Below are positions 1-38,703 of a DNA stretch of 38,703 nucleotides, in pieces; within the stretch, counting starts at the first letter, position 1, and every line of letters begins with the position of its first letter. The position numbers and the translations under genes are program-made. This DNA comes from an uncultured Ruminococcus sp. (lineage in GTDB: Bacteria > Bacillota > Clostridia > Oscillospirales > Ruminococcaceae), in the NCBI RefSeq assembly GCF_902762735.1, contig NZ_CACWPP010000036.1, positions 1 to 38,703 of the forward strand, read 5' to 3'. The notes under the pieces are model-generated. The model was not told where the DNA came from, did not search any database, and was given only the letters and a program-made list of their open reading frames with translations.

Positions 1-132
1 GACTACGGCTCTTTAATATTCTTTTCAAAGGTCAGGTATAATGAAAAAATAATGTTTATATGTATTCCTTTAGCTGTTATTTTCGGAATATCATTTTTTA
101 CTTTGCCAAAAAGAAGGATAGTACAAAATTGA
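1..132 (+). CDS. CPBP-family membrane protease, C-terminal fragment (cut by window edge)
   Basis: An open frame runs from base 1 to a TGA at 130-132 and gives 43 residues. Its first 50 bases repeat, base for base, the stretch at 1009-1058 near the 3' end of the complete CPBP gene that follows, in the same frame. After that the two diverge: this copy continues into a hydrophobic segment (ICIPLAVIFGISFF) and a basic tail. It is therefore the end of an upstream paralogue in tandem. The catalytic part lies outside the window, so activity cannot be judged. CPBP proteins often sit beside bacteriocin genes as immunity or processing factors. Confidence 0.75.
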   Translation, partial: DYGSLIFFSKVRYNEKIMFICIPLAVIFGISFFTLPKRRIVQN

Positions 133-270
133 CTCCTTAAATAATAAGGCTCTATATCCCCCCAACATATAAAAACCCGAACACAAATGGATAAAAAAGA
201 ACTGCTCTCAAACCGCAGTTAATGGTTAAGCTGTTATCATGTAAAGATTTTCAAATTTTATATTAAATTA

Positions 271-300
271 TTGACATTAATGACTTGTCCGTGATATAAT
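271..300 (+). promoter_or_regulatory. Sigma-A type promoter for the CPBP/exporter operon
   Basis: TTGACA at 271-276 and TATAAT at 295-300 with an 18-base spacer, about 90 bases before the CPBP start. It probably drives the CPBP, C39 exporter and HlyD genes, which follow with no clear internal promoter. Confidence 0.7.
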
Positions 301-393
301 ATAAACATGAATTGTAAAGGTTGAATAATTCAGAACAAAAGAACATAACAGAAAAAGATAATACAACATAATAAATTTTGAAAGGTATATATA

Positions 394-1107
394 ATGGTAA
401 AATATAAAGACTCACTTGGAAAAGCTTTGATTTTATGGATCATAGGATTATTTCCATTATTGTTTTCAGTTATTGTTGAAGCATTAAACTTTCCTGAATA
501 CGTAATAAATGTCATGTATGGTGTTTCAACTTTCATTGGCGGACTTTTGTGTTTGTTCGTTGCAAATAAGAAATACGATATAAAAATAAAAGACCATAAC
601 TGGAAATTAAATTTTTGGAGCCTGATCTTGATCATTGGATTTTCCTTTTTTTATAATATGTCGGTTATGTCTATTATAAGAAAAGACTTTCTGATCGAAG
701 TATATGGAGAAAAAGATATTGTGCCATTGTCGTTATTAATTGGTTCATCTATTTTCGGACCGATAGGAGAAGAACTGATCTATCGTTATGGTATCTTTAC
801 TGCTCTTAAAGGAAAAAGCAGTAATATGTTCAGAATAATAGTTTCTATTTTGATCAGCTCCATAATTTTTATGATAATTCATTTCAATTTTGGTTTTATA
901 AGAATGATAGATCTTTTTGTATTTGGAGTAATTGCTTGTTTGATATTTATTGCTACAAAAAATCTGTTATACTGTATAATTTTCCACAGTATTGCAAATG
1001 CGGTTGACTACGGCTCTTTAATATTCTTTTCAAAGGTCAGGTATAATGAAAAAATATGCAAAAATTACTTCTTAAACTTTTTTAATATGAATCTATTTAG
1101 AAAATAG
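394..1107 (+). CDS. CPBP-family intramembrane metalloprotease
   Basis: A 237-residue protein, mostly hydrophobic with several predicted membrane segments. It carries the three CPBP (Abi) motifs: EExxxR as GEELIYR, an Fxx(x)H-type motif in FMIIHFNF, and HxxxN as HSIAN. Members are intramembrane proteases; in lactic acid bacteria they confer bacteriocin immunity or act in peptide maturation. An AAAGG site precedes the ATG by 8 bases. It lies 43 bases before a C39 bacteriocin exporter, so a role in immunity or processing of the exported peptide is likely (inference). The last 17 or so residues after YNEKI differ from the upstream paralogue, although the bases just before are identical, which suggests a recombination end point. 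Confidence 0.8.
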   Translation: MVKYKDSLGKALILWIIGLFPLLFSVIVEALNFPEYVINVMYGVSTFIGGLLCLFVANKKYDIKIKDHNWKLNFWSLILIIGFSFFYNMSVMSIIRKDFLIEVYGEKDIVPLSLLIGSSIFGPIGEELIYRYGIFTALKGKSSNMFRIIVSILISSIIFMIIHFNFGFIRMIDLFVFGVIACLIFIATKNLLYCIIFHSIANAVDYGSLIFFSKVRYNEKICKNYFLNFFNMNLFRK

Positions 1108-1150
1108 TTGATTACATAGTTCTGTATCAAAGATTATTGGAAGTGAAATA

Positions 1151-3403
1151 ATGAAATACTACTGCATAAAACAACACGACATAACAGACTGCGGAGCAGC
1201 TTGCCTTGCGACGGTCTCAAAGCAGTACGGACTTAACCTGTCCATATCAAAGATAAGGGAGGTCGCAGGAACAGATAAGCAGGGAACAAATGCTTATGGT
1301 ATGATAAAGGCAGCTGAACAGCTTGGATTTACTGCAAAAGGCGTCAAGGGAAACCAAGACGCTTTTTTCAGTGGATTTCCTACTCCTGCTATCGCTCATG
1401 TGGTCGTAGACGGAAGTCTGCTGCATTATGTCGTTGTTCATAAAGTTACAAAAGAAAAGATAATAATTGCAGACCCCGCAAAGGGTATCGTCAAATACAC
1501 TCCCGATGAGTTTTTCAAGCTCTGGACAGGAGTGCTTATAATACTTGTCCCTACATCTAAATTTCAGAAAGGCAACGAAAATAAAGGAGTACTCTCACGC
1601 TTTTTCAGCCTGATGGTACCGCAGAAAAGGCTGCTTGTCAATATTTTCTTATCCTCTCTGATGATAACGATATTCGGTATACTGGCATCGTTCTACTTCC
1701 GATTTATTATGGACGATATTGTTCCGAATTCGACCCATAAGACACTGACGGCGCTGTCTGTCGGTGTTATTGTGCTGTATATTTTTAAAGCGATACTCGA
1801 AGCGTTCCGCTATCACCTTATGCTGTATCTCGGGCAAAAACTTGATATTCCCCTGATACTCGGCTACTACGAACATGTGCTGGGTCTGCCGATGAACTTC
1901 TTCGGCACACGAAAGGTCGGTGAGATAGTATCGCGCTTTACCGATGCTTCAAAGATAAGAGATGCAATTTCAAGTGCAACACTGACCATTATGATAGATT
2001 CTCTTATGGCTATCTTCGGAGGTGCAGTGCTTTTCACCCAGAACCATACTCTTTTCTTCATAGCAGTGGTGATAGTTGTACTTTACGGTGTTATCGTGCT
2101 GGCTTTCAACAAACCTGTCAAAAAGATAAATGAGAAGCAGATGGAAAACAATGCTCAGGTGACATCATATCTGGTGGAAACGCTCAACGGTATCGAGACT
2201 GTAAAGGCATTCCATGCAGAGGACAAGGCTCAGGCTAAGACCGACAAGCTGTTTGTGAAACTGCTGAGAAGCGTATTCAAAGGCGGCATGATAAACAATG
2301 CCCTCCAGACACTTACAGGTATAGTTTCGACATTAGGCGGAACTGTCATATTGTGGGTGGGCGTTGTGAATGTCCTTAACGGCAATATGACGCTGGGAAG
2401 TCTTATAACATTCAATGCACTGCTCGCATATTTCCTCGATCCTGTCAAAAATCTTATCAACTTACAGCCCACTATGCAGACGGCTATCGTAGCCGCTGAA
2501 AGGCTTTCAGAGATACTCGACCTTGAACTTGAAAAGGTTCAGGACGAAAAGAGGAAGCTCGCTCCCACATCGCTCAATCTGCCTATCAGGATAGAAAATC
2601 TCGATTTCAGATACGGCACAAGAAGGCTCGTGCTTGAAAACATCAATATGACTATCAACGCAGGCGAGAAGATAGCACTTGTGGGTGAAAGCGGTTCGGG
2701 AAAGACCACACTTTCAAAACTGCTTATGAACTTCTATCCGTGGGAAAAGGGCGAAATATTCATCGGTGACTACAACCTGAAAGATATTAACCTTGAATCC
2801 CTCCGAAACAGGATAGCTTACATATCGCAGGATATATTCCTCTTCAGCGGAACTATCAGGGAAAACCTTGAACTTGGCAACGAAGATGCCTCAATGGAGG
2901 ACATCATCGAAGCCTGCCGCCTCAGCAAGGCAGATGAATTTATAAACAGTCTGCCGCTGAGATATGAGACTATGCTTGAGGAAAACGGCGCTAACCTTTC
3001 TGGCGGACAAAAACAGCGTCTTGCTATTGCAAGAGCTTTATTGAAAAAGCCCGATATTCTTATCATGGACGAAGCTACAAGCAACCTTGATTCTATTACT
3101 GAAAAGGCTATTGAAAAGACTATCAACAGTCTTTCAAGGAATATCACCACGATAATAATTGCCCATAGATTAAGTACCATTATGCGGTGCGACAAGATAT
3201 TCGTTATGGAACAGGGCAAATTTATCGAGCAAGGCACACACAGCGAGCTGATAGCAAGAAAAGGCAGATACTATGACCTTTGGAAAGATCAGCTGCCTGA
3301 GAATTACTCCGAGAACAGTGCCGAAACAAACGAACCGCCGCAGACAGAAACGAACGATCAAGTCCCCTATATGGGATTCCCGTTCTTCACAGGTATGGTG
3401 TAA
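1151..3403 (+). CDS. C39-peptidase-containing bacteriocin ABC transporter
   Basis: A 750-residue exporter of the LagD/ComA/NukT type, which cuts double-glycine leaders and pumps out the mature peptide. Residues about 1-140 form the C39 cysteine peptidase, with Gln8 and Cys14 in the DCGAAC motif, a later His in LLHYVVVH and Asp in ADPAKG. Residues about 160-440 are the membrane domain. The C-terminal ATPase has Walker A GESGSGKTT, signature LSGGQKQR, Walker B ILIMDEAT and the H-loop IIAHRLS. Length and order are normal and all key residues are present. It is 12 bases upstream of a HlyD-type adaptor. No double-glycine precursor was seen nearby; it is probably left of the window or unlinked. Confidence 0.93.
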   Translation: MKYYCIKQHDITDCGAACLATVSKQYGLNLSISKIREVAGTDKQGTNAYGMIKAAEQLGFTAKGVKGNQDAFFSGFPTPAIAHVVVDGSLLHYVVVHKVTKEKIIIADPAKGIVKYTPDEFFKLWTGVLIILVPTSKFQKGNENKGVLSRFFSLMVPQKRLLVNIFLSSLMITIFGILASFYFRFIMDDIVPNSTHKTLTALSVGVIVLYIFKAILEAFRYHLMLYLGQKLDIPLILGYYEHVLGLPMNFFGTRKVGEIVSRFTDASKIRDAISSATLTIMIDSLMAIFGGAVLFTQNHTLFFIAVVIVVLYGVIVLAFNKPVKKINEKQMENNAQVTSYLVETLNGIETVKAFHAEDKAQAKTDKLFVKLLRSVFKGGMINNALQTLTGIVSTLGGTVILWVGVVNVLNGNMTLGSLITFNALLAYFLDPVKNLINLQPTMQTAIVAAERLSEILDLELEKVQDEKRKLAPTSLNLPIRIENLDFRYGTRRLVLENINMTINAGEKIALVGESGSGKTTLSKLLMNFYPWEKGEIFIGDYNLKDINLESLRNRIAYISQDIFLFSGTIRENLELGNEDASMEDIIEACRLSKADEFINSLPLRYETMLEENGANLSGGQKQRLAIARALLKKPDILIMDEATSNLDSITEKAIEKTINSLSRNITTIIIAHRLSTIMRCDKIFVMEQGKFIEQGTHSELIARKGRYYDLWKDQLPENYSENSAETNEPPQTETNDQVPYMGFPFFTGMV

Positions 3404-3415
3404 GGGGGCGATGTA

Positions 3416-5308
3416 ATGAAAGGCATAGTTATAGACCTCAAAGATATATCAGACAGCCGTGAAATGATGGAGAGCGAGGAATCGCCTAAAATAAGATGGT
3501 TCATTTATATCCTGCTCGCGGTCATCATTACTGCGGTGGTATTTGCCTGTATATTCAGGATAGACGAATATACAAAAGTTTCCGGAGAAGTAAAAACGCA
3601 GAATACTGCAAGTTCTGTCCTTACAGTCAATAGCTGTAAGCTGAAAGAGATACTTGTTTGTGAAGGACAGACCGTAAAGGCAGGCGATGTACTTTTCATG
3701 CTGGATTCGGAATATGCCGAAAGTCAGAAAAAGATACTGGAAGATAAGCTGGCTGCGTATAATTCAGACCTCACCAATACAGAACTTCTTAAACAGAGTA
3801 TCGAGCAGAATGAGAACCTATTCAAAAACGATGCGAATGACTCAAAATTCTATTACAGATATGAGCAGTATAAAAACGGCACGCTTATAAACGCGCAGGA
3901 GATAGACAACACCGCACTTTCCGACGGTCTGACAAAAGAGGACAAGGAAAACGCCCTCGCAGAAGCAAAGACCGCTCTGGCAGATAAGAATACCCTGCTT
4001 GCCGAATACGATGCACTTATCGCCTGTATCAGGAACAATACTGCATATCAGGGCAGGAACAGCGATGTTTCAGCTGTATATAACGAATTCGACACAAGCT
4101 GGCAGAAAGCATATCTGCAAAGCGAACAGTACAGGATAGCATATGAAAGTACACAGAACGCTTTCAATGACATCAGCGCCGCTGAAAGCATATCGCCCTC
4201 ACAGGTAGAGGAGGCTAAGATCGCGGCTGACAATGCTTTTTCGGCTCTGGGCGAACACAGGGACATATATCTGGCTGATATACGCACTGAGATCATCATA
4301 CTGGAGAACAAGCTCTCCGCTGACAGCGATAATGAAGAACTGCAAACCACTTTGCAGGAGTATGACAGTCTGAAAAATGCAGTACAGCAAGGCACGGGTT
4401 TCAGTTCATCAGACAGTGATATTCAGGCAAGTTTCGATGGATATGCCGCAAGGTACGGCGAACTTGCTGATGATTATGCTGCCAAGCAGGCTGAATATCA
4501 GCGTCTTTACAACGACTACACCATACAAAGCCGTACTTTGCCCGTAACAGATGCCGATGTAACAAAAGCAAAAAATGCATATGATACTTCGGTAATTGAT
4601 CTGGAATCGCTGAAAAGCGGGTACATCGCACAGGTGCAAAGCAAAATGACCGCTCTGGAAGAAGAGATAAAAACACTGGAAAGCAATAAAAAGAGTCTGG
4701 AAGTTTCACTGAAAAATGTCAAAGACCTCGACACCTACGAAAAGCTGTCGGCTGACAAGCTGAAAAACGAAGCGGTAGTGACGGTAAATTCCGAGATAGA
4801 TATGCTCAAAGATAATATCAGAACTCTCGGGTCACAGCTTGCAGAGGTCGATGAAACTATAAAAAATGCCGAAATAAAGGCTTCGGTGGACGGCACTGTA
4901 ACTCTGATAAGCGAGTTCAGCGCAGGTGATATAGTTCAGGCAGGAAGTTCGCTTTGCAGTATCATACCCGACGGTGATGATCTTAAAGTCACACTGTATA
5001 TCCCCGAAAATGAGATAGCAAAAGTAAAAGTCGGGCAAAAGACCGAATATATCATTGATGCGATACCATATAACGAATATGGTAAAGTAACAGGTGAGAT
5101 AACCTCTATTTCAGCTGATTCGATCTCAAATGGATCTTCAGGCATGAAATATTATATAGCCCAAGCCACTCTGTCCGAGAATAAGCTGAAAAACAAAGAC
5201 GGCAATATTCGTGAAATAAGAACAGGCATGCTTCTCGAAGCCAGATCAATTTCAGGCTCTAAGAAGATCATCACATGGCTGTTGGAGAAATTAAATTTTG
5301 TTGATTGA
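3416..5308 (+). CDS. HlyD-family bacteriocin secretion accessory protein
   Basis: A 630-residue membrane-fusion (adaptor) protein. Residues about 28-49 form one membrane anchor after a charged N-terminus. A lipoyl/biotinyl half follows (ILVCEGQTVKAGDVLFMLDSE), then a long Gln, Glu, Lys and Ala-rich coiled coil (about 100-500), the second lipoyl half (SVDGTVTLISEFSAGDIVQAG) and a beta-barrel domain to the C-terminus. It would work with the C39 transporter just upstream, like LcnD or MesE. GGGGGCGAT precedes the ATG. The coiled coil is long for a Gram-positive adaptor. A terminator follows about 50 bases after the stop. Confidence 0.88.
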   Translation: MKGIVIDLKDISDSREMMESEESPKIRWFIYILLAVIITAVVFACIFRIDEYTKVSGEVKTQNTASSVLTVNSCKLKEILVCEGQTVKAGDVLFMLDSEYAESQKKILEDKLAAYNSDLTNTELLKQSIEQNENLFKNDANDSKFYYRYEQYKNGTLINAQEIDNTALSDGLTKEDKENALAEAKTALADKNTLLAEYDALIACIRNNTAYQGRNSDVSAVYNEFDTSWQKAYLQSEQYRIAYESTQNAFNDISAAESISPSQVEEAKIAADNAFSALGEHRDIYLADIRTEIIILENKLSADSDNEELQTTLQEYDSLKNAVQQGTGFSSSDSDIQASFDGYAARYGELADDYAAKQAEYQRLYNDYTIQSRTLPVTDADVTKAKNAYDTSVIDLESLKSGYIAQVQSKMTALEEEIKTLESNKKSLEVSLKNVKDLDTYEKLSADKLKNEAVVTVNSEIDMLKDNIRTLGSQLAEVDETIKNAEIKASVDGTVTLISEFSAGDIVQAGSSLCSIIPDGDDLKVTLYIPENEIAKVKVGQKTEYIIDAIPYNEYGKVTGEITSISADSISNGSSGMKYYIAQATLSENKLKNKDGNIREIRTGMLLEARSISGSKKIITWLLEKLNFVD

Positions 5309-5355
5309 TATATAATATCATTTAAGCACAGGTCCTCCCCTGTTGGAACAAATAC

Positions 5356-5399
5356 AAGATCCCTCAGAAACACTATGAAAGTGTATCTGAGGGATCTTT
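5356..5399 (+). terminator. Rho-independent terminator of the CPBP-C39-HlyD operon
   Basis: Inverted repeat AAGATCCCTCAGA / TCTGAGGGATCTT with a loop of about 17 bases, ending in TTT. Confidence 0.8.
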
Positions 5400-5445
5400 G
5401 CTATATCGCTTTCAACAGCACAAACAAAACATCATAAAATACAAA

Positions 5446-5473
5446 CCGTGCAGGAACGCTCAGCCCTGCACGG
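5446..5473 (-). terminator. Probable terminator for leftward transcription
   Basis: Nine-base stem CCGTGCAGG / CCTGCACGG. On the minus strand it is followed by TTTGTATTTT, which fits termination of the unknown gene read leftward from 6636. Confidence 0.5.
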
Positions 5474-5484
5474 CATATTCATTT

Positions 5485-5597
5485 ATGTGATTATCCCGCT
5501 GACACACCACAAAAACAGCGGCTATACAGAAGCGTATGGCGCTCAATTATCCTTTTGTTCACCGCATTTTTAGTTGGTGTGCTAAAGAGATAGTCAT
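5485..5597. mobile_element. MITE-like element, family 1 (copy 1)
   Basis: A 113-bp element with imperfect terminal inverted repeats: left ATGTGATTATCCCGCTGACA, right the complement of ATGACTATCTCTTTAGCACA. Same family as the copies at 20211, 20804 and 35097, but about 13 bases shorter inside. No coding capacity. No clear target duplication here. Confidence 0.75.
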
Positions 5598-5628
5598 ATA
5601 ACATATTAAAGATCCTTCCTGCATAAAC

Positions 5629-5666
5629 AAAGCGAGCTGTCATTACATTACAACAACTCGCTTTTG
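5629..5666 (+). terminator. Terminator-like hairpin
   Basis: AAAGCGAG / CTCGCTTT stem ending in TTTTGTG, between two mobile elements. Which transcript it serves is unclear. Confidence 0.4.
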
Positions 5667-5710
5667 TGCCCCCACAGCTATATACGGACATTACGGGTGC
5701 TATATTTTAC

Positions 5711-5816
5711 TCCCAATTTTGATGTGTATTGCTGATGATACAAAATGGCTGTTCTTTCGTATTGTTCCCCCGCCTTCGGCGGGGGAACAATACACAACCA
5801 AATTGGCCAAATTGGG
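5711..5816. mobile_element. MITE-like element, family 2 (copy 1)
   Basis: About 100 bp bounded by TCCCAATTTTGATGTGTATT and the complement of TCCCAATTTGGTTGTGTATT, with an inner GC-rich hairpin (CCCCCGCC TTCG GCGGGGG). The flanks repeat GCTATATTTTA on both sides, a probable target duplication. The last bases (CCAAATTGG twice) are duplicated. Confidence 0.7.
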
Positions 5817-5910
5817 CTATATTTTATATCTCTTGCTGACAGCATGCCATTAGGCTTTCTCTGATGATATATACCCCACAGAGCTTTATATAACAGGGAT
5901 AGCCCAAAGT

Positions 5911-6636
5911 TCACACCTCATTGATGATAACGCTTTTGATACCCCGAACATTGTTTAGGGCGAGAAGTATGCCGTGAATGACCTTCTTCTCATTTTTCCC
6001 CTGAACATTACCCAGATCGAGATATATCTGTACCTTGTCATTGTCGGCAGTAATGCTTAAATAACCGCTGTATTCATCATCTGCAAGTCCAAGATCAAAG
6101 GACTCTACCGCATTTCTTACGATCTCTGCCTTTTCTTCTCCCGCTGTATCATCGGCAAAGTAAACACTGTAATAGAAGCATTCGCCCTCAATGCCTTCTG
6201 CGTGAGCGGTATAATCAAGAGCGAGCTTTGTGATACCCAGAATATCGTCCCAATAGCTTTCATCGAAAGTCTCCTGCATATCTGCCATATCGTCCTCTAT
6301 TTCATCATAGCTCATATAATCGCCGTTATCGGTGATATATGCCGCCTTTATCCCCGATATGCCGTTCATGGCAGACATCACAGCCCCGAGTATCTCATCA
6401 TGGCGTTCCTTTGGGAATTTTGAGAGCGGGAAATATACTGAAAATAAACCGCCGCAAAGTGAGACTCCCGGTCTCAGACCCTCAAATCTTTCGGATAATG
6501 ACCTCACCTGTGCCCTGATCTCGTCATATTGTTCGCGTAAAAATCTGTCCTGCGGGAAAAAATGACAGATGGTATCTTCTTTCCCCACGCATTTAAATAT
6601 CACCTCGAAATAAGTATCGTAATTATTAACTTCCAT
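5911..6636 (-). CDS. Unknown cytosolic protein with an internally repeated domain
   Basis: 241 residues, acidic, with no signal peptide or membrane segment. I do not recognise the family. Two stretches resemble each other: SVYFPLSKFPKERHDEILGA through GISGIKAAYITD (about 65-100) and QIYLDLGNVQGKNEKKVIHG through NVRGIKSVIINEV (C-terminus). Both have the pattern hydrophobic strand, helix, GIK, hydrophobic strand, so an alpha/beta ferredoxin-like duplication is possible (inference). AGGAGG lies 6 bases before the ATG. The neighbours to the right (CPBP, small membrane protein) are on the same strand, but a terminator at 6818 separates them. Confidence 0.6.
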   Translation of the reverse strand: MEVNNYDTYFEVIFKCVGKEDTICHFFPQDRFLREQYDEIRAQVRSLSERFEGLRPGVSLCGGLFSVYFPLSKFPKERHDEILGAVMSAMNGISGIKAAYITDNGDYMSYDEIEDDMADMQETFDESYWDDILGITKLALDYTAHAEGIEGECFYYSVYFADDTAGEEKAEIVRNAVESFDLGLADDEYSGYLSITADNDKVQIYLDLGNVQGKNEKKVIHGILLALNNVRGIKSVIINEV

Positions 6637-6817
6637 AATGACCTCCTGATTTTGATATATCTGTTTATTGGTTTACTTCAATTATACCGCGCCTGCACTC
6701 AAGCCGCACACTAACATCAAAGCGCACTGTGAGTGATAATTCGCGGTGCGCATGAAGCCCGTGTACCGCAAAACATTCCCTATCGTGAAAATGTTATTGA
6801 CAGTTGTGGAGCGGACA

Positions 6818-6846
6818 TAAAAATGCAGAGCAGATCTTGCTCTGCA
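6818..6846 (-). terminator. Terminator of the leftward CPBP gene
   Basis: Perfect nine-base stem TGCAGAGCA / TGCTCTGCA, followed on the minus strand by TTTTTATG. A family 2 element (6859-6957) now sits between it and the CPBP stop. Confidence 0.7.
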
Positions 6847-6858
6847 CGTAATGTTTAT

Positions 6859-6957
6859 CTCTCAATTTTGATGTGTATTGCTGCTGATACAAAATGGCTG
6901 TTCTTTCGTATTGTTCCCCCGCCTTCGGCGGGGAACGATACACAGCCAAACTGGGAT
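6859..6957. mobile_element. MITE-like element, family 2 (copy 2)
   Basis: Left end CTCAATTTTGATGTGTATTG, central hairpin CCCCCGCC TTCG GCGGGG, right end matching the family. It is flanked by ATGTTTAT at 6851-6858 and 6958-6965, an 8-bp target duplication. Confidence 0.75.
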
Positions 6958-6982
6958 ATGTTTATATTCGGTCTGCATTTTT

Positions 6983-7654
6983 TCACGCAAATGCAAAACA
7001 CAGCATATCCCAGTATGCGTGCAGAATGATCGGTACGACGATACTCCTGCTCTTTACAAATGCAAAACCGAATATCATACTCAGCGCTATCAGCTGCATA
7101 AATGCAAAACTTGTCATATACGTTACAAACACATCCTCCCGCAGCCAGATCGGGAAGTGTATCAAAAGGAACATCACAGCGTTGCCTGATAATGCGAGCC
7201 ACGGTCTTTGTTCTTTCAGTTCGGTATTCAAAAGAAATCCGCGGAATACCATTTCTTCCGTAATGCCCACAAAGATCGAAATCAAAATATCCGCCGCCTT
7301 AAACGACGGAGAAAGCACTATCGTTCCGTTATGAAAATAGTTAAGCAGCAGATGCCACGCCGTAAATACAGCTATCAATATCCACATCGGAATGTAAGTG
7401 ACTGTTTTTTTTGCGTTCCCCAATATCTCGCTTTTGGGGAGAAACATGCTGTCACTGTGACGAATAAACAGTATCAATGCAGGAATAAACCAGAATAGTA
7501 TCTTACATACTGTCTCCTTGATAACATCAACAGCGGCATGACTAAGGTGCAGTTCAAGTTTCGGAACGATCACGCACTCCAAGACCGCCCACAGAATATA
7601 CAATATAAGATAATAGCCCAGAGCAGCTGCTCTTACATTTTGGTTTTGTTTCAT
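6983..7654 (-). CDS. CPBP-family intramembrane metalloprotease
   Basis: 223 residues from the ATG at 7652-7654, chosen because AAGGAG lies about 9 bases before it; the frame stays open further upstream but without a good site. Several membrane segments. CPBP motifs: TEEMVFRG (EExxxR), FLLIHF with its His, and HAYWD (HxxxD). It is probably a membrane protease of unknown substrate. It is not next to a bacteriocin exporter, and it is only distantly similar by eye to the CPBP gene at 394. A small membrane protein lies 200 bases upstream on the same strand. Confidence 0.8.
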   Translation of the reverse strand: MKQNQNVRAAALGYYLILYILWAVLECVIVPKLELHLSHAAVDVIKETVCKILFWFIPALILFIRHSDSMFLPKSEILGNAKKTVTYIPMWILIAVFTAWHLLLNYFHNGTIVLSPSFKAADILISIFVGITEEMVFRGFLLNTELKEQRPWLALSGNAVMFLLIHFPIWLREDVFVTYMTSFAFMQLIALSMIFGFAFVKSRSIVVPIILHAYWDMLCFAFA

Positions 7655-7854
7655 TTGTCGTTCTCCTTTTTCTTTCTCTCTATATGGCAAGCCGAATGCT
7701 TGCTCCAACTTCTGCATTATATCACATGCAGATATTTCAGGTGATCGTGCTTCACAACCGCAGGACATATCCCGATATATAAAAACGGACAGTCTGCCTG
7801 AAAAAAAAATACGGCAAAGTGATGTCATGCCGTGATATATGATATGGTATCATT

Positions 7855-8130
7855 TTATCTGCGCAAATATATGCTGACAGCCGCAAAGGCTATAAATATG
7901 ACGACCGCAAAAGAAAAAACCGCCAAGACTTTATTTTTGCGCCATTCTCTGATCCCCTGCGCCATCATGGCTATACCCAGACCTATTTCTGCGACATAAT
8001 TATTATGTACTGCACCGGCTATAAACAATATGGCATAAACGATCACAAATACAGAAACAATGATCTGTACTGTCACTGAGCATTTTTCGATATTATCATA
8101 ACTCTCCCAAGCAGTAAAAACAGTTTTCAT
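7855..8130 (-). CDS. Small membrane protein of unknown function
   Basis: 91 residues with three hydrophobic stretches: VQIIVSVFVIVYAILFIAG, VAEIGLGIAMMAQGI and VLAVFSFAVVIFIAFAAVSI. A basic linker (REWRKNK) sits before the last segment. GGAGG lies 6 bases before the ATG, which supports it as real. I cannot name a family. It is upstream of the CPBP gene on the same strand and could share its transcript. Confidence 0.6.
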   Translation of the reverse strand: MKTVFTAWESYDNIEKCSVTVQIIVSVFVIVYAILFIAGAVHNNYVAEIGLGIAMMAQGIREWRKNKVLAVFSFAVVIFIAFAAVSIYLRR

Positions 8131-8301
8131 AATAACCTCCGAAAATTCCCGCTTTTCATTATATACAGTGCCATCAGACTGTCTTTCGCCGTCATCGCGT
8201 ATATGTGCGTTATATCCAATATATCCTCAGCCGTATCTCTCACTGTAATGGTATATATTGCAGATCATCATAAAAGACAGCTTTGCTGATAAATAATATA
8301 T

Positions 8302-8451
8302 ATGACTATCCCGCTGATACACCAAAATAAACTATGTTATATCGGGAATTGAATACAGTTTGAGGTTATCTTTCGGGGGAAAGATAACATCAACTCAGTT
8401 TTTCCTCATTGATAAAGGTATTTTGCAGTGGTGTGCCAAAGGGATAGTCAT
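8302..8451. mobile_element. MITE-like element, family 1 ends with a different interior
   Basis: Begins ATGACTATCCCGCTGATACA and ends GTGTGCCAAAGGGATAGTCAT, so the termini match family 1. The inside differs and shares GAAAGATAACATCAACTC and the following 30 or so bases with the element at 12097. The flanks are AT-rich with ATAATATAT on both sides. The rest of the gap from 8131 to 8658 shows nothing that I can support. Confidence 0.65.
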
Positions 8452-8658
8452 ATAATAATATATAGTGCTATCATTATATCATTAAAGGGCGGCATTGTCA
8501 AGTTCTGTAAAATCTGAGACCAAGCACCTTGTTAATGCCGCATAGCTTTTAACATATTTCTGTGTACAGCTTACGGATAAGTTTTTTCAGATGAAATATT
8601 GGTATATGCAGTTTTATAGCCTCCTGATCAATATTCAAGTCAGATACTCCCCCGTACA

Positions 8659-8672
8659 TGACAGCGTTATCA
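8659..8672. promoter_or_regulatory. LacI-type operator candidate metY-O3
   Basis: TGACAGCGTTATCA, followed by CA. It differs at two bases from the perfect palindrome TGATAACGTTATCA 79 bases downstream. The central CG is typical of LacI-family operators. Confidence 0.55.
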
Positions 8673-8737
8673 CATATCCTGCCAAACGCGGTTTTCGCGC
8701 GGCTTGCGAATATCGTCAAAACGCCGCAGATATTGGG

Positions 8738-8751
8738 TGATAACGTTATCA
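8738..8751. promoter_or_regulatory. LacI-type operator candidate metY-O2 (perfect palindrome)
   Basis: TGATAACGTTATCA is a perfect 14-base palindrome with a central CG. Near-identical sites lie upstream of mccB (12494, 12608). Its centre is 104 bases, about ten helical turns, from the next site. Confidence 0.7.
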
Positions 8752-8841
8752 CATATAGCTTAAAAAGCCCGTCTGCCTGCTTTTTCAGAGGATATTTCGG
8801 CGGCATAAGCAGTATCCCTGTGCTGTCAGCCGCGTACAGAG

Positions 8842-8855
8842 TGCAAACGTTGTCA
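8842..8855. promoter_or_regulatory. LacI-type operator candidate metY-O1
   Basis: TGCAAACGTTGTCA keeps the AACGTT core and the TG...CA ends. It lies 10 bases upstream of the metY -35 box. Confidence 0.55.
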
Positions 8856-8865
8856 CCGATTTTTA

Positions 8866-8894
8866 TTGACCTATCCAAACTTTTCGGTTAAACT
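8866..8894 (+). promoter_or_regulatory. metY promoter
   Basis: TTGACC at 8866-8871 and TAAACT at 8889-8894 with a 17-base spacer, 34 bases before the metY start. An inverted repeat TTTCGGTT (8882-8889) / AACCGAAA (8907-8914) spans the -10 region and the ribosome binding site. Confidence 0.55.
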
Positions 8895-8927
8895 GGAGTA
8901 AACTTAAACCGAAAGGAAATGATGATA

Positions 8928-10217
8928 ATGGCAGAATTGAGATTTGACACAAGAAAGATAAGAGCAGGCTACGAGCCAGCTGACAACAATCAGGCAGTAT
9001 CGCCGCCCATTTACCAGACCGCTTCCTACGATTTCAGGGACACCGAACATGCGCAGAACCTGTTCACCTACAAGGAAGCGGGCTACCTTTACACCCGCGT
9101 GGGAAACCCCACCGTGACCTATTTTGCGGAACGTGTGAAGGCTCTTGACGGCGCGGCGAATGTGGTCGCAGTAGGTTCGGGAATGGCAGCCATAACCTAT
9201 ACGCTGATGAACCTTGCATCAAAAGGCGGCACTATACTTGCCTCTCCATATGTATACGGCGGCACTATTGATGCTTTTGACAGACTGTTCCCCGAGCTCG
9301 GCATTACCGTGAAGATAACCGATGCAGTGCTTGATCCCGAAAGGCTTGAAAAAGAGCTTACCGATGATGTCAAGGCGGTGTTTCTGGAGTCGATAAGCAA
9401 TCCCAACGCATATCTGGCTGACATAGATGCTGTATCAGAGACCGCACACAGGCACGGCGTACCTGTGGTGGTGGACAACACCCTTGCTACGCCGTATCTG
9501 TACAGACCCTTTGAGCATGGTGCTGACATAGTAGTATATTCTGCGACAAAAGCGCTGACGGGTCATGGCAATATCATAGCGGGGCTTATCCTTGACAACG
9601 GTGATATGAGCCTGTACACAAAAGAGCGCTACCCGCAGTTCTACGAGCCTATCGTTATGCTCAAAGGCAAGTCCCCCGCAGATATTTTCCCTGATAATTT
9701 CTTTATTTTCAGGGCGACCCTTGTATATCTCAACCTGCTGGGCGCGGCACTTTCGCCTCAGGACGCATATCTCGGCATAATAGGGCTGGAGACCCTTTCT
9801 GAGAGAGTTGCTAAGCAGTCTGCGAACGCGGCGAAGCTGGCGGCTTACCTTGAAAGCTCCCCTGCTGTTGAATGGGTGCGTCACCCCAGCCTTGAAAGCT
9901 ACAAGTACCGCGAGCTTGCAAAGAAGCACCTGCCCCTTGGCGGCGGCGGTGTACTGAGTTTCGGCATAAAAGGCACGGCAGAGCAGGAAGCCGTTTTCCT
10001 GAACAATATCAGGCTGTTCCACTATCATGTCAATTTGGGAGATGCGCGTTCACTTATAGTTGACTCGCCCAACACCACGCACAGTGAGCTGAATGCAGAT
10101 GAGATGAAACTTGCTGATATACCCTCAAACCTGATACGCATTTCGGCAGGTCTCGAAGATGCAGATGACCTCATCGCCGACCTTGAACAGGCTTTCCTTG
10201 CAGCGGGGCTTTTATAA
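8928..10217 (+). CDS. metY: O-acetylhomoserine sulfhydrylase (aminocarboxypropyltransferase)
   Basis: 429 residues, a PLP enzyme of the Cys/Met metabolism family. It joins O-acetylhomoserine to sulfide (giving homocysteine) or to methanethiol (giving methionine). The PLP lysine is Lys208 in YSATKALTGHGN; SGMAAI, the SNPN segment and VVDNTLATPYLYRP are further landmarks. Length and insertions (KEAGYLYTRVGNPT, HVNLGDARSL) are typical of MetY rather than MetB. The third of three clustered ATGs (8928) was chosen because it gives about 10 bases after AAAGGA; 8919 and 8922 are too close. Operators and position place it with the nitrogenase-like genes, where it could capture methanethiol (inference). 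Confidence 0.92.
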   Translation: MAELRFDTRKIRAGYEPADNNQAVSPPIYQTASYDFRDTEHAQNLFTYKEAGYLYTRVGNPTVTYFAERVKALDGAANVVAVGSGMAAITYTLMNLASKGGTILASPYVYGGTIDAFDRLFPELGITVKITDAVLDPERLEKELTDDVKAVFLESISNPNAYLADIDAVSETAHRHGVPVVVDNTLATPYLYRPFEHGADIVVYSATKALTGHGNIIAGLILDNGDMSLYTKERYPQFYEPIVMLKGKSPADIFPDNFFIFRATLVYLNLLGAALSPQDAYLGIIGLETLSERVAKQSANAAKLAAYLESSPAVEWVRHPSLESYKYRELAKKHLPLGGGGVLSFGIKGTAEQEAVFLNNIRLFHYHVNLGDARSLIVDSPNTTHSELNADEMKLADIPSNLIRISAGLEDADDLIADLEQAFLAAGLL

Positions 10218-10258
10218 TTCATAATTCATAATTCATAATGCATAATTGTTGACATGGT
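10218..10258. repeat. AT-rich short direct repeats shared with the nifH-nifD spacer
   Basis: About four copies of ATAATTCAT followed by ATAATTGTTGACATG, directly after the metY stop. Almost the same string follows the nifH stop at 17068-17116. Confidence 0.6.
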
Positions 10259-10268
10259 CGAATGTTCG

Positions 10269-10826
10269 CCCTGCTCACACTTTCGGGGAACGCATTTCGC
10301 CCCGCTCACACTCGCGGAGAACGCATTTCGACCCGCGTACACTCGCGGGGAACACATTTCGACCCGCACACACTCGAAGAGAACGCATTTCGACCTGCTC
10401 ACACCTGCGGGGAACGCATTTCGACCCGCTCACACTCGCGGAGAACACATTTCGACCCGCGTACACTCGCGGGAAACGCATTTCGACCCGCTCACACCTG
10501 CGGGAAACGCATTTCGACCTGCTCACACCTGCGGGGAACACATTTCGACCCGCTCACACTCGTAGGAAACGCATTTCGCTCCGCTCACACTCGTGGAGAA
10601 CGCATTTCGACCCGCATACACCTGCGGGGAACGCATTTCGACCCGCTCACACCTGTGGGGAACGCATTTCGACCCGCTCACACCTACGGAGAACGCCTTT
10701 CGACCCGCTCACACTTGCGGGGAACGCATTTCCACCCGCGTACACTCGCGGGAAACGCATTTCGACCCGCGTACACTCGCGGGAAACACATTTTGTCCCA
10801 CTCACACTCGCGAGAAACGCATTACT
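10269..10826. repeat. Tandem repeat, 18 units of 31 bp
   Basis: Eighteen consecutive 31-base units with the consensus ACCCGCTCACACTCGCGGGG followed by AACGCATTTCG. Units differ at one to six positions and none is separated by unique sequence, so this is a minisatellite rather than a CRISPR. Most units can pair CCCGC with GCGGG across about 8 bases, so an RNA would form a row of hairpins. The period equals nearly three helical turns. All three forward frames stay open (93-base superperiod), but no ribosome binding site precedes them, so I do not call a gene. Confidence 0.92.
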
Positions 10827-10900
10827 AACATGAATGGCGGGGCGTATGCGGCTGCGTCGGCATATCACTCGCCGAATAACTAAAAATTTACATTTTATAC

Positions 10901-10929
10901 TTGACAAATGGTCTAAATTGCGGTATAAT
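10901..10929 (+). promoter_or_regulatory. Promoter of the LacI-family regulator
   Basis: TTGACA at 10901 and TATAAT at 10924 with a 17-base spacer, a consensus sigma-A promoter. No TGATAACGTTATCA-type site is seen here, so the regulator does not obviously repress itself. Confidence 0.8.
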
Positions 10930-10977
10930 CATACTATTCTAATATGTTAACTATGGTAAAACGAAAGGGTGAGCTGT

Positions 10978-12051
10978 ATGTCACTGAAAAAAATAGCACA
11001 AATGACAGGTGTATCGGTATCGACAGTGGGCAGGATACTCAGCGACCCCAACCATAAATGCGCCAATGAAGAAGTCAGGAAGAAAGTGACAGATGCGGCA
11101 AGGGAGATAAACTATATCCCCAACGCCAGTGCAAGGGCGCTCAAAACAGGCGCGAAAAGCGAAGAGAAGATATACCGCATAGATATACTGCTCACAAGGG
11201 CTTCTCATGAAATGAGCGACCCTTTTTATGATGAACTGCTGATGCTGCTTGAAAAAGAGCTTCGCAGCAGCGGCTGTATAGTGGGTAATGTATGGCATAA
11301 GGCTGAATTCTCGGACGAAAAGCTGAGCAGGACAGACAGGCTCGGGGGGCTTGCAGATGAGCTTTATCCTGCCGATATGCCGCATTCGGACGGGCTTATC
11401 ATAATCGGCAAGGTGACGCTCAAAGCGCTTAAACTGCTGAAAGCAAAAGAGAAAAATCTGGTCTCGATAAACCGCAATTCCACCAACTGCGAGACTGATG
11501 AGGTGCTGTGTGACGGAAGCAGGATAGCCCGCACTGCCGTAAACTATCTGACAAAGCTGGGTCACACAAAAATAGGCTATGTGGGCGACTGCCACAACGA
11601 ATCGCGCTTTACAGGCTATCAGACTGCCATGATGAACAACCGCCTGACCCCCGATATAGATCACATTTTCGATACCCTGCCCAACGAGGAGGGCGGTATT
11701 GCCGCGATGGAGTATTTCGCTTCACTTGATGACCCGCCTACGGGCATTTACTGTGCCAACGATATTCTCGCGGTGGGTCTGCTGAGTGCTATGGGCAGGC
11801 GCAGGTCACGGGGATATATGCCGTCGGTAATTTCAAGCGATGACATTGAGACAGCCCAGTACACCAAGCCCATGCTGACCACCATATCTCTTCCCAAAAC
11901 AGAAATGGTACACTTTGCACTTATGCTTCTGCTTGACCGCATCAGGGGCGGTCACAGGACGGTCTCCAGGATAGAGGTCGAAGGCACGCTGGTGATACGC
12001 GAAAGCTGCCGACAGGCGGGTGTGCTGAACGAGCCTGAATATTATATATGA
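10978..12051 (+). CDS. LacI-family transcriptional regulator
   Basis: 357 residues. Residues 1-60 form the LacI helix-turn-helix (MSLKKIAQMTGVSVSTVGRI) and hinge (YIPNASARALKTG). The rest is a periplasmic-binding-like sensor domain (DGLIIIGK, HTKIGYVGD, PTGIYCANDILAVG, EVEGTLVIRESC). The ATG at 10978 follows AAGGGTGAG at a good distance; a GTG 9 bases upstream is less likely. It has its own promoter and terminator and lies between metY and mccB, both of which carry LacI-like palindromes upstream. It therefore probably controls these sulfur genes. The ligand cannot be read from the sequence; a sulfur metabolite or the reductase substrate is possible. Confidence 0.9.
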   Translation: MSLKKIAQMTGVSVSTVGRILSDPNHKCANEEVRKKVTDAAREINYIPNASARALKTGAKSEEKIYRIDILLTRASHEMSDPFYDELLMLLEKELRSSGCIVGNVWHKAEFSDEKLSRTDRLGGLADELYPADMPHSDGLIIIGKVTLKALKLLKAKEKNLVSINRNSTNCETDEVLCDGSRIARTAVNYLTKLGHTKIGYVGDCHNESRFTGYQTAMMNNRLTPDIDHIFDTLPNEEGGIAAMEYFASLDDPPTGIYCANDILAVGLLSAMGRRRSRGYMPSVISSDDIETAQYTKPMLTTISLPKTEMVHFALMLLLDRIRGGHRTVSRIEVEGTLVIRESCRQAGVLNEPEYYI

Positions 12052-12054
12052 TAC

Positions 12055-12096
12055 AACTGCCGATGAGTACAGCGTGTAACCGTCGGCAGTTTTTTT
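12055..12096 (+). terminator. Terminator of the LacI-family gene
   Basis: AACTGCCGA / TCGGCAGTT stem followed by a run of T. The start of the next mobile element abuts the T run. Confidence 0.88.
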
Positions 12097-12340
12097 ATGT
12101 GATAATACCGCTGACACACCATGCCAAACAGCCTTTCAGCGTGCATTATAGTTATCGGTTTTCTTTCCCGCGCCGCAGTCGGGGAAAGATAACATCAACT
12201 CGGTTTTTCCTCATTGATAAAGGTATTTAGCACACCAACTAAAAATGCGGTAAACAAAAGGATAATTGAGCGCCATACGCCAAGAACCTTAACTTCTGTA
12301 TAGCCGCTGTTTTTGTGGTGTGTCAGCAGGATAACCACAA
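12097..12340. mobile_element. Composite MITE: fused halves of two elements
   Basis: 12097-12228 matches the left part and inner segment of the 8302 element (GAAAGATAACATCAACTC onward). 12229-12340 is an inverted family 1 element, ending in GTGTGTCAGCAGGATAACCAC. The joint falls at GTATTT / AGCACACCAAC, where the right end of the first element is missing. Confidence 0.65.
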
Positions 12341-12405
12341 AACTTTTACCCGACTATATCAGCCATACACATCAAGATCGGGAGTATGCTCAAAAGTGCA
12401 GAGCG

Positions 12406-12419
12406 CGGCAACGTTATCA
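12406..12419. promoter_or_regulatory. LacI-type operator candidate mccB-O3
   Basis: CGGCAACGTTATCA: the right half and core match the palindrome, the left half is weaker. 88 bases upstream of the next site. Confidence 0.45.
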
Positions 12420-12493
12420 GGCAAAAGGGCGCGGCGGGTGCAGTTGAGCGCACCGACTTGTCTGCATCTGCGCACAGACAGGCGTTTTCAGCG

Positions 12494-12507
12494 TGATAAC
12501 GTTGTCA
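12494..12507. promoter_or_regulatory. LacI-type operator candidate mccB-O2
   Basis: TGATAACGTTGTCA, one base off the perfect palindrome seen at 8738. Confidence 0.65.
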
Positions 12508-12607
12508 TTCAAAGGGCGCTGTCAACAGATCGTTCAAAAGAATTTACCATATCAAACTTATATTTCAGCCAAAAGTACTGCTGTTGACCTGACTTACGTC
12601 CGCCTGA

Positions 12608-12621
12608 TGACAACGTTATCA
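12608..12621. promoter_or_regulatory. LacI-type operator candidate mccB-O1
   Basis: TGACAACGTTATCA, one base off the perfect palindrome. It lies 10 bases upstream of the mccB -35 box, the same distance as the nearest site at metY. Confidence 0.68.
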
Positions 12622-12631
12622 CACATTCTCA

Positions 12632-12660
12632 TTGACGAGAGCGGTTTTATGGTGTATTAT
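12632..12660 (+). promoter_or_regulatory. mccB operon promoter
   Basis: TTGACG at 12632 and TATTAT at 12655 with a 17-base spacer, 46 bases before the mccB start. Confidence 0.65.
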
Positions 12661-12706
12661 GAATACATACCAATCAAATAGGAAATATATGAAAGGAATG
12701 AATAAG

Positions 12707-13864
12707 ATGAGTTACAAGAATATCAATACAGCCCTGATACACGGCGGAATATCAATAGATGAGCGCACAGGCGCGGTAAATGTGCCTATCTACCAGACCT
12801 CTACTTTCAAGCAGGACGGTCTTGGCAAGATGAGGGGATATGAATATTCACGCACAGGCAACCCCACAAGAGAAGCGCTGGAAGCCCTTATCGCCGAGCT
12901 GGAAGGCGGCTATGCAGGTTTTGCTTTCGCAAGCGGACTTGCCGCTGAAACAGCAGTACTCAGCCTTCTGCACACAGGTGATCGGGTGCTTATATCCTCA
13001 AATGTTTACGGCGGTACTTTCAGGCTGTTAAATCAGGTGTTCGACCATTTCGGCATAAACTACACCATATCCGATACCGAAGACCCCTCCGCTTTCGAGA
13101 AAGACATAACCGATGATGTTAAAGCAGTGCTGATAGAAAGCCCTGCAAATCCGCTGATGACAGTGACGGATATAAAAGCGGTTGCTGATATAGCCCACAG
13201 ACACGGTCTGCTGGTGATAGTGGACAACACTTTTATGACCCCATATCTGCAAAGACCACTCGAACTGGGCGCTGATATAGTCGTACACAGCGCCACAAAA
13301 TATCTCGGCGGACACAGCGATGTGGTGGCAGGTCTGGCAGTAGTCAAAACAAAGGAACTGGCTGAGAAGCTGGCTTTCCTGCAAAACTCAACGGGCGGGG
13401 TGCTGCCGCCGTTTGACAGCTTCCTGCTGATACGCGGCATAAAGACACTGGGCGTAAGACTTGACAGACACGTTGAGAACGCTCTTGCGGCGGCTGAATA
13501 TCTGTCTGCACATGAAGCAGTCAAGAGCGTGCATTATCCGGGACTTCCCACCGACAAGGGCTATGAAGTCAACAAGCGTCAGGCTAAGAACGGCGGCGTG
13601 ATGATAAGTTTTGAGCTGACTGAGGGTCACGACATAGAAAAGTTCTTTGAGAGCCTTGAACTGATAACGCTGGCGGAAAGTCTGGGCGGCGTTGAATCGC
13701 TGGTATGCCATCCGTCATCTATGACACACGCTTCCATACCCGAAGAGATACGCAAAAAAGTCGGCATAACCGACGGTCTGATAAGACTTTCCATAGGCAT
13801 AGAGGACATTGATGACATACTTGCAGACCTTGACAATGCCATCAGGAAAAGTGAGGTAAAATAA
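12707..13864 (+). CDS. mccB: Cystathionine gamma-lyase / gamma-synthase (MccB-like)
   Basis: 385 residues, a PLP enzyme of the Cys/Met metabolism family. The PLP lysine is Lys198 in HSATKYLGGHSD; YEYSRTGNPTR and TLAESLGGVESLVCHP are the usual landmarks. By recall it resembles Bacillus subtilis MccB (YrhB), which splits cystathionine to cysteine; MetB (cystathionine synthesis) is the alternative. The mccA-type gene starting 1 base after its stop favours reverse transsulfuration. The ATG at 12707 has AAAGGA 9 bases before it; the frame is open upstream, but that stretch contains the promoter. It is the first gene of mccB-mccA-nifX-nifB. Confidence 0.88.
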   Translation: MSYKNINTALIHGGISIDERTGAVNVPIYQTSTFKQDGLGKMRGYEYSRTGNPTREALEALIAELEGGYAGFAFASGLAAETAVLSLLHTGDRVLISSNVYGGTFRLLNQVFDHFGINYTISDTEDPSAFEKDITDDVKAVLIESPANPLMTVTDIKAVADIAHRHGLLVIVDNTFMTPYLQRPLELGADIVVHSATKYLGGHSDVVAGLAVVKTKELAEKLAFLQNSTGGVLPPFDSFLLIRGIKTLGVRLDRHVENALAAAEYLSAHEAVKSVHYPGLPTDKGYEVNKRQAKNGGVMISFELTEGHDIEKFFESLELITLAESLGGVESLVCHPSSMTHASIPEEIRKKVGITDGLIRLSIGIEDIDDILADLDNAIRKSEVK

Positions 13865-13865
13865 T

Positions 13866-14771
13866 ATGTTATACGAAAACATGCGGGAGCTGATAGGGCA
13901 CACCCCGCTGGTGAGGCTGAATAATATGGGGGTCTCCCCCGAAGTAAAAATATATGCGAAACTGGAAATGTACAACCCCTCAGGCAGTGTGAAAGACCGT
14001 GTAGGCGAATATATGGTCAGGGCGGCTGAGAAAGAGGGCAAACTGAAAAAGGGCGGCACTATAATAGAAGCTACCGCAGGCAACACGGGGCTTGGCATAG
14101 CGTTCGCCGCACTGGGCAGAGGTTACAGAGTGATATTCACAGTCCCCACAAAATTCTCGGCAGAAAAGCAGGCGCTCATGCGTGCGCTGGGTGCTGAGGT
14201 CATAAACACTCCGCGCGAAGAGGGAATGCTGGGAGCGGTAAAAAAGGCTGAGGAGCTGAAAAGTCAGATACAGGGCTCAATATCGCTGGAGCAGTTCAAA
14301 AACCCGCAAAATCCCCTCGCCCACTATGAAACTACGGGCAAAGAGATATATGATGACCTTGACGGCAGGCTCGACTATCTTGTGGCAGGCGCAGGAAGCG
14401 GCGGCACATATTCGGGTATCGTCAGGTATCTGAAAGAACATAACGATAATATAAAAGGTGTCCTCGCTGACCCCGAAGGCTCGACCATTGGCGGCGGCGA
14501 ACACTTCGACTACAACATCGAGGGCATCGGCAACGACTTTATACCCGAAACGATGGATATATCCCTCGTAGACAAGGTGATAAAGATAAACGATAAAGAA
14601 GCGTTCAGCACAGTGCACGCCCTTGCAAAAAACGAGGGCATAATAGCAGGTTCGTCAACTGGGGCGGCAATGGCGGCGGCATTGAAGCTGTCAAAGACTA
14701 TCGACAGCGGAACGATAGTCGTGGTATTCCCTGACAGAGGCGACCGCTATTTCAGCACAGGGCTGTTCTGA
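13866..14771 (+). CDS. mccA: O-acetylserine-dependent cystathionine beta-synthase (MccA-like)
   Basis: 301 residues, a fold-II PLP enzyme. The PLP lysine is Lys43 in PSGSVKDR. The loop reads IIEATAGNTG (as in MccA/YrhA) rather than EPTSGNTG of CysK. AGAGSGGT, EGIGNDFIPE and VVFPDRGDRY follow. MccA condenses homocysteine with O-acetylserine (or serine) to cystathionine; plain cysteine synthase is the alternative. It starts 1 base after the mccB stop, with GAGG inside the end of mccB, so the two are coupled. Homocysteine could come from methionine made by MetY. Confidence 0.88.
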   Translation: MLYENMRELIGHTPLVRLNNMGVSPEVKIYAKLEMYNPSGSVKDRVGEYMVRAAEKEGKLKKGGTIIEATAGNTGLGIAFAALGRGYRVIFTVPTKFSAEKQALMRALGAEVINTPREEGMLGAVKKAEELKSQIQGSISLEQFKNPQNPLAHYETTGKEIYDDLDGRLDYLVAGAGSGGTYSGIVRYLKEHNDNIKGVLADPEGSTIGGGEHFDYNIEGIGNDFIPETMDISLVDKVIKINDKEAFSTVHALAKNEGIIAGSSTGAAMAAALKLSKTIDSGTIVVVFPDRGDRYFSTGLF

Positions 14772-14787
14772 TAAACGGAGAAAAAAT

Positions 14788-15159
14788 ATGATATTCAAAA
14801 TAGCGATAGCAAGCAGCGACGGCGTTCGTACAGACAGGCATTTCGGGCAGGCAGATGAGTTTTACATATACAGCCTTGATACCGAAAAGGAGGACTGCGA
14901 ACTGCTGGGCAAGCGCGAAGTCTGTCCCGCCTGTCACGGCGGCGAACATCAGGTCGGAAGTTTTGACGATGTACTGGCGGTACTGACCGATGTATCTGCA
15001 ATAGTGGCACAGCGTGTGGGCTATGGCGCTGAGAGTTACCTGAAAAGTCACGGCAAAGCAGTATACCAGATACCGCTGAACATCGAAGAAGCGCTGTGCA
15101 TACTGCTTGAGGAAAAACGATGGGAGGCAGACAAATGGCAGTTACATACGAAGAACTGA
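14788..15159 (+). CDS. NifX/NifB-C-terminal-like metallocluster-binding protein
   Basis: 123 residues of the dinitrogenase iron-molybdenum cofactor family (NifX, NafY, NifB C-terminus). Landmarks: IAIASSDGVRTDRHFGQADEF and a late VAQRVGYGAESYL. It also has CPACHGGEH, a Cys/His segment in the middle. Such proteins bind or carry NifB-co-type clusters. GGAG lies 7 bases before the ATG. Its end overlaps the start of the NifB gene by 25 bases, so they are coupled. Since the NifB here lacks the fused NifX domain seen in many bacteria, this gene probably supplies it as a separate protein. Confidence 0.85.
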   Translation: MIFKIAIASSDGVRTDRHFGQADEFYIYSLDTEKEDCELLGKREVCPACHGGEHQVGSFDDVLAVLTDVSAIVAQRVGYGAESYLKSHGKAVYQIPLNIEEALCILLEEKRWEADKWQLHTKN

Positions 15160-16007
15160 CGACAAAGCACCCATGCTTCGCGAGAGGTGAACACAGCAAC
15201 AACGGGCGTATACATCTTCCTGTCAGCCCCACATGCAACATAGAATGCCGCTTCTGCGAGAGAAGCATAAACAGCTATGAGAACCGTCCGGGTGTGGCGG
15301 CAACGGTCATACGCCCTGAGGAAGCTGCAAAAGCTGTGGAAAAGGCACTGGAGTTATGCCCCGAAATAAAAGTGGCAGGCATAGCGGGTCCGGGAGATAC
15401 TCTGGCGAGCAATTGTGCGCTGCGCACATTCGGGCTGATAAAAGAAAAGTTCCCGCAGCTTGTAAAGTGCATGAGTACAAACGGTCTGCTGCTGGCTGAA
15501 AAGGCACAGGAGGTCATAGATGCGGGCGTTGACTCGCTGACAGTGACGGTAAATGCGGTAGACCCCGAGATAGAGGCAAAGCTGAACGCGGGCATAAGCT
15601 GGCACGGCAAACACTACGAGGGTGTGGAAGCCGCAAAGATACTGATAGAACAGCAGATAAAAGGCATAAAGCTGGTCAGTGATGCGGGCATGACCGTCAA
15701 GGTGAACACGGTGCTTGTACCCGGTATAAATGTGGATCATATCGGTGAGATAGCCCGCACAGTAGCAGAAGCGGGCGCGAGCATATACAACATAATCCCA
15801 CTGATACCTCAGCATCAGCTGAAAGACTGTCCGCCGCCTACCTGCGAGGAGATAGAGGGCGCGATACGTGCGGCACAGGAGTATATTGATGTGTTCCGAC
15901 ACTGTCACCGCTGCCGCGCCGATGCGGTGGGCATACCTGGCGGTAAAGACTTCGGTGATGAAGTCTACATGCAGAGACTTTCCGCGAAAGACACTTTTTC
16001 GCACGGA

Positions 16008-16010
<3 letters not shown>
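15135..16010 (+). CDS. nifB: NifB-like radical SAM cofactor maturase
   Basis: 291 residues. The radical SAM cysteines are Cys34, Cys38 and Cys41 (CNIECRFC), preceded by the NifB-type HPCFARGEH segment and followed by ENRPGV, AGPGDTLAS and, near the C-terminus, HCHRCRADAVG. NifB builds the 8Fe-9S-C core (NifB-co) from two 4Fe-4S units and S-adenosylmethionine. This is a short NifB without a C-terminal NifX domain. GGGAGG is 8 bases before the ATG at 15135; the earlier ATG at 15120 has no good site. It is the last gene of mccB-mccA-nifX-nifB. NifB without NifE/NifN fits a MarB-type role rather than full nitrogenase. Confidence 0.92.
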
Positions 16011-17064
<1,054 letters not shown>

Positions 17065-17374
17065 TCCATAATTCACAATTACAATTCATAATTCATAATT
17101 CATAATTGTTGACATGCACGAAAGCTCGGTGCATTTGACGCAGATCTTTGCAAACAAGGATGAGCAGGGCGGGTGGCGTTCGCGACCGTGTCGGCGTTTT
17201 TCCCGCCGTTTTGAACGGCACAAAGCTATGTAAGCACAAAAACAATTCCAAAAAAATCATGCCAAAGAGCGACCCGCGCAGCATCAGCAAAGCTGATGTT
17301 TGGGGTATGGGGCTGTGACCCCATTTAAAACAGCATGTGGGCAAGTCAGCCCCCATTTAAGATAGGAGTTTAAA
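17065..17374. other. nifH-nifD spacer with AT repeats and hairpins
   Basis: A 310-base gap without a gene. 17068-17116 repeats the ATAATTCAT block found after metY. Then follow three hairpins: CATCAGC/GCTGATG (17283-17299), GGGG/CCCC (17309-17323) and GGGC-AAGTCA-GCCC (17339-17356), the last shared with the nifH leader. AGGAG lies 18 bases after it. No internal promoter is obvious, so nifH and nifD may still be co-transcribed. Confidence 0.6.
17339..17356 (+). promoter_or_regulatory. Leader hairpin before the nifD-like gene
   Basis: GGGCAAGTCAGCCCCCAT, 18 bases identical to the nifH leader hairpin, followed by GATAGGAGT. Ends 18 bases before the ATG. Confidence 0.6.
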
Positions 17375-18844
17375 ATGAGTAAAGTAAATCTTAATATACC
17401 TGAGGTCGAAATACGTGAGATACGCCTTAATTCGATCACGGGTTTTCAGGGAACTGCTAAGGAACTGGTAGATGCCTGTTCCGCATGCGGAGGAAAAATG
17501 AAAGACAAGAACAGGTCTTTCAGTCAGTGTCTTGGCTGCGGAACTTCAAACGCTGCCTGCACACTTACACTTATCCAGGACGCGGCGATAATCTCACACG
17601 GTCCTGTGGGCTGTTCGACCTGCCTGCATGAATTTGCATTCACTTACAGGGTGAATGCTTATCTCAGACAGCTGGAACACCCGACACAGAGAAAGATATT
17701 CTCTACCAATCTGGAGGAAAAGGACACCATCTACGGCGGCGCGAAAAAGCTGGAAGCCGCCATCAGAGAGGTGCATAAAAGGGCAAAGCCAAAGGCGATA
17801 TTCGTCATAACCACCTGCGCGGCAGGCATCATCGGTGATGATGTGGAAAGTGTCACAAATGCGGCACAGAAAGAACTGGGCATACCTGTTGTGGCAGTAT
17901 TCTGCGAGGGATTCAGGTCTAAGATGTGGACTTCGGGCTTTGATGCAGGCTATCACGGCATCGCAAGGAAGATAATCAAGCCTGCAAGACAGAAGAGGAA
18001 TATCATCAATGTCATAAACTTCTGGGGCAGTGATATTTTCAGGGAGTGGTTCGCTGAATTCGGCTACGAACCAAACTATATCACACCATTTGCAACGGTG
18101 GACAGCCTCAGCTATTCCAGCGAGGCGGCGCTGACCATACAGGCATGTTCGACACTGGGCAGTTATCTCGGTGCGGCGCTGGAACAGGGCTTCGGTGTGC
18201 CTGAGATACGCAATTCGCCCCCTTACGGCATAGCACAGACCGACCGCTGGTTCAGGGAACTGGGTCAGATATTGGGCAAGGAAAAGGAAGTCGAAGAATT
18301 CCTCGCACGCAAGAAAGCCGAGTATATGCCGAAAATAGAGGCTCTGCGCGAAAAGCTGAAAGGCAAGACCGCTTATGTTACAGCGGGCGCTTCTCACGGT
18401 CATTCACTGCTGGCACTGCTGAAAGAACTGGGCATGGAAACTCAGGGCGCGGCAATATTCCACCACGACCCCAAATACGACAACGAGGACGAACGTGCCG
18501 ACACTCTCAGCCATACAGTTGCAGACTACGGCGATGTGCCGAATTACAATGTCTGCAACAAGCAGGAGTTCGAGCTGGTCAATGTACTCAACCGCATACG
18601 CCCCGACATATTGCTTGCGCGGCACGGCGGCATGACCCTCTGGGGCGCTAAGCTGGGCATACCCTCACTGCTGGTGGGCGATGAACATTTCGGCATGGGC
18701 TATGAGGGTCTTGTGGCTTACGGCGAACGCATACTTGAGACCATCGATAACGACGAGTTTGTAAAGAACCTTGCAAAGCATTCTGTCAACCCCTATACAA
18801 AATGGTGGCTTGAACAGGAGCCGTACACATTTTTAGGAAAGTAA
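17375..18844 (+). CDS. Nitrogenase component 1 alpha-like subunit (NifD/MarD-like)
   Basis: 489 residues. P-cluster ligand candidates are Cys55 (CLGCGTSN), Cys80 (HGPVGC) and Cys148 (TTCAAGIIGDD). The cofactor ligands align as Cys258 (IQACSTL, NifD Cys275) and His438 (DEHFGMGYEG, NifD His442), so a NifB-co-derived cluster can probably be held. The segment before the FeMo-co pocket reads GFDAGYHGI instead of GVSQSLGHHI, so NifD Gln191 is not kept while a His is. These changes point away from nitrogenase. Its partner follows 13 bases downstream. By family and sulfur neighbours it is most like methylthio-alkane reductase alpha (inference). Confidence 0.85.
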   Translation: MSKVNLNIPEVEIREIRLNSITGFQGTAKELVDACSACGGKMKDKNRSFSQCLGCGTSNAACTLTLIQDAAIISHGPVGCSTCLHEFAFTYRVNAYLRQLEHPTQRKIFSTNLEEKDTIYGGAKKLEAAIREVHKRAKPKAIFVITTCAAGIIGDDVESVTNAAQKELGIPVVAVFCEGFRSKMWTSGFDAGYHGIARKIIKPARQKRNIINVINFWGSDIFREWFAEFGYEPNYITPFATVDSLSYSSEAALTIQACSTLGSYLGAALEQGFGVPEIRNSPPYGIAQTDRWFRELGQILGKEKEVEEFLARKKAEYMPKIEALREKLKGKTAYVTAGASHGHSLLALLKELGMETQGAAIFHHDPKYDNEDERADTLSHTVADYGDVPNYNVCNKQEFELVNVLNRIRPDILLARHGGMTLWGAKLGIPSLLVGDEHFGMGYEGLVAYGERILETIDNDEFVKNLAKHSVNPYTKWWLEQEPYTFLGK

Positions 18845-18857
18845 AGGAGTAATATAT

Positions 18858-20198
18858 ATGGCAGGACTTATAGAACAAGAGCGCTACACCTGCGCGATAG
18901 GTGCTTTGCAGACGGTAGTTGCTATCCCCCGCGCTGTGCCGATACTTCATTCGGGACCGGGCTGCGGAGTTATGATAAAGGGCTTTTTTGAGAGAGCCTC
19001 AGGCTATGCGGGCGGCGAAACTGCGCCCTGCACCAATTTCAGCGAAAAAGAGGTCGTTTTCGGCGGCACTGACAGGCTGAGGAATATCATAAAGAACACC
19101 TACAAGGTGCTGGACACCGATCTTCAGGTGGTGGTAACAGGCTGTACCGCAGGCATCGTGGGCGATGACGTGGCAAGTGTAACAGATGAATTCCTCTGGG
19201 AAGAGGACAGACCCATCGTGCATGTGGAAACTTCGGGCTTCAAATCGAACAACTATGTATCGCATTCGGCGGTGGTAAATGCGATAATCGACCAGTATGT
19301 GAGCCGCTTTGAAGAGGAAAATCCCGCAAGGAGCGAGAAGAACTTAGTCAATGTATTTGCATCTATCCCCTATCAGGATCAGTTCTGGAAAGGCAACCTG
19401 AAAGAATACAAGCGCCTGCTGGAAGGTCTGGGATTGAAGGTCAATATCCTCTTCGGACCGCATTCGGGCGGCGTTAAGGAGTGGCAGACCATACCTAAGG
19501 CGAACTTCAACGTGTTCATATCTCCCTGGTACGGTGAGCCGATAGTAAAAAATCTGGAGAGAAAGTACGGTCAGCCGTACTATCAGTTCGGCTATCTGCC
19601 CATCGGTGCGAATGAGACTACAAAGTTCCTGAACGGCGTGCTGGAATACGCCATAGAACAGGGCGCAGGCATCGACGAGATAAAAGCCCGCGCATTCATA
19701 GCTGAAGAAGAAAGAGCCTACTATGAAGAACTTGACAATCTGGCGACTTTCCTGCTGGAATTCAGATACGGTCTGCCGAGTTATGCGCATGTACTGCATG
19801 ATGCGGGATATGTGGTCGGTCTGACAAAGTTTTTGCTGCACGAAACAGGCGTGATACCCAAAGAGCAGTTCATAGTGGATAATGTTCCCGCCAAGTATCA
19901 GGAGAAGATAGCTGAGGAGATACGCTCGGTATCGGACAAGCGCGAGATACCCGTATACTTCGACCCCGATGCGGGCGCTATGCAGGACGTTATCAGGGGA
20001 CTTGACAACAAGGGCAGAGCGCTCATACTGGGAAGCGGCTGGGATAAGGAACTTGCCGCAGAGATAGGCGGAGATTTCCTCTCCATCGCCTGCCCCACAC
20101 CTTACCGCATCGTGCTGACTACGAACTATGTGGGCTACACAGGCGGTCTGCGGGTGATAGAGGACATCTACAACACCGCCCTTGCGACCTACAAGTAA
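18858..20198 (+). CDS. Nitrogenase component 1 beta-like subunit (NifK/MarK-like)
   Basis: 446 residues. P-cluster ligand candidates are Cys12 (YTCAIGA), Cys36 (HSGPGCG) and Cys96 (TGCTAGIVGDD), spaced 24 and 60, close to NifK Cys70, Cys95 and Cys153. The N-terminal extension of true NifK (about 58 residues) is absent, as in nitrogenase-like enzymes and NifN. It should pair with the NifD-like protein just upstream to form a heterotetramer. NifN is the alternative, but no second D/K pair exists here. GGAG precedes the ATG by 8 bases. A MITE follows 12 bases after its stop. Confidence 0.85.
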   Translation: MAGLIEQERYTCAIGALQTVVAIPRAVPILHSGPGCGVMIKGFFERASGYAGGETAPCTNFSEKEVVFGGTDRLRNIIKNTYKVLDTDLQVVVTGCTAGIVGDDVASVTDEFLWEEDRPIVHVETSGFKSNNYVSHSAVVNAIIDQYVSRFEEENPARSEKNLVNVFASIPYQDQFWKGNLKEYKRLLEGLGLKVNILFGPHSGGVKEWQTIPKANFNVFISPWYGEPIVKNLERKYGQPYYQFGYLPIGANETTKFLNGVLEYAIEQGAGIDEIKARAFIAEEERAYYEELDNLATFLLEFRYGLPSYAHVLHDAGYVVGLTKFLLHETGVIPKEQFIVDNVPAKYQEKIAEEIRSVSDKREIPVYFDPDAGAMQDVIRGLDNKGRALILGSGWDKELAAEIGGDFLSIACPTPYRIVLTTNYVGYTGGLRVIEDIYNTALATYK

Positions 20199-20210
20199 CA
20201 CCATATTTGA

Positions 20211-20336
20211 ATGTGGTTATCCCGCTGACACACCACAAAAACAGCGGCTATACAGAACTTAAGGTTCTTGGCGTGTGGTGCTCAATTATCCTTTTGTTTA
20301 CTGCATTTTTAGTTGGTGTGCTAAAGGGATAGTCAT
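20211..20336. mobile_element. MITE-like element, family 1, inserted between nifK-like and nifX-like genes
   Basis: A 126-bp element running from ATGTGGTTATCCC to GGGATAGTCAT, flanked by perfect 8-bp duplications ATATTTGA (20203-20210 and 20337-20344). The ribosome binding site of the next gene (AAAGGA) begins at the right duplication. Confidence 0.88.
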
Positions 20337-20357
20337 ATATTTGAAAGGACTGATATA

Positions 20358-20690
20358 ATGGCGAAAGTCGCTGTTGCAACATCTGACGGCTTCACTGTCA
20401 ACGAACATTTCGGGCATGCACAGTTCTTCCGCATTTACAAGCTGAATGCTGACGGTTACGAATATGAGGACATACGCGATGCGGTGGCTGTCTGTCAGCA
20501 GAAACTCGGGCATGATGAGAGCCGCTTCGACAAGATCATCGAACTGCTCTCGGACTGCGATGCAGTGCTTGTCAACCGCATCGGCGAGGGCGCGGCGGCG
20601 TACCTCATCGGCAAAGGCGTGCGGGTATTTGAAGTCAGCGGGAGCATTGACGGTGTGCTGACAAAGCTCATCTCAGACAATATGATATGA
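20358..20690 (+). CDS. NifX-like metallocluster-binding protein (second copy)
   Basis: 110 residues of the NifX/NafY/NifB-C family: VAVATSDGFTVNEHFGHAQFF at the start and AVLVNRIGEGAAAYL in the second half. It resembles the gene at 14788 (EHFGHAQFF against RHFGQADEF), but lacks the CPACHGGEH segment. The likely role is as a carrier of, or chaperone for, the cofactor or component 1. AAAGGA lies about 11 bases before the ATG. It was probably the last gene of the nifHDK-like operon before the MITE entered the gap. A terminator follows. Confidence 0.85.
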   Translation: MAKVAVATSDGFTVNEHFGHAQFFRIYKLNADGYEYEDIRDAVAVCQQKLGHDESRFDKIIELLSDCDAVLVNRIGEGAAAYLIGKGVRVFEVSGSIDGVLTKLISDNMI

Positions 20691-20697
20691 CAGCATA

Positions 20698-20731
20698 AGT
20701 CCGTAAAGCAAGCACGCTTTACGGACTTTTC
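20698..20731 (+). terminator. Terminator of the nif-like operon
   Basis: Perfect 12-base stem AGTCCGTAAAGC / GCTTTACGGACT followed by TTTT. Confidence 0.9.
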
Positions 20732-20743
20732 CATACTTATAAC

Positions 20744-20937
20744 TCCCATTTTTGATGTGTATTGCTTATGATACAAAATGGCTGAATACACAACCAAATT
20801 GGGATGTGATTATCCCGCTGACACACCACAAAAACAGCGGCTATACAGAACTTTAGGTTCTTGGCGTTGGGCGCTCAATTATCCTTTTGTTCACCGCATT
20901 TTTAGTTGGTGTGCTAAAGGGATAGTCATAAATTGGG
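20744..20937. mobile_element. Family 2 element disrupted by a nested family 1 element
   Basis: A family 2 element without its inner hairpin (TCCCATTTTTGATGTG ... CACAACCAAATTGGG) is flanked by ATACTTATAA at 20733-20742 and 20938-20947. Its right end holds a complete family 1 element (next entry), giving the order of the two insertions. Confidence 0.8.
20804..20929. mobile_element. MITE-like element, family 1 (nested copy)
   Basis: Runs from ATGTGATTATCCC to GGGATAGTCAT, flanked by the 8-bp duplication AAATTGGG at 20796-20803 and 20930-20937, which is the end of the family 2 host element. Confidence 0.88.
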
Positions 20938-20945
20938 ATACTTAT

Positions 20946-20994
20946 AAAAAGCAGGACGGCAGTGCCTTCACAGCAGGTGCATCGTCCTGCTTTT
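20946..20994. terminator. Bidirectional terminator-like hairpin
   Basis: AAAAGCAGGACG / CGTCCTGCTTTT with a loop of about 24 bases. T runs on both strands. Confidence 0.6.
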
Positions 20995-21085
20995 AACATA
21001 ACTCAAACATGACCGAAACTTTACGCAAACAATCCCGCTGTATCATTTAGTCACATCAAAGATAAACGATACGGAGGTAATCAAC

Positions 21086-22096
21086 ATGAAAACATTGTAT
21101 TTAGTAACAGGCGCGGCAGGATTTCTGGGCGGCACGGTATGCCGTCAGCTTATTGAACAGGGGCGCAGTGTGCGGGCTTTCGTTCTGCCCAACGACCCCG
21201 CCATGAAGTTCATACCCGAAGAGGCTGAGATAGTCACAGGCGACCTCTGCGATAAAAATTCGCTGGAGAGATTTTTCACCGTCCCCGAAGATACCGAAAC
21301 AGTAGTGTTCCATATAGCAAGCATAGTCACGGTCGATCCGTCTTACAGTCAGAAAGTCATAGATGTCAACGTGGGCGGCACGCAGAATATCATAGACCTC
21401 TGCCTTGCCCACAAAGAATGCCGCAGGCTGATATATTGCAGCAGCACAGGCGCTATCCCCGAAACTGCCGCAGGCACACCGATACGCGAAGTTTCGCAGT
21501 TCGACACCGAAAAGGTGGTGGGCTGTTACAGTCAGTCAAAAGCTATGGCGACCCAGCTGGTGCTTGATGCGGTGCGCGAAAAGGGGCTTGATGCCTGCAT
21601 CGTCCACCCCAGCGGCATAATGGGACCCGAAGACTACGCCGTTGGCGAGACCACAGGCACACTGCTGAAAATAATCGGCGGCGAGATGCCCATGGGCATT
21701 GACGGCAGTTTCAACCTCTGTGACGTGCGCGACCTTGCCAACGGCACTATCCTCGCGGCAGACAAGGGGCGCAAGGGCGAATGCTACATTCTCGGCAACG
21801 ATACGGTGTCTTTCCGCGACTTCACAAAGCTGGTCTGCGAAGAGAGCAGCTGCAAGCCCGTGAAATTCTTCCTGCCGCTGAGTATCGCCGCATTCATCGC
21901 GGGCATAATGGAGAAAAGCGCAAGAAAAAAAGGCAAAAAGCCCCTTATGACCGGCTTCTCGGTATACAATCTTGCAAGGAACAACACATTCGATTCGGGC
22001 AAGGCAAAGCGCGAACTGGGCTACACCACCCGTTCCTACCGCGAAACACTGCGAGATGAGATAGCGTGGCTGAGAAAGTCGGGCAAGATAGCGTGA
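21086..22096 (+). CDS. Extended short-chain dehydrogenase (NAD-dependent epimerase/dehydratase, dihydroflavonol-reductase-like)
   Basis: 336 residues with a Rossmann fold: TGAAGFLGG nucleotide motif at the N-terminus, GDLCD acidic region, and the catalytic YSQSK (YxxxK) with an upstream CSSTGA serine. The C-terminal half has the HPSGIMGP and DVRDLANG segments of the extended family. The substrate cannot be told from the sequence. A hydrophobic stretch (LPLSIAAFIAGIM) could touch the membrane. GGAGG lies 7 bases before the ATG. It is followed after 9 bases by another dehydrogenase, so the two probably act in one pathway. Confidence 0.85.
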   Translation: MKTLYLVTGAAGFLGGTVCRQLIEQGRSVRAFVLPNDPAMKFIPEEAEIVTGDLCDKNSLERFFTVPEDTETVVFHIASIVTVDPSYSQKVIDVNVGGTQNIIDLCLAHKECRRLIYCSSTGAIPETAAGTPIREVSQFDTEKVVGCYSQSKAMATQLVLDAVREKGLDACIVHPSGIMGPEDYAVGETTGTLLKIIGGEMPMGIDGSFNLCDVRDLANGTILAADKGRKGECYILGNDTVSFRDFTKLVCEESSCKPVKFFLPLSIAAFIAGIMEKSARKKGKKPLMTGFSVYNLARNNTFDSGKAKRELGYTTRSYRETLRDEIAWLRKSGKIA

Positions 22097-22105
22097 GGTG
22101 ACAAA

Positions 22106-22927
22106 ATGGCTGATGTTTGTGTTATAACAGGCGGCGGGAGCGGCATGGGTCTTGCCGCCGCAGGATATATGCCGAAAAGCAAGATGATAGTCATAGCGGG
22201 CAGAACAGTCACAAAGCTGGAAAAAGCCGCAGAAAAACTCCGCGCGGAGGGATTTGAGGTATACACAAAAGCCTGCGACACCTCCGACAGAAAAAGCGTC
22301 AAAGCGCTGGCTGAGTATGCCGCATCTCTCGGGAATGTGCGCAATGTCATAAATGCCGCAGGTCTTTCACCCTCAATGGCTGACCCCGAAAAACTGCTGA
22401 GGGTCAACGCACTTGGAACTGTCTACGTGAACAGCGAATTTCGCAAAGTCATGGCAAGCGGGAGCGTCATACTGGATATATCATCAAATTCCGCATACGC
22501 CCTGCCCTCTGTTATCATACCTAAACGCACCTATAAACTGGCAGACACCGATGAAGAAAAGTTCCTGAAAAAACTGCTCAGGCTTTGCCGTCTGCCGAAA
22601 GACAAGTACAAGCAGTCGGGACTTGCCTACGCGCTGTCAAAGAATTTCACCGTCTGGTACGCAGGCAAGTGCGCCTTTGAATACGGCGGCGATGGCATAA
22701 GAGTGCTGTCCCTCAGCCCGGGACTTATCTCGACAGATATGGGCTGCGCCGAATCCGAAGAGGGCGCACAGATGCTTAGATACGGTGCCGAAAAACGCAT
22801 GGGCACTCCCGAAGAACTGGGCTACGCCATAGCCACCGCCGCCGATGAGCGCAACGGCTACCTCGCAGGCGTGGATATACTCTGTGACGGCGGCTGTACT
22901 TTCGGCAGAAAATACAACCCGCAATAA
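22106..22927 (+). CDS. Classical short-chain dehydrogenase/reductase
   Basis: 273 residues, Rossmann fold: TGGGSGMG cofactor motif, VIAGRT after beta-2, NAAGLS (NAG-type motif), ILDISSNSA with the catalytic serine, YALSK (YxxxK), and SPGLISTDMG. The C-terminal GYLAGVDILCDGG is typical of the family. The insert between Ser and Tyr (about 45 residues, KRTYKLADTDEEKFLKKLLR) is longer than usual. The Arg after the second strand suggests NADPH (inference). It starts 9 bases after the preceding dehydrogenase, with GAGGTG as ribosome site. No promoter lies between them. Confidence 0.85.
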   Translation: MADVCVITGGGSGMGLAAAGYMPKSKMIVIAGRTVTKLEKAAEKLRAEGFEVYTKACDTSDRKSVKALAEYAASLGNVRNVINAAGLSPSMADPEKLLRVNALGTVYVNSEFRKVMASGSVILDISSNSAYALPSVIIPKRTYKLADTDEEKFLKKLLRLCRLPKDKYKQSGLAYALSKNFTVWYAGKCAFEYGGDGIRVLSLSPGLISTDMGCAESEEGAQMLRYGAEKRMGTPEELGYAIATAADERNGYLAGVDILCDGGCTFGRKYNPQ

Positions 22928-23083
22928 TCGGGAAAGCAATTTTTGAAAAGAACGACCAATAATTGCGGTATCCATTTGTTTTCTCCGCTGTTTCAAGTAA
23001 TATTTTATAACAAGGTATTGTGTCATTCATAATCTTTAGCGCAGATTTGCACAATATATTTAAAAATGTTCAAATAATTTTTA

Positions 23084-23112
23084 TTGAACTCTCCTATCTA
23101 CTGTGTTATAAT
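23084..23112 (+). promoter_or_regulatory. Promoter of the LRR surface protein gene
   Basis: TTGAAC at 23084 and TATAAT at 23107, 17-base spacer. It implies a 5' leader of about 235 bases. The stretch from 22928 to 23083 shows nothing else. Confidence 0.65.
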
Positions 23113-23161
23113 ATTCACATTAAGCAAGGTGAACGTTTACTGATTTTTGTGATGTACCCTA

Positions 23162-23262
23162 ATAGCGATCCGCCTTAAAATTCAGACAAAATCCGGTCAC
23201 AAAACCCATAGAGCCTAGCTTTTGCGACCGGATTTTGTGAATTTAAACAGTTGGATCGCTAT
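23162..23262 (+). other. Long nested inverted repeat in the leader of the LRR gene
   Basis: Outer arms ATAGCGATCC (23162-23171) and GGATCGCTAT (23253-23262) are perfect. Inside, CAAAATCCGGTC and GACCGGATTTTG pair, then CAAAA with TTTTG around a small loop. It would form an almost continuous hairpin of over 30 pairs. It could be a structured leader RNA or a small palindromic mobile element; no target duplication is clear. Confidence 0.6.
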
Positions 23263-23278
23263 AAAAATACGCCTGTCT

Positions 23279-23309
23279 CATCAGTGCGCTGTTGTCCGCA
23301 CCGCTGATG
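23279..23309 (+). other. Second leader hairpin
   Basis: CATCAGTGCG and CGCACCGCTGATG pair with a short loop, 45 bases before the LRR protein start. Confidence 0.4.
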
Positions 23310-23354
23310 AACGGCGGCGATCATTGTATAATTCGATTATAAGGAGAAAACATT

Positions 23355-25109
23355 ATGGCTAACAAGATAATGAGATCGACCCTCGCGGGCGTTCTGGCAG
23401 TCCTCAGCGTTGCCGCTTATGTACCGGGCACTGCTGTAAGCACTTTTTTTGCAGACACCGCCATCACTGCAAGCGCTTCTTCTGTTTATGGTGACTTCAC
23501 TTACGATGAACTCGCAAGCGGCAGTCTCTCGATAACCAAGTACAGCGGTCACGACACTAAAGTGACCATACCCTCAGAGATAAACGGCAAGACCGTCACT
23601 GAGATAGGCGCAAACGCATTTATAAAGAACACCGATATGACAGATGTGACTATACCCAACACTGTTACAAACATCGGTGATTTCGCATTCTGCGGCTGTT
23701 CTAAGCTCAAAAAGGTCATCATACCGAACAGCATCACTTCTATGGGACGCGGTGCTTTCGCGGGCTGTATGGAGCTGGCAGGTCTGTACCTCTCAAGCAG
23801 TCTGACCGAGATACCCGAAGGCGCATTCCAGAGATGTGCTTCTTTGCAGACCGTCACCATTCCCGAAAATGTAACTTCCATCGGCAATTACGCTTTCCAG
23901 GAATGCTCGACACTGGCAAGGGCAACATTACACTCAGGTGTAAGTTCCATCGGCAAGAAGGCTTTCTACGGCTGTGAGAACCTGCTCGGCATGGTATTGC
24001 CCGAAAAAGTCACCGAGATACCCGAGTACGCATTCTTCGGCTGCAAGAAACTTGACAAGGTATATTTCCGTGAGGGTCTGACCGCCATCGGCGATTCCGC
24101 TTTCGGAAGCTGTGAGTCTCTGCCAAGCGTTGACCTGCCTTCAACACTGACTTCGATAGGCAGTGACGCTTTTGCAAACTGCAAAAAGCTGTCAGCCGTT
24201 ACCATACCTGACAGCGTCACAGCTCTCGGCAAGCAGGCATTCACCAACTGCCACGGGCTGACTGAGGTGAAGCTCTCCAAGAACTTAAAGACTATCCCGC
24301 AGGGCGCTTTCATTCTCACGGGCATCACCTCGATAGAGATACCCGAAGGCGTTGATACCATTGAAAATCTTGCATTTTACAGCTGTAAGTCGCTGACAGA
24401 CGTTTCTCTGCCTTCCACCCTCAGTACTTGCGGCGTTAAGATGTTTGAGCTTTGCGCAGATCTCAAAGTCAAATTCGCAGGCACAGAAGCTCAGTGGAAT
24501 GCCATAGATCTCGGCGAAACAAATGATAAGCTGAAAAATGCGTCCATCACATTTGCAGGTGCATCGGCTGCCCCAAAAATTTCTTTCCAGAGCAGTGAAC
24601 ACAGCGTAAAGCTCACATGGACAGCTGTAAACGGCGCTGAAAAGTACGCTGTTGCAGGCTATTCAAACGGCAAGTGGCAGCTCCTCGCACAGACACAGAA
24701 TACCTCCTACGTGCTGGAGGGTCTCAAAGCAGGCACTGATTACAAGATCGCTGTCGTTGCCAAGATCGGCGGCGAATGGAAAATGGATACTTCCAACGCA
24801 GTTACAGTTGCGCTCAAATCATCTTCCGACGTTACATACCCCACAAATATCAAGGTGGAGTACAACGAGAAGGATCACCAGATGCGCTTCTCATGGGATA
24901 AGGTCGCAGGCGCTGAAAAATACGGCATAGCTGTATATCAGGCAGGCATGTGGAGGATACAGGTACCGGGCATCACTGCCAATACCTACACCACTCCCAA
25001 AGGCATGACACCAGGCAAGACATATAAGGTAGCCATCGCCGCTAAGGTAAACGGCAAGTGGGATACCAACAATGCCATCAGGCACGCAGTTACTGTTACC
25101 GTAAAGTGA
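23355..25109 (+). CDS. Secreted leucine-rich repeat (BspA-type) protein with fibronectin III-like domains
   Basis: 584 residues. A signal peptide (MANKIMRSTLAGVLAVLSVA...; cleavage near ASA about residue 42) is followed by about 14 BspA/LRR_5 repeats of about 23 residues with the pattern IPxxVTxIGxxAFxxCxxL (about 65-400), then two fibronectin-like domains (about 405-492 and 497-584), each with AEKYAVAGYSNGKW- or AEKYGIAVYQAGMW-type cores. No sortase signal, transmembrane anchor or dockerin is seen, so it is likely released or bound non-covalently. A role in adhesion is inferred from the family. AAGGAG precedes the ATG. Confidence 0.88.
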   Translation: MANKIMRSTLAGVLAVLSVAAYVPGTAVSTFFADTAITASASSVYGDFTYDELASGSLSITKYSGHDTKVTIPSEINGKTVTEIGANAFIKNTDMTDVTIPNTVTNIGDFAFCGCSKLKKVIIPNSITSMGRGAFAGCMELAGLYLSSSLTEIPEGAFQRCASLQTVTIPENVTSIGNYAFQECSTLARATLHSGVSSIGKKAFYGCENLLGMVLPEKVTEIPEYAFFGCKKLDKVYFREGLTAIGDSAFGSCESLPSVDLPSTLTSIGSDAFANCKKLSAVTIPDSVTALGKQAFTNCHGLTEVKLSKNLKTIPQGAFILTGITSIEIPEGVDTIENLAFYSCKSLTDVSLPSTLSTCGVKMFELCADLKVKFAGTEAQWNAIDLGETNDKLKNASITFAGASAAPKISFQSSEHSVKLTWTAVNGAEKYAVAGYSNGKWQLLAQTQNTSYVLEGLKAGTDYKIAVVAKIGGEWKMDTSNAVTVALKSSSDVTYPTNIKVEYNEKDHQMRFSWDKVAGAEKYGIAVYQAGMWRIQVPGITANTYTTPKGMTPGKTYKVAIAAKVNGKWDTNNAIRHAVTVTVK

Positions 25110-25117
25110 TACATGAT

Positions 25118-25153
25118 AAGGTCAGCGACCCGAACCGGTCTGCTGACCTTTTT
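25118..25153 (+). terminator. Terminator of the LRR gene
   Basis: AAGGTCAGC / GCTGACCTT stem followed by TTT. Confidence 0.85.
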
Positions 25154-25189
25154 GATGCAGGATATTCACACCGCTAAAATAAGCCGCCG

Positions 25190-25244
25190 TGATAAAAAAA
25201 CAGGGTATGTTCCCCGCAAAGGATAACATACCCGTTTTTTATCA
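25190..25244. terminator. Strong bidirectional hairpin
   Basis: TGATAAAAAA / TTTTTTATCA outer arms and GGGTATGTT / AACATACCC inner arms. On the minus strand it would end the leftward transcript that starts near 25615. Confidence 0.65.
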
Positions 25245-25409
25245 TAACGCCGCCGTTCAGGCGCACATTGTCTCCTCAATGACACGCCCGCACAGATACC
25301 CCATGACTGCCCCCGCACCTATTTCATCTTTCCTTAGAGACAGCCATTCTGCGCGTTTGTGCCTTTATTTCTCTTACAGCAAAGTTTAAAATCTTTTATT
25401 GACATTTAA

Positions 25410-25438
25410 TTGACACAAAAATTAATTTGTGATATAAT
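25410..25438 (+). promoter_or_regulatory. Consensus promoter upstream of the two-component system
   Basis: TTGACA at 25410 and TATAAT at 25433, 17-base spacer. A second TTGACA lies 11 bases upstream. It would give the response-regulator mRNA a leader of about 300 bases that runs opposite to the seven-codon ORF. Confidence 0.75.
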
Positions 25439-25504
25439 TAACTTGAATAAGGATTTTAAGATAACTCTGCTCATTTAAATTAATGTACCGTTAACGGTGC
25501 GTTC

Positions 25505-25540
25505 TTACGGTCATGCAGAACAGACTGCACGATACCGTAA
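25505..25540. other. Hairpin directly after the seven-codon ORF
   Basis: TTACGGT-CA-TGCAG / CTGCA-CG-ATACCGTAA, 12 paired bases; ACCGTTAACGGT (25487-25498) is a further perfect palindrome. No T run follows on either strand, so it is not a plain terminator. Confidence 0.5.
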
Positions 25541-25564
25541 TTACCAGTCCCACCATCCAAACAT
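25541..25564 (-). CDS. Seven-residue ORF MFGWWDW (candidate leaderless signal or leader peptide)
   Basis: Seven codons, then TAA. A near-perfect Shine-Dalgarno AGGGAGGT ends 6 bases before the ATG. A leftward promoter (extended -10 TGCTATAAT) lies 57 bases upstream, with direct repeats identical in layout to those before the bacteriocin gene. Three of seven residues are Trp. Known parallels are very short unmodified pheromones (such as the eight-residue SIP of Streptococcus pyogenes) and the WW-motif pheromones of the ComS type; a Trp attenuation leader is the alternative, but no trp gene or terminator pair follows. The AgrC-like kinase next door lacks any AgrB/AgrD partner. Function is inference. 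Confidence 0.45.
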   Translation of the reverse strand: MFGWWDW

Positions 25565-25621
25565 ATCAATACCTCCCTCTTCTCTCGGATATATACAGCT
25601 TTTTCTCATTCCTATGGTATT

Positions 25622-25687
25622 ATTATAGCACAACATCAGCATAAATGATATGTTTTTAGAGCAAACGGTATCAAAAACGGAGTAAAT
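25622..25687 (-). promoter_or_regulatory. LytTR-type direct repeats and leftward promoter of the seven-codon ORF
   Basis: Read leftward: ATTTACTCC (25687-25679) and GTTTGCTCT (25666-25658), 21 bases apart, then 31 bases to TATAAT (25627-25622) with an upstream TG (extended -10). The layout equals that at the bacteriocin gene. ACCGTTTGC fits the LytTR consensus. Confidence 0.65.
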
Positions 25688-25744
25688 CGCACAGTATCAC
25701 TATTCAGCGGAATAGTTTATCTTGAAAATATTGGGGAGAACGGT

Positions 25745-26458
25745 ATGAGGATCGCTATTTGTGACGATCAGATGATATTTCACACTGAGCTGAAAAAACA
25801 TCTGGAAAATTATGCAAAAAAAAGAAATCTCATAATGATATACAATGATTATACCAGCGGGCTCGATCTGATAGAAAGCCCCAACGAGTATGATCTGATT
25901 TTCATGGATCATCAGATGGCTGAGATAAGCGGGCTTGAAACGGTGAGGCGGATACGCAGGAAAAATATCAGGACAGCTATCATATTCCTGACAAGCTATC
26001 CCGATATTGTCTTTGACACGTTTGAGGTGAACGCATACAGGTTCCTGGTCAAGCCCATAAACGTCGAAAAGCTGGAAGAAGCGCTGGATTCCTACCTCGC
26101 AGATAACGAAGAAACGAACTTCATACTGGTAAAGACGGATGAGAGCAATAAAAAAATAAATATCAACGACATCATATATATCGAAGCCGCAGACAAATAC
26201 TGCAATATACGCACTGATGAGGGAACAGTGCTTTATAAAAAGACTTTATCCGAGATAGAAAAACAACTGCCCGCAGACAAGTTTTTCCGCTGTCACAGAA
26301 CATATCTTGTCGGCTTCAGGCACATCGTTTCACATACATCGACAGATGTACTGTTTGACAACAAGGAAAAAGCACTGATCAGCAGAGTAAAACTTCCCCA
26401 CTTCAAAAAAGCGTTTACTGACTATATCAAGCGGTATAATTATAGAAGAGGGTGCTGA
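25745..26458 (+). CDS. LytTR-family response regulator (AgrA-like)
   Basis: 237 residues. The receiver domain (1-120) has the acidic pair CDDQ, phospho-acceptor Asp55 in DLIFMDHQM, Thr in FLTSYPD and Lys in FLVKPIN. The LytTR DNA-binding domain (about 133-235) has IIYIEAADKYCNI and FFRCHRTYLV. Such regulators bind pairs of about 9-base direct repeats spaced 21 bases; two such pairs exist here (25658-25687 and 30922-30951). GGGGAG lies 7 bases before the ATG. The stop overlaps the kinase start. The leader of about 300 bases is unusually long. Confidence 0.93.
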   Translation: MRIAICDDQMIFHTELKKHLENYAKKRNLIMIYNDYTSGLDLIESPNEYDLIFMDHQMAEISGLETVRRIRRKNIRTAIIFLTSYPDIVFDTFEVNAYRFLVKPINVEKLEEALDSYLADNEETNFILVKTDESNKKININDIIYIEAADKYCNIRTDEGTVLYKKTLSEIEKQLPADKFFRCHRTYLVGFRHIVSHTSTDVLFDNKEKALISRVKLPHFKKAFTDYIKRYNYRRGC

Positions 26459-27759
26459 TGATGACAGTGATTTCTTATCTGGCGATGTTTGCGAATATCG
26501 CCGAACAACTGCTGATAATGCGGCTGACAAAAATAGTGTGCGGCATAAAGTCATCACGCCTGAAATATCTGGGGTATCTGGTGCTTATCATATCAATACT
26601 GCCCGCGCCCATACTTATCAGCAAGCCCGATACTTTTTCAAAAGGCATAATGCAGCTGCTGTTCATATGCTACTGTCTGGGGCGCATAGCCGCATACAGC
26701 ATCATACTCAACGGTCTCAGCCCGAAAATACTGTACATATTCCTGCTTACCATGTGCCCGCCGCAGATATATATGAATATCTGTCAGGCTTTTATAGACG
26801 ATGCCGAGATCTGCAATCTGGTATCGTTCCTGATAGATGATGTCTCGCTGGCGCTGATACTTCTGCATATCAGGCGCAGGAAGCTGGAGATGGTCGTCCA
26901 TCAGACGGCTGGTTCGTTCCCGAAAAAGCTGTATGTAAATGTACTTTTCCTGTCACTGATAGCCGCAGTTTTCGTAATGGGCGAAAATAAGCCGAACCAC
27001 GAGCTTTACTACAAAATATATATCCTGCCGTGCATGATAGGGCTGATAATCACCGCACTCTCGATAATACAGATAAGCGTGTCGGAAGCGGAAAAGAACA
27101 CCACTGTTGATATGCTGTCAAAGCAGGTCGAAAACGAGGTCAAGTACTACGAAAAGATAAATACCATCTACGGCGAGTTCAAGAGTTTCAGGCACGATTT
27201 CAAGAACCACATAATCTGCCTCAGAAGCCTTATAGAAGCCGACGAGACCGAGAATGCGCTGAAATATATCGACGAGATAGAAGAGCTTTCCGCGACGGAA
27301 AAAAAGCCGTACAACTCGGGCAATATAATAATCGACGCACTTCTCAGCGATAAGAACGAGAGAGCTGCGTCTATGAATGCAAAGATAGTTTTCTCGGGAC
27401 ATGTGCCCTCAGCGGGCATAAGCAACGTCGATCTCTGCATAATCATGGCAAACGCCATCGACAACGCCATTGATGCCTGCGGCAAAGATGATGCCGATAC
27501 GCCAAAGACCATTACGGCAGAAGCCAGTTTTCAGCAGGGATACTTCTTTTTCAATATAACCAACCCCATCTTTGAAACGGTGGAGATAAAAGGCAAACAC
27601 ACTATCGCCACTTCAAAGGAGGATAAGGAGCATCACGGTTTCGGCGTGATAAATATTATAAGGACTGTCAAAAAATACGACGGTGAAGCACGGCTGTCAG
27701 CCGATGACAAGCAGTTCAGGCTTGAACTTGAGCTGGTGCTGAAACCCGATATACAGTAA
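26458..27759 (+). CDS. AgrC-like sensor histidine kinase (GHKL type)
   Basis: About 433 residues. The N-terminal half has about six membrane segments. A coiled linker follows (KQVENEVKYYEKI), then the H-box SFRHDFKNH with its phospho-accepting His, N-box ANAIDNAIDAC and G-box HHGFGVINI. This is the HPK10 class that senses peptides (AgrC, PlnB, FsrC). The start is taken as the ATG in the TGATG overlap with the response-regulator stop, with AGAGGG upstream; a GTG two codons earlier is possible. No agrB/agrD lies nearby, so the ligand may be the seven-residue peptide or the bacteriocin (inference). A terminator follows. Confidence 0.92.
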   Translation: MMTVISYLAMFANIAEQLLIMRLTKIVCGIKSSRLKYLGYLVLIISILPAPILISKPDTFSKGIMQLLFICYCLGRIAAYSIILNGLSPKILYIFLLTMCPPQIYMNICQAFIDDAEICNLVSFLIDDVSLALILLHIRRRKLEMVVHQTAGSFPKKLYVNVLFLSLIAAVFVMGENKPNHELYYKIYILPCMIGLIITALSIIQISVSEAEKNTTVDMLSKQVENEVKYYEKINTIYGEFKSFRHDFKNHIICLRSLIEADETENALKYIDEIEELSATEKKPYNSGNIIIDALLSDKNERAASMNAKIVFSGHVPSAGISNVDLCIIMANAIDNAIDACGKDDADTPKTITAEASFQQGYFFFNITNPIFETVEIKGKHTIATSKEDKEHHGFGVINIIRTVKKYDGEARLSADDKQFRLELELVLKPDIQ

Positions 27760-27803
27760 AAAGACTGACCTTCCCCCGCAAGCGAGGGAAGGTCAGTCTT
27801 TTA
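27759..27803. terminator. Bidirectional terminator between the kinase gene and the bacteriocin operon
   Basis: AAAGACTGACCTTCCC / GGGAAGGTCAGTCTTT, 15 or more paired bases, T runs on both strands. It can end both converging operons. Confidence 0.9.
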
Positions 27804-27874
27804 ATAAGGGTTTATATGGAGTCTACGTAGTGAGCTTGAATAATAACATACGTATGGTCTGTATCTGCGCCTTT

Positions 27875-28030
27875 TTACTTGGGCAGACCCAGCCAGACCG
27901 CAAAAGCAACAAGTCCGATGCCCATTATAGGCGTTACGGCTCTTATCAGCTTGCCTTTTTTATATGAAATGCCGAAAACTATCAGCAATATGCCAAAGAT
28001 AAAGGAAAGTATCATCGCTATAAATCCCAT
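27875..28030 (-). CDS. 51-residue membrane protein at the end of the bacteriocin operon
   Basis: Reads MGFIAMILSFIFGILLIVFG, a basic turn SYKKGKLIR, then a second membrane segment (MGIGLVAFAVWLG) and a LPK end. It starts 3 bases after the ATPase stop, and GGGAG lies about 9 bases before the ATG, so it is well placed for translation. Two-segment small proteins in bacteriocin operons often give immunity, and that is my best inference. I do not recognise the family. The operon terminator lies 70 bases beyond. Confidence 0.65.
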   Translation of the reverse strand: MGFIAMILSFIFGILLIVFGISYKKGKLIRAVTPIMGIGLVAFAVWLGLPK

Positions 28031-28033
28031 GTA

Positions 28034-28699
28034 TCACATCTCCCTTTGAAGTCTTATCTTACGCTGGTGTCTGTCTGCCACTTCCATGTCATGTGTGACG
28101 GTTATGACTGTTGTGTTGTATTCCTCATTCATGCGCGAAAGCAGTGACAGTATATTCTCCTTGTTCTCGCCGTCCAGTGAAGCAGTAGGCTCATCACACA
28201 GTATCAGCGGCGGCTGGAGTATCACAGCCCTTGCAAATACCGCGCGGGCTTTTTCGCCTCCCGAACATTCCAGCGGTTTTTTATTCAGTATATGCTTTAT
28301 GCCTATCTTGCCCGCGATGCCATCAAGTTCAGCCGCCATCGCGTTTTTCTCTGGACCTGCATACATCAGAGGCAGTCTGATGTTGTCCTCGATGGTCAGC
28401 GAAGCTATCAGCGCCGATTCCTGCAAAACAAAGCCTATCTTCTGATTTCTCCACTCAGCCAGCTTGTCAAGACCGTATTCATTTGTCTTTGAACCGAACA
28501 GCTGATAAGAACCCCTGTAATTTCTGTCCAGAAGCCCCAGTATATTCAGCAGAGATGTCTTGCCTGCACCCGACTTGCCCACGACAGCGATGGTCTCACC
28601 GCTGTTTACCTCCAGCTTAAAATCGTTAAGTACAGACATGGTTGCCTTTTTGCTTTTATATACCTTTTCTTTAACATCAAGATCAATAATTTTTGTCAT
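28034..28699 (-). CDS. ABC transporter ATP-binding protein (bacteriocin export, lactococcin 972 group-like)
   Basis: 221 residues from the ATG that overlaps the permease stop (ATGA), with GGGGG 7 bases upstream; the frame is open further but lies within the permease gene. Walker A GKSGAGKT, Q-loop VLQESAL, signature CSGGEKARA, Walker B LILCDEPTAS and an H-loop HD are complete. It is a LolD/MacB-type ATPase that would power the two membrane proteins encoded just upstream. Context with a lactococcin-972-like peptide points to export or immunity. Confidence 0.9.
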   Translation of the reverse strand: MTKIIDLDVKEKVYKSKKATMSVLNDFKLEVNSGETIAVVGKSGAGKTSLLNILGLLDRNYRGSYQLFGSKTNEYGLDKLAEWRNQKIGFVLQESALIASLTIEDNIRLPLMYAGPEKNAMAAELDGIAGKIGIKHILNKKPLECSGGEKARAVFARAVILQPPLILCDEPTASLDGENKENILSLLSRMNEEYNTTVITVTHDMEVADRHQRKIRLQREM

Positions 28700-29925
28700 T
28701 GTAAGACCCCCAGAGATATAGGCACTTTCTTGATCCTCCACATCATCAGTTCAACAAGTATCGCACCCAGTATTATGTCAAACACCAGTACAGCCAGCAG
28801 CGCTATCCAGTCCATGCTTATCAGCCCGCAAAAGCCGAAGGTGCAGAAATACGAGTCTTTTCTGACCCAGTTGCCGTGCCTTGAATGTGCCGTGATGCCC
28901 AGCAGTATCAAAAGGTTGACCAGAAACAGCAGTCCGTGATAGCCGTACAGTATCTTTCTCAGCTTTGAATACTGCATGCCCACAAACAGGTTTATCGTGA
29001 ATTCCTTTATCATCATGCGCACGCTTGAAAGCGAGCTCCATACAGCGATCCCCGATAATATCACCAGCAGTACCACTGTTATCACCAGTATGATCTTCAT
29101 AGAGCTGAAAAATATATCGTCGAAATACTCGAAGTTCTCCTCCTGTGTGCAGAAATTGAATTTCGCACCCAGTTCATCCTGTATCGTCGCCGCAAATTCG
29201 TCAACTTTATCCTTTGTGGTGTCGATAAGTATTATGTCAAACAGACTCTGGAGCTGAAAGTCTATGTCAGCGTTTCTGATAAATCCCTCATTGACGGGAA
29301 CTATCACCGAGAAGTTGTAATACTGCTTTGAACTCAGCGAATACATGTTTGAGTGCGCTATGTTCGGTTCAAGTATGCCCTGCACTTTCAGCGTTACATT
29401 TCTTTGCAGTACAGGTTCGTACACCTCTGTCACCGTACCAAGAGGATAAGACTCGCTCAGTCCCTTGCCTACCCATACAGGTATAACAGGGCTGTCATCA
29501 ACATCATATCCGAAATCCAGCTCTTCGCCCTGCGATATTGCAAACTGCTTGTTCATATCATAGTATTCTTTATTGAGATATGAACAGGTTATCTCCATAT
29601 CCTGTGAATTCGGCATATCTATCACGAAGCCCTCCGCCAGTATGCCGTATCTTACCGCCTCTTCTTTCAGATGGTCATATAACCTCTGCGTGTTGTCCTT
29701 AGTTATCCTGTCCACTGCTATATCGCTCTCAGGGTCAAGGTTAGCTATATAGCTGTTCTTTTGATTGAGCTGTTTTATCTCTTCATACCCCTGCATGGTA
29801 GATACCACAGACCTGCTCGATATAAATATCAGATAATTGCTGAGCAGTATCAGCAGCAGTATGCTCACCGCGATCACAACTCTTCTCAGAAATATCTTTT
29901 TTATAAAGAAGTTAAATATTTTCAA
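28696..29925 (-). CDS. FtsX/MacB-like ABC permease (bacteriocin-associated membrane protein)
   Basis: 409 residues. One membrane segment near the N-terminus (RRVVIAVSILLLILLSNYLIF), an extracellular domain of about 230 residues (FVIDMPNSQDMEITCSYLN, VWVGKGLSESYPLGT), then three membrane segments (IILVITVVLLVILSGIAVW, LLFLVNLLILLGITA, WIALLAVLVFDIILGAI). This is the MacB/FtsX plan. In lactococcin 972 systems one membrane protein of about 650-700 residues is usual; here that role seems divided between this gene and the 148-residue one upstream. It overlaps its neighbours by 14 and 4 bases. Confidence 0.75.
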   Translation of the reverse strand: MKIFNFFIKKIFLRRVVIAVSILLLILLSNYLIFISSRSVVSTMQGYEEIKQLNQKNSYIANLDPESDIAVDRITKDNTQRLYDHLKEEAVRYGILAEGFVIDMPNSQDMEITCSYLNKEYYDMNKQFAISQGEELDFGYDVDDSPVIPVWVGKGLSESYPLGTVTEVYEPVLQRNVTLKVQGILEPNIAHSNMYSLSSKQYYNFSVIVPVNEGFIRNADIDFQLQSLFDIILIDTTKDKVDEFAATIQDELGAKFNFCTQEENFEYFDDIFFSSMKIILVITVVLLVILSGIAVWSSLSSVRMMIKEFTINLFVGMQYSKLRKILYGYHGLLFLVNLLILLGITAHSRHGNWVRKDSYFCTFGFCGLISMDWIALLAVLVFDIILGAILVELMMWRIKKVPISLGVLQ

Positions 29926-30358
29926 ATCTTCGCACCATCCCTGAACTGATAAGTATATACAATACCATTATCCCAAACAGACAGACGATATGGAGAACGC
30001 TCGTCCTCACCGCGAGAGCCGTTATCAGTGCCGCCGCAAAAGCGCCGCCTGACATGACCAGGCATTCGCAGAAGTAGCGTGCCGTTACAGCGCGTATCGT
30101 GTCACCCACAAGTATCCTGCACCGCACCTCTGTCTTTCGGCTCTGTATCATACGGCAGTGAAATACCACGATCACCAGCGAGAACAGCATTGTGATAGCT
30201 CCCTGATGCTCGTAAAACTGCTCCAGAAATGATCTTAAATAATCCGAACCGATATTTATTCTCCTTGAATAGTCAAATGCTATGCTGAAAGCAAAACACA
30301 GCACATAGCAGAATATCAGCTCAAACCTGTCAATATTCCTGAACAATGACTTTTTCAT
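29912..30358 (-). CDS. Membrane protein of the bacteriocin export operon
   Basis: 148 residues from the ATG at 30358, chosen for GGGAG 5 bases upstream; ATG at 30370 and earlier starts are possible. Four hydrophobic segments: RFELIFCYVLCFAFSIAF, GAITMLFSLVIVVFHC, CLVMSGGAFAAALITALAV and LHIVCLFGIMVLYILI. It may be the N-terminal part of a split export permease. A small hairpin (ACCCGC/GCGGGT at 30390-30404) lies between the bacteriocin gene and this one and could reduce read-through. Its end overlaps the next gene by 14 bases. Confidence 0.65.
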   Translation of the reverse strand: MKKSLFRNIDRFELIFCYVLCFAFSIAFDYSRRINIGSDYLRSFLEQFYEHQGAITMLFSLVIVVFHCRMIQSRKTEVRCRILVGDTIRAVTARYFCECLVMSGGAFAAALITALAVRTSVLHIVCLFGIMVLYILISSGMVRRFENI

Positions 30359-30478
30359 CAGATCTCCCATATTTATGCCCTTTTTAACTACCCGCCCTGC
30401 GGGTCCGCCCATCATTATGACAGCAAAGTGATAATTGTTCGTGCTGCTCATATTATCATTTTGTCTGTCGTTCAGCTA

Positions 30479-30811
30479 TTAGCCGCGGTTCCAGTTGAAC
30501 TTTGTTGTATGTGCATCGTCCCAGTGGATCAGATCATCCCATACAGAACCTGTTACCTTGCCGTTGTATGCATACTTCTTCATCAGAGTCTTGCCGTTTC
30601 TGCTGTATGTGAAGGATGCCCAGGAATATCTTGAACCCTTGTTCTTGTAGTTCCATGCCGCACCGTCATACTTTACCTGAAGTACTTCCTTAGTAGAAGC
30701 ACCGCACTTAGAGTCGCCGAAAGATGCTGCATCTGCTGCCATAACCATGCTGGATGCTACCATTACAGAGCAGAGTATTGCGCCGATTCTCTTCTTGAGA
30801 TTGTTTTTCAT
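30479..30811 (-). CDS. Lactococcin-972-like secreted bacteriocin precursor
   Basis: 110 residues: basic N-terminus MKNNLKKR, hydrophobic core, and an AxA-type cleavage site (MAADA before ASFGDSK), leaving about 82 residues. The mature part is rich in Trp, Tyr and Lys, has one Cys, contains KGSRYSWASFTYSRNGKT, and ends in FNWNRG. Lactococcin 972 precursors are similar in size, use a Sec signal, and sit before an ABC ATPase and a large membrane protein, as here. Sequence similarity is weak by eye, so context carries much of the call. AGGAGG lies 8 bases before the ATG. LytTR repeats lie upstream. Confidence 0.65.
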   Translation of the reverse strand: MKNNLKKRIGAILCSVMVASSMVMAADAASFGDSKCGASTKEVLQVKYDGAAWNYKNKGSRYSWASFTYSRNGKTLMKKYAYNGKVTGSVWDDLIHWDDAHTTKFNWNRG

Positions 30812-30885
30812 GTCATGTTCCTCCTAAAAATATGTTTTTCCTTTGAGTTAAAGCTGCACGAACAATTAGCTTCACTGCGATTTAT

Positions 30886-30951
30886 ATGATACCACATATT
30901 TTCCAAAAATAAACCCGAACAGGAGTAAACAGCACTTTTTCGGGAGTAAAC
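30886..30951 (-). promoter_or_regulatory. LytTR-type direct repeats and promoter of the bacteriocin operon
   Basis: Read leftward: GTTTACTCC at 30951-30943 and again at 30930-30922, 21 bases apart, then 31 bases to TATCAT (30891-30886). TCCGTTTAC matches the LytTR half-site consensus closely. No -35 box is evident, as expected for an activated promoter. Confidence 0.72.
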
Positions 30952-31028
30952 GGAGAATATTTCTCACCCATGCACGCCATAAAAGCCGCTTTTTTCGGGA
31001 GAGATCAGCCTTATGCGTCACAGCCGCA

Positions 31029-31070
31029 CAAAAAAACTCCCCCGCGTTCACGCTGATGCCGCAGGGGAGG
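31029..31070 (-). terminator. Terminator of the zinc operon
   Basis: CTCCCCTGCG / CGCGGGGGAG stem, then seven T on the minus strand, 30 bases after the GTPase stop. Confidence 0.85.
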
Positions 31071-31098
31071 AACAGAGATCTTGTGTTGTTTTCTAAAT

Positions 31099-32208
31099 CT
31101 ATGCCGTAACCAGACAAGCGTTGAGTTTTTTCAGAATATCCGCCTTTTTATAGCCCTTGCCGATGAATACCAGCTGATTGATGCGGTCGCCGTATCTGTC
31201 GTCCCAGTCATCTTTCAGGTCGGGATAGCTTTCAAGTATGGCTTCAACTTCTTCCTGCGGGCAGGAAGCCAGCCATTCATTCAGCTCGGTGACGCTTGCG
31301 TTGCGCCCCGCCTGCTCGAAAAGCTGTATATGCACATCGTCATCAGCGAACCACATATAGCCTTTTGTGCGGATAAGCTCTGTCGGATATTCGTCCACCA
31401 GCGCCATGAACTTTTCCCTGTCAAAGGGACGCACTTCCTCATACACGAAAGAGGTTATGCCGTATTCGTCCATGCATGCCTCCTTGTCAGTCGGTTCGTT
31501 GGTGTTCAGCGCACGCTGTATCGACGATGAAGCCTTTATCGAATGATAGTCGAATTCTCTGCCGTGAAGTATCTTGTCGGTATCCACCACACTGTTGACA
31601 GCGGGTATTATCTCCGCTTCCGACTGTATATCGCGTATCGCTTTTGTGACCTCTTCTATCTGTCTTTCGCACAAAAGGTCGGTCTTGTTGAGTATAACAA
31701 GGTCGCAGAATTCTATCTGGTCGATTATAAGATTGATTATGTCGCCTTCTTCCGTGTCGTTCTCCATAGTTATCTCCCGCAGGAATTCATTGTATATGCG
31801 GTCAGCATCCACCACCGACACGACAGAACTGAGATAAACGTTGGTATCGGGGTTGTCCTCTGTATATATCACAAACGATGCCGCGATATTAGACGGCTCG
31901 CTTATGCCCGATGCTTCAACGAAAACAGCCTCGATGTCGGGCAGCTGAGATATGCGCTCTATCTCAGCGATAAATTCATCACGCAAAGTACAGCAGATAC
32001 AGCCGTTCTGGAGTTCCACCATTTCAACGGAAGCTATGCGGTCACGGTTTTTGTTGAGCAGTGCGGCATCTATGTTCACACTGCCCATGTCATTGACGAT
32101 AAGTGCTATCCTGCGCTGTTCCTGTTTCAAAAGGTTCTGCATGAGGGTGGTCTTGCCCGAACCCAGATAGCCTGTTATGAGTATGACGGGTATTTTTTTG
32201 TTCTTCAT
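31099..32208 (-). CDS. COG0523 (CobW/ZNG1-like) metal-chaperone GTPase
   Basis: 369 residues from the ATG at 32208, with GAGGTG overlapping the stop of the preceding zinc-binding gene. Walker [10 protein letters not shown], the metal-binding GCICCTL (CxCC), switch residues VEASGISEP and the NKTD guanine motif form the GTPase domain. The C-terminal CobW domain has [10 protein letters not shown]- and [16 protein letters not shown]-type segments. Proteins of this group deliver zinc to client enzymes under zinc limitation. Being coupled to a ZnuA-type gene makes zinc the likely metal. Confidence 0.9.
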
Positions 32209-32216
32209 ACTGCACC

Positions 32217-33830
32217 TCATTTCAGCACGCCTGCAAGAACGTCATAGTTCTTCTGCATAAGCGAGAGATAATTTGCGCCGTCGGCAATATCGTCAGCCGA
32301 TACCAACTGGAGCGAGTTGAGTTCTGCAATATCCACACTTTTGCCCGATGCGGATATGATAGCATTGGCAATATCTTTGGAGGAATTTTCAAGGGTGAAT
32401 ATAGTGCCGCAGTCAAGTTCATTTACCTTGTCAGCAAGGAAAGCTATCGTTTCAAAGCTGGCTTCTGTTTCGGCAGAACAGCCGATGAACGCCGCATAAT
32501 AGTCAAGACCGTAATCATCAACGAAATATCTGAACGGGAATCTGTCACCGAAAACAAGCGTCTTTGAGGACGCACCGTCAGCAAGTGTTTTGAAGCTAAG
32601 GTCAAGTTCGTCCAGCTTTGCGGTGTAGCTTTCGAGGTTCGCCTTGTAGTCGGCGGCATTGTCGGGGTCTATGGCTTCCAGCTCTTTCTCTATCGCCCCG
32701 CAGATGGTTTTCGCATTTTTCACCGAGAGCCACACATGTTCGTCGTACTCTTCTTCGCCCTCTTCGCGGCTGTGTTCGTGTTCTTCTTCATGCTCATGTT
32801 CTTCTTCATCTTCATCACTGTGACCGTGACCGATAACTTCATCACAAACCTCATCGGGGGTCAGTGCGGCATCAAAGAAAGTAGGCCAGTTGCCTTCGGG
32901 GTCAACTATGGCATCGTAACTTTCATTGCTCATTCTGAGGTGGAAATGTTCTGCCTTTTCAGGCTCGATCATATGGTCGTTGAACTCGATATACACAGGT
33001 GCGCCTGACTCTTTGTCAACTGCTTCAAAACGGTACATGGCTGCCTTTGTGCCTGTTGACCAGTCCTGAATGAAATAGCCTGTGTATTCATAATCCGAAC
33101 TTACTGTCTTTCCGTCATCGTAGGTAAATGTTATGTTGTCACCATCTATCTTTACAGAACTGATGTCGGTCTTATAACCGATCGTATAGTAATCCTTGTA
33201 CTCTTCTGCGGTCATACTGCCGTCCTCTGATTTATGCTCCCACGCTTCATCAAGTGAACCGTCCAGCACCAGCGGATATGCAGACTGCCATTCGCCTGCC
33301 CAGTCTGAAAGGCTCCTGTCCTTAACCTCATCGTCCTCAAAGGTGGAAACTTCCTTGCTGTGATCGTGTTCATGCTCGTGTTCATCTTCCTGCATGCCCT
33401 CTTTGAGTTCTTCCACCTTAGCATCATCACCCAGCACGTCCATCAGTTCCACAACTTTCATATCCTTGTTGGAGGCTTCCGCAAGGGCATCTCCCACCCA
33501 TTCATCAGACTCTCCGCCAACATACACGAACAGGTCGCAGGAGGATATTTTCAGTATATCGTCAGCGGTGGGCTGATAATTGTGCAGGTCAGCGCCGTTG
33601 TCCAGCAGATAGGTTATCTCTGCATCGTCAGCATGCTCACCGAGAATTTCCTTTGTCCAGTCGTATTCAGGGAAAATGGTGCATACCACGCTGAACGCTT
33701 TGCCGTCCCCGCCGCCTGCGGGTGAAGCCTTGTCTGCGGGGCTTGCACCGGCTGCCGAACCGCAGCCCGCAAGTCCCACTGCCGCCATAGCCAATAATAA
33801 AGCATAAATGCCGATCTTTTTCTTTAACAT
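32217..33830 (-). CDS. Zinc-binding lipoprotein: ZnuA/AdcA domain with a nested ZinT domain
   Basis: 537 residues. Lipobox LAGC with Cys23. The ZnuA N-lobe (about 45-140, zinc ligand His83 in DLHNYQPT) leads into a first His/Glu-rich loop (150-157), then a complete ZinT (YodA) domain (about 172-335: [13 protein letters not shown], HxH at His295/His297), a second His-rich loop (about 345-363), and the remaining ZnuA part (His365 in YDEHVWLS to the end). In AdcA the ZinT domain is at the C-terminus; here it sits inside the ZnuA loop. GGAGG precedes the ATG. No ABC permease or ATPase gene lies nearby. Confidence 0.88.
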
Positions 33831-33941
33831 AAATTATGACCTCCGAATCTAATGATAAAAACGCAGGGCATCGTCACACGGACAGCAGTTTTCCCGCCGC
33901 CCAATGACGTGACACAGCCCGAAGAAATTTTTTACAGCGAC

Positions 33942-34036
33942 TCCCAATTTTGATGTGTATTGCTGATGATACAAAATGGCTGTTCTTTCGTATTGTTCCC
34001 CCGCCTTCGGCGGGGGAACAATACACAACCAAATTG
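33942..34036. mobile_element. MITE-like element, family 2 (copy 4)
   Basis: TCCCAATTTTGATGTGTATT, central CCCCCGCC TTCG GCGGGGG hairpin, right end CAATACACAACCAAATTG. No target duplication visible. It sits in the zinc operon between the small membrane gene and the zinc-binding protein gene. Confidence 0.75.
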
Positions 34037-34077
34037 ATATAACATCGTCAGTGATATACATGGCGTTTTTTTACCAT

Positions 34078-34380
34078 TTAGTCCAGAAGTTCCACTTTAA
34101 GAGAAATAAGAGTCGTATGTGCATAGCAAAGTTTTATGATAATTATGCAGACTGCGGCTGTCAGACAGCATGTCAGCACTGTCTGTACAGCACCCGCACC
34201 TGCTGACCCCATATTGTCAAGCGTCCTGATGCACTCAGCCAGTGCCGCGCAGACAGCACATTCTTCACCTGTGCAGTCATGTTCGGCATTAATGATAATA
34301 AATGCAGATGAACCAAGCATGACTATCCCCAGTGCTGCCAGCACTATCCACGTTACTACCCTGTTCCTGCCTTTTGACAT
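34078..34380 (-). CDS. Small Cys/His-containing membrane protein of the zinc operon
   Basis: 100 residues. Two membrane segments: TWIVLAALGIVMLGSSAFIII and TVLTCCLTAAVCIIIIKLCY. Between them, outside the membrane, is AEHDCTGEECAVCAALAEC, with His and four Cys, a plausible metal site. I do not have a family name. It has the strongest promoter of the region and lies upstream of the zinc-binding protein on the same strand, with only a MITE in the 250-base gap and no clear second promoter, so it is probably the first gene of that operon. AGGTGAG lies about 6 bases before the ATG. Confidence 0.7.
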   Translation of the reverse strand: MSKGRNRVVTWIVLAALGIVMLGSSAFIIINAEHDCTGEECAVCAALAECIRTLDNMGSAGAGAVQTVLTCCLTAAVCIIIIKLCYAHTTLISLKVELLD

Positions 34381-34402
34381 GCCTGCTCACCTCGCTTGAA
34401 TT

Positions 34403-34508
34403 TGAAAGTTACTGTCAGTTTCAGCTTTATATTATATCCGCTGACAGCAGATCTGTCAATGCTTTAGCTGAACATTCTACCGCCGCTACAAACTGAAAGT
34501 TACTCTCA
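34403..34508 (-). promoter_or_regulatory. Zinc operon promoter with paired operator candidates
   Basis: Leftward TTGACA (34459-34454), 17 bases, TATAAT (34436-34431). TGAAAGTTACTGTCA (34403-34417) lies just after the start point, and TGAAAGTTACTCTCA (34494-34508) about 35 bases upstream of -35. TGACAG-CAGAT-CTGTCA spans the -35/-10 spacer. These are likely sites for a metal-responsive repressor, unidentified. Confidence 0.65.
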
Positions 34509-34542
34509 AATTGTTTTTTGTAAATTTTATACAAAGCCCCTT

Positions 34543-34629
34543 GCATGCGCCATAACAGCAAGTTATTTCTCCTCTATCTCCTCTTCCGCGCTATCAAAGC
34601 CCCTCGCACAGCATGCGCCATAACAGCAA
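34543..34629. repeat. 19-base direct repeat
   Basis: GCATGCGCCATAACAGCAA occurs at 34543-34561 and 34611-34629, each after AAGCCCC. It looks like a partial 70-base tandem duplication. A decayed family 2 element may follow (GCGTATTGCCGATGATACAA). Confidence 0.6.
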
Positions 34630-34707
34630 ACTCCCGCCGCCGATGCGTATTGCCGATGATACAAAACAGCTGTTCTTCTGCACCCCCTCCCAAAAGCGCT
34701 TTACAGC

Positions 34708-34739
34708 AAAAAAGCTCCGCCGCAAAAACGGCAGAGCCT
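34708..34739 (-). terminator. Terminator of the 99-residue gene
   Basis: GCTCTGCCG / CGGCGGAGC stem followed by six T on the minus strand. Confidence 0.85.
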
Positions 34740-34769
34740 TGTTATCTGTTATGCTGCATCATCACACCC

Positions 34770-35069
34770 TTATCCCTCGCCGTCATCAAGACCGCTGTTA
34801 AGGATAACGTTGTATGCCGCATTCGCCCGCTGACTTTCCTTTTGCTCGCGCCACCTGTCTATGTCGCTTCTGATAGCCTGCATCTCATCGGCTATCAGCT
34901 CTACCCTGTCAGGTCTCACACATTCAAGGTAAGCCGTCATTCGCTCAATACCGCGCGGACTGCCGATATGTCTCGCTATCACCTCGCCAAGCTCAGCAGG
35001 GTAGCCCAGCGCGGCAAGGGTCTGTATGAGTTTTTTTCGCTGCTGCGCCCATATGGTCCTGTTGTCCAT
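34770..35069 (-). CDS. Unknown 99-residue cytosolic protein
   Basis: Starts MDNRTIWAQQRKKLIQTLAA, with GGGGGAC upstream of the ATG at 35069. The frame continues upstream only through the mobile element. It is helical and charged with no membrane segment; GYPAELGEVIARHIGSPRGI and RMTAYLECVRPDRVELIADE suggest a compact helical bundle. I do not recognise a family. It has its own promoter (35310-35338) and terminator, but a MITE has entered its 5' leader, so the mRNA would carry 185 bases of element. Confidence 0.65.
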   Translation of the reverse strand: MDNRTIWAQQRKKLIQTLAALGYPAELGEVIARHIGSPRGIERMTAYLECVRPDRVELIADEMQAIRSDIDRWREQKESQRANAAYNVILNSGLDDGEG

Positions 35070-35096
35070 AGTCTGTCCCCCGATGTAATATATTTT

Positions 35097-35282
35097 ATGA
35101 CTATCCCGCTGACACACCACAAAAACAGCGGCTATACAGAACTTAAGGTTCTTGGCGTATATTTTTCCCCCGCCGCAGGCGGGGGAAAAATATACAACGC
35201 TCAATTATCCTTAAAAATATACAACGCTCAATTATCCTTTTGTTTACCGCATTTTTAGTTGGTGTGCTAAAGAGATAGTCAT
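35097..35282. mobile_element. MITE-like element, family 1, with an inserted hairpin and internal duplication
   Basis: Runs from ATGACTATCCCGCTG to AGAGATAGTCAT, flanked by AATATATTTT at 35087-35096 and 35283-35292. Inside, a TATTTTTCCCCCGCC GCAG GCGGGGGAAAAATA palindrome has entered, and CAACGCTCAATTATCC is duplicated. The palindrome resembles the core of family 2. Confidence 0.85.
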
Positions 35283-35309
35283 AATATATTTTCCGCATCA
35301 TGCACGTTA

Positions 35310-35338
35310 AGTATACCACATTTGCTAGGTTTTTGCAA
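35310..35338 (-). promoter_or_regulatory. Promoter of the 99-residue gene
   Basis: Leftward TTGCAA (35338-35333), 17 bases, TATACT (35315-35310), just after the stop of the FMN-binding gene. Confidence 0.55.
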
Positions 35339-35342
35339 CCGC

Positions 35343-36824
35343 TTACTTTCTCGCCTGATCCAGGCACTTCTTAACGCCTTTCATTATGGCGTTGGAGCTG
35401 TATGTCGCACCCGAAACAGCATCTACTTCATAGTTCTGGAAATAGAGTATATCCCCCACGATGATCTCGTATGCCGTGTCGAAATACTCAGTCTCCTCTT
35501 CATCGGTATATGCGGAGATCTCGGTTATTATGTCGTTCTCGATGGTCACTGTGACATGTATATAGCCGTCATATCCGAAAGCCGAGTCCTCATAAGTGCC
35601 GTTGTTGTAGATATACTCAGGCTCGGGCGGAGCGGTCTCGGGCGGCTGTGTCTCGGGGGGAGCAGTCTCGGGAGGCTGTGTTTCAGCGGGAGTTTCGGCA
35701 GTTTCCTGCTGTTCTTCCTGCTGTGCCTGTTCCTCTGCCTGCTCGTTGACTTCTTCGGTCTGCTCTTCCTGTTCTTCTGCCTTAGAGTCATCGCTGCCCG
35801 AAGAGCTGTCCTTTGAACTGCTGTCGCTCTTGCTTGATGACGAACTGTCCTTTTTGGAGGAACTGCTCTCTGCCGCACTGCTGCTCTCCGAACTGCTTTC
35901 TGAGTCCGCCGCAGAACTGCTTTCCGCCGCAGAGCTGTTTTTATCGTCTGCGGCAGTCCTTACAGCTGTCCTGTCATTTTCTGCCGTAGTCTCAGCATCG
36001 GCAGTTCTTCTGACACTAACTGTCCTTGCAGGTCTTTTCTGTGTCCTCACCCTGTTCTGAGGTTTGCCGTAACTGCAAAACGCAGCTATGCCCGTCAGCA
36101 GTACTGCGCAGGCAGTGCTTGCGATGTTCAGCCATGCCCTGCTTTCGGGGGACTTCTTCTTCACATACCACTTTCTCACCCTCAGTATCAGGTAAGCCCC
36201 GAATACCGCAGTATATACCACACAGCTGAGGAAATAACCCTCAATACCTGCCCTTGCCTTAGGCAAAAACAGTATGATGACATGCAGATATATCAGCGCA
36301 TAAAAGACATACGCCGCACGCTGTATGTTCTTCCATTTTTTCGCGTTCATCTTTTTGCGTATCTTCTTGAAAGAGATAACTGTCAGCGGGAGCATTATCA
36401 GCACCAGCGCCGCGCACACCGCGCATGTCAGCACAAAGTCAGCCGCCTTGCTGAAATTCGGGTCGGTCAGCCGCTTGATGTACGAAAGACCGTATACCGA
36501 TATATGTGAAAGTGTTACCGCCGCCGCGAATATCGAAAGCTCGCCTCTTACAGGCATCAGCCGCTTTATCGCCTTGCTTCCGTCAGGCAGCAGGCGCATG
36601 CCCATCACCACGAACCACAGTGCGCCCGCCAGCGCACCTCTCGAAAACAGACCTATCACATATTTGCGCAGAAAAACGTTCTCCACGGGCTGTTGTGCCA
36701 GCACCACCATCAGCACCGACACCAGTACGCCCCCAACATAAAAAACCGCAGGCACTTTCTTCAAAGCCCCCGCGCAAAGCACGGAAAAAAGCACCGCGAT
36801 GACCAACGCTATCAGAAATAACAT
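35343..36824 (-). CDS. Ferric-reductase-like membrane protein with C-terminal flavinylated FMN-binding domain
   Basis: 493 residues. N-terminal membrane domain of about seven segments (1-225), like the ferric reductase/MsrQ family, with candidate haem histidines in TLSHISVYG and LIYLHVIIL and the KWKNIQRAAYVFYALIYLH core. A long Ser/Glu/Gln/Pro-rich linker (about 265-400) follows, ending in PPETQPPETAPP repeats. The C-terminal FMN_bind domain (about 405-493) has DAVSGATYSS, where Thr474 would carry covalent FMN. The plan fits electron transfer from membrane to outside. No ApbE-type flavin transferase is encoded nearby. GAGG sites precede the ATG. Confidence 0.85.
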   Translation of the reverse strand: MLFLIALVIAVLFSVLCAGALKKVPAVFYVGGVLVSVLMVVLAQQPVENVFLRKYVIGLFSRGALAGALWFVVMGMRLLPDGSKAIKRLMPVRGELSIFAAAVTLSHISVYGLSYIKRLTDPNFSKAADFVLTCAVCAALVLIMLPLTVISFKKIRKKMNAKKWKNIQRAAYVFYALIYLHVIILFLPKARAGIEGYFLSCVVYTAVFGAYLILRVRKWYVKKKSPESRAWLNIASTACAVLLTGIAAFCSYGKPQNRVRTQKRPARTVSVRRTADAETTAENDRTAVRTAADDKNSSAAESSSAADSESSSESSSAAESSSSKKDSSSSSKSDSSSKDSSSGSDDSKAEEQEEQTEEVNEQAEEQAQQEEQQETAETPAETQPPETAPPETQPPETAPPEPEYIYNNGTYEDSAFGYDGYIHVTVTIENDIITEISAYTDEEETEYFDTAYEIIVGDILYFQNYEVDAVSGATYSSNAIMKGVKKCLDQARK

Positions 36825-36877
36825 ATCCTCTACCTCACTATCCCTCTTTGATGTTACATCTAACTAACCATTGAACT

Positions 36878-36906
36878 ATTATACTTTAATGCAAAAAATT
36901 TGTCAA
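36878..36906 (-). promoter_or_regulatory. Promoter of the FMN-binding protein gene
   Basis: Leftward TTGACA (36906-36901), 17 bases, TATAAT (36883-36878). CTAACTAACCA nearby (about 36859-36870) recurs before the divergent gene at 37083-37093. Confidence 0.75.
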
Positions 36907-37032
36907 TCATAGATTATATTATTTTACGAAAAGTTTAAATTCACTATGTTCACCATAGTTAACTTAGCAGGTATTCGTCAATATCACAAATTAGATGTCA
37001 CTAACGCCAATTAAGTTCGTAAAAAACAACGT

Positions 37033-37061
37033 TTGACTATTTCATAGTAATATGATATACT
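37033..37061 (+). promoter_or_regulatory. Promoter of the surface protein gene
   Basis: TTGACT at 37033 and TATACT at 37056, 17-base spacer. CTAACTAACCA lies about 22 bases downstream. Confidence 0.7.
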
Positions 37062-37172
37062 ATACGATGCAGTCAGTTTAGACTAACTAACCAGGAGAGA
37101 AGTAAATAAACACCGTCACAACAGTCGCGGTGTTTGAGTATGGATCAATGTTATACCGAAAGGAGTATTTCT

Positions 37173-38606
37173 ATGAAATACAAAAAGTTAATGGCAGCTG
37201 CTGCTGCGCTGGGCATCGTATCAAGCGTTTTCTCAGTATCGGCTTCTGCGGCGGCAAATGATGATTTCAGCGGCTATGTTCTTATGAATATCCCGTACAG
37301 CAGTTTCTATGGTGTTGACAGCGCAGTTGTCAGCGATGTCGATGCAATATCTTCTGCGACCAACAAGACAGGCAACTACGGCAAAGCAGGCGGCGCTTAT
37401 CATTCGGGCATCACCGCAGGCACAGCTGAGGACGGCAGTGTTGCCGCAGTGGGCAAGGACAACGGTTCTAAGGTACAGGGCGTTATCTGGGCAGTCAAGG
37501 CTGACAGTCTTGACGCTGTAAAAGCGCTGGGCGGCAGCGAGATAACCGACAGTTCATCTGTAACAGTGGCTACTATGGGTCACGGTTCTACAAATTCCAG
37601 CGTGCTGAACAGCTATCAGGCACTTGCCGAAGCACCTGCATACTCCTACTATGTACTTAATACCGCTCCCGCAAACTATGTTGAGCTGGATGGCACAGGC
37701 TTTAAGGCAGGCAATTCTTCCGCCGCTTCAAAGAACATAGATGTCAGCGCTTCCTACGGCACTCACTGGGGCGATGTTCAGCTTGACATCGGCGAAGCTG
37801 AGGAAACTTCCGACAAGATCATAAACGGCATGGTCATCACCGCTGAGGACGGCACAACAAGAGGTCTTTATCACCTTGACCAGATCTGGTCTTTCAACCA
37901 GGTGGCATGGAATCTCGGTGCTATCAATGGTCTTGACGGCAAGAAGATCACCAAGATACGCTACTACCGCTCGGTAAAGGATACCGACCTCACCGATGTT
38001 TCAGTACCCGCATACGAGAACTATGTTTATGACTACAATGTGGATGTTGATGTATCAGAGATCTACACAGGCGAAGTTACAGGCAAGTTCAGAAATGAAA
38101 AGGGTCTTGACATAAGCGGTCTGCCCGCAGATGCAAAGAATGTCAAGGCAAGGGTATACTTCACCACAGGCGGCAGAAATGCTGAGTACAGCTATATCAC
38201 TCCCGTTACCGTAAACAACAGGGGCGGTCTTGATATGGATTATGTTGATGTCAAAGGCACAAGAGTTTCCATCGAAAATGGCAGTGTCACCAACAGCGAA
38301 GGCGCAGTCACCAACTACGGCGAACTGACAGACGGCACTGAGTACACAGTTGATTTCACCTGCGACAACTACTTCATCAGAAGCATCAAGGTAGTATACA
38401 ACGCATCTGAAAACGTTGCAGACAGCGAGCCTGAAAGCTCTGCGGCTGACAGCTCCGCTGCAAGCTCGTCTTCTTCAAAGGCTTCATCGCAGGCGGCTGC
38501 AAAGACTTCCACCAACCCCACCACAGGTTCTGCGGCAGGCGGCATAATGGGTGCAGCAGCTGTTCTCGGCGGCGCTGTACTGGTCACAAGAAGAAAGAAA
38601 AACTAA
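37173..38606 (+). CDS. Secreted, wall-anchored protein with Tp47-like domains
   Basis: 477 residues from the ATG at 37173 (AAAGGAG 7 bases before; an upstream in-frame ATG has no site). Signal peptide MKYKKLMAAAAALGIVSSVF to ASA. The opening YVLMNIPYSSFYGVDS ... DAISSATNKTGNYGKAGGAYHSG resembles the Tp47-type domain of Treponema and Firmicutes proteins (recognised from memory). A Ser/Ala-rich stretch (about 415-440) leads to NPTTGSAAGG, a hydrophobic segment and RRKKN, a sortase-type anchor. It is divergent from the flavinylated reductase, with a shared motif, so it may be its outer partner (inference). Confidence 0.7.
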   Translation: MKYKKLMAAAAALGIVSSVFSVSASAAANDDFSGYVLMNIPYSSFYGVDSAVVSDVDAISSATNKTGNYGKAGGAYHSGITAGTAEDGSVAAVGKDNGSKVQGVIWAVKADSLDAVKALGGSEITDSSSVTVATMGHGSTNSSVLNSYQALAEAPAYSYYVLNTAPANYVELDGTGFKAGNSSAASKNIDVSASYGTHWGDVQLDIGEAEETSDKIINGMVITAEDGTTRGLYHLDQIWSFNQVAWNLGAINGLDGKKITKIRYYRSVKDTDLTDVSVPAYENYVYDYNVDVDVSEIYTGEVTGKFRNEKGLDISGLPADAKNVKARVYFTTGGRNAEYSYITPVTVNNRGGLDMDYVDVKGTRVSIENGSVTNSEGAVTNYGELTDGTEYTVDFTCDNYFIRSIKVVYNASENVADSEPESSAADSSAASSSSSKASSQAAAKTSTNPTTGSAAGGIMGAAAVLGGAVLVTRRKKN

Positions 38607-38608
38607 TC

Positions 38609-38633
38609 ATGGTTATCCCTTTAACACACCACA
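38609..38633. repeat. Solitary family 1 terminal repeat
   Basis: ATGGTTATCCCTTTAACACACCAC matches the family 1 right terminal repeat in inverted orientation. No second end is visible before the window closes. Confidence 0.5.
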
Positions 38634-38703
38634 GATGATTTACAAAGCTGTCCAAATAAACAGACCTCAAAAACCGGAAAATATAGTATAATAGTGACAG
38701 AAA

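Follow-up and report, generated by a model that had tools for sequence, protein, structure and literature searches.

A nitrogenase-like locus of a rumen Ruminococcus, probably serving sulfur assimilation by reductive C-S bond cleavage

Does a nitrogenase-like locus that lies among methionine and cysteine synthesis genes in a Ruminococcus fix nitrogen, or does it cleave carbon-sulfur bonds? We analyzed this locus in a window of 38,703 nucleotides from an uncultured Ruminococcus sp. (contig NZ_CACWPP010000036.1). The host is a cellulose-degrading rumen bacterium, and the D protein of the locus matches its Ruminococcus albus 8 counterpart at 100% identity. All the genes named in a preliminary description, metY, mccA, mccB, nifB, nifH, a D/K pair, and 2 nifX-like genes, were confirmed in the window (Table 1).

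Table 1. Genes of the nitrogenase-like locus, with positions in the window and basis of assignment
Feature	Coordinates	Strand	Basis
metY, O-acetylhomoserine sulfhydrylase	8919..10217 (alternative start ATG 8928)	+	NCBIfam OAH/OAS sulfhydrylase, 452.7 bits (cut-off 495.1)
LacI-family regulator	10969..12051	+	profile match
mccB, cystathionine gamma-lyase type	12707..13864	+	NCBIfam PRK07671, 550 bits (cut-off 594)
mccA, cysteine synthase / O-acetylserine-dependent cystathionine beta-synthase type	13866..14771	+	exceeds cysKM cut-off
nifX-like cluster carrier 1	14788..15159	+	PF02579, 54.9 bits
nifB without C-terminal NifX domain	15135..16010 (ATG 15135)	+	TIGR01290, 267.8 bits (cut-off 343.65)
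nifH-type Fe protein (reductase)	16207..17064	+	TIGR01287, 459.7 bits (over NCBI curated cut-off 394.35)
D subunit, clade A (Group IV-A) nitrogenase-like catalytic protein	17375..18844	+	profiles, structure-database relatives, tree, alignment
K subunit	18858..20198	+	profiles, structure-database relatives, alignment
nifX-like cluster carrier 2	20358..20690	+	PF02579, 75 bits

The top solved relative of the metY product was an O-acetyl-L-homoserine sulfhydrylase (E 1.2e-116). Solved relatives of the mccB product, whose start was read from the sequence (a longer frame begins at 12632), included a bifunctional cystathionine gamma-lyase/homocysteine desulfhydrase (7d7o), and those closest to the mccA product were an O-acetylserine lyase (5xw3) and a cystathionine beta-synthase (5b1h). 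The nifB gene covered positions 7-294 of the 441 in its model, with a radical-SAM motif (CxxxCxxC) visible in the sequence. The Fe protein, with 73-79% identity to NifH from 19 canonical nif loci, belongs to the true NifH lineage. The LacI-family regulator occupied the same position in most near-identical loci.

The spacing between mccB and mccA (1 bp), mccA and nifX (16 bp), and nifX and nifB (-25 bp) bears out the operon proposed for these 4 genes, and D and K were separated by 13 bp. Because the gaps between nifB and nifH (196 bp) and between nifH and D (310 bp) are wider, we make no claim of a single transcript across the locus. Both mccB and mccA adjoined D in 28 of 32 near-identical loci, the remaining 4 being short contigs, a linkage that exceeds chance. 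A promoter and terminator scan returned 18 promoter-like sites against 10.5 expected. No Rfam family reached gathering level within the window, and the 2 sub-threshold matches between 7800 and 21200 belonged to unrelated families, so no regulatory RNA is claimed.

The solved structures nearest to D and K were Rhodospirillum rubrum MarD and MarK (E 5.7e-132 and 4.5e-117), whereas the best nitrogenase matches reached E 8e-39 for D and 7e-16 for K. In the tree, D fell outside true nitrogenase, as the proposal of a methylthio-alkane reductase (Mar) system had implied, but also outside the clade of the characterized R. rubrum MarD. It belonged to a separate clade A (support 98/91), with members from 5 phyla, which was sister to the clade holding R. 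rubrum MarD (Mar sensu stricto; support 100/100). The 2 kinds occurred side by side in 9 genomes, and a true Mar orthologue was also encoded by some Ruminococcus genomes. In the K tree, a weak fork (57) set 2 loci (L110 and L112) apart from the clade A core, and 1 K row (L106_17499) pairs with a D of the "other" clade.

Residues were compared across 56 clade A and 10 Mar sensu stricto D rows and a K alignment of 110 rows. The 6 P-cluster cysteines reported earlier were all present, C55, C80, and C148 of D (Cys in 56/56 clade A rows) and C12, C36, and C96 of K (Cys in 110/110 rows from several clades), as was Cys258 of D, which corresponds to MarD Cys270. The cofactor histidine had been placed at His438, but this was not confirmed, as that column is less than 90% conserved in a 23-row alignment and occupied by Gln in 1 locus (L029). 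Homology to the Mar structure identifies Loop I His417, which follows Arg416, as the ligand; this pair matches the Mar hallmark Arg428-His429. The equivalents of Mar Cys270, His375, Arg428, and His429 were kept in all 56 clade A rows. NifD Gln191 was absent, as had been noted, with Trp185 in its place, and the NifD His195 column held Phe189, as in MarD. Two columns differed from Mar. The Mar His194 column, Met184 in the window and adjoining Trp185, was hydrophobic (Met, Ile, Val, or Leu) in 56/56 clade A rows and His in 10/10 Mar sensu stricto rows, and the Mar Tyr353 column, equivalent to that of NifD Arg359, held His in every clade A row (His341 in the window). In Mar, His194 stands beside Trp195 at the S2B site. 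Given the loss of His194 and the change at Tyr353, the substrate need not be a methylthio-alkane.

Gene neighborhoods were counted at 55 clade A loci, with rows L147_11673 and L148_18963 left out. MetY, MccA/CysK, or MccB was found nearby in 26 of the 31 clade A loci that were well flanked, compared with 0 of 20 canonical nif loci, and in 36/55 when loci at contig ends were included. A sulfur gene lay within 200 bp of a nif-like gene on the same strand in 28/55. The other 5 well-flanked loci lacked any gene for sulfur amino acids within 10 kb; these were mostly of Synergistaceae and Lachnospiraceae type, or stood alone. Binding proteins of the NlpA type (20/55) and NMT1 type (15/55) were also encoded near clade A genes, against 0/20 nif loci for both.

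Across the whole genome, PF00148 matched only the D/K pair and, more weakly, 4 frames on contig 39. All 6 frames stayed below the NCBIfam cut-offs for NifD, NifK, NifE, and NifN, in agreement with the reported lack of nifE and nifN. A profile search of the genome gave no match to sulfite reductase; within the genus, 1 of the 22 genomes with D had one compared with 4 of the 7 without D, a count that ignores kinship and includes some incomplete genomes. HTS, CysE, and MTA/SAH nucleosidase were present. The match to PAPS reductase was weak and partial, as were those to the methionine-synthase B12 domain (28.3 bits, cut-off 25), and no corrinoid methyltransferase gene was seen at the locus. The MtnA family, found in 13 of 29 genomes of the genus, had no match in this one, and 2-methylthioethanol derived from MTA was accordingly set aside as a substrate.

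We consider that the locus probably encodes a nitrogenase-like C-S bond reductase with an [Fe8S9C] cluster, which would assimilate sulfur from organic sulfur compounds. We infer the cluster type, the cleavage, the substrate, and the product as follows. NifB would build a carbide-containing precursor cluster, and the NifX-like proteins would ferry it. Since NifEN is lacking, we propose that [Fe8S9C] enters D unmodified, where Cys258 and Loop I His417 would ligate it, with the P-cluster predicted at the D/K interface. Electrons would be supplied by the NifH-type Fe protein with ATP, and the organosulfur substrate, probably a rumen thioether, would be cleaved reductively to release its sulfur as a thiol, either methanethiol or sulfide. 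This could then be coupled to O-acetylhomoserine by MetY, and MccA/MccB may pass the sulfur onward to cysteine. The general reading of the preliminary description, a nitrogenase-like C-S enzyme tied to methionine and cysteine synthesis in a Firmicute, draws support from the gene context across phyla and from the active-site residues, whereas "methylthio-alkane reductase-type" is too specific for a sister clade with 2 differing active-site columns in a genus where some genomes also have a true Mar orthologue.

What that description overlooked is that clade A corresponds to the published Group IV-A (NflDK1/NfaDK), by way of the heliobacteria. The H. mobile D (L096) lay within clade A, with 65% identity to the window D, and its D/K pair was equated with NflDK1 from strand, gene order, and the linked NifH; the link to Endomicrobium proavitum rests on the published tree that groups heliobacterial NflDK1 with NfaDK (PMC9147875). 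Members of Group IV-A are credited with N2 fixation (PMC9147875, PMC11257099, PMC9391474), which makes this the main rival: a nitrogenase with a NifB-derived, NifEN-independent cluster, whose sulfur genes are incidental or serve cluster synthesis. For the heliobacteria that role is itself an inference, and for Endomicrobium it is a claim from physiology. Incorporation of 15N2 is reported for E. proavitum, which has no other nif-like genes, and acetylene reduction for H. fasciatum, which has no canonical nifDK (PMC9147875). The NifH-type Fe protein of the window also fits N2 fixation. We nevertheless regard it as unlikely here, given Trp and Phe in the NifD Gln191 and His195 columns (shared with Mar, an enzyme that does not reduce N2), a genome without a NifEN pair, PII/NifI-like genes at 0/55 clade A loci compared with 20/20 nif loci, and the sulfur context, in which metY ends about 10 bp ahead of D even in H. 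mobile and a probable H. fasciatum.

An ordinary methylthio-alkane reductase acting on R. rubrum Mar substrates, with neutral residue changes, would account for the identical ligands, the identical Trp195, Phe199, His375, and Arg428, and the association with NifB and MetY; it is similarly improbable for a distinct clade that coexists with Mar sensu stricto and in which the changes at His194 and Tyr353 are fixed, and the R. rubrum route from MTA to 2-methylthioethanol is not evident without an MtnA-family match. An enzyme resembling isethionate reductase (Isr), freeing sulfite from a sulfonate, is very improbable: NMT1-type binding proteins, a superfamily also used for sulfonates, occur in some clade A loci, but the complete ligands and NifB run against the features of IsrD and IsrB (PMC11423573), and freed sulfite would need a sulfite reductase, for which the genome gave no match.

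More tentatively, and at slightly less than an even chance, Group IV-A "nitrogenases" as a whole may be anaerobic organosulfur reductases rather than nitrogen fixers, a sister of Mar that has a distinct active site and a different organosulfur substrate, feeding methionine and cysteine synthesis. If so, the nitrogen fixation attributed to Group IV-A in Endomicrobium and Heliophilum would be either a misassignment or a side activity, and surveys of rumen and gut that rely on NifH would be counting sulfur scavengers among the diazotrophs. One rumen survey counted nitrogenases by NifH in 23% of 501 genomes (PMC6776011); as the window Fe protein passes the curated nifH cut-off, some of these may be clade A enzymes. 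If C-S cleavage is correct, a nitrogenase-type-cluster organosulfur enzyme would be common in rumen Ruminococcus (D was present in 22 of 29 genomes of the genus), and release of methanethiol, sulfide, or small hydrocarbons in the rumen would be possible. The locus makes it testable whether Group IV-A fixes N2 or cleaves C-S bonds, and clade A and Mar sensu stricto offer a natural comparison of one cluster possibly tuned by few residues.

Among known systems, R. rubrum MarBHDK (PDB 9fmg, 9d9u; Group IV-C), with a D protein 41% identical, shares the P-cluster cysteines, Cys270, Arg428-His429, Trp195, Phe199, and His375 (Mar numbering), a NifB-type maturase, and a tie to O-acetylhomoserine sulfhydrylase. 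The window system differs in its clade, in the replacement of His194 and Tyr353, in an operon that holds mccA and mccB, and in an Fe protein of NifH lineage. Heliobacterial NflDK1/NfaDK belong to the same clade, with nifB, nifH, and nifX adjoining and metY beside D, but the Fe proteins of H. mobile and the H. fasciatum-like genome are of a MarH-like lineage; predicted or claimed in print as nitrogenases, these pairs are read here as likely sulfur enzymes. A preprint (PMC10418091) already draws the link to methyl-sulfur genes, placing MarHDK-like genes of Group IV-A close to type I mlp gene clusters with MetY and CysK neighbors, as in the window, and proposing a methyl-sulfur role; Ruminococcus is not discussed in the passages considered, and PMC8597730 mentions neither Ruminococcus nor methylthio. 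Isethionate reductase IsrBHDK of Rhodobacter capsulatus is likewise a nitrogenase-like system for assimilating sulfur, and reductive C-S cleavage has been proposed for it. IsrD is reported to retain 1 of 3 P-cluster cysteines and to lack both Cys275 and the cofactor His, and its radical SAM partner IsrB does not resemble NifB (PMC11423573), whereas the window encodes all 3 D cysteines, Cys258, and a NifB.

The 38,703 bases of the window make up one entire contig of a 242-contig, 4.06-Mb genome, and the nitrogenase-like locus on it is real and conserved. Two of its gene runs are closely packed, with intergenic gaps of 1, 16, and -25 bp along mccB-mccA-nifX-nifB and of 13 bp between D and K, the nitrogenase-like subunit pair. 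The D protein of R. albus 8 is 100% identical to that of the window, which points to R. albus or a close relative as the source. The preliminary description had the gene anatomy correct apart from the cofactor histidine, placed at His438: this position is variable, and Arg416-His417 instead match Loop I Arg428-His429 of solved methylthio-alkane reductase (Mar, MarBHDK). Elsewhere in the window, the ZnuA-ZinT fusion and CobW-family genes are likely a zinc-uptake set unrelated to this locus.

Features of the window and of related loci
Feature	Location	Position	Strand	Observation
metY, LacI-family regulator, mccB, mccA, nifX-like, nifB, nifH, D, K, nifX-like	Window		+	Gene order
Tandem repeat	Window	10265-10823		31-base unit in 18 copies, separating metY from the LacI-family gene; several frames open
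Fe protein	Window	16207-17064		Passes NCBI nifH cut-off; true NifH lineage
ZnuA-ZinT fusion protein and CobW-family GTPase	Window	31099-33830		Genes side by side
Clade C D/K pair, window's genus	L032	4539-12248		ABC importer (NMT1-type binding protein) and flavin-reductase-like protein nearby
Clade C D/K pair, window's genus	L035	8936-13178
Second nitrogenase-like cluster, window's genome	Contig 39 (L007)	5155-17167		HydE radical SAM, 568 bits (cut-off 254.6); 2 NifH-like proteins under nifH cut-off; 4 PF00148 proteins far under any family cut-off; HypF and HypD adjoin

Among sequences of solved structures, D matched MarD best (9fmg, E 5.7e-132; 9d9u, E 1.3e-131), followed by a nitrogenase alpha chain (E 8.2e-39), and K matched MarK (E 4.5e-117) and then NifK (E 7e-16). 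All NCBIfam matches of the pair were sub-threshold, with NifE scoring highest against D and BchB against K. In a 61-row D tree (IQ-TREE, bootstrap/SH-aLRT), the window D fell in a single clade of 38 rows (clade A, 98/91), R. rubrum MarD and its Bacillota orthologues formed a separate clade of 7 rows (Mar s.s., 100/100), a distant clade C held 4 rows (98/90), smaller subclades accounted for 9, and NifD stood apart from all 3 named clades. This tree omits 21 long or redundant rows, those of NifE included, from an 82-row tree, in which identical clades were recovered with all rows kept. In the K tree, the core of clade A had a support of 100, and the 2 basal clade A rows, L110 and L112, fell outside it at a weak fork. 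The window pair is a sister enzyme of Mar within Group IV-A; the sulfur role first proposed for it is broadly supported, and the name Mar too narrow. At least 6 Mar-like D/K pairs from several subclades, 3 of them in one locus, were identified in 1 Bacillota genome (G424; L145, L146, and L147), a large expansion of the family.

We compared active-site residues, in MarD numbering, across 56 clade A rows (the window and 55 others) and 10 Mar s.s. rows. Every row had Cys66, Cys91, Cys158, Trp195, Phe199, and Cys270, and His375, Arg428, and His429 were likewise invariant in clade A and the 9 Mar s.s. rows reaching them (1 row being short). The NifD Gln191 and His195 columns hold Trp and Phe in the window D, the same as in Mar. 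The 2 clades differed at other columns. All 10 Mar s.s. rows had His194, and clade A had Ile (34), Val (15), Met (6), or Leu (1); since the column is also hydrophobic in all 10 other-subclade rows and 6 of 7 clade C rows (1 Tyr), this His was apparently acquired in Mar s.s. Gln74 was found in 10/10 Mar s.s. vs. 18/56 clade A rows. The Tyr353 column, which we take to be that of A. vinelandii NifD Arg359, contacting the cofactor, was Tyr in 9/9 Mar s.s., His in 56/56 clade A, Arg in 7/7 clade C, and Arg in 3/3 NifD rows, and was mixed in the 10 other-subclade rows (4 Phe, 3 Tyr, and 1 each of Leu, His, and Gln). A further 31 near-identical D rows, excluded from this survey, all had Met in the His194 column, and 1 of them (L061) had Pro in the His429 column.

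The window's Fe protein shared 73-79% identity with the NifH proteins from 19 canonical nif loci. In the H tree, 18 rows from clade A and Mar loci, including the window and 1 Mar s.s. locus, grouped with true NifH, so that NifH alone cannot separate the window system from nitrogenase. Another 12 rows, including probable H. fasciatum and Paenibacillus, formed a separate lineage at approximately 50% identity. The reductase was apparently swapped among clade A loci, with true NifH in the window and another lineage in about a dozen others.

The best 80 of 307 relatives were retained from a genome scan, and removal of near-identical copies and addition of loci from other searches gave 55 clade A loci. 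Within 10 kb of D, these carried MetY (30), MccA/CysK (18), MccB (16), NifX (34), NifB (33), NifH (28), and binding proteins of NlpA (20) and NMT1 (15) type; no importer genes were found in the window's own locus. At least 1 of MetY, MccA/CysK, and MccB was present in 36 of 55 loci, and in 26 of the 31 whose flanks reached at least 5 kb upstream and 6.5 kb downstream of the D start, vs. none of 20 canonical nif loci from the phylum taken as control, 2 of which were stretches of only 8 and 12 kb (Fisher p 7e-10, indicative since rows are related). A sulfur gene lay on the same strand within 200 bp of a nif-like gene in 28/55 loci. PII/NifI-like genes were identified in 20/20 nif loci and 0/55 clade A loci. 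Synergistaceae clade A loci had the NlpA importer and lacked metY and mcc genes.

We identified 9 genomes with both clade A and Mar s.s. D: G005, G023, and G024 from the window's genus, Ruminococcus sp. UBA7013, Pectinatus haikarae, G233, G110, H. mobile, and C. algoriphilum, whose Mar s.s. frame is cut off by the locus end. One locus carries both kinds in UBA7013, Pectinatus, G233, and C. algoriphilum. Such separate retention argues for differing substrates or conditions. A whole-genome search of the window's genome found clade A D only and no Mar s.s. The 2 genus members examined, G005 and G023, had an extra clade C pair accompanied by a separate cysteine synthase and a NifX-like gene, and adjoined in G005 by an ABC importer. 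The clade C D of L032 and L035 has the Loop I His, lacks the preceding Arg, and carries Arg in the NifD-Arg359 column.

The window's genome encodes homoserine transsuccinylase (HTS, MetA), CysE, and MTA/SAH nucleosidase, and had no match to sulfite reductase or the MtnA family. Among 29 genomes of the genus, several incomplete, sulfite reductase occurred in 1 of the 22 carrying a clade A D (3 with only D fragments or paralogues scored as D-bearing) vs. 4 of the 7 lacking one (p 0.0067, uncorrected for kinship), a distribution that fits replacement of inorganic sulfur assimilation by the D system. In the proposed mechanism, electrons would pass from the NifH-type Fe protein via the P-cluster to an [Fe8S9C] cluster, where the C-S bond of an organosulfur substrate would be cleaved; MetY would capture the released thiol, and MccA/MccB would carry sulfur onward to cysteine. 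Candidate products are methanethiol and sulfide, both accepted by MetY-type enzymes. MccA may be a cystathionine beta-synthase or a cysteine synthase.

A nitrogen-fixing role has been put forward for relatives of this enzyme. PMC9147875 describes heliobacterial NflDK1-5, with NflDK5 grouping with MarDK, and NflDK1, predicted to fix N2, with E. proavitum NfaDK. H. mobile has a second NifH whose linked D is NflDK5, given its 82% identity to MarD and SKHW motif; the clade A D comes next and a clade C D beyond, an order and strand arrangement shared with the published accessions of NflDK5, 1, and 4. G110 has 4 pairs close to one contig's end, true Mar close to another's, and 1 NifH that passes the cut-off and adjoins its clade A pair, and its matches include no canonical NifD; as pair layout, NifH, and missing NifD fit the H. 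fasciatum description, it is probably that species. The metY gene ends approximately 10 bp ahead of clade A D in both. Compared with the published accessions, these arrangements match clade A to NflDK1/Group IV-A. PMC9391474 and PMC11257099 repeat that a functional nitrogenase belongs to Group IV-A or, for Endomicrobium, to Group IV; the present evidence casts doubt on this role but does not disprove it. The open literature searched, as far as accessible, yielded no functional study of clade A in Ruminococcus. According to PMC12552129, Mar has an [Fe8S9C] cluster and does not reduce N2, and its Arg428-His429 may be a hallmark. The ligands of isethionate reductase (Isr), as described in PMC11423573, differ from those of the window D. 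The sulfur link of Group IV-A was partly anticipated, since PMC10418091 places MarHDK-like genes of this group close to methyl-sulfur clusters, along with MetY and CysK.
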